This document shows, in pieces, positions 1-64,000 of a DNA stretch of 64,000 nt. The notes under the pieces are model-generated. The model worked only from the letters and a program-made list of their open reading frames with translations, did no database searches and was not told the DNA's origin. Each line of letters starts with the position of its first letter. Position 1 is the first letter of the stretch. The stretch is from positions 31,803,088-31,867,087 of the forward strand of contig NC_052615.1 in the NCBI RefSeq assembly GCF_016545825.1. Reading direction: 5' to 3'. The position numbers and the translations under genes are program-made. This stretch comes from Eucalyptus grandis (Eukaryota > Streptophyta > Magnoliopsida > Myrtales > Myrtaceae).

Positions 1-296
1 CAATAATTGAAGAACCTTTGAATTAAATCAACTTTGCTACATTTGTTTCGCTATTGTACAAGACGCTGGTGGAAAATTATGGTACTCTAGGGCTGACATA
101 GATCTGAAAATGAGAACTATACTCTTTTAATAATCGCTAGACATTAACTCTATGATTATGGAGGCCAAAAATATGAAATGAAATCTACCAAGAGCAGAAT
201 TGCCGGAGAGGATTAACCATATTTTCTGGTGCATCAGGGCGAAAAATAGTCAAGTATATTGATAGAAGAACTAGTCACCTAGCTGTATAGACTTAC
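1..296 (-). other. Intron of CYP706 copy A (5' part)
   Basis: This is the intron following exon 1 of copy A. The minus-strand donor GTAAGT lies at 291-296. The stretch is co-linear with the intron of copy E around 59450-59720, including the segment beginning GGCTGACATAGATC. It should continue left of the window to exon 2 of copy A, which cannot be seen here. Confidence 0.75.
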
Positions 297-1295
297 TTTA
301 AGAATCGCTTTGAGAACTCTATTCTTGTCCGTTGGTGAATGGTTATCTTCAAGATCCATCTCCACGTCCAGGAAAATCTGCAAAAAATCCCTTTTTTGTT
401 CATTTCTTTCAGATTCTCCTTCCTTCTGCTTGAACAGTTCATTTGTTTTTCCTTCGGTTGCACAATCGATAACAGACTGAAGAAAATCATCTAGCCACTG
501 ATGCACCCTTTTCATGTCCCTTTCCACTCCTTGCAGGTCAAGCCAAGCGAGTGCCGGGAAAAAGTCCGAAACATTTGGACTACCTAAGAGCACCATATAT
601 TCAGCCACCACCTTTCGAAACTCGGCGCCCATGGCTTCGCACTTCTCTCCCTCAAGCGTCCCTCCCCACAGCATTGCCATCATCCCGTTAATCAAGATCA
701 GAAGGGTCAATTCCCCGATATCAACCGGCATGCCAGATTTTCTATACAGATCACTCAGAGCTTTCCTGACCTCCTGCCTTCTCAAATCGTAACAGGCATC
801 GAGGCTCGCATTGCTCATTATCTGCCGTACGAACAGTTTGCGGAGATTCCTCCAATAAGGCCCCTGGCTTGCGAAGGCAATACTCCTTCCACCGTATGAC
901 GACATGGTGGCAGCGATGTTCGGGTCCCGATTGGCAAACATTATGTCCTGGTCCCGAACAATTTCTCTGGCCACCGACGGGGAGTTAATCACGACATATA
1001 ACTTGCTTCCAAGCTGGAGTTTGTAGATGGGGCCGTATGTCTTGGCCAATTCGGAGAACTTCCGGTGGAGATCGTTCCCTAGGAATGGGAGGTACCCGAG
1101 GAATGGCATGCCTCGGGGCCCTGGGGGCAATGGATTCTTCGAGTTTTTTCGCCTCCTGAAAATGGAAAAAACCAAAAAAGTAAGTGTTGCAATTGCTATG
1201 ACAAGAAATGTTGTGATAGCTGTAGGAATTGCATCATCCTCTTCTTTAGCATGCCACAAACACAGCCAGGCACGTCCAGCGTATCCGTTTGACAT
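297..1295 (-). CDS. Cytochrome P450, CYP706 family, copy A, exon 1 (partial gene)
   Basis: This exon encodes the N-terminal 333 residues of a membrane-anchored cytochrome P450. Visible in order are a hydrophobic anchor at about residues 28-46, the proline-rich hinge PLPPGPRG near 56-63, and the C-helix motif WRNLRK near residue 150 (W..R). The exon ends in phase 0 at an AAA codon followed by donor GTAAGT. The start was chosen because copies B and E begin at the same M-S-(N/D)-G-Y. The I-helix, ExxR and heme-binding motifs belong to exon 2, outside the window. Known CYP706 enzymes oxidise terpenes, flavones or aldoximes (for example CYP706B1 of cotton and CYP706C55 of Eucalyptus cladocalyx), so the substrate cannot be inferred. 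The protein is expected on the cytosolic face of the endoplasmic reticulum. It closely resembles copy E and has no break in the visible part. Confidence 0.85.
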
Positions 1296-2076
1296 TTTGG
1301 CTCGCGACCACGGGAAGAGAAGTAGCCAAGCAAGAATAAGAAATTCTTTTATTACACTAAGTATATATGGTCTTCCTATGGATGAGTGGGTCTCTTATAG
1401 ATGATAAACGAGAAGCTGATAAGAAAATCCAGTGGTTCTGGTTTGCCCCCATCGACACAAGAACAAAAATGACAACTGGAGAAAACTGCAAATGAGTACG
1501 ATGATTGAACAAGCGTAATGCTACGGTGTATATAATGCCGGAAGTAATATATGTTATCGGGAAGCTGTGCGATAAGGGTTAAAGGTCGACTTTAATGGTA
1601 TATAACTAATCGTAATTTTGACAAATTAATTTAGCTAAAATTGTTAAGATCATGAGATAATAAACGCGTACTTGGATTAGGAAAATTTGCATTTTCTTTT
1701 GTGCCTGAGCTTTCAGAGCTATAAAAGGAATCTAGGGAAAAAAAACTAGATTTAAAAATTCTAATTAGAACATTAAACCGTATGGAAAAGTCATATCTGA
1801 TTCTAATTCCACAAAACAGAAAGAGTCCCGCGCTTCATACAAAAGCCCCAAGCCCTAGTCCTATGAGAGAGAGAGGTTTTTTTTTTTGGTCGGAAGAGAG
1901 AGGGGTTGGGTTGCCCCCATTTTAACTCCTAATTTTTGTTTCAAAAGAATTGTTTAGTTTTCAATGACCATTTACAACTTTAACTTTAAAAATATCATTT
2001 ATGACTTCTGATAAAACTCTGACCTTGAAAAGACCAAATGGCCCCTCTCATTTTAGCATATCGTCAGTCTTTGCAT
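1296..2076 (-). repeat. Duplicated 5' flank of the CYP706 array (unit A)
   Basis: Upstream sequence of copy A. It recurs at 56741-57360 and, split in two, at 60717-61065 and 62138-62385. Shared landmarks are the segment with GGTCGACTTTAA, an AG-rich run, a poly-T run, and the stretch ending at GTCTTTG just before a long-TIR element. The shared flank shows that duplication copied several hundred bases of promoter with the gene. Confidence 0.7.
1362..1368 (-). promoter_or_regulatory. Probable TATA box of CYP706 copy A
   Basis: ATATATA on the minus strand lies about 67-73 bases upstream of the ATG. The same motif occurs at the same distance in copy E (60783-60789), while copy B has a mutated version. 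Conservation between intact copies supports a real core promoter. Confidence 0.55.
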
Positions 2077-2876
2077 GGAAAAATTGTTCAAAAAATCTTA
2101 AATTTATCATATTTTTGCTAATTTAGTTCTAGTCTTTCAATTTTATCAATCGAAACCTAAACATTTTCATGTTTTACTAATTGAGTCCATCCGACTTAAA
2201 TTGGCAAGAAATTGCTGACGTAGACATGGATATCTTATAAGGCACAATTAACGCGAATGTGAATAATTTTTTATAATATTTTAAATTTAAAATTAATTTT
2301 TTTTTTTATTCTAACCATGTGTAGGCTAGGGCGTTGCTACCTTCACTAGCCACAGGTGAGGGCCTTTGCACCTTTATCTGCCCCCACCCAAATCCAGGCG
2401 AGGCCCATTAGGCTCTTGCCTAAAGCTGGTGAGGGTGTCAACTATGTGAGGGTCGTGACATCCTCACTAGATTTAGGAAGAGGGTCTTGACCCTTGCCTT
2501 GCCTAGGCGAGGTGAGGGCATTGCAACCCTCACCTGGATCTAAACGAGGGCGAATGCCTTTGCTTGTAATTGATGAGGGCAGTGACATCCTTCCCCAGAC
2601 CAGGCGAGGGTCGTTGGCCCTCGCCAGTTTTGGGTTAGGAAAAAAAATTAAATACTGAAAATTAAAATAAAAGAAGATTAAAATATTATTAAAAATTATT
2701 CACGTTGGTGTTAATCATGCCACATAGGACAATTGGCTCTACATTAGTGATTTTTAGTCAAAATTGATTGGATGAACTTGATTAGCAAAATGCGAAAATC
2801 TTTAGGATTTAATTGGCGAAATTGAGAGGTTTATAACTAAATTAGCAGTAGGTTTAGGACTTTTGGATACTTTTCC
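2077..2876. mobile_element. Non-autonomous long-TIR element (Mutator-like MITE), unit A
   Basis: The left end begins GGAAAAATTGTTC. The right end is its diverged inverted copy, GGAAAAGTATCC on the opposite strand. Similarity extends about 200 bases inward from each end, through the tract with GCTAATTTAG and AATTGAGTCC. The centre (about 2325-2635) is GC-richer and made of repeated GAGGGC/CTCGCC words. There is no transposase. A related copy lies at 57361-58114 in the same relative place. No target-site duplication could be confirmed because the right flank is poly-T. Confidence 0.6.
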
Positions 2877-2884
2877 TTTTTTTT

Positions 2885-3300
2885 TTCATAAATATATAGA
2901 GGAGTTTACAGTCACAACAATCTATTATGCGGTGCACTCGTGAATTAGATCAAGTGCTTGGAAGCCAATAATTTTTGTAATAATATTTGTGAATTTGTTT
3001 ATGAGATTGAGAAATTATTTTGCAAGAAATTATAGGAGTTAAAATGTTGTATGATTTAGTGGATGTAATTGTGGATTGGGATAATGGCAAAAGCCTCAAC
3101 TATGATTGTAATCTCTATTGCATCGATCGATCTATAGTGTAATCTCATGTTGTTTACCTCATCAAGTAGGTCACACCAATTGAATCATATAAATTCGGTG
3201 TTTGTTCATTATGTTTTATTCTTTGCACTATGCTGTAAGCGAATCGCCTCCTTGATAACACCGTAATCAAATATACGTGCAAGACCTAAAATGTTTTGCG
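2885..3300 (+). repeat. LTR-like retrotransposon fragment, unit A
   Basis: This segment is homologous to 58115-58445 (same orientation) and to 61069-61420 (reverse complement). It contains ATTGTAATCTCTATTGCATC and a later GTGTTTG...TTATGTTTTATTCTT tract. It also resembles the degraded LTR at about 5160-5460, suggesting a copia-type LTR origin. No coding sequence is present. From about 3301 the sequence becomes the 3' flank of pseudogene B. Confidence 0.5.
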
Positions 3301-3438
3301 CTTAAATCACATGACTTCATCTTCTGGTTGAACTAATCCGAAGAACCAATAGACAACTTCTCCTACATCTGACACACCGGCAGGATACTTTCATTTCCTA
3401 GAATTAAAATGAAGAGTTTTGAGACTCTAATGAAAGAT

Positions 3439-4153
3439 CTATCTTGACATGTAGAGCTTTGGAATGGATAATCTCGGCCTGGGAATGGCCACCGGGGGAT
3501 TCAATTTCTTGACCACAATCCCGAACTTGTCCGATAGTTCCAGCTCCACCTCTTGCGGTAATTCCCACTCGAATGAATGCAAAAGAGAGGCCAAAGAAAA
3601 CGTCAGCATCCTCTCTGTCAGTGCGAGCCATGCGCATATCCTTCGACCGGAACCGAAAGGCAAGTGCGTGAAGTCGTTGCCCAAGAGGTCATACTTACTG
3701 GGATCTTCCAAGAACCTCTTGGGCCTAAACTCCGTCGGTTTGTCCCAAATCATGGGGTCCCTGTGGATATAACCCTCGTTTAGGAATATGTTACTGCCCT
3801 TTAGTGCCGAGGCACCAAATTCGGAGAACTGGAACCCATGATTATATCCACAGGGACCCCATGATTTGGGACGTTTGTAGGTGGAGAACTCAGTAGGTCT
3901 CGGCCAATTTGGAGAACTTCCGGTGTAGGTCGCTCCCTAGGAACGGGAGGTACCCGAGGAATGGCACGCCTCGGGGCCTTAGGGGCAATGGATTCTTCGA
4001 GTTTTTTCGCCTCCTGAGCATGGAAAAAACCAAAAATCTAAGAGTTGCAATTGCTATGACAACAAGTTTTCTGATAGCTCTAGGAAGTGCATCGTTCTCT
4101 TCTTTAGCAGGCCACAACCACAACCAGGAACGTCCAGAGTATCCGTCTGACAT
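3439..4153 (-). pseudogene. CYP706 pseudogene B, internally deleted
   Basis: This relic joins two ends of a CYP706 gene. The N-terminal piece (about 3892-4153) covers the anchor, hinge and the region to AETY, about residue 87. The C-terminal piece (3439 to about 3804) starts near KGSN and runs through the heme loop to the normal end. About 340 codons and the intron are missing, including the C-helix, I-helix and ExxR motif. The heme loop reads FGSGRRICAW, so the last glycine of FxxGxRxCxG is tryptophan. The hinge has PLPLRPRG instead of PLPPGPRG. The TATA position reads ATGTATGC instead of the TATA box of A and E. A 31 bp inverted repeat marks the junction. It cannot encode an active P450. 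Confidence 0.85.
3742..3872. repeat. 31 bp perfect inverted repeat at the deletion junction of pseudogene B
   Basis: Positions 3742-3772 and 3842-3872 are exact reverse complements (31 bases) with a 69-base spacer. The left arm is normal CYP706 exon 2 sequence (IHRDPMIWD region). The right arm is an inverted copy of it. The spacer also contains a short extra scrap of exon 1 (around 3819-3834, AATTCGGAGAACT). Confidence 0.9.
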
Positions 4154-4315
4154 TTTAGCTCTCCACCACAGGAAGAGAAGCAGCGAAGCAAGAATAAGAA
4201 ATTATTTTATTACACTAGGCATACATGGTCTTCCCCTAGATGTGTGGGTCTCTCATGGATGATAAAGGAAAAGCTGATGAGGGAATGGTGCGGTTCTGGT
4301 CTGCCCTCATCGACA

Positions 4316-4702
4316 CAAGGACAAAAATTGACAACTGAAGAGCACCGATTACAATCAGCAGCCCCACGCTTGACTTGGGAGAAGGCGTTGGGGAATCCGA
4401 GGTGACCTCCCTCTCTACCCTCGTAAGAGGGGGAGTTCGACTGACTTCTTTATTTTCCTGTACCACGCCCCAAGTTTCCCTGGGGAAGGCGTTGCGGGAA
4501 TCCGAGGTGATCTCCCTCTCTACCCTCATAAGAGGGGGAGTGGCCGGGTAGGCCAACGGGGCCAATATCTTTTTTCAAGCCCGGGTCCCAGCCTATATTC
4601 TTGTCTTTTCTAGGATGTCAAAGTCTTTTAAGGATTTGTTTAGATCCCATGGACAAAAATTGACAGCTGAAGAGCCCCAATTACAATCAGCAGCCCCACG
4701 TG
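4316..4702. repeat. Local direct duplications in the 5' flank of pseudogene B
   Basis: Two nested direct repeats are visible. GACAAAAATTGACA plus about 40 following bases occurs at 4319-4370 and 4651-4702. A tract with CCTCCCTCTCTACCCTC occurs at about 4381-4433 and 4490-4541. The duplications lie upstream of the degraded TATA position and are not seen in units A or E. Confidence 0.7.
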
Positions 4703-5049
4703 GTCCAGTTTTTGACTTGCACGGAGGAGTTGTCATTGTCATGAGGAGTCATTAGTCTTACATAATTGTATGATATTTTTTGTCGGTGGTATGGACCGGG
4801 TCGAGCACTTTGCATCGTTGATAGAAGCAGTACCTTTGATGATTTAGGCCGGAAAATATCAAATCATCTCGACTGATGGGACGCAAGTACTAATTACTAA
4901 TATTTTACCGAATGTTACTATTCAATGCAATTAGTTTTCTTTCCTAAATTTAACCTTTCGAATTGAAAATGTATTTTGGATTTTAGCTCGATAAGCAAAC
5001 TTTTCTGATCCTAGTAAGTAGTCTAATTTGAGTAGATTTGCTATTTGAT
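4703..5049. other. Intergenic, no gene seen
   Basis: AT-rich sequence between the flank of pseudogene B and the degraded copia relic. No open frame or recognisable repeat was found. Confidence 0.5.
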
Positions 5050-6600
5050 TAGTTATTTAGTTTGGATAAATTTCCTATTTTGGATTTAATTATTATCTAT
5101 ATATAAAAAGTATCTTTGTTGTGAAAGGTATTCATCATTTTGTGCAATTGCACACGAAAGCAATATGAGACTATTTAAAGTTGTGAAAAAGATTTTATGT
5201 AAGTATTTTTTTGAGATTGAAAGATTATTTCATCAAGAATTGTGATGGCTAAATATCATGTCAGTTATTAAGTAGATTTGAGAGTTAGGAAATACTTAAG
5301 AGTGTCTGAGTGCGGTTATAATCTTTATTTGATTGCTTGATCTATTGCAAATTCTTATGTTGCTATCTCTATAGATGTAAGTCATATTGATCAAACAATA
5401 TAAATATGATATTTAATTTATTTTTTTATGCTTATTTTATAATTCGATTTGTTATTTTTCACAACAATTGTTATCAGAATTAGGTTTGTATGAGTTAAAT
5501 CAAATTGATGGTGACAAGATAAGGAAAAGTAAACAAAGTTAATAGGAAAGATTTTTGGTTTTTAGAAGATACAAATTGAATATTATCTTTACTAGAGAAA
5601 TTTGCATTTACCCTTATTTGGAAAGAAACCAAAGTTGGTGAAACAAGCTGATTGGAAGTTGCTGGATAGACAATTGCCGGGTATAATTTAGCTGACATTG
5701 GCTCGTAATATTGCATTAGCATCGTAAAAGAGAAGATCATTGCAGGATTGACGAAAGTCCAATCAAATTTATGAGAAACTCTTTGCGAACAATAAGGTCT
5801 ACTTTATGTATTGTTTGTTTCACTTAAAGATGAGTGAAGGAGCATTGGTTGCTCGAAAATCAATGAATTCAACGCAATTGTCAGTCAATTGAGTTTAACC
5901 TTTGATTTTATCAATGTTCATTGCTTGATAGTTGGATTACTATATTATTGTTATTAGTAATTCCATTGGGTTAGTAAGTTTGGCGTTTGATGAAATTCAT
6001 TACTTCATTCTAAGTGAAGGCATCCATAGAAGAGATTCTAGTGAATTTATGCAAGCTGTTTTAGAAGGTGAAGGAAGAGGAGGAGATAATAATAGTGTTA
6101 GTAGGAGTAGTGCAAATTTGAACAGGTGTAGTTAGTTTAGGATTTGTGGTGTTGTCTATTGGAGTTAGGGCAAGAGGGATTATCTTAAAATGGATTGCCT
6201 TAAGCTAAACAACAAGAAGGATAAGAGAAATGGAGTTGAGTCTAATGATGATATTGTTGTAGTTGCTAACCATGCCTTAGATGGTGCTCATTATGTATTT
6301 TTTGTCACTAAGAATTCATCGTTTGACGAATAAATTATGATTTTGTTGCTTATTTCCCGCTACACCAAACATGGAACTAGTTTGCTATTTATCAATGCAT
6401 GGAGAATGGTTAAATGTACTTAGGGAGCAATGCCGAGTGCAATGTTGGCATTGTTAGAATTAGAATGCATGATGGTGATGTGAGAATATTGACTGAAGTG
6501 AGACATATTTCAAAATTGAAAAAAATGTAATTTTACTAAGTGTCATAGATTTAGCTGAGTGTTGGTAAACCCAAAAAAGTATATATATTCAAGTTGACCT
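5050..6600 (+). mobile_element. Degraded copia-type retrotransposon relic
   Basis: A worn LTR-like tract (about 5050-5460) is followed at about 5468 by TTGTTATCAGAAT, a decayed primer-binding site of the usual copia type TGGTATCAGA. Short broken Gag pieces follow. INEFNAIVSQL is at about 5860 and an ILSEGIHRRDS region at about 6010. Both resemble the Gag of the copia element at 42918-46757, where INEFN.IVSQL and ILSEDIRRRES occur. Many stops and frameshifts interrupt every frame, and pol is essentially absent. Confidence 0.6.
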
Positions 6601-6991
6601 ATAAATCATTGGTTTAAATTTTTGAATTAATATGGATCCAATTAGATATATTTATTGGTTTAGATTTGGACTCCCTCTTAGTAATTTTTCCAAGCGAAGG
6701 TATGAGTTTCTGCTGCACTCTTGTTACGGCTAAATTCTCCTCTACCCTTCATCTGTGTCTCCAATTTCCTCCGAACAAAGAAGGAGGAGAACATGGTCTT
6801 AATCAAAGCGGAGGACTACCATCAGTTCGGCATTAACCTTTGCTTATTGCAAACGTACATGTAATACGTGACTAACTCCAGGCCATTCCTTAGTTTAGAC
6901 AAAAATGCAAGAATATCAACGGATTCTCTCAATTCATGTTGCCATGAATAGGACTCGTACCATAACATAGTCGATAGATATGCATATATCT
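6601..6991. other. Intergenic, 3' flank of pseudogene C
   Basis: AT-rich sequence with no supported gene. It lies immediately downstream of the shifted stop of CYP706 pseudogene C. Confidence 0.4.
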
Positions 6992-9583
6992 TTACTGAAA
7001 ACCGAGGCTAGAAACATACAAAGAAAAGGAGTTTGGAAGCTTCAATCCGAAATACCTATATCTGCATGTAGAGCTCTGTCTGGACAATTTTGGTTTGGGA
7101 ATGGCGACTAGTGGATTCATTTTCTTGACCACAATCCCGAACTTGTCTGACAAATATAACTCCGTCCCTTGTGGTAATTCCCACTCGAACGAATGCAAAA
7201 GGGAAGTCGAAACACACGTGAGCATTCTCTCTGCCAGCGGAAGCCCTTCACACATCCTTCGACCAGAACCAAATGGCATGTATCCGAAGTTGTTGCCCGA
7301 TAGATTATACAAGCTAAGATCTTCCAAGAATCTTTCCGGTCTAAACCCTAATGGTTTGTCCCAAATCTTAGGGTCCCTGTGGATATATGATCCATTCAGG
7401 AATATGTTACCGCCCTTTGGTATCATGTAACCCTTGACGACACAGGAAGAATGCGCGGTCCGAGGCACCAATAAGGGCAGTGCCAGGTGCAAGCGCAACA
7501 CCTCTTTGATGACAGCATCGAGGTACTTTAATTTGGGCAAGCGCTGCTCTTCGACCATCTCATCTACTCCCAAAACTTCTGTCAATTCCTCCACTACTTT
7601 GTCCATCACATTCCGGTTCCGCAGCAACTCTGCCATCACCCATTCGGTCATTGTTGACGATGTATCGGTCCCGCCAATCACGATGTCCTATCCGATCATT
7701 CAAAGTTTCATCAGTAAGAGCAGAATTCTGTGACGGTCCATTAAGTTGCATAGTTAATGACGCACTGTATCAGAGAAGAACTAACCTGAAAGTCAAGATA
7801 TGGGACTGATCAACGGAGTTGGACACGGCCCAGTAAGATGATAAGATGTGAAACAAGAAGGGCATGAAAAGAGATCAATTCGGACGAGATATGACAAACG
7901 TCCCCGGAGATTTGGCACAAGATGATTGACATATTTTTGGGTATTATCAACTTTTCCTATTGTGTATATGATGTGGGTTGAAATTATGATAACGTAATGC
8001 TAATAGAGATTCTTAAGGAAGCACAGTACCCTATAAATAATCGTTAAACAACTAACTTAGGATTATATGTGGCACTTGGCAGCCATTATATGGAATGAGA
8101 TCTAAAAATTAGGAACGGAGTTGTAGATCGAGGATTCACTATGTTTTATGGTGCATCAGGCTGTCAAATGCAAGTATATGTTAGAAATTAAATCAAATTC
8201 ATTGGTATCGATAACTGTTTGGTATTCGCATTGAAGAAGAGTTATAATTGTTGTGTTATCTATAATTAGTCTGTTCGTATTTCTAGGTATAGTGATTGTT
8301 TATAGAGATATCTTGACATATGATGAGATAAGGTGATATATGGTGATTGTTTTGTTATAATCTGGGTCTTATCCGGAACATTAGCTTTATATATTGGGAA
8401 GAGCGAATGTCATGTAATAAGTCTATAAATAGGGAAGTCTTGCAATTGTTTTTTGTTAAGGTGAAATAAATTTACAAGCCTATCTATCTTTTTCTCTTCC
8501 TTGTGTGAGTTGTAAGTGTTTCATCTTCAAATTACTTTCATTAAAGTGGTATCGGAGCTTACGGTTTGTGATCATGGCCTAAACAAATAATCAGCTTCTT
8601 CTTCAATACTCTCGTCTTACCAAAGAAAATTCTAGTAACTGGGCCATTAAAATGAAAGCTATACTTGATGTTTACGATGTATAGGAACTCGTTAACACTG
8701 GCTATGATGAGCCAGAGGATGAAGCTACCTTGAACCAAAACTTGAGGAATGCCTTGGAGAAGATTCGTTCGAAAGATCAATATGCCTTGTCAATCATCTA
8801 TTAAGCTTTAGATGATTTTATGTTCAAAAAAGCGTTGAACACTACTACTGCTAAGGAGGCATAGGAGATTCTTCATGATACACATCTAAGAGTATAGAAA
8901 GTTCAGGAGATTCGCTTTCAAACCTTGAAAGGCGAATTTGAGGCAATTCATGTGAAAGTATCTGAATTAATTGTTGATTATTTCATAAGATTTTTGGCGA
9001 TTGTCAATAAGATGAAAAGAAATGGAGAAGACATTTCAAATATTTGTGTTATTGAGAAAATACTTTGGTCCTTAGACAAGAAGTATGTAGACAAGAAGTA
9101 TGACTACATTGCTGTTGCAATTGAAGAATCTCTTAACTTGGATGCCATGACATTCGATCAGCTTATGGGCTTCATTACAAGCCTATGAAGGAAGGTTCGG
9201 AAGAAAAAAGATTGAACCAGTGGAGGATCTTGTAATTTTTTTTTGTTAAGATAAATAAATTTAAAAACCTATCGGCAATATTCGCGTCCCGATTGGCAAA
9301 CATCATGTCCTGGTCTCGCACGATTTCTTTGGCTAGCGATGGGGAGCTAACCACGGCATACAGCTTGCTTCCAAGCCAGAGTTTGTAGACGGGGCCATAG
9401 GTCTCGGCCAATTCGGTGAACTTCCAGTGAAGATCGGTCCCAAGGAATGGGAGGTACCCGAGGAAAGCTAAGAGTTGCGATTGCTACGACAAACAGTGTC
9501 GTAGTAGCTCTTGGAATTGCATCGCTCGCTTCTTTAGCATGCCACGACCCTGGCCAGGGACGTTCGGAGTCTCCTATCGGCAT
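6992..9583 (-). pseudogene. CYP706 pseudogene C, disrupted by a copia fragment
   Basis: Exon 2 (from 7687 leftward) is well preserved. It has an acceptor AG at 7688-7689, the I-helix motif IGGTDTSS, ExxR (KEVLRLH) and the heme loop PFGSGRRMCEG. A one-base deletion near the end (632 rather than 633 bases to the ancestral stop at 7056-7058) shifts the frame and adds a foreign tail to 6992. Exon 1 survives only as about 9274-9583. It begins M-P-I-G-D-S-E-R and has lost about 65 bases covering the proline-rich hinge, which also shifts the frame near 9465. It is cut after FANRDANIA. The rest of exon 1 and the intron end are replaced by a copia fragment at 8179-9273. The intron from 7688 to 8178 still matches that of copies A and E. 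Confidence 0.85.
8179..9273 (+). mobile_element. Copia fragment inside CYP706 pseudogene C
   Basis: Starts TGTTAGAAATTAA exactly where intron homology to copies A and E stops. A probable 5' LTR (8179 to about 8540) is followed by primer-binding site TGGTATCGGAGC at 8547-8558. A broken Gag (UBN2-type) coding region follows at about 8575-9188 with several stops. Its best open part is 8925-9188. At 9226-9273 a short piece resembles LTR sequence at 8440-8485, probably a remnant of a truncated 3' LTR. Pol is missing. The insertion and a linked deletion removed much of the P450 exon 1. Confidence 0.7.
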
Positions 9584-9904
9584 TTCAGCTCGGGAGAACG
9601 GTCTGAGGAGTCGTCGAGCAAGAATGAGTATGTCTGTAGGGACGCTACATGAGGAAGTTCTTCCGATGGGCGGTTTTCATCGGAAAAGTAAGTTGTTCAC
9701 GTGACACTCAGACAGTGACTGCCACTGATACATGAACAATTATCGATCAAACGAAAATGACCCCAGGGGTCCAGTTTTTGACATGCTATAAGTGGGGGTT
9801 TGTCGTCTATTTAGTTTTGTTGATTTGCATGGTGTCCATGGTTAATATCATGTCGGATGCCACCGACGTCCAGACCTCTCAAAGTCTAAGATGATCACGA
9901 TCTT
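9584..9904. other. 5' flank of pseudogene C
   Basis: Upstream sequence of pseudogene C. A short tract with GGTCCAGTTTTTGAC (about 9769) matches the flank of pseudogene B near 4694. It ends at the target site ATCTT (9900-9904) of the outer copia element. Confidence 0.5.
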
Positions 9905-10346
9905 TGATGGTTTTATATGAGATGGGCTTAAGGCCCGTCCGCCCATGTTGGGCCTAAAAGCCCGGCCCATAGGAATAGGGCCCATGGATGAAGAGACGTT
10001 CCTTTGTTGGAGGAACGTATAAAAGGAGAAAGAGAGAGGAGGAACACACCCTTTGGCATAATAACGCACGTACGTTCCTCTCCCTCTCTCCTCCAAAAAA
10101 AAAGAAAACGCTTAAGGTGACGCTGTCTTCCCTTCAGCCAATCGACGTCATCGGATCGAACGGGATCGAGAATTTCTTCCTCGATTTTCAGCATTGGTGT
10201 TTAATTTGTGGCTAACAAGGTACGCTCGAATCCGTGGTGTGCTTTAGGATCGGTGATACGTGTTTTTCCCGGGCTTCGTCTTCCGCATTGCTTTAGGGGT
10301 TCGATTTAGTGTCGAATCCGATTTCGGGGATCCGTTATTCCCAACA
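9905..10346 (+). repeat. 5' LTR of outer copia element
   Basis: 442 bases, paired with 26178-26624. It contains a TATA box (TATAAAAGG, 10018-10026) followed by an AG-rich tract. An inverted GGGC-rich hairpin-like segment (GGGCTTAAGGCCC, GGGCCTAAAAGCCC) lies just upstream of the TATA box. The pair differs by few substitutions and short indels, so the insertion is fairly recent. Confidence 0.95.
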
Positions 10347-10347
10347 T

Positions 10348-10360
10348 TGGTATCAAAGCC
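10348..10360 (+). promoter_or_regulatory. Primer-binding site of outer copia element
   Basis: TGGTATCAAAGCC begins two bases after the LTR end. It resembles the copia consensus TGGTATCAGAGC, complementary to initiator methionine tRNA. Confidence 0.85.
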
Positions 10361-10539
10361 CTAGTTCACGTTTTCTCGACCTGTTTGATGTTTTTTGATT
10401 GATTTTTCGCGAAAATTTTCGGCCGTATGGATCGAGGCGAGAAATCTCGACACCCGAGCGTTGTTCGTCCATTTTTTTGAGTTTCGTGATTCGAAATCGA
10501 TTTCGAAGGCATAGGGTGAAAGGGTACGTCGGGCGAGTC

Positions 10540-11015
10540 CGGCGACATGTCGTGCGCCGCCGGGCGACGCCGCACGCGCCCCACACGCGCGGCCAAAAGC
10601 CGCTGCGCTTGGGTGCGACACGCCCGAAGCGCTGGCATCGGCCAGCGCGTGCGCCACACGCGCCGGTCGGCGAATCGGCACGTGCGTGATGCCGGCGGTG
10701 AACCGGCACGCGCCGGTCGGTGGACCGACGCGTGCTGACGTCACCCAACGGTCGGTAACTGTTGGGATGACGTCATCGATGACGTCAGCGCCGACGACGG
10801 TTGGCCGGGCGGTCATCGGCCGGCGACCCGACCCGACTCGACTCGCGGACGCCTGGCACGCGTGCGGCACGTGCCGGCTGACGTCTGCGTGACGTCAGCC
10901 CGCGCACGCACGCGGCACGTGCGGTCGGTTCGTCCGACCCGGCCCGACCGGTCCGACGACCGACGACCGACGACTTGACCGTTGACCGTTGACCGACGAC
11001 CGTTGACCGTTGACC
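10540..11015 (+). promoter_or_regulatory. GC-rich leader of outer copia element with clustered TGACGTCA and TTGACC motifs
   Basis: The untranslated leader is strongly GC-rich, unlike its surroundings. It contains four palindromic TGACGTCA sites (10736-10743, 10768-10775, 10780-10787, 10890-10897), the classic target of TGA/bZIP factors. It also contains five TTGACC W-box cores within 41 bases (10975-11015), the core recognised by WRKY factors. Motif identity is seen directly. Enhancer activity is inferred, by analogy with stress-responsive plant retrotransposons. Confidence 0.5.
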
Positions 11016-12364
11016 CGAAAAAAAAGAAAAAGGAATTTGTTTATTTTTCAATTATGTCTGTGTGGGTTAGAGGTAATCCATTTTTTATTCTGCATTTGTT
11101 GCATGAATCATGGAAAATTATGTATTTTCCATTTTGTTTATTAATGGATTATAAGTTATCCATTTATTGGTTCTCGCATTTGTTGCGGGAACTATGATGC
11201 GTTATGCACGAATACACGCAATCCCGAGAACGGACGAAGGAAGAGCTAGGCGAAAAGGCTGATGAAAGAGTTAGGCGCTTATCGGTGGCATGACGGTGAT
11301 TTAGTATCACACGTGGTCGGGTCAATCGGATGATACGGAAATCATTTGGAATGGTTATCTTATGCCGGATTTTGAGAAGATGCCGGCTTTGATGAACACT
11401 CTTCCACCTGAATGGCAAGTAGTGTTAGATCGGCTATGGGAGGTCAACGTGGTCCCGGGTTATAGGAGGCTAGTGGAAGCTTTTGTAAGAGAGTACTATA
11501 GGATTGAGTTGGCTAGAACTTCAACCCTTAAATTGAGCGCCACATGGCGCAGAGTGAATGCGCCTTGGAGGCGACATGAGAGCTCTCCAAAAGTTTTTCC
11601 ATGGTTGGCAAATGTGCCTTCAAATTTCTCAGATATTTTGATTGATAGATTAGAAGGGACTTTCCCTATTTATTTCTCGATTAGTTTGAGATGTTTTTGA
11701 GTGTTGAATATCTCTTTCTATGTTGATATTTCTTTTTGGATATATTACTTAGTGTAATTGATTGTTGTATTAGTTGAAAACATTATTTTTTATTGGATGT
11801 CAATTATCTTTGCTTTGTTATTGCTGATTCTTGTGGGTAGTTAGCGTGGGTAGTTCATAGAAGTTTTTGTAACTTCATAGAATTTATTTTGCATAAGACA
11901 ATTATATTAATAATAGTTTTAAGTTAGAATTTTGGAGGATGATTGGAAATGTAGTGACCTTTTGATTCTGAAACCTTACTTAAAATTATTTATTGATATG
12001 ATGGGTCTGTGCAAAGTGGATGCATAAATGATAGGCATTAATTATTCGTGCATATATGTCGATGTGTTGATTGATGGATTCAAAGAATCGAGAACGTAAT
12101 TGCTGATGTGAACGGCAACAATTGTGACATATTGAATATGAAGATTCAATATGTGTTGGAAAAGCAAGAAGCACTAGAAGCTCTTGATCATGTTATGGAA
12201 GATCTTGAGGATCTTGTGCGCCACCTTGAGCTGGTAGTAGACTCGCGCACGGCATGTGAGCCGAAAATATATATTTGCAATGCTGGTTCTAGCTCAAAAG
12301 GGCTTTGAGCTCTAAGCGCAAACGTATTGATTCGTTCAATATGTGGGAATGCAAAGGATCAAGT
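11016..12364 (+). pseudogene. 5' internal region and gag start of outer copia element
   Basis: An AT-rich segment holds two short frames. 11362-11700 (112 codons) is not recognised. 12108-12308 contains LNMKIQYVLEKQEAL, which resembles the start of copia Gag proteins (UBN2-like). The reading is cut at 12364 by the nested element and resumes at 21863 with the Gag zinc knuckle. Part of gag between these points seems to be missing. Confidence 0.5.
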
Positions 12365-13241
12365 TGTTGGAGAAATCCTCGTGAAGTGTTTTGAAGTTGA
12401 CAAAACGTTTCCATCGATCTAGTACGAAGGTGCAGACTCTGTTAGTTAAAGTCGAAGACTTCCGGACAGCCAGACTCAAGACTCAAAGTCTATCCTCATT
12501 GACAGTCTCTAATCCGTTGAAGAAAGGTTATCCAGAACTGGATGGTTTGTTCAGGATTTAACCTTATCATCTGGAGAAGATCTTGTGGCTGGAGAAGACG
12601 CATCAGAATCCTTTGATTGATCAAGTTTGATTCAATGACTGAAGATTCGATGATTGTCTAAATATTATTGGAAGGTTCTACTTATGGAAACCGAGATCCC
12701 GATTGTATGGGCGAACGGGATTGATGGGCTATCAACACGTTCCTTTAATAGCTCGAACAATCTTCCTAATTGATTCCGTCCAACGGGTAGATTGGAGGAA
12801 TTCCTTTGGTAAGTGCCAACGGGTATGATGGCATAAAGGAGTATATAAGGAAGACGTTCTTAGTTGTTCGAGGTGTGCGCGATAGAAGAATTCCAAAGTC
12901 TGAAGCTCCTATTTGTTTAGATAATTCATTTGAGCGAATACTTGTATACAAAGAGTCTATATTTGTGAGAGACCTTGAGAAGGTGTGGTAGAATATCTAC
13001 ACTTTGTGGAATCAAGGCAAAGCTGTGTAACTTCTCTTTTGATCATAGTGAAATCCAGCCGGTGGGTTGTCGGTGCGGAAGAGTGGACGTAGGCTTGGAA
13101 TAAGCGAACCACTATAAATCCTGTGTTCAAATTTCTCTCTACCTCGATCGTATTTCATTTTGTTAAGAATTGCTTCCGTATTAGGGATAAATAATTTGTG
13201 CGCCTATTCACCCCCTCTAGGTGTTTATACTAGCAATATCA
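12365..13241 (+). repeat. 5' LTR of inner copia element
   Basis: 877 bases, paired with 20974-21857. A TATA box (TATATAAGG, 12842-12850) is present. A primer-binding site TGGTATCGAGC starts at 13244, two bases after the LTR end. Confidence 0.93.
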
Positions 13242-13302
13242 ATTGGTATCGAGCACTTGTACTTACTTTATTTGAAGTGTTTTACTTCATAGTAAAAGAT
13301 CC

Positions 13303-14110
13303 ATGGCTAGTATGCTAGCACCGGGGCTGATGGAAGGGCAAAGCAATACCAGACCACCCTACTTTGATGGAAAGGATTACAACATCCGGAAGAACAAGAT
13401 GAAAGCTTTCCTACGATCAAAGGATCCTCGGAATGGGACGTTGTAGAAAAAAGAATTACTCCTACCACTGCATTAGTCTCTGAAAGAGGAAAAGAAACTG
13501 AAGAAACCAGCGGAATGTCTCAGGAAGAAATAATCAAGAGACAAACACTCGATGCAAAAGCAATTTACTCCTTATATTGTGCTTTATCACCAACTGAATA
13601 TAATAGAATATCTTCTTGTGGTACAGCAAAAGAAGTTTGGGACAGATTGCATATCACCTATGAAGGAATAGATCGAGTGAATGAAACAAGAATCAACATT
13701 CTTCTCGGTCAATACGAAGCCTTCTCTTAATGAAACCGGGAGAATTAATATCGACATGTTTAGTCGTTTTACAGATATTGTGAATGGTCTTGAAAATCAA
13801 GGTCAACCAACTTCTGATCCCATGAAGGTAAACAAGCTACTGCGTGGACTCTCCAAGGATTGGAATCACATAAAGACTTCGATAAGAGAGACGCAGAGAA
13901 TTATGCCGCTATCGTGACGAGCTGATTGGAACTCTTCAAGTCCTATGAAGTGGAAAGGATCAATGAAGATGAAGATCCAAAAGGTAAGAAATCCATTGCA
14001 TTAAAATCAAATGATGATTACGATGATACAGATTCCGAAGATGATATGGACGATGAGGAGCTTGCTCTCATGATAAGAAGATTCGAAAACTAAATAGAAA
14101 AGGAAGAAGG
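13303..14110 (+). pseudogene. Gag of inner copia element
   Basis: Reading starts at an ATG at 13303 shortly after the primer-binding site. The UBN2-type Gag core is seen at 13515-13917 in two overlapping frames, with phrases such as AKEVWDRL and VNKLLRGLSKDW. A zinc knuckle of form C-x2-C-x4-H-x4-C (CFECKKKGHIGPNC) follows at about 14190-14230. An early stop near 13444 and several frame changes break it. Confidence 0.75.
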
Positions 14111-14968
14111 TTCAACTCAAAGAAACAAAGCTTTCAAAGACAGCAAGACCAAGTCCATTGATGATGAGGAACCAAATAAAGATGTAGTCTGCTTTGAATG
14201 CAAGAAAAAGGGACACATCGGACCCAACTGTCCTCTTCGAAGAAGAAGAGGAAAAGCTGAAAAATTTCGAAAAGCTCTCAAAGCTGAAACACAGGAGTGA
14301 TACGAGTGTGAAGAAAGTGATAATGAATATGCCAATCTATGTCGATGGCACACCGGACTCGGACTGGATCGGACTCGGGATCGGACTCGGGAATTTGAGG
14401 CAAGTAATTTTAAAATTCCTGTCAAAGTTTCTAAATATATTGATGAACTATGCTTTAGTCTTAAGACTTCTCTAAAAGAATTTCCAAACTGAAAAAAAAA
14501 ACTCAGCTCTAAAACAAAAGGAAAATGTTTTAGCGAAGAGTTAAAAGTCTAGACTTGTATGTTTCCAATCTTAAAGAAAATGAAGAAAATCTTTTAAAGA
14601 AAATGCTTTTTAAAACAGACTTATCAAATATATCAAAGAAATTTTCTATAGGGTCTGAAAAACTTGAGAAAATTCTTTCAAAGACAAAGACCTTACTTCA
14701 ATAAGTCTGGTCTAGGTATGACAAGAAACAATTCCCTTGATTGATTTTCCTAAAGTAAAAGAAAGAATTAAGAAAAGACTTTCGAGTGAGGTTTACAAAA
14801 ATCACTTCAAGAAAGTTTTGTAAAACACCGTAGGTAGAAGTGCTCTCGGATGTTCTAAGTGCAACGTCTGGATCACTTTGAAAAGAGTGTCCTACGGTAT
14901 GGAAACCTGTTAAGAAAGCATGGGCTAATCTTTGTTTATCTTACTAACACCAAAGGACCCAAGAAAAT

Positions 14969-17900
14969 TTGGGTACCAAAGAAAGCTTAAGACTTTATTT
15001 TAAATACGGGTCTCCGTCAAGAAACGAGGTAAAGTGGTATCTTGACAAATGGATGCTCAAGACACATGACAGAGACTCAAATTGCTTTATAAAGCTTGCT
15101 CAAGTAAATGGTGGAAAAGTTTCATTTGGAGGAAACATCAAAGGAAGTATTGTGGGATTTGGAACCGTGAAAATTGGAACTCTCACAATAAGTAATGTTT
15201 CCTTAGTGGAAGGACTCAATTACAATCTTCTCAGCATTAGTCAATTGTGTGATACTTGGTTTCAAGATCTTCTTTCAAGAAGGAACATGTTAAGAATCAT
15301 TAAAGACTCTACTCGATCTTTCATGGGTCGAAGACATGGAAATATCTATCTTCTGGATGTGAAACCAAATGAATCACAATGCTTCATCTCAATTCAAGAC
15401 GAAGCAAGCTTATGGCACAAAAAGCTTGGTCATGTCAACATGAAGCAATTAGCCAAAATCTCATCAAAGCAGCTTGTTTGAGGTCTACCCAAATTGCCAT
15501 ACCAAAAGACTGATTCATGCACTCCATGTATTCTGGAAAGCGGTGAGAAATTCTTTTAAGCCAATAAATCATGTCTCTACTAATCATGTACTACGGTTCT
15601 GCATATGGATCTCTTCGGACCAACCGGAACTCGAGTATTGGGGGTAAGAAGTATTGCCTAGTAATTGTTGATGATTACTCCCGTTTACTTGGGTATATTT
15701 CCTTGCAAGTAAGTCGAAACCTTTTCGTATTTTGAAAAATTTGCTAAAAAGGTTCAAAATGAAAAAATGATGTGTTATCTCTAGTATAAGAACAGATCAT
15801 GGAGGTGAATTTGAAAATCAAGATTTTACAAATTTCTGTGATGAATCTGGCTTTAAGCATGTGTTCTCTTCTCCATATACTCCTCAGCAAAATGGAGTTG
15901 TGGAAAGAAAGAACAGATCTCTTCAAGAAATGGCTAGAACTCTTTTAATTGAAAGTAAAATTTCTTCTCGATTTTGGGCTGAAGTTTGTTTCAACAGCAT
16001 GCTATATCATCAATAGAGTCTTCTTAAGATCTATTCTTCGAAAACCCCTTATGAGTTATTCAAAGAAAAGAAGCCTATTGTTTCATACTTTCATGTATTT
16101 GGTTGTAAATGTTTTATATTGAAAAATGCAAAAGATCGAATTGGTAAGTTTGAAGAAAGATCGGATGAAGGTATCTTCCTTGGATATTCTACATCAAGCA
16201 AAGCTTACGAGTCTATAACAAGAAGAGTCGATGCAGTAGAGGAGTCAATGAATGTCAAATTTCAAGACTCATCGCAAGATGAATCAAGTCGAGACTCATC
16301 AAGAAGAGTCACAACCTCCTCACCCTCCAAAGTCTACAACTCAAGAAGCATCTCGGACTCTGGAAAACCAGCATCGGGTTGTTAGTGAAGATCCAAATAA
16401 AGGAAGAGATCATCAACCGAGACAAATCAACAAGTAACTGGAAGCATAAGTCCAAATCATCCCAAAGATCTTATAATTGGCGAAATTAATGAAGGAATTC
16501 GCACAAGATCCAAAAGGCGAGAAGAGTCTAGTCTTTGTGGCACTCGTTTCGAAATTGAACCAAAGAGCATAGAAGAAGCTTTATCGATGAAAGCTGGATT
16601 GAAGCTATGCAAGAAGAGCTAAGACAGTTCAGCATAAATGATGTCCAGGGAATTGACATCCAAACCAAAAGGTAAAACTGTTATTGGAGCTAAATGGGTG
16701 TTCGAAACAAGATGAACGAAAAGGAAAAGTCGTACGAAATAAAGCAAGACTCGTGGCCAAGGGATATACGCAAGAAGAAGGAATAGACTATGATGAGACT
16801 TACGCTCCAGTGGCAAGGTTAGAAGCTATTCGACTATTACTTGTGTTTGCTTGTTATAAGAATTTCAGGTTATTCCAAATGGACGTCAAAAGCGCCTTCC
16901 TAAATGGATTTATCCATGAGGAAGTTTATGTGGAACAACCACCGGGGTTTGAAGACCCAAAAGAAGCGACTCGGTCTTGAAAAAGGCTTTGTATGGTTTA
17001 AAGCAAGCACCTCGGGCTTGGTACGACAATTAAGTAAGTTCCTAATACAAAATGGTTTTGTCAAAGGTAAAGTAGATACTACTTTATTTATCAAGAAAGA
17101 AAACAAAAGTTTCTTACTTGTTCAAATATATGTGGATGATATCATTTTTGGATCCTCTAATGAAAGTCTCAGGCAAGAAATTTTCAAAGTCTATGCGGGA
17201 TGAGTTTGAAATGAGTATGATGGGAGAATTAACATTCTTTCTTGGTCTTCAAGTAAAACAATTGAAGGAAGGAACTTTTATTTATCAAGAAAAATATGTT
17301 AATGATCTTGTCAAAAGGTTTGAATGGAAAAGTGCAAAAGACCGACATACCAATGTCAAGTTCTTTAAAGATAGACAAAGATGAAGAAGGGAAGAAAGTT
17401 GATCAAAAGTTGTACAGGAGCATTATTGGATCACTTCTTTATCTTACTGCCTCTAGACCTGATATTTTGTTGAGTGTTTGCATCTGTGCTAGGTTTCAAT
17501 TAGATCCTAGAGAATCTCATCTCAGTGCTGCGAAACGCATCATCAAATACGTCTCTTCATCATCAAGCATTGGTCTTTGGTATCCTAAGAAGGGAGACTT
17601 TAATCTTCCTGATATTCAGACGCTTGAGATCTGGCCGGTTGCGAGTTGATAGAAAGAGCACTTCAGAACTTGCCGATTGCTTGGAAGTAGAACAGTATCT
17701 TGGTTTTCAAGGAAACAAAGCACCGTGTCTCTTTCAACAACGACAGCAGTATGTAGCTCTTGGAAGCTGCTGTTCGCAAATTCTATGGATAAAACAACAG
17801 CTGAGAGATTTTGAAATTGAAGACTCATGCACGGAGATTAATTGCGACAACACCAGCGCTATCAACCTCACCAAAAATCCAATTCTTCACTCAAGAGCAA

Positions 17901-18082
17901 AGCATATAGAGATTCGACATCACTTTATTAGAGATCATGTTCAAAATGGAGATATTTCAATTCAATTTGTTGACTCAAAGAATCAGCTGGCTGATATACT
18001 CACAAAGCATTTGGAGAAAAATCAATTTGAGTCTATACGGTCCAGACTCAACATTTTGAGGTATGAGGATATCAAAGTCTAA
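14969..18082 (+). pseudogene. Pol of inner copia element (protease, integrase, RT, RNase H)
   Basis: Domains in order: a protease-region relic and GAG-pre-integrase at 14969-15481 (LWHKKLGHVN); integrase around 15600-16100, with PYTPQQNGVVERKNRS near 15877; RT at 16684-17384, with [17 protein letters not shown] and the catalytic YVDDIIFGS near 17130; RNase H at 17390-18082, ending with ADILTKHLEKNQFE. Integrase before RT is diagnostic of Ty1/copia. At least five frame changes separate the pieces. The protease lacks the expected D-S-G triad in the visible frame. Confidence 0.85.
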
Positions 18083-18562
18083 AGACTTTCGGACTCGGAG
18101 CTTACAAGACTTTATCTACGCTTGGCTTGACCTTCGAGAAGTTTTTCTCTCTCCAATCTTATCTTGAAAAGGTACGATCATCGATTTGTGTTTAAATTGT
18201 TGCTATATTTAATTAACGTAAATATTGCATCGATTCATTTTCAAAAGGGAAGTTATTTTTAAAATAGCTATTTTTGCGGATAAAGACAGTTATTTTGAAA
18301 AGGCATATTTTTATTTCCTTTGTGACGGTTCGTTTACTCTTCTTTTAAACGATTGAACACGTCGATTCCTCTTCACGTTTCTATTCACTTTTCTCTCAAA
18401 AACCCTAGAAAGCATCGATCCTCCATTCCCGTTTGTCTTCTTCGCTAAATCTTCAAAAGTTGTCATCTTTTAAGGAAAGTCAAGCAAGGAATCTTTCATA
18501 CACTGAGAAAGATGTCTTCTTCATGAAAGTCATCAAGAATCGCAAGCAAGGGACCATAGAGA

Positions 18563-20640
18563 ATGAGTGAGGGGCCTACGCACTTCGATCTTGCGAAGAT
18601 GAAGTTACTCCGGATCGCAACCGAGCCCACAACATTCTCGCGGCGTCATTCTCCACCATCTAGTCCTCAAGGCGTTGTTAATCAGCATCAGGAAGAAATC
18701 GTCGAGGATGCAGACCTCGTAAGAGTTCAAAAGCCCGCTTTTATTTACAAGCTATATCGTGCTTTAAAAGGAATTCGTACTCCTTTGAACTATGTTGATG
18801 ATTTTGTTAAAGAAAAAGGATATAGGAGCAGTATATCTTTCTCGAAAAATGGAAAGTTTGGGAATCGCTCGTAAATGGGTGGTGAGGAAACCCTTGCGAA
18901 TATCCCAAGTGATCCTTGTGATTCGGGGGTCGAATCCTGTAGATGGGAATGACGATGACAATCTGTTCGAGTCTATTTCAACCGAAAATGGGTATTGCGG
19001 CTGAAATTCAAGGAAAAAGGGGAGATTTGTTCGGATCAAAGGAACAAAAGGATCTGTACTCGAAATTGCTGAAGCGTGGGGTAATAAACCCTAGGAGTGT
19101 GGACTTTGATTTTCTGGATGCTTTGTGAAAGTGAACTTGAGGAAAAGTTCGGTTATCTACAACTTGAAAAGTTCCGCTCCGACTCAACCGAGGCCTATCT
19201 TGAATTGACTGCTTATTTCTATTCAAATCTTAGCTTTTAGATGCGAATAGATTCTCCTTCAGCGTTAAAGAACAAGACTATGTTGTGGATATGAATATCT
19301 TTGCGAGATGTGTTAGAAGTTGAGAGAGCGGATATCAACCAATCAAAGTTTCCATTGCTCGGGCCACACTTGAACTGGTGAAGGACAGGGAGAACGGATG
19401 AGAAGATCACCTACTCAAGGATGAATGCATTCAACATCTTGCTTCACAAGATTGTTATTAATTGCCTTCGGCCGAAATCAACTTCCAAAACTGATGTTTC
19501 AAGCTCTGAGGCAAAGTTGATGTATGCCATCCTCTGTGGAAAGAAGTTTTCTCTTCCTCATACTGTTATGTTTCACATGTATAGAGTAGTGATGAAGGAC
19601 AGAGGTCAACTCCCTTACCCAAGCCTTGTTACGAAGTTATTCAGACATCTGAATATTCAGCCTCCGCAAATCTTTTGTGTTCGATCATGCGATCATATGG
19701 TGGTAGGACTGAAAATGGTGACCAAAATGCGTCGGAAGAACCGAGCAAGGAATTGGAGAAATTCAAGGAGAAGACTCTTGCCAAATCTCATCAACTCTCT
19801 TCTACTGCTAAGAGAAAAGGGAAGGAGCCCATGACTGCTCCATCTAAGAGAAGAAGATCTCTCCTCATTGAGGATGAAGATGATGACGATGACATCACCA
19901 TCTCTGCAATGGCTTTGAAGAATCTAAGTCGTCCTGTTCCACGAAAGAATCGGAACAAAGACGAAAGAAGCGAGAGGAGAAGGAAGAAGAAGAAAGAGAA
20001 GCGAGAGGAGAAGGAAGAAGAAGAAAGAGAAACGGAGCAAGAAGCGAGAGGAAGAAAGACCTGAAGAAGAAAGAAGAGAAGAAGGAGAACCCGAGGAATT
20101 CTCTTCTCCACCTCGTAGGCATGGAAACGGGGAGATCGGGAGAAAGGAGTGACATCTTCATTTCCTGATGCAAGTGAAGGAGTCAGTCGTTCACCTGCAG
20201 ACCCAGAAGATGTGTATGCATCTCAATTTCCAGAGGAAGGTCATGAAGCTTCATCGCCAAACCTGCGAGATTATGCTGATCCACCATCGTCTGCTTTTAC
20301 TCCGATCGAGCCGAAGCAAGTACTCGGACCGATAATGGAGCAGATTTTCGCGGAATCATGGATATTCTCATGGAAATGCGAGGTCAAATTTATGCATTGG
20401 GATGCGAAGTTCAAAATTTGAAGAATGAAAGTCAAGCTTCTTCCTGTTCATTAAATGATAAGATGCAAGCCTTCTCTATTCAGAATCAGGCAAATGCCAA
20501 AAGTGAGGAGGTTGTACGGGCTGAAGGAAGACTTCAAAAGGCCGGAAGGCATCGTTCGGTCTATGGAAGATTTCCAGCTTGTCCGCGTTCCCAAGCAATC
20601 TTGACTTCATCTCATCCTTTTTAATGATGACAAAAGGGGG
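18563..20640 (+). pseudogene. Envelope-like third ORF of inner copia element
   Basis: After RNase H and about 480 noncoding bases, a further coding region starts with an ATG at 18563. It is readable in pieces at 18563-18874, 19421-19834, 19675-20064 and 20149-20624. The middle piece (around 19430-19660) resembles the 'putative plant transposon protein' region of Sirevirus third ORFs, with phrases such as NILLHKIVINCL and LPYPSLVTKLFRHL. A strongly charged Lys/Glu/Arg coiled-coil-like stretch follows at about 19840-20060. No convincing signal peptide or membrane segment could be read in the broken frames, so 'envelope-like' is positional and by family analogy. It is a decayed copy. Confidence 0.6.
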
Positions 20641-20958
20641 AGAGATGCATGATTTGATCAAAAACTTTCAATCATTTTTAAGCGTTTGTTGGATTGTGTT
20701 TAACTGCATGTTTTTTAACGAGACTTTGACTTTGTTTTGTGTCGGATGAGAACCGAACCGAGACTTGGACTTGACTGCTTCTATTAACAAGTATTGATAT
20801 CTTATGGATGGTTTTATTATATAGACTAACCTATTTTCTGTGGTTGCAGATTCTAGTGTTAATCTTTTAGCCATTCATCTCTATAAGATATGCATATGTG
20901 TTTGAGAAATGTTTTGCGAGTCAAAATTATCCAAATCACGGGAAGGTTTTGTCACCAT

Positions 20959-20972
20959 AAAAAAGGGGGAGA
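20959..20972 (+). promoter_or_regulatory. Polypurine tract of inner copia element
   Basis: AAAAAAGGGGGAGA lies directly before the 3' LTR start TGTTGG, the expected plus-strand priming site. Confidence 0.85.
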
Positions 20973-20973
20973 T

Positions 20974-21857
20974 TGTTGGAGAAATCCTCGTGAAGTGTTT
21001 TGAAGTTGACAAAACGTTTCCATCGATCTAGTCCGAAGGTCTCAGGACTCGTTAGTTAAAGTCCAAGACTTCCGGACAGCCGACTCAAGACTCAAAGTCT
21101 ATCCTCATTGACAGTCTCTAATCCGTTGAAGAAAGGTTATCCGAACTGGATGGTTTGTTCAGGATTTAACCTTATCATTTGGAGAAGATCTTGTGGCTGA
21201 GAAGACGTATCGAATCCTTTGATTGATCAAGTTTGATTCAATGACGAAGATTCGATGATTGTCTAAATATTATTGGAAGGTTCTACTTATGGAAACCGAG
21301 ATCCGATTGTATGGGCGAACGGGATTGATGGGCTATCAACACGTTTCTTTAATAGCTCGAACAATCTTCCTAATTGATTCCGTCCAACGGGTAGATGGAG
21401 GAATTCCTTTGGTAAGTGCCAACGGGTATGATGGCATAAAGGAGTATATAAGGAAGACGTTCTTAGTTGTTCGAGGTGTGCGCGATAGAAGAATTCCAAA
21501 GTCTGAAACTCCTATTTGTTTAGATAATTCATTTGAGCGAATACTTGTATACAAAAGAGAGTCTATATTTGTGAGAGACCTTGAGAAGGTGTGGTAGAAT
21601 ATCTACACTTTGTGGAATCAAGGCAAAAGCTGTGCTTGTAACTTCTCTTTTGATCATAGTGAAATCCAGCCGGTGGGCTGTTAGTGCGGAAGAGTGGACG
21701 TAGGCTTGGAATAAGCCGAACCACTATAAATCCTGTGTTCAAATTTCTCTCTCTACCTCGATCGTATTTCATTTTGTTAAGAATTGCTTCCGTATTAGGG
21801 ATAAATAATTTGTGCGCCTATTCACCCCCCCTCTAGGTGTTTATACTAGCAATATCA
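20974..21857 (+). repeat. 3' LTR of inner copia element
   Basis: 884 bases, paired with 12365-13241. It ends at CA followed by target duplication CAAGT at 21858-21862. Confidence 0.93.
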
Positions 21858-21862
21858 CAAGT

Positions 21863-24800
21863 CCTTATTGCAAGAGATCAAGAGTTAACCAACACAAGAG
21901 AGGAAAACGTCCTCAAGTGAAGAAAATGTCAAGGGTGAGGTGTTACAATTGTGACAAGAAGGGTCACTATGCTCGCGACAGTTGTGAGCCAAAGAAGGTA
22001 AACACCTATAGTACATTTGAGAACTTTGCTTATGTGTCAAGTTCTGTATTATTAGCTGAATCCAATCCTTTGTGGACTGTAGATTCAGGAGCGACATATC
22101 ATGTAGCGAAGGATAGAGGATCCTTCGTGGAATTCCGACGAGAACCAACTGGAACTAAGTGGATCTATGTGGGATATAACTCCAGAGATGAAGTTAAAGG
22201 GATTGGCACCTGCCAATTGAACATACGTGATGGACGCACCTTGTTCCTACATGATGTTCTATATGCTCCGGAGATTCGTCGAAATTTAAGTGTCTGTTTT
22301 TGGTGTTGGTTAAGCTTGGTTTTAGTGTGAACTTTCGTAATAACAGTGTAGATTTGTATTTGGATACAAACTACTATGATTGTGGTCACTTTACGGATGG
22401 TTTTATTGTACTAAATGTTGACCGTGGTGATGTCAATGTTTGTTATTCCTTTATTTCACGTCTTCTATTTCATATGATAATGATGTGAATGTGTGGCATG
22501 CTAGACTTGGTCATATTGGCCAATAATGTATGAATAGACTAGCCAAAGAGGGCTTGTTGGGCAACATTGAAAAAGTCGATTTGCCCATATGTGAGCATTG
22601 CCTAGTAGGGAAAACGACAAGGAAACCATTTGGAAAAGATAAAAGAGCTAAATTTCCTCTGCATTTAATCCATTCTAACGTCTGTGGTTCAATGAATGTG
22701 AGAGGAAGGCATGGGGCTGTTTATTTCATCACTTTTATAGATGATTATACTCGATTCGGATATGTCTATTTGATTTCTCATAAATCTGAAGCAATAAGTT
22801 GTTTCAAAAGGTTTAATGAACTTGGTAGAAAATCAATTAGACAAGAAAATAGAAGCATTGAGATCCGATCGAGGTCGAGAATATTTATCTGATGAATTCA
22901 GAAAATAATGTGATGAAAATGAATAGAAATACAGTTGTCTATTCCATATACTCCTCAACAAAATGGTGTTGCAGAGAGAAGAAACAGAACCCTACTGGAA
23001 ATGGTTAGGTCCATGATGGCGCATGCTAACTTACATATCACTTTTTGGAGTGATGCGTTGTTAACTACTGCCTATATACTTAACCAGGTGCCTTCTAAAT
23101 CAATTAGTTCCACTCCATATGAGTTATGGACAGGTAGAAAATCGGACTTAAGTTTTCTTAAGCCATGGGGTTGTGCTGCCTATACTCATGAGTCCTCTCA
23201 CAAGTTTGGGAAATTGGGTCCTAAAGGAAAGAAGAGTATTTTAATGAGATACTTCGAACACTCGAAATGGTATGTGTTCATATGTGAGCAGGAAAGTGGG
23301 AGTATAACTGAATTTTAATCACGGGATGTCACATTCTTAGAGGATGAATTTCCTAAGAGGGGCGAAATAGGAGAAGATTACTTCCTATTTGAAACCTTGG
23401 ATCAAGATAATGATATTAGTGGAGTTCGTCAAGTGGCAGTAATATGAGAAGTGATGAATTGAATTTAACTCATTCTCAATTACAACCATATGATGAGACG
23501 ATGTCATCATTATCTAATCCTAGTGGGAGCATTATGGGGAATGATGAGCTAAGTGTACAATCTCCCATACGGCGAACAAGTCGCCAGACTATTCCCCGTC
23601 GAAGTTTTGACATTGAAGGGGAAACTTTTATGGTTGCTCCACAAGATGAGGATGAGCCAAGAAATATTAATGAGGCTATAAATTGCCCTAATAAGGAAAA
23701 ATGGATTTATGCAATGAAAGAGGAGATGGAGTCAATGAAATCAAACCAAGTCTGGGAACTGGTTGATCTTCCAAAAGGATGCAAAGCTATTGGGAACAAG
23801 TGGGTTCTCAAAATAAAGCGAAAGGCTGATGGCTCGATAGAAAGGCATAAGGCCCGCCTTGTGGCGAAGGGGTATAATCAACAGGAAGGAATTGATTATG
23901 AAGATACGTTTTCTCCTGTAGTGAGATTTACTTCGATTCGCATTATTCTGGCAATAGTGGCTAGTATGGATCTTGAGTTACATCAAATGGATGTAAAGAC
24001 TGCTTTCCTCAATGGAGAATTAGAGGAAGAAATATATATGGAACAACCTGCTGTTTTCATAGTGAAAGGCCAAGAAGAAAAGGTATGTCGACTTTGGGGG
24101 TCGATATATGGCCTTAAGCGATCGTCAAGACAATGATATATACGTTTTCATAATGCCATAATGGCATATGACTTTACAATGATAGATGAGGATCATTGTA
24201 TATATATATATCAAAAGATCCAAGGATCAATTTGTGATATGTTGATGATATACTAATTGCCGGAAGTAATATGGAGTTTGTTAATAATGTCAAGAGTTGG
24301 TTGTCTTCCAACTTTGAATTGAAGGATATGGGATTGTAAACCCATAGACAATCCTATTGTAAAAGGTGAAGGATTGAGCCATAGACTGTGTCCAAGGACT
24401 CCACAAGAGAAGGAACAAATGAAACATGTTCCCTATGCTAGTGCTGTTGGGAGCTTGATGTACGCTATGATGTGTACAAGACCTGACATATGTTATGCGT
24501 TTGGAATGGTGAGTAGATACCAATCCAATCTAGGTCAAGCACGTTGGAAAGCCGTTAAGAGAATACTAAGGTATCTAAAGGGGACTGCTGATTATATGTT
24601 GAGTTATTATGGAAAGGATCTGCAACTCAAAGGCTATTCTGATGCTGATTGGATAGGAGATTTAGATGAAAGAAAATCTACCTCAGGTTTGTTTTCTTAC
24701 CGAATAATGGCACCATATGTTGGAGCAGTAAGAAACAAAAGTGTATAGCATTGTCCACGATGGAAACTGAGTTCGTGGCATTATCAGCAGCAATAAAAGA

Positions 24801-25100
24801 AGATGCTTGGCTTAAGAGATTTTTTGAATCATTTATGTGTTATTGGAAGTGCTGCAGATTTATTGTTGGTTAACTGCGATAGCCAAGCAGCAAAAGCGTA
24901 CACCAAAGATCCAAAATATCATGGCAAGATCAAACATATAAATACAAAGTATATTTTTGTCAAGGATATGATTGCATGAAAAGATGTGAACTTAGAGTAC
25001 ATATTACGCATAGAATGATAGTAGATCCTATGACAAAGCCAATACCTAGAGATGTGTTTTGTGGCCATATGAAATCTCTAGGATTGCGTAGAGTCTGATG
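21863..25100 (+). pseudogene. Gag C-terminus and Pol of outer copia element
   Basis: The region resumes the outer element after the nested insertion. A zinc knuckle CYNCDKKGHYARDSC (about 21945-21990) has one extra residue before the last cysteine. A protease motif VDSGATYHVA follows near 22080. Integrase occupies 22530-23318 (DDYTRFGYVYL, PYTPQQNGVAERRNRT). RT lies at 23444-24136 ([19 protein letters not shown]), with a VDDILIAG catalytic motif at about 24240 in another frame. RNase H is at 24374 to about 25100 (SDADWIGDLDERKSTSG). Domain order is Ty1/copia. Several frameshifts, mostly single-base, interrupt pol, so it is recently dead rather than ancient. Confidence 0.88.
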
Positions 25101-26177
25101 TACTGGATTGTAATTTCCCTGAAGCGTTCACATTTGATGAATTTGTGTTTTTTCATCATTAATGCATATGAATCTTTGTTTGATCTTTATGCATCTTAAT
25201 GCTCAGTGCATTATTTTAAGTTGAGAAAGTATGTCGGACAGATATAAGATTAGCCCACTCACACGGGTAATCGCCTCTGTTTACTGTGTGATAAATAGAG
25301 ATGAGACTGTTTTTAAGCTTATTATCTAAGTGATAATCGAGAGCTCAAGCTTAAAATACGTATGTCGCCTTAACTGGGTGTTAAGATAAGGACATAATAC
25401 TTACTATGTCCAAAAGTAAAATACCCCACATATTTTACTTTATCTCTATGATGCCGATGTGAGTTTTGATGAATTTTGTGAATGAGTAGATACGTGAACT
25501 CAAGTTAGACATTGGGTATGTCTGAACTATCATCTATACGGTATTGAAAGGTGTAGACATACGCTCCATGGGAAATGAGTTAATACCGTAATACGTATTT
25601 CATACTACGTATGCATGAGCCGACTAATAAGAGTAGCAAAAAGCTTGATCTCAACTTTTATGACATGTGAGGCTCTTGAGGAAAAGAGTTCCTCAATTTT
25701 TTAGTCCTCTCATGACTCTTACTTATTCTCAAGATTTCTATTTAGTGTTTGCTATCTTAGGATGTTGCCAATAGTCATGAGTTGATTCGATCTAATGGGG
25801 CATTTCTAGAAAAGCAAGCTGAACTGAAATTGAGAGTTTGAAGGGAAAATGAAGATCGAATTTGGAGAATCACATTGTAGTTTTTGTATTCACCGGTTAA
25901 CCAATTATGACTGTCTTTGTGATAATCATAATTGTGAATACAATATATATACCATTGTTTAAAAGAGATCAAGAGAGATATAAATGTGATCGATCGATCT
26001 AGGTACTGCATACTAAATCTACTCGAGTGTGATGCCCATTTATGAGCTGTTATATATTCCTAACAGATGTATGGCAACGAGCTCTCAAAGTATCTTTGGT
26101 TACGGATTATTCACCGGTATGAATGTTGAAGAGAGGTAAAGAGAATTCTGTTCGGCCCACCATGTGCGAGTGGGAGA
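25101..26177. other. 3' untranslated region of outer copia element
   Basis: About 1.1 kb between the end of RNase H and the 3' LTR. No conserved coding region was seen. The only frame of note (25775-26011, minus) has no recognisable product. It ends in GTGGGAGA, a weak polypurine tract. Confidence 0.6.
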
Positions 26178-26624
26178 TGATGGTTTTATATGAGATGGGC
26201 TTAAGGCCCGTCCGCCCATGTTGGGCCTAAAAGCCCGGCCCATAGGAATATGGCCCATGGATGAAGGGGTACGTTCCTTTGTTGGAGGGAACGTATAAAA
26301 AGAGAAAGAGAGAGGGATGAACACACCCTTTGGCATAATAACGCACGTACGTTCCTCTCCCTCTCTCCCTCCAAAAAGAAGAAAACGCTTAAGGCGACGC
26401 TGTCTTCCCTTCAAGGCCAATCGACGTCATCGAATCGAACGGGATCAGAATTTCTTCCTCGATTTTCAGCATTGGTGTTTAATCTGTGGCTAACAAAGTA
26501 CGCTTGAATCCGTGGTGTGCTTTAGGATCGGTGATATGTGTTTTTCCCGGGTTTCGTCTTCCGCATTGCTTTAGGGGTTCGATTTAATGTTGAATCCGAT
26601 TTCGGGGATCCGTTATTCCCAACA
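26178..26624 (+). repeat. 3' LTR of outer copia element
   Basis: 447 bases, paired with 9905-10346. TATAAAA is at 26294-26300. It is followed by ATCTT at 26625-26629. Confidence 0.95.
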
Positions 26625-27883
26625 ATCTTATCCTTTTCAAGCTCAGGGGAGCCACACGTAGAGAAAGGATGAGCTTTAAAGGTCGCATATCTGCATAGAT
26701 TGTATGACTGATTTGATATTTTGAAATATCTACTAGCAAGATGCTCGTGCATTGCATAGCTCTGACGTAGCATTTGTTATATCATTCTCGATTTTGATAT
26801 CCGCGGGAGCTTTTGCAAGCAAAATAATATGCATAAAATTATAACATCATAAATATTCGCATCAATCAAATTATCAGCAAAAGTTTTCATGAAATTTTGT
26901 ATAGAGTACGTGTACCCCAATATGTACTTTAGTGTGAGGGGAAAGTACTAAAAATGTTTTAAATTTATTGTATTGGTATTAATTCAGTCATAAACATTTT
27001 AATTAGGTCAATTTAGTTTTAAATATTTTCACATTGACATTAATTCAGTCCATCCAATTTAAATTGGCTCGATATCGCCAATATGAATGCCGATTATCCT
27101 ACATTGCATGGCTGACGCTGACAAGAAGACACATGATGACTCTTGATTGTCTAATTTAAAAGAATCGAATGATCGATATATCATTCAATTCTTTTAAATT
27201 TAAAGAGGCATTTTTTTTGCACCAAAAAATGATCAACTTTTGGTTATTATTGACATATGATGGACTTAGTTGATGAGAATAGAATTTGATTATGTATGAA
27301 TAGAATTATTAGTAACTTCAAAAGAATTGATAGTGTGCTAGTGAAGTCATTGACGACATACAAAGTGAAGTTATTGAGGAGATCCTTAAAACATTGATGT
27401 TGACATCAAGCAGTCGACAAGAGGATAATCCTGGTTGATTATTTTGCCGCTATTTCTTTTTTGGTAACCACTTGAAAGTTTTTTTTTTTCATAACCATTT
27501 GTAACCTCCATCAATAACCATTGATTGTTGTTTTTAAATAGTTGTATCTTACTCTTTGGAGGATCCCACACAAATCAAACAAATTTATTATCTTTAAAAT
27601 TTCCTATCTTGCATTTTATTTTCCTTAATTGTAGCTTTCAGATTTGCGGTATCGATTAAATTTTTGCATGTATCTTTAGTTGATTAAATTTCTTCATGCA
27701 TCTCTATTCTAGGTATTGTGCTGTCAATTAAATTCTAGCATAATACTTCTATGTTCTCAAGTTGTGTTGTCAATTGAACTCCGGCATGTTTATGTCTAGT
27801 TGCTTTATTTGGTTTGCTTGAATGATTAATCATCACCATCTAAAATGGATTGTAATTATCATTCGAGTAGTATCATAACTCTC
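26625..27883. other. Intergenic with a degraded long-TIR fragment
   Basis: AT-rich spacer between the outer copia element and the large LTR. At about 26946-27080 it holds one arm resembling the TIR of the elements at 2077-2876 and 57361-58114 (ATTAATTCAGTC, GTCAATTTAG words). No gene is supported. Confidence 0.5.
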
Positions 27884-28532
27884 TGTTGACACCTAAATTT
27901 TGACTAATCATTTAATAATTAATTGCATGAAAATTTAGGGATTAATCTTTAACCCCTAAGAAAAAAAATAGTAAAATTGCATTTTCATGTAGTCGCATTT
28001 GCATCAATACTAAAAGGCAACAAGACGCAGCGGCTCGTGGTCGATTACATGCACAAAAAGACGGTCTCTGTCCACTGGTCTGAGCACGCAAAAGAGCGAA
28101 AGTCAAAAAAGAGGAAGGAAGTTCTTGCACGTCCGTTGTCTCTCCCTCATTAATGCATGCGCATGCACGCACAAATTCGGCGGACGTGCGGACTCTAGAG
28201 GAACCCTTAGAGAAGCAAAATGAGCCCATGAAATAATATTATATAATATGCTCTCTCAAGTGTGGGTTGTCAGGAGAAGCAATGAGAAATTGGCTGAAGG
28301 AGGAAGCAAATAACAAACAAGAAAAGTCAAAAGTTGTGGCTATCCTATAGAAGGGAGAGACAAGTAGCCGTATAAGAAACCCCAAGCATGCAGAAGAAAG
28401 AAGAATCCATGAACGTGCATTTTCTTCCCCTCATTAATGCCTGCACATGCACGCATGAATGGGGGACGTGAAAATTCTACAGACGCATGCAAAAAGATGG
28501 GCTGACATTTTATAATACTTTCCTTCCTAGAG

Positions 28533-28541
28533 AGCAAATCG
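28533..28541. other. 9 bp target-site duplication, left of Pack-MULE
   Basis: AGCAAATCG directly precedes the left TIR. The same nine bases directly follow the right TIR at 50332-50340. Confidence 0.93.
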
Positions 28542-29112
28542 GAGAAAATATTGGGTGGGTTTAACCCAACACGTAGGCGGTGGGTTAAACCATTCAGGGG
28601 TTGACACGTGGCGCCACGTTGGCGAGGGTGTCAGGCGTTCAAAATTCGCGCGGGCTGTGTGGGGCCCACCACTCTGACGCTCCCTGCTCTGCGACGCCTG
28701 CGCCCCCTGTCGAATCATCCTCTCTCTCCTCTCTCTCTCTCTCCCCCTTCTCCGTTCCGTTCCGTTGCGTGCAGGGGAGAACAAAAAGTCGCATCTCTCT
28801 CTCCATTCTCGCGCACAGCTGCTTCTCTTCCCCTCCTCTGCTCTCTCTCTCCCATTCTCGCCGACGAGCCATCTCTCCCATTCTCGACTCCGACGCCCCC
28901 TCAAGCCGGTTGCCTCCGTCGCCCCGACTCCGACGCCGACGCCGCCGCCTCCGCCTCCGCCCCGACGCCCTCTCGTGACTCCGACGCTCCTCAAGGCGGT
29001 TGCCTCCGATGCCGCCTCCGCCTCCGCCTCCGCCCCAACGCCCTCTCGCGACTCCGTTGCCCCCGACTCCGACGCCGACGCCCACCTCCGCCTCCGCCTC
29101 AGCCGACGCCCT
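28542..29112 (+). repeat. Left terminal inverted repeat of Pack-MULE
   Basis: About 571 bases matching the reverse complement of 49755-50331. The outer 250 bases are nearly identical (GGTTTAACCCAACACGTAGG region). A TC-rich tract follows, then a GC-rich inner part of CCGCCTCCGCC-type words whose repeat number differs between ends. It includes CT-rich, promoter-like sequence, and MULE TIRs often carry promoters. Confidence 0.9.
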
Positions 29113-31408
29113 TTCCACCTCCGCCGAAACCTCGACCGATCGTTCGGCTGCGGACTCTGCTCATATCTCACAGCGTCCTCGTCAGGTCGATGTTTGCCGC
29201 ACCGCCGTTCACCAGATGAGCGGTCACCAGGTCTCTCTCCGTCCCCCCCCGTCCCGCTAATCTAGCTCCTTTACGTCTCTTCTCGTTTTTTTGGTCCGTG
29301 TCTATCCGTGTGTTTATCTCCAGCCGATGGCGTTGGAGGAGAGATTCTAGTTTCTCTGGCTTTGCTTTAGTGTTCCTTGATTCTGTTGGGGACGCCCGTT
29401 TTCGAGAACGGGTTGCCTTTGTAAGTGAACCGTAGTTGAGAAGTTTAAACTAGTTGAACTTGAAGATTTGTAGCAGAGTTCTGAATTTGGCCATCGTGTG
29501 TTCGATTAGAAATAGGTTATTGACCACGATGATGGGATGCCTCGAGTAAGGATAAAATGTAACGTGGCACCTTTTTGGATCATTGGTAACTTGATACTCT
29601 AAACGTCTTTCGGTTGTAAATCCATCTATACCGTTCATGTATGTATGGTGTCTCCTTCTGAATCATCTATCAAGGTTTCGTTTGCTTCATTAAAACACGC
29701 GAGTCGCATCACAATAGGAGAAGGGGTCCTCTTATGGAAACAAATAAATCCGAGCACAAGTGGTTGGCATTTAAGTTTAGATTCCTTTAACAGCACTAAG
29801 GATTATCTTACAAGCGTCTGATACTACAGGGAATGCAACGCACCTATAAAGTAACAAAGACCTGCAGAAGTGCTATTTCGCCTATTTGAGAAGTACATGG
29901 CCTCTGATTGAGTTGAAAAAATATACATACTCTGATCATTTTCTAAATGGTCCAAAGTACAATGGGTGTTTTGAAATTTCACTTTCTTAGCGATGCCTGC
30001 GTTACATGACATGACTGCCAACCCCGATGGGAATAAAACCTTACTCCTAGTTTTGTTGATTTTCCGCTTGATATTAGCAGACTTTAATGAGACCTGTTAT
30101 TGTTGAATGATTGATTGAATTCATGTGCCTGTCAAACTTTGCTTCTCTCTCCTTGGTAGTTATTGTCAACTACATCATATTGAATGTGCTAGATGAGTCC
30201 CAGGTACACTAGGTGACAGTGAGATTCTGCTGTTTGAGCATCTACATGTGATCTCATCTCAAGTTCTTGAGAAAGAAAGGAAATTCATAAAGCATTTATG
30301 ATTGTTCTACATCAATGTGAATATTGCAGAGGCGGATGAATTAAATTAGAAATGCTGAGCATGATCTACATCGAGTTGAAAAAGGCTATTACTTGAAGAG
30401 CATGTATGTCATTGTATCATAGTCATTAAACTAATGTCCAAAAAGAGTATGTGATAAGTAAGCACTGGTATAAATAGAAATTTTTTTCAAGCTACCCATT
30501 AAGTTCACATTAAATATTAAAATTAGATGAAGTACAAAAGAAAATAGAAAGACCTAACTGAAGTAGAAGACAGTCCTGTCAATAGCATGATTTAGAACAA
30601 GTCTGTTCATGTTCTCACATGAAATTCAAAGCATTCAAAAAGTGTCCTCTTCATATTTTTGGGTTAAAAAAGAAAAAAGAGAACACTCTTTGGCCTTACA
30701 GCATATGTCAACATCTCACAGTCATACTTGTCTTCTTATCATTGGCCTTATACATCTCAGTGTCCATAACTAACTCTCATTGACTAGGAAAATCGTCTAG
30801 ATACCCGTTCTGCTTCAAGCATTTTGTTAAGTCATTACCTGTATTTTAGTTTCAGCAATCCAAGTCCTTGGACTTCTGTTATCCGTGGAATAATCTACTG
30901 TCCAATTGCTGTGAGAACCTGTAATGTATCTATTTCTGTGTGGTAGCCTAGGAGTTCAAAGGGATGTTGTATGATTGTCTATTTTCACAAACGCATTCAG
31001 TATGGGGACATATCATTGTTACAAAAGATGCGGCGCTTGTTTGGAAGTATTGTGGATTGCAAGGAGATTATGGACATTTTTATTTTTCTTACACACAAGA
31101 AAAAATCAATGATGTATTTAAATTATCTTCTCAGTTTACTGAGAACTTTTTAATAATTTCAACATCTATCTATACTAACAATATCAAAATACTCATGTAA
31201 TTCTTTTCTCATGTGTATATAGAAGAAACCATACTACAACATTTGATAATTTACATATCAGACTTTCAGCCTCATAGATTTCTTTTATTGCTTACATATA
31301 TCATCTTTAATCTCCATTGAGCTCTTAAAGAGCTGGGACATTGGTTTGTCTTTTCTCAATCTGTAGGCGTTAATTACTCCTTTTTGAGCTTTACCTTCTA
31401 CGCTGTGC
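29113..31408. other. Pack-MULE interior, no gene recognised
   Basis: Mostly AT-rich, intron- or UTR-like sequence between the left TIR and the first recognised fragment. Frames at 30964-31200 are short and unrecognised. It may include untranslated parts of captured genes. Confidence 0.5.
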
Positions 31409-31626
31409 AGACTTATTCCGAGTCTCGGGGGCACAATTTTACATTAAATGCCACATGCATGTGCGGACGTGAGTGTTCCACTAAAGAACTGTGCCATCGT
31501 TTTGATGAAGAGATACCTGAAAGTGCTAGGCAACCTTCAGTCTACCCTAGGAATTTTGTAGAGTTTTGCTCATACAAGGCAATGAATGCGGCAACAAAGC
31601 TCCTGATTCCTCTTCGCCTGATGTAG
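31409..31626 (+). pseudogene. Captured fragment resembling a DUF639 plant protein
   Basis: A probable exon begins after the acceptor CTGTGCAG. It reads with phrases ELCHRFDEEIPES and YPRNFVEFCSYKA, which resemble the N-terminal region of plant DUF639 proteins (function unknown). The frame slips near 31590 and stops at 31626. The match was made from memory on about 60 residues, so it is tentative. It is the captured piece nearest the left TIR and is in sense orientation to it. Confidence 0.4.
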
Positions 31627-32110
31627 CATGAGTAATAGGTAGAGATGGTTGGTGACAAAGCTGGAGGCATTTGTTCATCTAGTTTTATTAAGTGACTGTT
31701 TGTTTTTCATGTGGAATTTAGTCCCAATGTCACTCATTATTAGCCCGTGCATATTAGTAGTAGGATTATGTCATTTTACTCATAAACGATAATGATTGGG
31801 ATATTTTATTTCCTTAGGATATAGGGTTAATTAGTGTAGGTGTCAATTTGAGATGGAAATTGCTATTAAAAGTTTTGAAATAGATGAGCGTTGACGTTGT
31901 AGAGAACAGCCGAAATCACTGTCAAATGCATTTTTCTATACAAGATCTATACACTGCTTTGTAGTATTTTCTTCTTAGACTGAAAGTTGAAAAAAAGGAA
32001 AAGCATGTAACTGTGTGAAAGCTAACTCGAAGTCACTGTCAAATGCATTTTTCTGTCAAGAACAGCCGAAATGTGACTTCATGTTTCTCATATTTCTCAT
32101 CCATGATCAG

Positions 32111-32785
32111 AGGAGGTCACGAGATGCATCCTCTGGGACAGCTGATCAGGTGGAAAAGCATGATGAACAGAAATCTGAGGTCCCAGAGTTCTGCATTGAT
32201 GCTGGTTCAGCTGGAAACATTGCCAGGTTTATCAATCATAGCTGCGAGCCCAATCTATTTGTCCAATGTGTATTAAGTTCCCACCAAGACATTAAGCTGG
32301 CTAGGGTGGTTCTATTTGCAGCTGATAACATACCACCATTGCAGGTAATTCATTTTTCTCTTGTGATGCACTCTTCGCTTGGTAGCTATAGACTTAATTA
32401 AATATATTCAGCAGCACTGTGTCAAGTCGTAGCTCTCTCTGTCTGTACTTATGTGTGCGCTTACGAGATATAGGTGCATGCACATAGCTGCTAGTCTGAA
32501 AGCCTTGCTTATTCATGAAACTGACTGCTTTTATTTTAGTAAACTTTTGCTGATAGATTTGTTGAAAGTGTGGACCACTGGTTCTCGCTAATTTTGAGGA
32601 ACTGACATCTTTTAAGCGGGTTTGTTCTGGTTCTTCTCAGCATGACTGACTCCCAGTTATTTCGTCTGTAGGAGCTTACGTATGACTATGGCTATGCGCT
32701 TGATAGTGTTTTTGGCCCTGATGGAAAGGTGAAAAGAATGCCATGCTACTGTGGTGCAGCTGATTGTACGAAGCGCTTGTTCTAA
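32111..32785 (+). pseudogene. Captured SUVH4/KRYPTONITE fragment (C-terminal SET and post-SET exons)
   Basis: Two exons of an H3K9 methyltransferase gene. Exon one (32111-32344) starts after a CAG acceptor and ends CAG|GTAATT. It contains GNIARFINHSCEPNLF, the SET motif that shapes the AdoMet pocket and active site, and VVLFAADNIPPLQ. Exon two (32672-32785) begins ELTYDYGYALDS and contains the post-SET cysteines CYCGAADC, then a stop. In the family these bind zinc beside the active site. The open frame is unbroken across both exons, which join in phase. The SRA, pre-SET and N-terminal SET parts are absent, so it cannot be a complete methyltransferase. It is the C-terminal end of SUVH4 by close similarity to plant KYP proteins, and is sense to the left TIR. 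Confidence 0.87.
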
Positions 32786-33468
32786 AACATTAAAACATTC
32801 GAAGTGCTTGTTCCACCTTCTGTGGTTCTTATGCTTTTCTTAGCCAAGCAAATTTTGTGGTAATGTGCTATTGCGTAAGCTTGTCTGTTCCTGTAATCTT
32901 GTCACTGCCGTGACAGGTTTGATACAGTAGGTTAGATTCTATAGCCAGAAACGGAGAGGGAAAGCAAATAGGTTCTGTTGTGAAAATCAAAGAAGTGCAC
33001 GTCGTTTGTCGGCTAAGGAAGTTTTGTGTATTTAGGATCTGTCATTTTCCCGTGTTACGATACTTTGGGCTTTGATTGCCCACTATATCTGCAAATGAAA
33101 ATTCAGGGGTGAGAGGGGAAGCAACAAAAGTGCTTTTCCCTCACTAAAAAGACTTGGTTTTGTAGAACCTGTGCGGTTGATTTCTTATATTGTGAGCCCT
33201 TTGGTTTCCTTTCAAGTCACTCACGCCATGCGGTCACTTCGAGTGTCAAGTGCCTTGCTGCTTCCATCAAGTGGTCCTGGCTGAATTATCTTCCGGGGAA
33301 GACAACTAGGCTTGTGAAATCTCATGCCTGACAGCACAATTTTGCATGACACTTCTGACCTGCATGTCAAGAGAAAACGCAAGGTAATTCTGATGCTTCT
33401 GAGAGCAGAGTATTGTCATCACTTTTTGATATAGATTTAGGGTGACCAAAAATGTCATTTTGTTGCAG

Positions 33469-34369
33469 ATTGAAGAAGCCCATGGGTTAACAAGATTGAT
33501 GAGCAGTGTCCACCATCCTTTCACTACATACCTCATAGCCTCGCTTTCTCTAGTGCTTCTATCAATTTCTCCCTTTCTGAGATCGGAAATGAGAATTGCT
33601 GTTCAAATTGTTATGGTGACTGCCTGCCTTGTCCAGTACCCTGTGCTTGTGCATGTGCAAATGGGGGTGAGTTTATATACACTGTGAAAGGTCTTGTAAA
33701 GGAAGCTTTTTTGTTGAAGTGTATTTCTGTCAATCGCGACCCTAAAAAGAGCCACCACTTATATTGTTGGGAATGCCCTCTAGAAAAGTCAAAAGATAAC
33801 AACATTTTAGAACCGTATACGGGCCACCTGAAGAGAAAATTTATCAAACAGTGCTGGAGAAAGTGTGGTTGTGGTAAACATTGTGGCAATCGAGTGGTGC
33901 AGCGGGGCATAAGTTATAATATGCAGGTAAAGAATTGTTTTCGTGTTATTTTAAAGCTTTTGCCTGTTGTAGCTCTACTGTCATATTTGGACCTTGTGGT
34001 GGTTATCATTCTTAAAAGTGTTCCAGTTACTACTGCAGTGAGTGACTTTGTTTCGGAACCCTTAAGCTTAAGCCTGTACTCTTTTGTGACTGATTTTGTC
34101 CTTTAGGTGTTTATGACGCCTGAAGGAAAAGGGTGGGGTCTGCAAGCACTGGATGAACTGCCTAAAGGTGCATTTGTATGTGAGTACATAGGTGAAATAT
34201 TAACCATCAAGGAAATGCATGAGCGAAATTTGAAGAAGGGTGACACTGCGAAACGTACTTATCAGGTGCTCCTTGATTCTGATTGGAGCTCCATGTGTGT
34301 GAAGGATGATGAAGCTCTTTGTTTGGATTCAACGACCTTTGGAAACATTGCTAGGTTTATCAACCATAG
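33469..34369 (+). pseudogene. Captured SUVR-type SET gene fragment (pre-SET and N-terminal SET exons)
   Basis: Exon one (33469-33926) reads in one frame from about 33474. It contains the pre-SET cysteine cluster (CCSNCYGDCL, CACACANGGEF) and then KCGCGKHCGNRVVQRG. It ends ATGCAG|GTAAAG. Exon two (34107-34369) continues in phase with MTPEGKGWGLQAL and AFVCEYIGEIL, the start of the SET fold, and ends at FINHR before a donor. The pattern matches plant SUVR1/2/4 proteins, histone H3K9 methyltransferase relatives. The next SET exon (second half and post-SET) is missing. A TGA lies in frame just after the first acceptor (33471-33473). It is a separate gene from the SUVH4 piece upstream. Confidence 0.85.
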
Positions 34370-35057
34370 GTATTTGTTTGTTTTGAGAAGTAGCATTCTT
34401 ATGTTTATTTGGTTTTTGAGCTCTTAGATTGTTATTGCATCTGCCTTTAAGATGGAAATTCCTCAATATTGGATGGTTTAATTCGTAAACGTAGCTCCTG
34501 GCAGAAAGTTCACTTTTTAAGCATAAGTCCTTTGGTCTAAAGCTTTGAGAATCCAACTTTCAGCTGCGCATTGCAAGCTTATCTCCTAAAACAGCATAAA
34601 AATTCAAGACACCTGGAAAGGATTTCCCTATTCATTCATCGTAGAACTCATGTATTAAACCTGGTGAAACTGAGTTATTTGCTTTGTCATCTGGTACTGC
34701 TATTGTTTCCTGAGGGACTGTAGAAAGCAGACCTTGACTCTTCTCTTTCAAACGACCATCCCTTGGTCAAGAGAATCAAGTTACCTCCATACCTTCACTG
34801 AGATATCTCACACATTTTATGTTTTTTAAATTGCTTATCAAAAAGAAAACATTCAGATTTTTGGCCACTGTATGTGTTATTTCGAATTGCATGATCTCTG
34901 TGATTTAATTGTGTAAAGTACAATTTGAGATGGAAATTGCTATTAAAAGTTTTGAAATAGATGAGCGTTGACGTTGCAGAGATGAATTCTAAATGCCCCC
35001 AACTGCAATGCATGAGCTTAAAGCTTTGAGTCATAATAACTTCCCATTTTGATATAG

Positions 35058-36104
35058 GTCAAAGTTCTCAACAAACTTGCTTCAACTCGAGCTTCAGGAG
35101 TAGGTAGCGGCAGCAGAGTCTTGACAGATTTGGTAGAGGGTCTAGAAGAAGCAGCCGTTGCTGTAGAATTGAGGTTGAAGATCAACCAGAGTCATCCGGA
35201 CTTAAAGGGAGGGTACGTGGTTTCTTGGTTTCTAGCAATGTCGTTTTCTTTTTCCTTCTCTAAGATCCTGATAGTGTAGAGGTTACAGATCTTTCTGAGA
35301 CTATGGAGAGGCAGTGTTGAAGCACTTGGAGAACTCTATTGATTTGGACCCAAAGCTTCAGAAAGCTCCAGTAAATTATAAAGGAGTAAGTTTTGAATCG
35401 ATGAAGTTATTCTTAATAGATTGGACCTCATCATTTCAGCAGCTATTTATATTGTGTATTATCGTGTTCATATGCTGAGGAGACAAGTTAATGCTCTAAT
35501 TCTCAATTAAAGTACATAAGTTTTGAATGCTCTTGGGGATGGGAGCAAGAAGGAGAGTTAAACGTCACAATGGAGTCCATGTTGGTTCTTGATTTGTATC
35601 TACAAGAGGAGTCAAAATTATAGTCCACAATGAGTTGAGCAAAATGCTGTGTGCTTACCAAAATAATATCTGAACTAGTGACCTCAGAGGAGTATTTTAC
35701 TATAAAGTAAATGCAGGTCCATCATGCTATCTAGTTAATTCCTCCCTTCTTTTCTCCCTGAATAGCGCAAGACACTGGGTGAGCTTTGCATTTTGCATGT
35801 GATGCTGATCTCTAGTCTGATTGCTGCTTAAACAGGTCCGGGTATCTGGGTTTGGAGGATGGTTCCTTCTGAGGCTCTCGCTTTATGATCCTGTTCTTCC
35901 TCTTAACATTGAGGTAGAGGAATCTCTTACACAAGCTACCATAAAAATGATTTTATTGAATTAAGAATTCAAATCAAAATTTATCTGCTGTAGGCACCAA
36001 CTCATGATGACGCTGTAAAACTTGGACTTGCTGTGCTTGGGGCTATTAAGGAGTTTGCAGCTTTGGATACATCCGCTTTAGACAAGTTTGTTCAAGTATC
36101 ATGA
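35058..36104 (+). pseudogene. Captured phosphoglucomutase-like gene fragment (C-terminal exons)
   Basis: Four exons with GT-AG borders: 35058-35212, 35289-35385, 35836-35913 and 35994-36104. Translation contains VLTDLVEGLEEAAVAVELRL, HLENSIDLDPKLQKAP, GFGGWFLLRLSLYDPVLPLN and SALDKFVQVS before a stop. This resembles the C-terminus of a plant phosphoglucomutase/phosphomannomutase-family protein (Arabidopsis At1g70820 type). The identification rests on memory of that family. Exon two has a TGA (35296-35298) where the family has arginine, probably CGA to TGA. The catalytic phosphoserine domain is not present. Sense to the left TIR. Confidence 0.65.
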
Positions 36105-37493
36105 GCCGATGATGCAGAGCGCTTTGGTACAAGTATCTTTCGGCACATTAGACTAGCAGTTAAAGTTGGCTTTGGCGTCTACCTCTGTACAGTACGTATA
36201 ATCAGTGCGTCAATCTCTGATGCTGAGGAGGTTCATTTTCCAGATGGTTTTGGTCACAGGCACTCAAAATAGTACTTGATGGCTATGTTTACTTTAGTTT
36301 TTACTTATGTTCCATGTATGCAACAGGGATGTTCTGATAAATAAGAAACGTTCTTCGACTACAGAATTTGTCGGAGGGATGTTTGAAGTTGTGATGCAAC
36401 TAGTTTTTCTCGTTTTTATAATGTTCGATTAATTTTGATTGCGCGTATCTCCTGATCATTGTTCTTTACATGGAATGTACATTTTCTGTGCTTAAATGTT
36501 GTGATGTTTCCCAAAGACATCCCACGCATCTAATGTTTGTAATGATGAAGACTCATATTGGATGTCTTGATGAACTGACCTAAATCTCTTGCGTCCGACA
36601 ACTCTGGCTCACGTCCCGTTTCTTTCTGGTTCATGAAACTATTTTCTGAGCGTGAACTTAGTATTTGGGAGGTGGAACAGAGGCTGTCTCTTCCAAGATA
36701 CTGATTACTTGCCCCGCTGTTGATCTAATATTGAGGTCAAGTGCCATGTACCTCGCCAAATGGGGATCACATCCTCTGAGATTGTAGGCTATGTCAGAAA
36801 GAGTCGAGAGTTTATTGCGGTTCACAGTGCAAAGGTTTTTTAGTTTCGTCTCTCTTTTACTTTGTAGTGATGGCTGATGATAGCAATGAGGTTCCGCATG
36901 ATGAAAGCCACCGCATGAACAAGACTATTATTGTACTTCAGCAAAACATACCGAAGCAGAAATTCCAGGAGTTGTCATGTGTGGAATCTCTGCTACTACA
37001 CATGACAGTCTTCCTACCCATTGTTTACTGTTCTTGACATTAGACAATGCCGCCTTATTGCATACTCCAGGGATTCTTTGGATGTTAATGTTCATTCAAT
37101 GGATTGGGTCTATAAATGATTACCTTATTGTATTCTGAAAAATCAAAATGAGGAGAAACATGAAATTCATGAGAGCCACTATAAGGACTTAATGGGAAAA
37201 AATAACTATGGGGGGAGAGGGAGGAGAAACATGAATCCTGGATCGAGGCAAAGTATTCACCTTCTTAACTTGTATGAATTTATTGGAAAAGAGCATTTGA
37301 TTCAGGCAAAAAGCAACATAATAAAGTACAGAACCTCCTCTCAGCACCACTTGATTATCGTTCCGCTGTAGCTCAATACTACTACAAAACACGAATGTCA
37401 CAGCCAAAATCGCAGAGCAAGACTTGCAAATCATGCTCAGCGGCTATGAATGATGAAAGACATACATATGTAGTACCATAACTCACACCCACA
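36105..37493. other. Centre of the Pack-MULE, convergence zone
   Basis: No coding fragment recognised. It probably holds the 3' UTR sequence of the phosphoglucomutase-like piece (left) and of the PGDH piece (right), which point toward each other here. An ATG-led frame at about 36870-37010 is unrecognised. Confidence 0.5.
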
Positions 37494-39705
37494 TTACAAC
37501 TTGAGGAAAACGAACTCCTCAATTGCAGAGATGTCCCCGATCCTCTTCAGAGTCTCCTTGCTGGGCTGGTCATCAACTCCAATTGCCATCACGGCTTGCT
37601 TTCGCAGTGCAATCCTACCAACGCTCATGAAACTGACATTGACATTCTCTTCTCCCAAAATGGTTCCTACTGTGCCAATCATACCTGGCTGATCAACTTG
37701 CCTGCACAATATGATGCTTCCCTCCAAGCTCACATCCACTTCGAAAGATCCCACCTTTGTGAGATGTGGGATCCCATCCTTCACCCGCCCCTCAACCGTG
37801 ATCTCCCAGAATCTGAAATGGCGCTGGCAAATCTTGATTCCACATTTGCAATCTGAACCTGGACATACTCAAGAGGACTCTCTGGTGAACCATCTAAGAT
37901 GACCCGCTCCTCTGTTATTCTTAGTCCTCTCTGCTAAGCAGTAAAATCTGCATTGACCAAGTTCACAAAGACATCGAATATGGGTTCAATTATACCCTTA
38001 GTAATCATAGCACGGAGTAGTCTAGTGTCGAGATCATCAGGTGCTCTTGCAGAAGCATATGTCACTTTTATGGTTTTTACACCACTCCCACCCCCAACTA
38101 ATTGAACGGCCAATCTCCCAAGCTTCTCAGCAAGTACAACAAATGGTTTCAGCTCTGTAAGAACCTGCAGCCAAAAAGGAAATGTATAAAGAACTCAACA
38201 TTTATGTTACTCAAGCATATCTTGAGCCAAGTTCTGCCTTCTGGATCTTAAAAAAAGCACCCTCAGCCATCAAAATCGTCATTACAGTCATCCAGAGTTA
38301 CTTGTCTATCACACCACATTATTGACCCACTTCCTAAAGGAATCGACCAAGGGGAAGCATCTCTTACAGTCTTCAAAAGCTCACTTCCTCTGCTCATCTT
38401 GTACTGAGAGGAAGCTGGATTTGGGCCAAAGCCAAACATCAACGAAATTAAACAATTGTATACATATCGGATGATTCCAATCAACCACCTCAGTAAAAAA
38501 TGTTTGCCAGAAAAGATCAAACTTCTACTGAGCACTGACAATCATTCTCCTCCACGGTACATATCAAACAATTGGGCCAGCATATTTTACGGTCCTCAAA
38601 ATCTCACTTCCTCTATTCATCTCATACAAAGAGGAAGCTGGATTTGGGCCAAAGCCAAACATCAATGAAATTAAACAATTGTACACATATCAGAAAATTG
38701 CAATTGATCGCCTCAGAACAAATCTTTGCCAAAAAAAAGATCAAACTTCTAGAGAGCACCCATACTCATTCTCCTCCAAATCACACATCAAGCAAGTTCC
38801 ATCACAACAATTATGCATCAGAGCCCAAGCCATGATGAGATATGTCAAATACTGAGAGCACATATATTGAAGATTGAGAGGAAACAGATTGGAGGATAAA
38901 AAGTTAGAAATAGACCAAGAGATGCCAAACAGCCAAGTTGTAGAAAAAGTTCTTGATACCTCAGCAGGAACCATCGGCGCATTGACAGCAGTAGCAGCCA
39001 ACTCTCCTTTTAGAGCTCCAATGACAGCTTCAGCAATTTCAATAGCCACTCCTTCCTGGCATGTCAAGTGACCGTTTTATATGCTTTCTAATAATATAGA
39101 GAAAGTTAAAGTTGGGTAAACTGTAACTGTTCACAAACCTGAGCTTCTGTGGTACTGGCTCCAAGGTGTGGGGTCACCGTGACCCTCTCGTGTCGTACCA
39201 ACTTGCTGTCCTTCGCTGGTGGCTCCTCTGTGAAGACATCAAGTGCCGCCTGCAACAAGGCTAGTATGTGCTTCACCTCCCAAGGCAACAAGAAGGAAAC
39301 TCAACATTTCAGATATGAGATAGCAATACCTGAGCAACAGTTCCAGCATCCAATGCCCTCACAAGAGCTTCTTCATCAATCACTCCTCCACGAGCAACAT
39401 TGACAATTCGAACTCCTTTCTTCATCTTTGCAAAAGTCTCATCATTGAGAACCTTTGATGTAGCAGGTGTCAGGGGCATGTGTAATGAAATGAAATCTGC
39501 AGTTGCTATGGCTTCATCAAAGCCCACAAGTTCCACCCCACCGCGCGTGCTCGATCTGCGGGGGCATAAGGGTCATGTGCAATCACATGCATACCAAGAC
39601 CTTTGGCACGACGTGCGACTTCTGATCCAACCTTTCCAAAACCCATAATGGCAAGCGTTTTCCCAACAAGGGACACACCCACATATTTGTTTCTTTGCCA
39701 CTTTC
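37494..39705 (-). pseudogene. Captured D-3-phosphoglycerate dehydrogenase fragment
   Basis: In plants this enzyme starts the phosphorylated serine pathway in plastids. Visible minus-strand exons: 39330-39705, with the NAD-binding motif GFGKVGSEVARRAKG and RIVNVARGGVIDEEAL; 39139-39249, with TPHLGAS; 38960-39055; and 38164 down to the stop at 37494-37496, with the C-terminal ACT regulatory domain (IILCRQVDQPGMIGTVG). The first part of the enzyme is missing. Lesions include a one-base loss near 39540, an in-frame TAG at 37934-37936 where the family has lysine, and a one-base loss near 37805. Intron 38056-free sequence between exons is retained, with a tandem duplication at 38356-38779. Sense to the right TIR. 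Confidence 0.88.
38356..38779. repeat. Tandem duplication in the captured PGDH intron
   Basis: Two units of about 200 bases (38356-38555 and 38579-38779), offset by about 223 bases. They share GGATTTGGGCCAAAGCC and AAGATCAAACTTCTA with moderate divergence. The lower divergence in some blocks suggests duplication after or shortly before capture. Confidence 0.75.
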
Positions 39706-40017
39706 CTGCATCAAGCAAAACAACCATATGTCAAAGACCAACATCGGTATAGCCTTAAGAAAATGTTGGCAACTCATTTTGTCCCCTATAAAACTTAAGC
39801 ATTGACATAACTAAGGAGGCAAAATCCAAAAACCCGTGCATCTCCTACCAATAGTAGCATGACAAGCTGCTTTAGCTCTTGTTTACTGATTGCACAACTC
39901 AATTATTCTTCTAGTTTTGCTTTATGGTATGATGTTGAGCAAACATGCATAGTGGTTGAAATTGCTATTCATATTGATCGTGCAGTGCCAAAGGTCAATT
40001 CCTTATCTCTAAAGACT

Positions 40018-40473
40018 TGAAGGCAACCCCTTGCTTGCAGCGGCCAATTCCATCAGCTCCAGCTGTTCATCCTCCATAAGCTCCATGGATTCCTCGGCAA
40101 TTCTGCGAGCAGTGGCCTTCTCCACTGCAGCTTTTCGTCTCTCTTCTTCTTTTTCTTGACGAAGCTCTTCTTTTGTCTCTTTTTCTCCGCCTTCCAAACA
40201 AAAAAACCAGAGAAGTTGGTAAAGAAAAGAGAAAAGAAGAGATGCTACTTAACCAATCAAATAAAGCAAAAGAAACTAACTAGTGAAAATGCAATATCAA
40301 GCTCAAATACTTACCTTAGATTCTTTCTGCAAATACTACTCCTGTCGCTCTGATTCTCGCCTTTGCTCACGTAGCAATCTCTCCTCTCTCTGCTGTTCAC
40401 GCATCAACCTTTCTTCTTCCTTCCTTATTTCATGATCAAATCTTTCCATCTCTTTCCTCATTCGTTCCTCAGA
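40018..40473 (-). pseudogene. Captured RLT-type homeobox-DDT gene fragment
   Basis: Two exons, 40315-40473 and 40018-40190. They encode a highly charged helix (ERMRKEMERFDHEIRKEEE, then RRKAAVEKATARRIAEES) followed by ELMEDEQLELMELAA. This matches the linker between homeodomain and DDT domain of plant RLT1/RLT2 proteins, partners of ISWI chromatin remodellers. Neither the homeodomain nor the DDT domain is included. A TAG near 40336 and a one-base shift near 40165 break the frame. Sense to the right TIR. Confidence 0.7.
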
Positions 40474-41460
40474 CTGCAATAGAAAAATACAGGATATCAG
40501 TACATACCAAAGTTTTCTCCACAAAGCTCACATATCCTTAACACTCAGCACAACTCTTCAAAAGGAAAAGGAGGAAAAGTGAGGGACAGGGAAAGAAAAT
40601 CAGTCAATGTCCAAAGTTTTCTCTCGATCTTCTTCACATTAACAGGTTTCAGTATCCTCTGTTTTCTGCACCCACTCTCATTCCATCCACTTTCCTTCAT
40701 TTCGCAAACAAAGACTAAAGAGAGAATCGAGCCAAAAGGAAACTCCTTTTGTCCCTTGTCACACTTTCATTGAGAACTCATGACGATCGGCGACCCAATG
40801 TGAAGGAAGATGGAAAGTATGATGACGAAAACAATGCCGAATACCTCCAATAAAACTCCAACATTCATGCAGAGAATATCCACTTAGGTTTAGTGCGATG
40901 GTTAATCTTTCTTTGTTTAATATCAGTTCTAAATGTGACCTTGTAAGCAAAGAAGGTTGTTATCTTTAAACGAAATCAATGTCATGAGTTCCCACCCATT
41001 GTAAAACAAGGAAGTAGGTACATCGACTGAGCTCTAGTCAGTATGACAGTTGTCCTCCACGAATCAATCGAACAAGAATGCACACTAAACCACAGCGCCA
41101 ATGAATCGCCAAGTCACACAGATTTGATAATGCAGGCTACCTTTCCTAATACATAACATGAGGAGGCAATTATATTGTTGATGCAGGGAATGACCTCTTA
41201 GTAAGACCAAGAAAAGGCTGCAGCGAATGAACGATAGAAAATGCTGGATCAGCGGAGATTGACTAATCAATGTGTGATATTCACTAATCGACCATATATA
41301 ATAGAAAACTTCCCAGGGCAAAACTCTGTCAACATCCACGGCCATGTACCGTTCCAAGTGATTCACAAAACACACACCTCTCTCATTCTTCCTTCTTATA
41401 GCCAGCACGGAAGTAGACTCCATGCTATTTATTTGATACATGTACAAGCACGAATGTCAG

Positions 41461-41649
41461 CTAAAAGGTTACCTTTATACCCAGTAGTGCCATTAACTGA
41501 AAAATGAACTCTGGGTGACCAGGCCAAGCCGCTCCTGTGACCAAGTTTCCATCGGTGAAGCAGCGATTGATTGGATCAGGTTCTAACCATGTGGCACCGG
41601 CTAGTACCACGTCGAGCTTCACAACAGGATATGCTGTACATTTCTTCCC
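41461..41649 (-). pseudogene. Captured DJ-1 homolog D fragment (last exon)
   Basis: A single terminal exon begins after a TTGCAG acceptor. It reads KKCTAYPVVKLDVVLAGATW, DPINRCFTDGNLVTGAAWPG and HPEFIFQLMALLGIKV before a stop. This is the C-terminal end of the second DJ-1/PfpI domain of plant DJ1D (glyoxalase III-type) proteins. The exon is open. Only about 62 of some 390 family residues are present. Sense to the right TIR. Confidence 0.8.
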
Positions 41650-42917
41650 CTGCAACAATTCACGATGAATACACCGGTTATACCCTGATGATCTCAAGAT
41701 ACAATAACACAGAATGCCATTCAACTTCAGAAAATTTTCATGTCAAATACAGGAAGACAATACCTGTGTATCAGTGGATGCGTTATCTAGGAAGCAAATT
41801 TTCTCAAATTCAGACTTAACAAAACTAGGATGACCAAGAGAAGTGGCAAGCAGCGCCCAGGCTTCCATAGCACTTTCTGCACTAGAGAAAAGAGTTTTCA
41901 TCTCCTCCGACTTCTTTTCATCCAATGATGATACGTCTGATGAGACTGCAAGATTCTCACTCTTAGAATACACAGAATCATCACTTTTCATTTTATTATC
42001 ATTCTTTTCCATAGAACGCGCTTCCTTATTTAGCCGAGAAACTGCCGCAGTCAAAACCATCAATGCCCCCAAAACAGAATCAGTTTGCTGCAACAAATCT
42101 TGTGTCACTTTTTTTATATCCGGAATTGAAGACTGAATTGCACTTCTTAGAAGTGGCCCGCTCTCTGCGGAATCATCAATATCTTGTCTACTCGGCGTTG
42201 CAAGCCCAGATTCAACGTAAGCTTTTTCTGCAACTTTCCGGGATTGTATGCCAATCTTATTTAGTACATCAAAACCATCCCATTTTACATTCTCAGGGAC
42301 AGGAAGACCAAGTTTCTGTACAACCTTCTGATTGATAACATCTGCAAAGTTCTTCCAGAAATGTTTGTCAAACTGTATGGATTCACCAACTAGCATTTTT
42401 TCTCCATTAGCATTCTCAAATCCAGTTGAATCAGGGGAAGACTCAACAACAATGTTCTCTTCATTCAGTCTCTGGTCATTCAGCAATGGCATTGACCGAT
42501 TCCCCTTCTGCTACATATTTACCACTATTTAAAAGCTTATCCTTCCAAGGATATGTCTCATTAAAGGATTTCAACTGCCCAAAAGCATATTCAACAAACT
42601 GCCGAGCCAGCACACTATCAGACCCAACAATTGATTTCAAAGTAGACTCAAACCCATTTTGCCTGAGGAACTCTGAAACAAATGGGAGCTTCCACCACTT
42701 CTTTCCCTCATCAATTTCATCAAAACTTTTATATCTAACCTGAAACAGCATCACCAGTGAGCTTGCTCATTTTTCCGGCATAACACGCAGAAGGACGATA
42801 ACTGGTATCTTAGTAAAGCATGGAAAGAAATCCACAATAATGAAACCAAGGTTAGAATTCTCATAAATGGAATTCAGATACTCATCACCAATTTTGCCTG
42901 GTTCAGATAGGATTCTC

Positions 42918-43668
42918 TGTTGTGATGATGGGCGACGATCGAACAAAATATAGACGGAAGAAAAAAATAAATCGGACACCGGATTTACGTGGTTCGATCG
43001 TAAAGACCTACGTCCACGGGGAGAGCGGCGGCGAATTTCACTATAGATCAAGCGATACAGGAGATTACACACTCAAGTCACTCAAACACTCTCTCGGTGT
43101 TTCCCAAACCCCAATTTAACCCCAAACCCAAGTCACGACACAAAATTATCACACAAGCTCAAAAACAAACGCTGAAAAAGAACTCCTTCTCTTGATCGCG
43201 CTTCAGCTTGAAGATATGCAGCTCCTTCTTTTCTCTCGTACGGGTGCAATAGCAACACCCCGAAAAGAAGACCTTTTCGTAGCTTCCTTGGATGACTTCT
43301 ACGTAGGGTTTTGGTCGGCAATTTTTCAAAAGCCCTCCAGAAGAAAATCTGCATAATATTTACTTTTATACATGGGTGTGCAGGACGTGCCAAAGAAGGA
43401 AATCGTGCGCCCAAGCTTGGGCCCACCTACGCTCCGCTCCGTGCTTCGCTGAACGTGTGTGTGTGCCCAGAGTCAACACTTTGACTCTGGGCCCACCCAT
43501 TCATTCACATGCAGACGGAATCCACGAGTAAATTCGTTTCTCATACCCACGGCCGGATTCCTTTTTTTTTTTTTTTTTTTTCAACTTTATTTCCTCTTCA
43601 GTAATTCCTTCGCAAGTCCACCAAATTTTGCGTTTTAGCAAACGCTCAAACTCGAGTCATATTTAACA
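42918..43668 (-). repeat. 3' LTR of RT-less copia element
   Basis: 751 bases, paired with 46006-46757. Plus-strand ends are TGTTGTGATG and TTTAACA. It contains a long homopolymer T run at about 43561-43580. Confidence 0.93.
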
Positions 43669-45964
43669 ATCTCCACCTTGGCTCGATGTTTGAGCCAAAT
43701 TACAATCGCTTCGTAAAAATTCAAATTCTGCTGCTACTTTCCCATAGCCCCCGATGGGCTCAACCGCCACGATATTATCCAAGTTCAAGCATCGCTGAAC
43801 TTCGCCATAACCGAGGATCTCATCGAATACCAACTCCACATGCACCTTTAATCGCTCCGCAAGGATTTTCGACGTAACCTCCCTAACTGCGGATAAAGCA
43901 AAACCATTATTGCATCCATATCTATCAGGAGATCGAACACGTACCTTGTTAATTTCAGCAGTTACAGCAACCGTTGGCTCTATAAGCTCCACCTCGCTAT
44001 AAGCACCATCCGTGTCGATTACTTTGCTAGTACCTGTACTCGCTACCTCAGGAGTTTCTGGTTGCAACTCCACCTCAAGCTGAACACCATTCAGATCCGT
44101 ATTAATATTGCTATAATCACTCCTAGCTAGAAGTACTTGAGACTCATCAAGGGTAACTTCTCTGCTGTTAACAGGTGAATTTATATCTGGGCACCACAAC
44201 TATCGCCCCACTCACCTTGTGCATAGCCATGGAATATGCACCTTGCCCTCCCATCAAGCTTACCATCACTCACTCGAAAATAACATGGGCAACCAAACAT
44301 TCCAAGAATAGAATAATCAGCAACGTTACCTGACCACACTTCTTTAGGAGTCCGCCATTTAATAGCAGTTGATGGGGATCTATTCACTGGGTAGCTTACA
44401 TGTACTTAGCACATCGCTAGGATTCTCCTAGCAATACCAAAGACTAGAGAAAATTTTTCGGGCCATCTCTAGTAATGTTCTGCTCATCAATTCTGCAAAT
44501 TGTTGTGATTTACTAGCACTAGTGCGGTGTTTCACTATGCTATCTTTCATGCAGAATTTATTTGTTAGCTCTGAGCAAAACTCCATGCTATTGTCAGTCC
44601 GCACATGCTTGATCGACTTACCGGTCTCCGTCTCGATCAAAGCTCTTGATTGCGAGATCCTGACATCAGCATTAAACTTGTGCCTTGGCACAAACACCCA
44701 GGTCTTCCTCGAGCAGTCAATAGACTCTCGAACAGATGCATCCGACGTCTTCGCAGCGAAATTTATCACTGTCTCACCTTAAAGTTTATACAGGCCATCG
44801 TGCTTGATTCCTTTCATTATCACCAGGGCACCTCGAACAATCTTCAGAACTCCACCTTTTGAAGAATACCTGCAACCAGCTGAATCTAGGGCACCCAAGG
44901 AAATTAAGTTCTTTTCCAATTCTGAACATGCCTCACTCCAGGTCAATGTCCTCACGATACCATCATGCATTCTGATTTTAATATCACCAACACCCACAAC
45001 ATCGCACTCAGCGTTGTTCCCTAACTGAACTTTACCATTACCCGTGCACTGATAAGTGATAAACCAATTTCTATTTGGTGTGACATGAAAAGAACAACCA
45101 GAATCCATAATCCATCCATCAAACAATGAATAATCAGTGACAGACAAGACATAATCAGCATTATCCGCTACAGCTGCAACATTATCTCGTAGAATCAACC
45201 ATAATTCCCTTACCCTTCTCATTCTTCAGCTTAAGGCAATCCCTTCTAAGATGCCCCCTCTTGCCACAGCTCCAACAGACAACATTAGCAGTCCTAGATT
45301 GACTACGTCTGTTCATATTAGTACTACCATTACCCACACGTATTACAGCTCTTCCTCTATTTTCACCTACTAGAGCAGTAGATGCAGATTCGCCAGATTC
45401 TCTTCTACGAATGTCCTCACTTAGAATCAAATCTCGAACCCCATCAAACGTCAAACTTGTTGACCCGGAGGAATTACTAACAGCAAAGAGAATCTGGTAG
45501 TATTCCAACTATCGTGCAATGAGGATAATAGAATCAAAGCACATACCTCATCTTCAAAATCAATCTCAACCAACTCAATTGACTAACAATCACATTGAAT
45601 TCATTGATATGATCTGCAACTGACGCACCTTCTTTCATCTTCAAGTTAAATAGACGTCGCATCAAACAGACCTTGTTGATCGCAGAGGGCTTCTCATACA
45701 TATCCGACAGGGCTTGCATCAAATCGCGTGGTCTTCTCCTTCAGATGTTAAATGCGACGTTACGAGCCAACGTCGCCCGAATAACACCCATAGCTCGTCT
45801 ATCCAGCAAATCCCAATCATCTTGCTTCATCGTCGCTGGTTTCTCCCCGGACAAGGGCAAGTGCAGGTTTCATCGATAAAGATAATCTTCAATCTGCATC
45901 TTCCGAAACTAAAATCCTTCCCATCAAATTGCGCGATTCTCACTTTTACTTCTTCTGTCGCCAT
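43669..45964 (-). pseudogene. Gag, protease and integrase remnants of RT-less copia element
   Basis: Reading from the ATG at 45964 (MATEE), Gag pieces include INEFNVIVSQL near 45600 and a zinc knuckle CWSCGKRGHLRRDC near 45240-45290. Protease motif MDSGCSFHVTPN lies near 45100. Integrase pieces lie at 44428-44769 and 44181-44387. A 178-codon frame at 43663-44199 begins like the usual linker after integrase (SREVTLDESQ) but then carries unrecognised sequence up to the polypurine tract. RT and RNase H are absent. Stops and shifts separate the pieces. Confidence 0.8.
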
Positions 45965-46005
45965 CGATTCGCTTCAACTCAGCCAAGCCTGGCTCTGATA
46001 CCACT

Positions 46006-46757
46006 TGTTGCGATGGGGCGAGCGATCGAACAAAATATAGACGGAAGAAGAAAAATAAATCAGACACCAGATTTACGTGGTTCAGTCGTAAAGACCTACG
46101 TCCACGGGGAGAGCAGCAGCGAATTTCACTATAGATCAAGCGATACAAGGAGATTACACACTCAAGTCACTCAAACACTCTCTCGGTGTTTCCCAAACCC
46201 CAATTTAACCCCAAACCCAAGTCACGACACAAAATTATCACACAAGCTCAAAAACAAACGCTGAAAAAGAACTCCTTCTCTTGATCGCGCTTCAGCTTGA
46301 AGATATGCAGCTCCTTCTTTTCTCTCGTACGGGTGCAATAGCAACACCCCGAAAAGAAGACCTTTTCGTAGCTTCCTTGGATGACTTCTACGTAGGATTT
46401 TGGTCGGCAATTTTTCAGAAGCCCTCCAGAAGAAAATCTGCATAATATTTACTTTTATACGTGGGTGTGCAGGACGTGCCAAAGAAGGAAATCGTGCGCC
46501 CAAGCTTGGGCCCACCTACGCTCCGCTCCGTGCTTCGCTGAACGTGTGTGTGCCCAGAGTCAACACTTTGACTCTGGGCCCACCCATGCATTCACATGCA
46601 GACGGAATCCACGAGTAAATTCGTTTCTCATACCCACGGCCGGATTCCTTTTTTTTTTTTTTTTTTTTTTCAACTTTATTTCCTCTTCAGTAATTCCTTC
46701 ACGAGTCCACCAAATTTTGCGTTTTAGCAAACGCTCAAACTCGAGTCATATTTAACA
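46006..46757 (-). repeat. 5' LTR of RT-less copia element
   Basis: 752 bases, near-identical to 42918-43668. Followed on the plus strand by TTCTC and the resumed lipase intron. Confidence 0.93.
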
Positions 46758-48972
46758 TTCTCTAATATTCCTACCAAAGTCCAATAGTGGAAATATTTTT
46801 TCTCCTAGCATTATTGTCTGATTTCTGAAAGATTGTTATTAAACTTGTTTATTAGTAGTTCTTATTCACACTTCATACATGTGAGACAATATACAAGCAC
46901 TGCGTGTTTGTGTCATATGCATCTCAGTAGATACTCGATTTTGACATACAAGATCGAATGGACAAACAACCCCCATGATTGATTCAATGTCTTTGAAACA
47001 GATAAGAGGTTTACTTTGTATTTCAATGTCATCTTTTCCACCAATATAATAAAGCAAGTTTAGCCTATTGGAAAGGGCTGAGCTGGAGTGTGTGCAGACT
47101 TAGATGTCCAGGGTTCATAGCGTATTGGTGTAAACTGGTTCTTCAAGCATCTAAGATTTACCCAGCGACTGTTTCATAATAACAAAAGAGAAACGATGTT
47201 ACAACATCTTGGAGAAAGCTCTTATACAGTAATTGCCAGGTACTCAAATAAGCAAACGTTAATAAAAAGCTCTTGCTAATGCTCAATGATTCACAGATAG
47301 ATGCTGGAAGCTACAGGCCTAAACGAAAACTCTACCTTCTAATTGGAACTTCTCTTGAACAATTACAAATCATATATAGATGTTTATTTCAAGAAGTCAA
47401 GAGTCTTCAAACAGAAATCCTAATCGTCCTTTTAAGAGAGCTTCCAACTATGTGATTGATATAAAAATGTTTCCACACTTACCTCTAACTGTATCTTCCC
47501 TCCACCACCCATTCCTTCTAATTCCACAACCATTTCATGTGAATCTCCTGGAAACAGACATGCTCATCAAGAAAAAGTACAATTTCCATATGATAGTCAT
47601 TTCATCCATTGCCAAGGTCATAGAGTATCAAATAATGTTTCACAGGAGAAAAACTGATCTGGTATATTGCTCATTTATTTGACTTCTGAACCACCAAACT
47701 AAACCACCACCAGCATTGCACAATAAAGTTCAAAATACAAATCGACAACAAATTCAATGATTCTCACCATCACACAGAAGCTCCAAACAGATTCCTGCAT
47801 TGCCCATTCGCTTGTGTGGAGTTACCAAGTTTGCATCCCAAGCTGCCACCTAGCATCCACACCACAGTGAACAACAAAAAGATCAACAATTATTCAGCTT
47901 CAGTTCATGCATTTAAGGATAGCTGTATCCATTTGCTGAGCGCCAAAATTAGCAAGGACTTGTACCCAAAAAAAACAAAATGGTGGAGTTGCTTGCTTCG
48001 TGTTATGTTAATGCAAGATATATGGCACAATCAACTTGGGATTGTATCAAATAAGGCAACAAATGAGCAAATCTCCTTAGCATGTAAAGAGGAGTCCAAA
48101 ATTGATGCAGCAGTTGGCCCCCTCAAAATGGCGTTCATTCATTTATTACAAAAGTAGCATCACATATTTTTAGGATAAGTCCTTCCTAAACATGCCAGCA
48201 ATTCGGTCTCCAGTTAGTCCACAGATGCAAAGTGGAAAGGAAGTAATGGATACCACTCTGGTAGAGGCTTAACCTGGAGGTTTTTAGTCGAAGGGAGCTT
48301 AATGTTAAAAGTGAATTCCTCATTCCATGTTGGCTCTTTCTTCCTGTCAGCAAATTTGATTGACAAATAAAGTTGCAATAAGTCTGTAAATCCAGAGTAA
48401 ACTTAATTTTTCCTCCATATGCATCATATGCTCTCATCTCCTGTATTCTGTGTACAGCAGATAAACTAAATTGCAATTAGCCAATGTAAAAAGAGCTAAA
48501 GATTATTGCTTCAGAAGCTTCAGCAAAATTGTTTTGCAGAAACTGATGGGGAATGCTAATAATATGTCTTATCATTTAGGTCATCATGCGAGAAGCACAA
48601 AAAATAATTAGTAGCTGATAAATATTGTATTTCTCATTTTAAAAGTGAAAGCACCCTTTAACATTTTAAGGGAAGGAATTCCATAGCCTGCACCAACTTA
48701 ATATAACCGCTCCTTGAGTACGGCTTTGTCAACTTGGGAAATTACATGGGCCGTGTGGGGTATTTTAGAGAGGAACTGCTAGCTACGTTTAGTAAAGAAG
48801 TGTGGAAATAAGTACTTGTGGTCTATGCGGCTGCTAGAACTGCATAAACTCCCAGAATTTCCGTGGCAATGAAAGTGCCGTTTACAAAATTTTTAGTTTT
48901 TCCCTTGCATACACAAGTTTCCATGTATGCCAAAATACTCTATAAGGTGGTAGGATAAAGTAAAGGAAGTAC

Positions 48973-49658
48973 CTTGACAATAAGTAGACACCCCATTGGA
49001 CCAGTTACAGCTCGGATGCCCTGAAATATATACAATAGAGCAAAATGAATCTCATAGACAAGGAGACAAAACATAAAGCAAGAGATCCATGACATTTTCC
49101 TTGTTTAGTCATATAATCATGAGAAAACATACAGCTAGAACAGCATCAACTGGTGGAGAAGCAAAAACATCACCACATATTGCAGCTGCTAGCATCCCTT
49201 CACCCACGAATCCAGAATGAGCTGGCTCATGGCCGCTACCGCCAACTGACAAAGAAATAGCATAGATCATTGAACTGGAGATTCTTATGCATAAATCATG
49301 GCCCGCTGTTGAAGTCCATCACTTTCCTTCTAAATGATTGAACTGTAAATGAATTAATTGGGTAGATGAAGTAGAAGCTGTGGGGAATGAGGAGTTGCGA
49401 ACAGATCAACGGTTTCTAAATGAGAGGTAAAAAAAGTGTTTCTGAATATAGAAACATTGGCAGGAACTGAAAGATAACAACCATATCACGCTGATGCCAT
49501 GGACATCACCGACAAAATAAGAATTCAAGAAATTCAATGCGCACAATTAGATTCTAAAACATTAACATAGAAATGCAGGGAAGACAACATTAACCTGATA
49601 TAACGACGACCTTGTCATATGTAGCAGGCGAAATATCAGCCCGCAACACGACCTTCAC
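48973..49658 (-). pseudogene. Captured dihydroxyacetone kinase fragment (N-terminal exons)
   Basis: The enzyme phosphorylates dihydroxyacetone. Three minus-strand exons: 49595-49658 (VVLRADISPATYDKVVVIS), 49133-49245 ([35 protein letters not shown]) and 48973-49020 (GIRAVTGPMGCLLIVK). These cover the start of the DhaK domain, with the family's [10 protein letters not shown] motif altered to [11 protein letters not shown] across a splice junction. Frames are otherwise open. The remaining DhaK and all of DhaL are missing. It is the piece nearest the right TIR, and an unspliced frame runs from the TIR into its first exon (49590-50336). Confidence 0.87.
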
Positions 49659-49754
49659 CTGCATTTCCACCAATAGGATTGGAATGGTCGTGTGAGTTAC
49701 CGAATAAACTGTAAGACTAATGAAAGAAGCATAAAAAAAAAAAAATTTACGAAA

Positions 49755-50103
49755 GGGCGTCGGGGCCGGAGGTGGCGTCGTCGGCATCGGAGTCGGGGGC
49801 GATGGAGGCAACGGCTTGAGGGGCGTCGGAGTCGGGGACGACGGAGGCAACCGGCTTGAGGGGCGTCGGAGTCGGGGACGACGGAGGCAACCGGCGGACC
49901 CGCAACACGACCTTGAGGGGCGGAGGCGGAGGCGGAGGCGGCGTCGTCGGAGTCGCGAGAGGGCGTCGGGGGCGGAGGCGGAAGCGGAGGCGGCGTCGTC
50001 GGCGGGGCGTCGAAGTCGAGAATAGAGAGAGAGAGCAGAGGAGGGGGAAGAGAAGCAGCTGTGCGACCTTTTGGTTCTCCTCCGCAACGGAACGGAACGG
50101 AGA

Positions 50104-50146
<43 letters not shown>

Positions 50147-50331
50147 GACGATTCGACAGGGGCTCGGCGTCGCGAGGAGAGCGAGCGGGGAGCGTCGAGT
50201 GGTGGGCTCCACACGCAGCCCGCGCGAATTTTGAACGCCCGACACCCTCGCCAACGTGGCGCAACGTGTCGACCACTGAATGGTTTAACCCACCGCCTAC
50301 GTGTTGGGTTAAACCCACCCAATATTTTCTC
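49755..50331 (-). repeat. Right terminal inverted repeat of Pack-MULE
   Basis: Inverted copy of 28542-29112. The inner part holds a 40-base tandem pair at 49813-49892 and an AG dinucleotide run at about 50107-50136. Positions 49899-49914 (CCCGCAACACGACCTT) are identical to 16 bases of the DAK exon at 49640-49655. Confidence 0.9.
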
Positions 50332-50340
50332 AGCAAATCG
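50332..50340. other. 9 bp target-site duplication, right of Pack-MULE
   Basis: AGCAAATCG, identical to 28533-28541, directly follows the right TIR end CAATATTTTCTC. Confidence 0.93.
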
Positions 50341-50899
50341 GCTGGAGAAGAAAGAAGTTCCTACACGTCCATTGTCTCACGCTCATTAATGCATGCACAT
50401 GCATGCACACAATTCGGCGGACGTAAGGAGCCTCAAAGAAGCAAAATGAACTCATAAAATAATATAAAATAGGTGGATTGTCAGGCGGTGGCCACCATAT
50501 TTGAAAAAAAAGAACCAAAACTTGAACAAGCAAGGAAAAGTTGCGGCTGCCTCCTGTTCACCTGTTGCCTATAAATAAGCGAGGAAAGGAGCAGAGAGAA
50601 GGGGGGAGGCATTCACTGGAGAGGTTTTGTGAGAGATTAAAAAAGGAAGAGATGCTCGTTAGAGAGAACCAAAAAAAATGAAGTCAGGGGGGAAGTAAAA
50701 GAGAGGACAAAAGAAAATTCATTCGAGAGGTCTGTAAGGGGAGCGAAAAAGAAAAAAATTCATTGTGAAGGGCTTCTCTTTCGGTCAGACGAGTGAAGGG
50801 AAGGGAGTGTGTCAGAGAAAAACCAAAAAGAATGTGAAGTCAGAGAGGGCAACAGAGAGAGAGAAAGGACGTGAGAGACAGAAAATAAAAGATTAAAAA

Positions 50900-52260
50900 G
50901 GGAGAGGATGTCTTCGGCCGAGGGGGTCATCTTCTTCGGGAGTTCCTTGCTCGCACGCCGGTAGCCACACCTCCACTTGTCCCTGCAACGCCCATCGCCA
51001 GAGTTCCGAGCCCCTGTCGTTGCACCCTGCCCGTCACCAACGCCTGCTGCCGCCGACTCCATCCTTCCGGCGATCTAAGGACGTAGACGCTGCAGCAACC
51101 CTCTGCTGCCTTCCTGCTCTCGGCGAGTTCCGAACGCCGTTGCCGCTGTAGTCCCGTGCCTCCGCTCGCCCGCCTCCTGCAGCTCGAGGCTTCGAGCGAC
51201 GCCTGCAACTCCCCCACCGCAGCTGCTGTCTCGCGGTCGCCGGAGCTCCGAACACCGTCACTGTTGCAGCCCTCAGCCTGCTCATCGCCGCCCCACCGCA
51301 GCACCTTCATCCGTCTCCTGCAGCAACCCGCGCCCGACGCCAGCAGCCCGCGCCACCTTCGCCCGCCGGTCGCAGCGCATTTCCGCCCGTCTCTGAAACC
51401 AACCGCTGCTGCTCCTCTTCCCGCCCGTTCACGCCAGCAACCTGACGCCACGAGCTCCGCCGCTACTGCTGCAAACCCCCCGAACACGACCTGCAGAAGT
51501 ACGCGAGCCTCCTCGCCGCACCACCGCGCCCGCTTGTCGTTCTGCATCACCGCTACACGAGCTCCCGATCTGCACCAACGCCTGGCGTCACTGCTCTCCA
51601 CCGCCGCTCAATCCCTCGCGAGACGAGCAGCACCTCCGCAGCGGCTCGTCACTGCACCGCAGCACCTGCAACCCGGGACCCAGCGTCCAGAGCCCACGCC
51701 GACGCTGCCCTGAGCTGAAGACCAGCAACCCGCCACTGCTCTCCACCGCCGCTCAGTTCCTCCGAGCACCAGACGCCACGAGCGCCCGCTTCTACGCCTG
51801 CAGCCCGCGCCATCACTGCTGCTACGCCTCGTGCCCGACGCCCACAGCCAGCCTCCACCTCCGCCTCTGTCATCGACGACCAGCCGACGCCGCACCTCCA
51901 CCTCCGCCGTGCGCCGCCTCGCCTGCTGTGCGCATCGACCCGCGACGACCCGGCACCTCTGACCGCCCGAAGCTTCATCGCCGTTGCCCTTGCCGTTCCG
52001 TCAATTGCCGAAGCTCCACCCCTTGCTGCCGCGCCTTCCTCTGCCCGACTCCGCTGCACGCCGTTGCAGCAGCCGCTCGAACCCGCCTAGCTCCGCCAGC
52101 CGCCGTCCCCTTCTGAGCGACACTACCACAGCAACTCGCTGCCTGCTCCGAGCTTGCTGTCCCTCGCCGGAGCTCCGACGACCGTGCCCACTGCCCACAG
52201 TCGCCCGTCGCAGCAGCAGCAGCCATCCCAGCCGTGAGCTGAGTCTCCATCGTGGTCCAC
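50900..52260. other. GC-rich tract within the large LTR
   Basis: Strongly GC-rich, made of CCGC/CAGC-type words, giving long open frames on both strands (up to about 220 codons). None resembles a known protein. Composition differs sharply from the AT-rich remainder of the LTR (52260-53795). Confidence 0.6.
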
Positions 52261-53795
52261 AAAGCACCACCCATTAAGGCAAATTTGGAAAAAGTTCAAA
52301 TTAGGTAGGTTTTTTTATTAGGTAGATCTATCTTATTTTATGTTATTTTATCTTTAATATTTCGTTTTTATGTTATGTTATTTTATGTTTTCGTTTCTTT
52401 ATTTGAATTAGTTCTTGATGCATGTTTGAAAATCCCCGATGTACTACCTAATTCGCAACCGCACAATGATTTTTATTTCATCTATAAGGCTTTAGATAGA
52501 ACAATTAATCACGCGGGAATAAAATTGATATTTTGATCTTTAAGGCTTAAGATCAATTTATTAATTTTATTAGCGAAACAACCATGGAGGATTTGATATC
52601 TTTTGATTGTTTTGTTTATCTCAAAAATACAAAAATTGCATTTGCATTTCATGTAGGTTAGAATTAAGTTTATTTCTTGTTTTATGGTTTGCATATTTAG
52701 AATAGGAATTTTATTTCGAATTAAAAAAAAGAAAAAAAAAAGAAAATCAAATCGATCAATTTAGGTTGCTAGTTTTAACTTAGGTTTCATGTTTAATTAC
52801 TTGGCAATTTTTAATTTCGAAATTAATACAAAAACATAAAAAAAAAAAAATTAGAATTTTGGCACTCTTTGCATACCATTGCATTTTAGGGTAAAATTTC
52901 ATAAGTTTAATTCTAGATAATAGTTTTAAATTTAAGAAATTTTTTAGATAGCTTGCATTTTAGTTAGGAATTTCTAAATTAGGATAACATTCTAGCTTAA
53001 ATTAGGATTTGGTTTAACCTCATTCCTAATACAAATTAGATGACATTTTAATTTAGATAGATAATTCTCACTTTTTCTAATTCCGAATTTCATGAAAAAA
53101 AATAAAAAAAAATGTCTTAGAATAAATTAGTTTTATTTTCTAGGATAGATTGCATGCTTATTAAGAAAACAAAAAAACATCGCATTTGCATCATATAGTT
53201 AGGCCGTATTATCATGTCATATTATTCCATGTTAGATTAATAGTATGCATTGCATATTGCATGATTTTCATTAAATAAGAAAAAAAGAGAAATTGCGTGT
53301 TCATTAGAAATCATATTTAGACTGTCGATGTGAATTCTGATCTAACACTGCAGATGCTTTCGTTGCTATGAGGTAAGTCCTGCAATTTATTCATCGCTTT
53401 CTTGGGTGTTAAATTGGTGGTTTACGCACCCGCATGATTACCTCACATGTTAGGAAGATAAATTAAAATCAATTCAAGCTGCCTGCAAAAAACATTTTTG
53501 AAAATAAAAAAGAATGGTACCGAAGGGCATTAGAGAAATCTAGTGTAACCAAGTCCCGAACTCACAATCTCTAGTTCGTAGGAGTGAAGTAATTCTCCCA
53601 TTACTTTACTTGGGTTTCTAATCTACCCACCGAAAATAGATTAGTGGCGACTCCTAATTGAAAATCAACTGCATGTTAAGAACTTGAACCTAAGTCGCGA
53701 ATTGGTATGGGTTTGGGAGAGCCTGAGTTAAGTCTAGGCTTAACAATCCATTAACCTAAACCATAGGTGGTGCACCTGAAATTTAGGTCGCGACA

Positions 53796-54146
53796 TGCTC
53801 GTTAACCAAACTTTATAAATAAAGACTTTCATTTTCAATGTACTAAATGTGTATATGACACACAAAAAAAAAAATTAATGTTTTAAAAATGAAAAATAAA
53901 ATTCTTGCTTTAGATATTTAGAGTCCGTAAATGCTCGTTTACAAAATCTTCGTAATTAGGTGCGCAACAACTCTCAAACTTATGGCTGAGTATTGCCCCT
54001 CATACATTGACAAGCTTAGGGCACACTTGTGTATAGACAAATTTTCCTTCTATCATACAGAAGCTTCATTAATTTTCCTACTATTTGTTGGAAATATTTT
54101 ATTTTATACATCCAACTAGTGCTAATCAATCGAACACTCATCTTGC
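53796..54146. other. Intergenic, 3' flank of CYP706 pseudogene D
   Basis: AT-rich spacer between the end of the large LTR and the stop codon of pseudogene D. No supported gene. Confidence 0.5.
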
Positions 54147-56351
54147 TTACTCATAGAGTGCGGAATCAGACAACCTCGGCGTAGGTATCGCGACAAGAGG
54201 TTCCTTCTTCTTCAGAACGATGCCAAGCCGCTCCGAAACATCCAGCTTCTCCGCACTGCCCCTCAGCAGTTTCCATTCGAAGGAGTGCGCAAGCGTAGCC
54301 AGCGAGCACAGCACCATCCTCTCCCCCATCGCTGTCCCGGGGCAAATCCTGCGGCCCGATCCGAACGGTATGTAATTCAGGTCATTGCCGTTGAAGTCCC
54401 ACTTGCTGTCCGCATCCGCGAACCTCTCCGGGTCAAAAGTCGACGGGTTTTTCCAAACGGATGGGTTGCGATGGATGGCCCACGTGTTGATCAAGACTTG
54501 AGAGCCCTTCGAGACCATGTAGCCCGCGATGATGCAGGTCTCCCTAGGGTAATGAGGCACCAATATTGGAAGGCCGGGGTGCAACCTTAGAGTCTCCTTC
54601 ATGACTGCTTTTAAGTAGGAGAGGTGGTGTAAGTGCGACTCTTCTACTCTGTTGTCTTCACCTACTACTTGCTCAAGCTCTTGTCGGGCTTTGGACATCA
54701 CTTCGGGGTTCTTGATCATCTCGGCCATGGCGAACTCGACCGAATTGGAGCTCGTCTCGGTCCCTCCCGCTATCATGTCCTGTCCGTGCATAATCATCAC
54801 ATGATATGTTAAAATTGGAGTATAGATAATGAAGTCATTGTATGAAGTGCAAAAATTCTCAAGCTATATCTAGGGTAGGGAGATCGTCTCCACAGCATTC
54901 TTTTTGTGATGGGACCTCTAGCCTTTTTTAAAAAGTTTTGTAAGAGGCTTCACATAACCATCACTCAGTAAGGGTGAGCATACTAAACCACTCGGATAGG
55001 GAATCGCCCGGACCAGATTGGCCAGTTTGGTCGAGTTCCCGGTTCCATAAAAATGGAACTGGTATTTTTAGTTAGGTTCTCAGTTCCAAGGGGAATCGGA
55101 TCGGGCTAGACACACAGACCGGATCGACTTTTTAAAAAATATATATTTTTAATTTCTTAAAAATAGCAATAAAACCTAAAATTGTAATAACTCGAGTTTT
55201 TTAATTTTTTTTTTGCTAAGTGACTAGTTCCATTGAATCGAACTAGACTAGACCAGACCGGTTAGTCCGATTTCCAGTATGGAATTGTCCAATTCGATCT
55301 CTGGTCCCAAAAATGGAGATAAGTTCTCTCGGTCTAATTCCTAATTTATGGAATCGGAAATTGGACCGAAAACCAATCACCCTTAGTCACTAGTTCTATT
55401 TAGATGCTAGTGTGACTATGGTTTGGCGTTGCCAATGAACATCCGGGATGACTTTTTCAGCTTTTAGGGACGGCTTATCGCTTGTCACTTGTTGTACCTT
55501 TTTTAGTAGTGATAATTCTACTGGATAGAGAATTGTGCCAGGGGGTGGAAGAGCACATTGACAAATAAATAAGTGAAGATGCTAACATTAGTTTTCAGGG
55601 AACATTTTTATTTGGCCATGTTCTCATTAGTTTCTAAACCTAGGGTTCAAGAGTTAATGCGTTCTCCATTAATTAAACACTCAATATAGACTCATGTCTT
55701 AACCTTTCAATATTTTGTTGTTGTTGTAACATCTGACGAAATATTTGGAGTTGGATGACAAAAATAAGTAAAATTTGATAATATTCCATTGGTGTGGATG
55801 ATAGATAGAATGATGTTATAAATTTCAATGTCTTTAATTTAATTACGTTTATCTCGTTGCTATATAATGTATTTGAGGAGATCTAATTTTTAAACAATGA
55901 ATGCACATACCAGAAGTAGGGCTTTCAGTTGAGTCATGGTGAATGGTGCATCAACATCTGAGTCTCATTCTTTCTTTAGTCTAAGCAAATACTGCAAAAA
56001 GTCCTGAGTCGAATTGACTTCATCACCAATGTTTTGGTTCCAACCTTCTTTGTCCATCTGCAACCTCTTAGCAATCACCATGTTGAATGAACTGTCAAAC
56101 CTGTTGGCTAAAACCTTCATCCTCTTCACTATGCCTTGCAAGTCGAACCGGGCCAAGCCTGGATAGAAGTCCGAGATGTTCGGCTTGATCGCCAAAACTG
56201 TCATCTCTGTTATGATCTGCCGAAATTCTGCCCCAAGCCTTGCCATCTCTTCGCCTCTAATAGTGTTACCCCAGATCATGCTTGTAACCACGTTGAAAGC
56301 AGCCGCGAACACTTGGTCCCCAACGTTGATAGCCGAACCGGCCTGGCTATA
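54147..56351 (-). pseudogene. CYP706 pseudogene D, divergent, 5' truncated
   Basis: Exon 2 (54147-54779, 633 bases, the same length as in copy E) is intact. It has IAGGTETSS (threonine-to-glutamate variant of the usual GTDTT), ExxR in KETLRLHPGLP, PERF and the heme loop PFGSGRRICPG. Exon 1 survives only from about 56351 to 55911, starting near SQAGSAINVGDQ. The anchor, hinge and C-helix are lost. A TGA at 55965-55967 replaces a glycine codon shortly before the exon end (donor GTATGT). The 1131-base intron contains a MITE. Its sequence is clearly more distant from A, B, C and E than those are from each other, so it represents another CYP706 subgroup. Confidence 0.85.
54969..55385. mobile_element. 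hAT-like MITE in the intron of pseudogene D
   Basis: 417 bases with short inverted ends TAAGGGTGA at both termini and an interior rich in GGAACCGG/TCCGGTTC-type words. Flanks TCACTCAG and TCACTAG agree apart from one base loss, consistent with an eroded eight-base duplication. No coding capacity. Confidence 0.55.
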
Positions 56352-56740
56352 ATGTGAACATTGTTGATGTACTCAGCTGTACATATCTATGGAGCTAATA
56401 ATCCACCCTCTATGTAAACATTGTTGCTGAAGCTATGAGAATTGCGCGCTGTGGAAGCTCGGCTTCAGGACCTCCTCCTTCGGTCAAGCAGCCATGGTCG
56501 ATTCCTTAATTCTGGATAACTGATGAAATGGTCGTATGCACTCGGCAGTCGATTGAATATATATCCTTCCAGCGCAAGAAAGGAAAGACTTCATCTTCTG
56601 GTTGAACCGATCTAAAGAATATCCCAACCAAAGCAGCACAAAACCGTGCAAAGTAACGTTATGTCTTGCTGAGAACATGCTCTGAACATGATCGATAGAG
56701 GCCGATATTTCAGGCCTAGCGCTGAGGCCTGGCCGGCCGA
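56352..56740. other. Junk DNA with a scrap of CYP706 3' flank
   Basis: No gene. The stretch ACTTCATCTTCTGGTTGAAC at about 56588 followed by similar bases matches the region downstream of CYP706 copies at 3308 and 58496. It lies only about 150 bases before a CYP706 5' flank, so a whole gene body may have been deleted here. Confidence 0.45.
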
Positions 56741-57360
56741 TTGAGCAAGTGAAATGCTATGGCGTATATATTGCCAGAAGTAATATGTGCTGCCATTCGA
56801 TGAGGGTGAAAGGTCGACTTTAATGGTATATAACAACCCGTAATTTTAATAAATATGTTTAGCTAAATCGTTAATATCTTGAGATCCTAAACGCATTATG
56901 CACTTGAATTAGCAAAATTTGCATTTTCTTTTGTGCGCAAGCTTTCAAAGCTATAAAAGCAATCTAGGACAAGAACTAGATTTAAAAAATTCTAATTAGC
57001 ACATTAAATCACACGGAAAAGTTATATCTGGTTCTAAATTCACAAAACAAAGAGCCCCGCGTTTCGTACAAAAGTTATATCTGGGCCTTTCTACTCTTAT
57101 GTGAGAGAGAGAGAGAGAGAGAGAGAGCCCGGGGGGGGAGCGGGCAGTTTTTCTTTTTTTTTTTTTGGTCGAAAGGAGCGGGAGGGTTGGGTTGGGTTGC
57201 TCCCTTTTTAACCCTTCCGAAAAAACAAAAATTGTTTAGTTTTGAATGACCGCTCACATAATTTTATTTTTACAAATATCATTTACGACTTCTAAGCAAA
57301 CTCCAACCTTGAAAAGACCGAATGACCCCTCTCATTTTAGCATGTTGTTGGTCTTTGTTG
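56741..57360 (-). repeat. Duplicated CYP706 5' flank (unit without gene body)
   Basis: Homologous to 1518-2076 and to the split flank of copy E. It contains GGTCGACTTTAATGGTATAT and an AG dinucleotide run at about 57101-57127. No P450 exon is attached on its downstream side. Confidence 0.65.
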
Positions 57361-58114
57361 TGAAAAACTGTTTAAAAAGTCCTAAACATATTACATCATT
57401 ATTAATTCAGTCATAACGTTTCAAATTTGCCAATGAAAGCCTAGGCATTTTTCATATTTTGCTAGATGAGTCTATCCAGCTAAAATTTATCGGAAATTGC
57501 TGACGTAAATATCGACCATCTTACAAGGTATGATTAGTGTGAACACAAATAATTTTTAATAATATTTTAATATATTTCAATTTTTATTTTTATATTTAGT
57601 TTTTTTATTCTAACCATTGTTAGGCAAGGGTTGGTGTACTCCTCTCACTAACCATGGGTGAGGGCCTTTGCACCCTTGTTGGCCCCCACCTAGATCTAGG
57701 CAAGGGCTGTCGACCCTTGCCTAAATCCAGGTGAAGGCCATGATGCCCCATTCAGATTTCGGCAAGAGTGTCTTGACCCTTGCCTTACTTAGGCTAGGTG
57801 AGTGGCTGTTGGATTTGTTTGCACGTGAACACCTTTGCTTTTGCCCGACAAGGGTAATCACACCCTTGCCCAAACCAAGCGAGGGTTGCTGGCCCTCATC
57901 CGTTTAGGGTTAGGAAAAGTAAGAAAAAAATAAAAAATAAAAAATATTAAAAATACTATTAGAAAATGCCAACGTAAGTACTAGTTATGCCACGTGGGAC
58001 GGTTAGCATCTATGTTAGTGTTTTTAGTTAAAATTGGCCGAATAACTCAATTAGCAAAATTGAAATGTTTAGGACTAAATTGGCAAAAATATAGTAGGTT
58101 TAGAACTTTTTGGA
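57361..58114. mobile_element. Non-autonomous long-TIR element (Mutator-like MITE), second copy
   Basis: Begins TGAAAAACTGTTTAAAAAGT and ends with the inverted tract around GGTTTAGAACTTTTTGGA. It sits at the same point of the flank as 2077-2876, so the insertion preceded duplication of the unit. The interior is again GAGGGC/CCTTGCC-rich. No coding capacity. Confidence 0.6.
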
Positions 58115-58500
58115 GAATTACATCAAGTGCTTGGGGGCCAATAATTTTTCTAATAATATTTGTGAATTTCTTTATGAGATTGGGAGATCATTTTGTTAGA
58201 AATTGTTAGAGTTAAAAACGTTGTATGAATTTGTGGATGTAATTGTGGATTGAGATGACAACAAAATTATTTTAATGACTCAACTGTGATTGTAATCTCT
58301 ATTGCATCACTTGATCAATAGTGTAATCTTGTGTTGTACTCCTCATCAAATAGGTCACACCAACTGAATCATATAAATTCAGTGTTTCCTTATTATGTTT
58401 TATTCTTCGCACTATGCTGCAAGCGAACTGCCTCTTGATAACCCGTAATCAAATATATATGCAAGACCCCAAATGTTTTGCGCTTAATCACATGACTTCA
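58115..58500 (+). repeat. LTR-like retrotransposon fragment, second copy
   Basis: Homologous to 2885-3300, and in reverse orientation to 61069-61420. It lies directly before the 3' flank of CYP706 copy E. Confidence 0.55.
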
Positions 58501-58628
58501 TCTTCGAGTTGAACTAATCTAAAGAACCAATAGACAACATGAATCCTTTCTCCTACATCTAACATACTGGCAGGATGCTTTTATTCTGTAGAATTGAAAT
58601 GAAGAGTTCTGAGACTCTAATGAAAGAT

Positions 58629-60716
58629 CTATCTCGACATGTAGAGCTCTGGAGTGGACAAACTCGGCCTGGGAATGGCCACCAGGGGATTCAATTTCTT
58701 GACCACAATCCCGAACTTGTCCGATAGTTCCAGCTCCACCCCTTGCGGTAATTCCCACTCGAATGAATGCAAAAGAGAGGCCAAAGAAAACGTTAGCATC
58801 CTCTCTGCCAGTGGAAGCCCTGCGCACATCCTTCGACCAGAACCGAAAGGCATGTATGTGAAGTCGTTGCCCGAGAGGTCATACTTGCTGGGATCTTCCA
58901 AGTATCTCTCGGGTCTAAACTCCAATGGTCTGTCCCAAATCGTGGGGTCCCTGTGGATGTAACCCACGTTCAGGAATACGTTACTGCCCTTGGGTATCAT
59001 GTAACCCCCCACGACACAAGAAGCATGAGGGGTCCGAGGCACCAATAAGGGTAGCGCTGGGTGCAAGCGAAATGCTTCCTTGATGACAGCATTGAGGTAC
59101 TTTAATTTGGGCAAGTGGTGCTCTTCGACCATCTTGTCGTCCCCCACGACTTCTGTCAGCTCGTGGATTACTTTGTCCATCATATTTCGGTTCCGCAGCA
59201 ACTCTGCCATCACCCACTCGACCATTGTTGAAGTTGTATCGGTCCCGCCAATCATGATGTCCTACTCCACACAGTCGAAATTTCATTAGGAAGAGTAAAT
59301 GCTATTATGTTTGATAAAGCTGAATACTTGATGAAACACTGTAATAGAGAAGAATCGATGTTCGAGTCAAGAATATGGAGCTTTTTGTGATGCAGAGGGC
59401 AAGATTGGATACAACCAAAGTAAGACAGCAGGATGCGAAACAAGATACATGGAAAGAGATTAAATTACTATATTTGTTTCACTATTGTATAGGACGCTGG
59501 TTGAAAATTATGGTACTCTAGGGTTGACATAGATCGGAAAATGAGAACGATACTCTTTTAATAATCGCTCAACATTAACTCATGATTATGGAGGATATGA
59601 AATGAAATCTACCAAGAGCAGAATTGCCAAAGATGATTAACCATATTTTCTGGTGCATCAGGGCAAAAAATAATCACGTATATTCATATAAGAACTAGTC
59701 ACCTAGCTGTATAGACTTACTTTAAGAATGGCTTTGAGAGCTCTATTCTTGTCCATTGGTGAATGGTTATCTTCAAGATCCATCTCCACGTCCAGGAAAA
59801 TCTGCAAAAAGTCCCTTTTTTGTTCATTTCTTTCAGATTCTCCTTCCTTCTTGAACAGTTCATTTGTTCTTCCTCCGGTTGCGCAATCGATAACAGACTG
59901 AAGAAAATCATCAAACCACTGATTCACCCTTTTCATGTCCCTTTCCACTCCTTGCAGGTCAAGCCAAGCGAGCGCTGGGAAGAAGTCCGAAACATTCGGA
60001 CTACCTAAGAGCACCATGAGTTCTTCCACCACCTTTCGAAACTCGGCACCCGCGGCTTCGCGCTTCTCTCCCTTAAGCGTCCCTCCCCACAGCATCGCCA
60101 TCATCGCGTTAATCAAGATCAGAATGGTCAACTCCCCGATATCTACCGGCACCCCGGATTTTCTATACAGATCCCTCAGAACTTTCCTGACCTCCTGTCT
60201 TCTCAAGTCGTAACAGGCATCGAGGCTTGCATTGCTCATTAAATGCCGTACAAACAGTTTGCGGAGATTCCTCCAATAAGGCCCCTGGCTTGCGAAGGCA
60301 ATATTCCTTCCGCCGTATGACGAGATGGTGGCGGCGATGTTCGGGTCGCGATTGGCAAAAGTCATGTCCTGGTCCCGAGCAATTTCTTTGGCCAGTGACG
60401 GGGAGTTGACCACGACATATAACTTGCTTCCGAGTTGGAGTTTGTAGATGGGGCCGTACGTCTCAGCCAATTCGGTGAACTTCCAGTGGAGATTGCTTCC
60501 TAGGAATGGGAGGTACCCGAGGAATGGCACGCCTCGGGGCCCTGGGGGCAATGGAGCCTTCGAGTTGTTTCGCTTCCGGAACACGGAAAAAACCAAAAAA
60601 GTAAGTGTTGCAATTGCTATGATAAGAAATGTTGTGATAGCTCTAGGAATTGCATCATCCTCTTCTTTAGCATGCCACAAACACAGCCAGGCACGTCCAG
60701 CGTATCCGTTTGACAT
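58629..60716 (-). CDS. Cytochrome P450, CYP706 family, copy E (complete)
   Basis: The only complete gene in the window. Exon 1 is 59721-60716 (332 codons), the intron is 59262-59720 (GTAAGT...TAG, phase 0), and exon 2 is 58629-59261. Together they encode 542 residues, typical of CYP706. Features in order: membrane anchor at about residues 28-46, hinge PLPPGPRG, C-helix WRNLRK, I-helix IGGTDTTS just after the splice site, ExxR in KEAFRLHPALP, PERY (variant of PERF) and heme loop PFGSGRRMCAG with the cysteine ligand. The start is set at 60716 because copies A and B begin there. An in-frame extension to 60914 would cross the TATA box. It should be an endoplasmic-reticulum monooxygenase using P450 reductase. 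CYP706 substrates vary (terpenes, flavones, aldoximes), so no substrate is assigned. Nearest paralog is copy A. Confidence 0.92.
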
Positions 60717-60782
60717 TTTGGCTGGCGAGCACGGGAAGAGAAGTAGCCAAGCAAGAATAAGAAATTCTTTTATTACACTAAG

Positions 60783-60789
60783 TATATAT
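60783..60789 (-). promoter_or_regulatory. Probable TATA box of CYP706 copy E
   Basis: ATATATA on the minus strand about 67-73 bases upstream of the ATG, conserved with copy A at 1362-1368. Confidence 0.6.
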
Positions 60790-61065
60790 GGTCTTCCTAT
60801 GGAGGAGTGGGTCTCTTGTAGATGATAAACGAGAAGTTGATAAGGGAATCCAGTGGTTCTGGTTTGCCCCCACCGACACAAGAACAAAAAACGAGAATTG
60901 CAGAAAACTGTCAAAATGAGTACAATGATTGAACAAGCGTAATGCTACGGTGAATATATTGCCGGAAGTAATATATGTTATCGGGAAGCTGTGCGATGAG
61001 GATTAAAGGTCGACTTTAACGGTATATAACTAATCGTAATTTTGACAAATTAATTTAACTAAATT

Positions 61066-62137
61066 GTCAAGAGGCGGTTCGCTTGCAGCATAGTGCGAAG
61101 AATAAATATAATAAGGAAACACTGACTTTATATGATTCGGTTGGTGTGACCTATTTGACACGAGATTATACTATCAATCAAGTGATGCAATGAAATTACA
61201 ATCACAGTGGAATCATTAAAATAATTTTGTTGTTTATCCCAATCCACAATTACATCCACAAACTCATACAACGTTTTTAACTCTTACAATTTCTCACAAA
61301 ATAATCTCCCAATCTCATAAAGAATTTCACAAATATTATTACAAAAATTATTGGCCCCCAAGCACTTGATGTAATTTACGAGCGCACTGTATAATAAATT
61401 GTTGTGACCAAAAACTCCTCTATGTACTTTTACCTACTACATTTTTGCCAATTTAGTCATAAATATTTTAATTTTGCTAATTGAGTCCTAAACTTTTTTA
61501 TGTTTTGCTAATTGAGTCCATTAGGCCAATTTTAACTAAAAATCATTAATGTAGACGCTGACTGTTCCACGTGGCATGACCAACACTAACGTTGGCATTT
61601 TCTAAAAGTATTTCTAATATTTTTTATTTTTTTCTTACTTTTCCTAACCCTAAACCAATGAGGGCCATCAACCCACGCTTTGTTTGGGTAAGGGCGTGAT
61701 TACCCTTGTGGCATGACCGTCGCCGCCGATTGCCACCGCATGACTGCCGCCCAAAGCTCACCGGCCACCACCCCCTCCTGCGGCCCATGGGCTATGGGCG
61801 GCAATCTTGCGGTGGCGGTCAGCAGCGACAGTCGGCGGTTGTGCGGCAATCGTGCAACGGTCGTGCGATGGTCATGCGGCGTAGTCGTGTGGCGACGAGT
61901 AGCGATCGGCGGTCCGTGAGTAAGAAGAAAAAACAAACAAATACAAAAAATTATAAATTTTTACCAAACGCATTTCTATTATTTTTCTATTCCAAGAATA
62001 GAAATTTTGTATAATTACCAAACACCTTATTTTACTTAGAAATTGTTCCTAGAGTAGAAATAGAAAAAAACTATTTCTGAAAAGAAATAGTTCCCTGGAA
62101 TAGAAATGTTGTCATGCGCACCCTAAGCGTGCATGGG
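61066..62137. other. Rearranged block splitting the 5' flank of copy E
   Basis: Copy E flank homology to unit A breaks at about 61066 and resumes at about 62138. In between lie an inverted LTR-like fragment (61069-61420), an inverted half of the long-TIR element (about 61430-61705), and a GC-rich piece with the right end of a GGGTGCG-type TIR element (about 61706-62123, compare 63280-64000). The frames at 61700-62014 fall in this GC-rich part and are not recognised. Confidence 0.6.
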
Positions 62138-62385
62138 CCTTTCTAATCCTATTGAGAGAGTGTTTCTTTTTTCTTCTTTTTTCGGTCGAAAGAGAGAGAG
62201 AGGGGTTGGGTTGCCCCCTTTTTAACTCCTTCTAATTTTTTTTTTTCAAAAGAATTGTTTAGTTTTCAATGACCACTCACAACTTTATCTTTAAAAATAT
62301 CATTTATGACTTCTAAGAAAACTCTGACCTTGAAAAGACCAAATGACCCCTCATATTTTAGCATATTGTTGGTCTTTGTATGACC
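62138..62385 (-). repeat. Distal part of CYP706 5' flank (unit E)
   Basis: Homologous to about 1850-2076 and 57085-57360, including the poly-T run, GTTGGGTTGCCCCC and GACCTTGAAAAGACC. It stops at GTCTTTGTAT, exactly the point where units A and B carry the long-TIR element. Confidence 0.65.
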
Positions 62386-62699
62386 TTAGGCCGTTCTCAT
62401 CGTCGGTCACATTCGAGTTTCCCGGCGATGTCATGTGAGGTGGAAAATTGTGAGGGCATTTTTGAGTTTTTGAAAATTTAATGAGGGTAAAGTTGGAAAA
62501 AAATGCATTAGTATTCTTGAATGCTAAAGCCCAAAGCTGGGTAATATTTTAGAGGACTTCAGAAGTATGATGTATTTTTCCGAAGTTCTAAAAAAGAAAA
62601 AAATTGCCAACCGACTTGCTTTTGTCGAAGGCATTTACCAGACCAACTCAAGTCATGCGGTGCTTTCAAATCAATTAACTAGTGGTTGCATCAATTAAT

Positions 62700-62903
62700 A
62701 AATTCCAACTAGAACTGATCGATTCCTGGTTCGATCCAGTTCCGAGGTGGAACTAGGGACCGGACTGGGAGGATCGGTTCCTAAATTCCGAGACTGGAAA
62801 AACCGACCGACCGGTTCGATAGAACTGGTAAATTTACTATTTTTGGTTAAAAATAAAATGAAAAATGTGAAAAATTTGGAGGAATTAGGGTTTTTCTTTA
62901 GAA

Positions 62904-62949
<46 letters not shown>

Positions 62950-63047
62950 CCAGTCCGGTTCGCACCTTGGAACTAGGAACCAGATCGCCCAAAATCAGCC
63001 AGTCAAGGTGGTCCTCGGTTTGGGCAATTTCCGGTGCACACCCCTAA
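62700..63047. mobile_element. MITE-like fragment related to the one in pseudogene D
   Basis: Rich in GGTTC/GAACC words (GATCCAGTTCC, GAACTAGGAACC) like 54969-55385, and ends near GTGCACACCCCTAA. It contains a (TA)n microsatellite at 62907-62942. The left end is unclear and no coding region is present. Confidence 0.45.
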
Positions 63048-63213
63048 TTCTGACCACCCATGACACGTTAACATCCAATCAGCCGGTCCAGGGTGATCCC
63101 CAATTTTTTTTTAATCGACCGCCCAAAATTGGCTGGTCCAGGTGGTCCCTAGTTTGGGCGATTCCCGGTGCACACCCCTAATTCTGACCACCCATGACAC
63201 GTTAACATCCAAT
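62987..63213 (+). repeat. Tandem duplication, 134-base period
   Basis: GCCCAAAAT(C/T)...CCGGTGCACACCCCTAATTC...ACATCCAAT occurs at 62987-63079 and 63121-63213. The second halves are nearly identical. Confidence 0.75.
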
Positions 63214-63279
63214 GGACGAGTCCTTCAATTATGTTTCATTGTATGAGGCATGCCCCTTTTTTTTTGGCCAAGTTACTTA

Positions 63280-64000
63280 GGGTGCGTTTGTTTGCGTTTC
63301 TGTTTAAAAATTGTTCCAGGGAACAGAAATAGAAAAAAGTGTTTCTGTTCCGGGGAACAATTTTTGAACAAAACAACGCGTTTGGTAAACTTGTTCCGGG
63401 AATAAAAAATAAACAGAAACATGTTTGGTAAATTTGGATAATTTTTTTATTTCTTTTATTTTTTCTATTTTTTTTCTTATTTTTCCTTTTTTTCTTTTTT
63501 TCTTTTTCATTTTTTTTTCTTCTTTTGGCTGGTCGCCGGCGAGGGTCGGCCTCGCCTTGATCCGGCGAGGCTGAGCTCGCCCGGCGGGCGGGCGTGGCCT
63601 CGCCGGGCCACCGCCCGGGCGAGATCGAGGTTGCCCCCGGGCCGGCGCGAGGTCGGCCTCGCCATGGCTGGGCGAGGTCGGCCTCGCCGGATCTGGGCGA
63701 GCTCGAGCTCGCCTAGCCATGGCGAGGCCGACCCTCGCCCAGCTACGGCGAGCCTTGGCCTCGCCGGGGGACGGCGAGCCTCGGCCTCGCCGGGGCCGGC
63801 GAGCCTCGCCGTGGCTTGGCGAGGCCGCCGGCCCTTGTCGGCCGGTCGTCGGCCATGGCCGAGGCCGGCGATTGGCCAAAAGAAAAAGAACAAGAAAATA
63901 AGAGAAAAAGAAAATAAAAAATAAGTGTTTCTCAAAAGTGTTTCGAAACAAGAAACACAAAATTTGTGTTTCTTGTTTCTTTTCTTTTTGTTCCTGGGAA
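63280..64000. mobile_element. Long-TIR element with GC-rich interior, cut by window end
   Basis: Begins GGGTGCGTTTGTTTGCGTTT. After an AT-rich arm it has a strongly GC-rich centre (63530-63880) of GGCGAGGC/GCCTCGCC words. An AT-rich tract then includes TTTCTTGTTTC and TTGTTCC, which look like the beginning of the inverted right arm. It runs out of the window. The centre gives open frames on both strands but no recognisable protein. Confidence 0.6.

What the first reader, a model, noticed from the sequence alone, without database searches (positions are those of the whole stretch)
28542..50331. A 21.8 kb Pack-MULE carrying about nine host gene fragments
Seen: about 570 bp inverted ends beginning GAGAAAATATTGGG, and a perfect nine-base duplication AGCAAATCG on both sides. 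When the element is removed, the outer LTR sequence rejoins across one AGCAAATCG. Inside are intron-containing pieces of at least eight recognised gene families and one tentative one, and no transposase. Known: Mutator-like elements make nine-base duplications, and Pack-MULEs carry host gene pieces, typically in elements of a few kilobases with one to three sources. A single element of this size with this many donors is exceptional. Even without the later 3.8 kb copia insertion it is nearly 18 kb.
Basis: partly seen in the sequence, partly recalled or inferred. Interest (0 to 1): 0.93.

Follow-up and report, generated by a model that had tools for sequence, protein, structure and literature searches.

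The report
Giant gene-collecting jumping element in Eucalyptus
This stretch of a Eucalyptus-type genome is an unusually large jumping element that carries pieces of at least seven unrelated plant genes, and the same unnatural gene joins are annotated elsewhere in two Eucalyptus genomes, which suggests the assembly was built up in steps and copied.

Summary
The core observation holds. A 21,790-bp element (28542-50331) has long inverted ends (outer 123 nt 95% complementary; 574/581 bp at 73% gapped) and abutting perfect 9-bp duplications, AGCAAATCG. Pfam finds no transposase. A later copia element makes up 3.8 kb.

I recognise seven donor genes, not nine: SUVH4, SUVR, phosphoglycerate dehydrogenase, an RLT-like gene (label recalled), DJ-1D, one C2-lipase gene and dihydroxyacetone kinase. 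Six of seven keep introns of their own; all read inward. About 7 kb is unassigned.

New: the host is Eucalyptus-like. Six listed Eucalyptus gene models, on four E. globulus and two E. grandis contigs, carry joins seen here; one fuses four donors. Phosphoglycerate dehydrogenase models have adjoining locus tags at two loci. Two further models join kinase sequence to a lipase that keeps its lipase domain and branch as an earlier stage.

This is best read as a multicopy, stepwise-built Pack-MULE of exceptional size: a new variant of a known kind. The window copy is decayed. Ends at other loci and an autonomous partner were not seen; the own-genome search did not complete.

The parts
28533..28541 (.). 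left 9-bp target-site duplication AGCAAATCG
28542..29115 (+). left terminal inverted repeat, starts GAGAAAATATTGGG
32108..32785 (+). SUVH4 (KRYPTONITE-type) histone methyltransferase fragment: two exons of the SET region with their intron, to the stop codon
   Evidence: Pfam SET; PDB 4qen, chain residues 419-497 and 495-533; stop read
33480..34370 (+). SUVR-type SET methyltransferase fragment: two exons, residues 394-630 of E. grandis P0121, 95-97% identical
   Evidence: Pfam SET
37497..39715 (-). 3-phosphoglycerate dehydrogenase fragment: four exons to the last residue before the stop, introns kept; broken by two frameshifts and one in-frame stop
   Evidence: Pfam 2-Hacid_dh_C, PGDH_inter, ACT; PDB
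40018..40479 (-). two exon pieces of an RLT (homeobox-DDT type) gene; family name recalled, not confirmed by a family library
   Evidence: present in P0002, P0004, P0008 and P0243; no Pfam match above cut-off and no convincing PDB match
41461..41649 (-). DJ-1 homolog D fragment, C-terminal exon
   Evidence: Pfam DJ-1_PfpI; PDB 4ogg
41764..48342 (-). C2-domain lipase gene fragment: four exons (five tblastn blocks, the last exon split by a deletion with frameshift near 42485), lipase domain missing; copia element in one intron
42918..46757 (-). later copia-type LTR retrotransposon, 5-bp duplication TTCTC on both sides; LTR K2P 0.024
48973..49664 (-). dihydroxyacetone kinase (Dak1) fragment, three exons
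   Evidence: Pfam Dak1; P0002 matches dihydroxyacetone kinase 1un9
49751..50331 (-). right terminal inverted repeat
50332..50340 (.). right 9-bp target-site duplication AGCAAATCG

Best explanation
This is a non-autonomous Mutator-like element (a Pack-MULE), about 17.9 kb before a copia element landed in it, in a Eucalyptus or close relative. It captured DNA of at least seven host genes, introns included (shown). It was built in steps: a kinase-lipase join came first, and a truncated lipase joined to DJ-1D, RLT-like and phosphoglycerate dehydrogenase pieces came later (supported by a protein tree). The assembled block spread to several chromosomes, most likely by transposition with a transposase supplied from elsewhere (inferred). 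Captured exons read inward from both ends, so promoters in the ends would give spliced chimeric transcripts (inferred). The window copy is decayed and probably makes no full chimeric protein.
For: Ends and 9-bp duplication; no transposase domain found; seven donor families; GT and AG sites at the hybrid introns, e.g. lipase to DJ-1D and DJ-1D to RLT. Six of the 120 listed relatives (536 found) are Eucalyptus models joining the C2-lipase piece to Dak1 and/or DJ-1 without the lipase domain, and they map exon by exon onto the window. The nine kinase-joined rows form a clade (98/97; 100/98); grouping the two rows that keep the lipase domain with the parent is rejected (p-AU 0.0009; the group was chosen after seeing the tree).
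Against: Other copies are known only as predicted proteins; their inverted ends and duplications were not seen. The link between the left half (two SET pieces) and the right half is seen only in this window: among 120 listed SUVR relatives (1334 found) the only row named Eucalyptus is P0121, a longer SUVR protein standing for 11 sequences that I did not see one by one. The split between the two-donor and many-donor rows has modest support (82/80 and 80/80) and the bootstrap had not settled. No autonomous partner was found. Segmental duplication could have spread part of the block.
Confidence: 0.87

Rival explanations
1. Composite element: two neighbouring Pack-MULEs with compatible ends, one carrying the SET pieces and one carrying kinase to phosphoglycerate dehydrogenase, were mobilised as one unit. 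Donor number then reflects fusion rather than repeated capture.
For: Donors form two opposed blocks (two + on the left, five - on the right). The right block is seen in predicted proteins, the left block has not been seen elsewhere. Fusion of neighbouring Pack elements is described for other superfamilies in PMC8903248 (section 9 read).
Against: No internal inverted-end remnant: only one short 12-14 base simple-sequence match inside. The left block cannot be excluded from the other copies, because only proteins were seen.
Confidence: 0.3
2. The block spread by segmental duplication or ectopic recombination, and the inverted ends and 9-bp match belong to an unrelated or coincidental structure.
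For: Flanks of the other copies were not seen. P0001 and P0011 lie on contigs of the same length.
Against: A perfect 9-bp duplication abuts ends matching at E 1.6e-99. Chimeras lie on four E. globulus contigs of different length.
Confidence: 0.07
3. A domesticated chimeric gene: the kinase-C2-DJ-1-RLT fusion is a working host protein kept by selection, and the element is only its origin.
For: Several models keep an open fusion over up to four donors (P0002 585 aa, P0004 572 aa).
Against: Gene models are biased towards open frames. The fused domains are partial (best Dak1 stretch 34-74 of 313; DJ-1 109-164 of 165). The window copy is broken in the lipase and PGDH parts. No selection test was possible without DNA of the other copies.
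Confidence: 0.06

Closest known systems
Pack-MULEs of rice and other plants (Jiang 2004, as cited in PMC6431247 and PMC8277862; passages seen)
   Same: Long inverted ends, 9-11 bp duplication (PMC3310237, passages), host gene pieces, no transposase, multicopy members; intron-containing pieces are recalled for the class
   Different: PMC6431247 says none of the 2004 set exceeded 7 kb and most were 1-2 kb; PMC8277862 calls them about 300 bp. Here about 17.9 kb and at least seven donors.
Large Mutator-like elements: barley Hvu_Abermu 8,176 bp (PMC9168764) and a maize multi-end MULE listed over a 10.7-kb interval (PMC3310237 table); passages seen
   Same: Size beyond typical MULEs; 9-bp duplication (Abermu)
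   Different: Abermu carries its own transposase; neither is described in the passages seen as carrying many donor genes
Tgm-Express1, a soybean CACTA element (PMC1947982; passages seen)
   Same: Five unrelated gene fragments with introns and exons; spliced chimeric transcripts shown
   Different: CACTA superfamily, 5.7 kb, fewer donors
Maize Helitrons with stepwise capture (PMC3288121; passages seen)
   Same: Zero to nine gene fragments; sequential capture inferred from related elements
   Different: Rolling-circle elements without inverted ends or target duplication (recalled)

Membership tests
Pack-MULE | long terminal inverted repeats | tested here: met
Pack-MULE | 9-11 bp target-site duplication | tested here: met
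   perfect 9 bp
Pack-MULE | host gene fragments at DNA level, introns included | tested here: met
   introns of their own in six of seven pieces
Pack-MULE | no transposase of its own | tested here: met
   no transposase domain in six frames of 29116-42898 and 46763-49764, Pfam; the ends and the copia interior were not scanned in six frames
Pack-MULE | intact parent genes elsewhere in the host | tested here: inconclusive
   longer relatives found for the lipase (P0006, E. globulus) and SUVR (P0121, E. grandis); no full-length Eucalyptus PGDH among the 120 listed of 6171; the other four not looked up in Eucalyptus
Pack-MULE | ends shared with a mudrA-coding or other MULE in the genome | not testable with these tools
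   own-genome search unanswered
Pack-MULE | other copies flanked by different target duplications | tested here: inconclusive
   the same joins on several contigs as proteins; no DNA available
CACTA (Pack-CACTA) | CACTA termini and 3-bp duplication (definition recalled) | tested here: not met
   termini GAGAAAAT, 9-bp duplication
Helitron | no inverted ends and no target duplication (definition recalled) | tested here: not met

The most novel reading that the evidence does not exclude
A mobile exon-assembly platform: an 18-kb non-autonomous MULE that still transposes well above the usual size, adds new donor genes in its interior step by step, and drives two converging transcription units, one of which makes a spliced four- or five-donor fusion transcript or protein in present-day eucalypts.
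Probability: 0.2. Interest if true: 0.82.

Novelty: new variant of a known kind. Interest (0 to 1): 0.66.

Why it matters
How Pack-MULEs pick up genes, and how large they can grow and still move, are open questions (PMC8277862 calls the origin perplexing; PMC6431247 discusses a size limit; passages seen). Here one family seems to show an earlier stage (kinase joined to a lipase that keeps its lipase domain) and a later stage (truncated lipase plus DJ-1D, RLT-like and phosphoglycerate dehydrogenase pieces) in two sequenced species, so the order of capture could be read directly. It also warns that several annotated Eucalyptus genes are probably transposon cargo.

Tried and rejected
Ordinary conserved gene region: rejected, because the pieces are truncated parts of unrelated genes and their joins recur on several contigs while longer lipase (P0006) and SUVR (P0121) relatives exist apart. 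C2 and lipase as two donors: rejected, one gene. Further donors: ten small open frames, two of them from the RLT-like piece, gave no Pfam family above its curated cut-off; weak rows dropped were AGMP_C (19.1 bits against 28.3), Relaxase_M, CTHRC1_C and Malate_DH. Internal inverted-end remnants: none beyond a 12-14 base simple-sequence match. RLT label: PDB gave one weak match (E 0.27), so the label rests on recall. Species: not fixed; the window's lipase part is nearest to E. grandis P0008 by path, while the RLT piece matches E. globulus P0002 best (95.7%, against 89.4% for P0004 and 87.9% for P0008). Orientation: the chance that seven randomly oriented pieces give only + on the left and - on the right, any split, is 8 of 128, so the inward arrangement is suggestive only. 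Coverage: Pfam frame scans left out the ends and the copia interior (one copia open frame was scanned); PDB frame scans covered 29116-42896, not 46763-49750.

Not in print: the searches for Pack-MULE with Eucalyptus (four papers, one mention of each term), Eucalyptus with Mutator-like (eight papers) and at least three of Eucalyptus, chimeric genes, transposable elements, gene capture (twelve papers, ten listed) were judged from their listings and showed no such element. The library lacks most subscription papers, and two Pack-MULE papers were not held, so a larger known case cannot be excluded.
Full report
OBSERVATION. Direct reading and self-comparison confirm the ends. AGCAAATCG lies at 28533-28541 and 50332-50340 and nowhere else on the + strand of the window. 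The inverted repeat spans 28542-29115 and 50331-49751 at 73% over 636 gapped columns, E 1.6e-99; its outer 123 nt are 95% complementary and its first 50 bases identical. The ends are 65-66% G+C, the six interior stretches measured 38-44%. The flanks look like one LTR: TGTTGACACC at 27884 and GCGACA ending at 53795, and a repeated unit occurs twice left of the insertion and once right of it. This fits an insertion into an LTR, but there is no empty copy here to prove it.

LATER INSERTION. A copia element sits at 42918-46757 with 5-bp duplications TTCTC, LTRs 96% identical, K2P 0.024, and a Pol domain on the minus strand. It lies in an intron of the lipase piece, so it came after the capture. 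Without it the element is about 17.9 kb.

CARGO. Six-frame Pfam scans of the interior outside the copia element found two SET domains, 2-Hacid_dh_C, PGDH_inter and ACT, DJ-1_PfpI and Dak1, and no transposase. PDB comparisons name SUVH4, further SET methyltransferases for the second SET piece, DJ-1 homolog D and D-3-phosphoglycerate dehydrogenase; one frame gave nothing. The 255-aa open frame at 42510-41743 belongs to a plant C2-domain lipase, whose full-length relatives hold both C2 and lipase domains, so these count as one donor. The SUVR piece covers residues 394-630 of the 707-aa E. grandis protein P0121 at 95-97% in two exons. An RLT-like piece is recognised by recall only; Pfam and PDB gave no family, but it is part of the same chimeras. 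That makes seven donors. Six show introns between their own exons; the DJ-1D piece is one exon with splice sites on both sides. Roughly 29.1-32.1, 34.4-37.5 and 40.5-41.5 kb remain unassigned and may hold more.

HOST AND OTHER COPIES. The lipase search found 536 relatives, 120 listed. Six listed models, all Eucalyptus, join the C2-lipase piece to Dak1 and/or DJ-1 without the lipase domain: P0001, P0002, P0004, P0009 (E. globulus, contigs of 51.5, 66.9, 56.9 and 42.9 Mb) and P0003, P0008 (E. grandis, 60.5 and 62.8 Mb). P0002 runs kinase, C2-lipase, DJ-1D, RLT in one 585-aa model. Mapped back, these proteins follow the window exon by exon: kinase 49664-48991, C2-lipase 48342-41764, DJ-1D down to 41473, RLT 40479-40339. 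The hybrid introns keep GT and AG sites, for example after the lipase exon at 41764 and before the RLT exon. The phosphoglycerate dehydrogenase search (6171 found, 120 listed) listed two rows named Eucalyptus, both 5'-truncated E. globulus models: P0242 (ACJRO7_030697) and P0243 (ACJRO7_027236). So five donors recur together on two further contigs. All six chimeric models hold about a dozen residues that the window lacks near 42485, so the window is a different copy or allele.

STEPWISE GROWTH. P0011 (E. globulus) and P0036 (E. grandis) join kinase-region sequence to a lipase that keeps its lipase domain. P0011 holds 23 residues identical to the window's non-coding stretch 48775-48707, and P0036 matches 49095-48964, so the kinase-lipase join looks like the same event. 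In a protein tree the nine kinase-joined rows form one clade (98/97, 15 rows; 100/98, 12 rows) apart from the parent-like P0006. Forcing P0011 and P0036 to group with P0006 is rejected (p-AU 0.0009), with the caution that this group was chosen after the first tree was seen. Truncation and kinase joining each need one change. The split within the clade is only moderately supported (82/80 and 80/80), and the bootstrap had not settled. The reading: kinase plus lipase first; lipase truncation and the more internal DJ-1D, RLT and phosphoglycerate dehydrogenase pieces later, before the two species parted. This agrees with the observation in PMC8903248 that newer cargo tends to lie further inside (section 9 read). 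Whether P0011 and P0036 lie inside elements, and what lies downstream of them, is unknown.

DECAY. The window copy has a deletion with frameshift in the lipase part near 42485, and in the phosphoglycerate dehydrogenase part two frameshifts (near 39540 and 37800) and an in-frame stop near 37935. Both E. globulus models leave out the place of that stop, so the stop is probably shared (inference); they read through the places of the two frameshifts. No selection test was possible, because only proteins of the other copies were available.

MECHANISM. Shown: DNA-level capture, 9-bp duplication, recurrence of the same joins in gene models. Inferred: transposase in trans, spread by transposition, transcription from the ends inward. 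How capture occurs is open. Gap filling and template switching (PMC8277862, passages) and fusion of neighbours (PMC8903248) all remain possible; the lack of internal end remnants slightly disfavours simple fusion.

KNOWN AND NEW. PMC6431247 (passages) states that no Pack-MULE of the 2004 set exceeded 7 kb. Larger MULEs exist (8.2 kb in PMC9168764; a 10.7-kb interval in PMC3310237), and many-donor elements exist in CACTA (five, PMC1947982) and Helitrons (up to nine, PMC3288121). PMC8903248 reports that larger Pack elements hold more loci (section 10 read). A MULE of about 17.9 kb with at least seven donors and a partly readable history is therefore a new variant, not a new kind. PMC13317346 has no occurrence of Eucalyptus in its main text. 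Literature searches.

Noticed in passing
282-1394, 6995-7687, 54150-54863, 58632-59261, 59706-60944 (all -): Cytochrome P450 exons on both sides: the element and several LTR elements sit inside a P450 gene cluster; several of the large direct repeats overlap these exons.
   Followed up: partly
9905-26632 with 12364-21857 inside: Nested LTR retrotransposons: outer LTR pair K2P 0.039, inner pair K2P 0.012; copia-type reverse transcriptase at 23420-24133.
   Followed up: partly
27884-28541 and 50341-53795: Apparent solo LTR of about 4.1 kb into which the MULE inserted; no clear 5-bp duplication at its ends by eye.
   Followed up: partly
31844-31905 and 34921-34982: A 62-bp direct repeat, 98% identical, lies before and beyond the two SET pieces; it could mark a capture or repair junction.
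   Followed up: no
38356-38571 and 38579-38795: Tandem duplication (82%) inside an intron of the phosphoglycerate dehydrogenase piece.
   Followed up: no
29116-32100, 34400-37480, 40500-41460: About 7 kb of cargo without a recognised donor; the open frame 31321-31626 looks exon-like but matched no Pfam family.
   Followed up: partly
P0001-P0004, P0008, P0009, P0011, P0036, P0242, P0243: Eucalyptus gene models in public databases that appear to be transposon cargo annotated as ordinary genes.
   Followed up: partly
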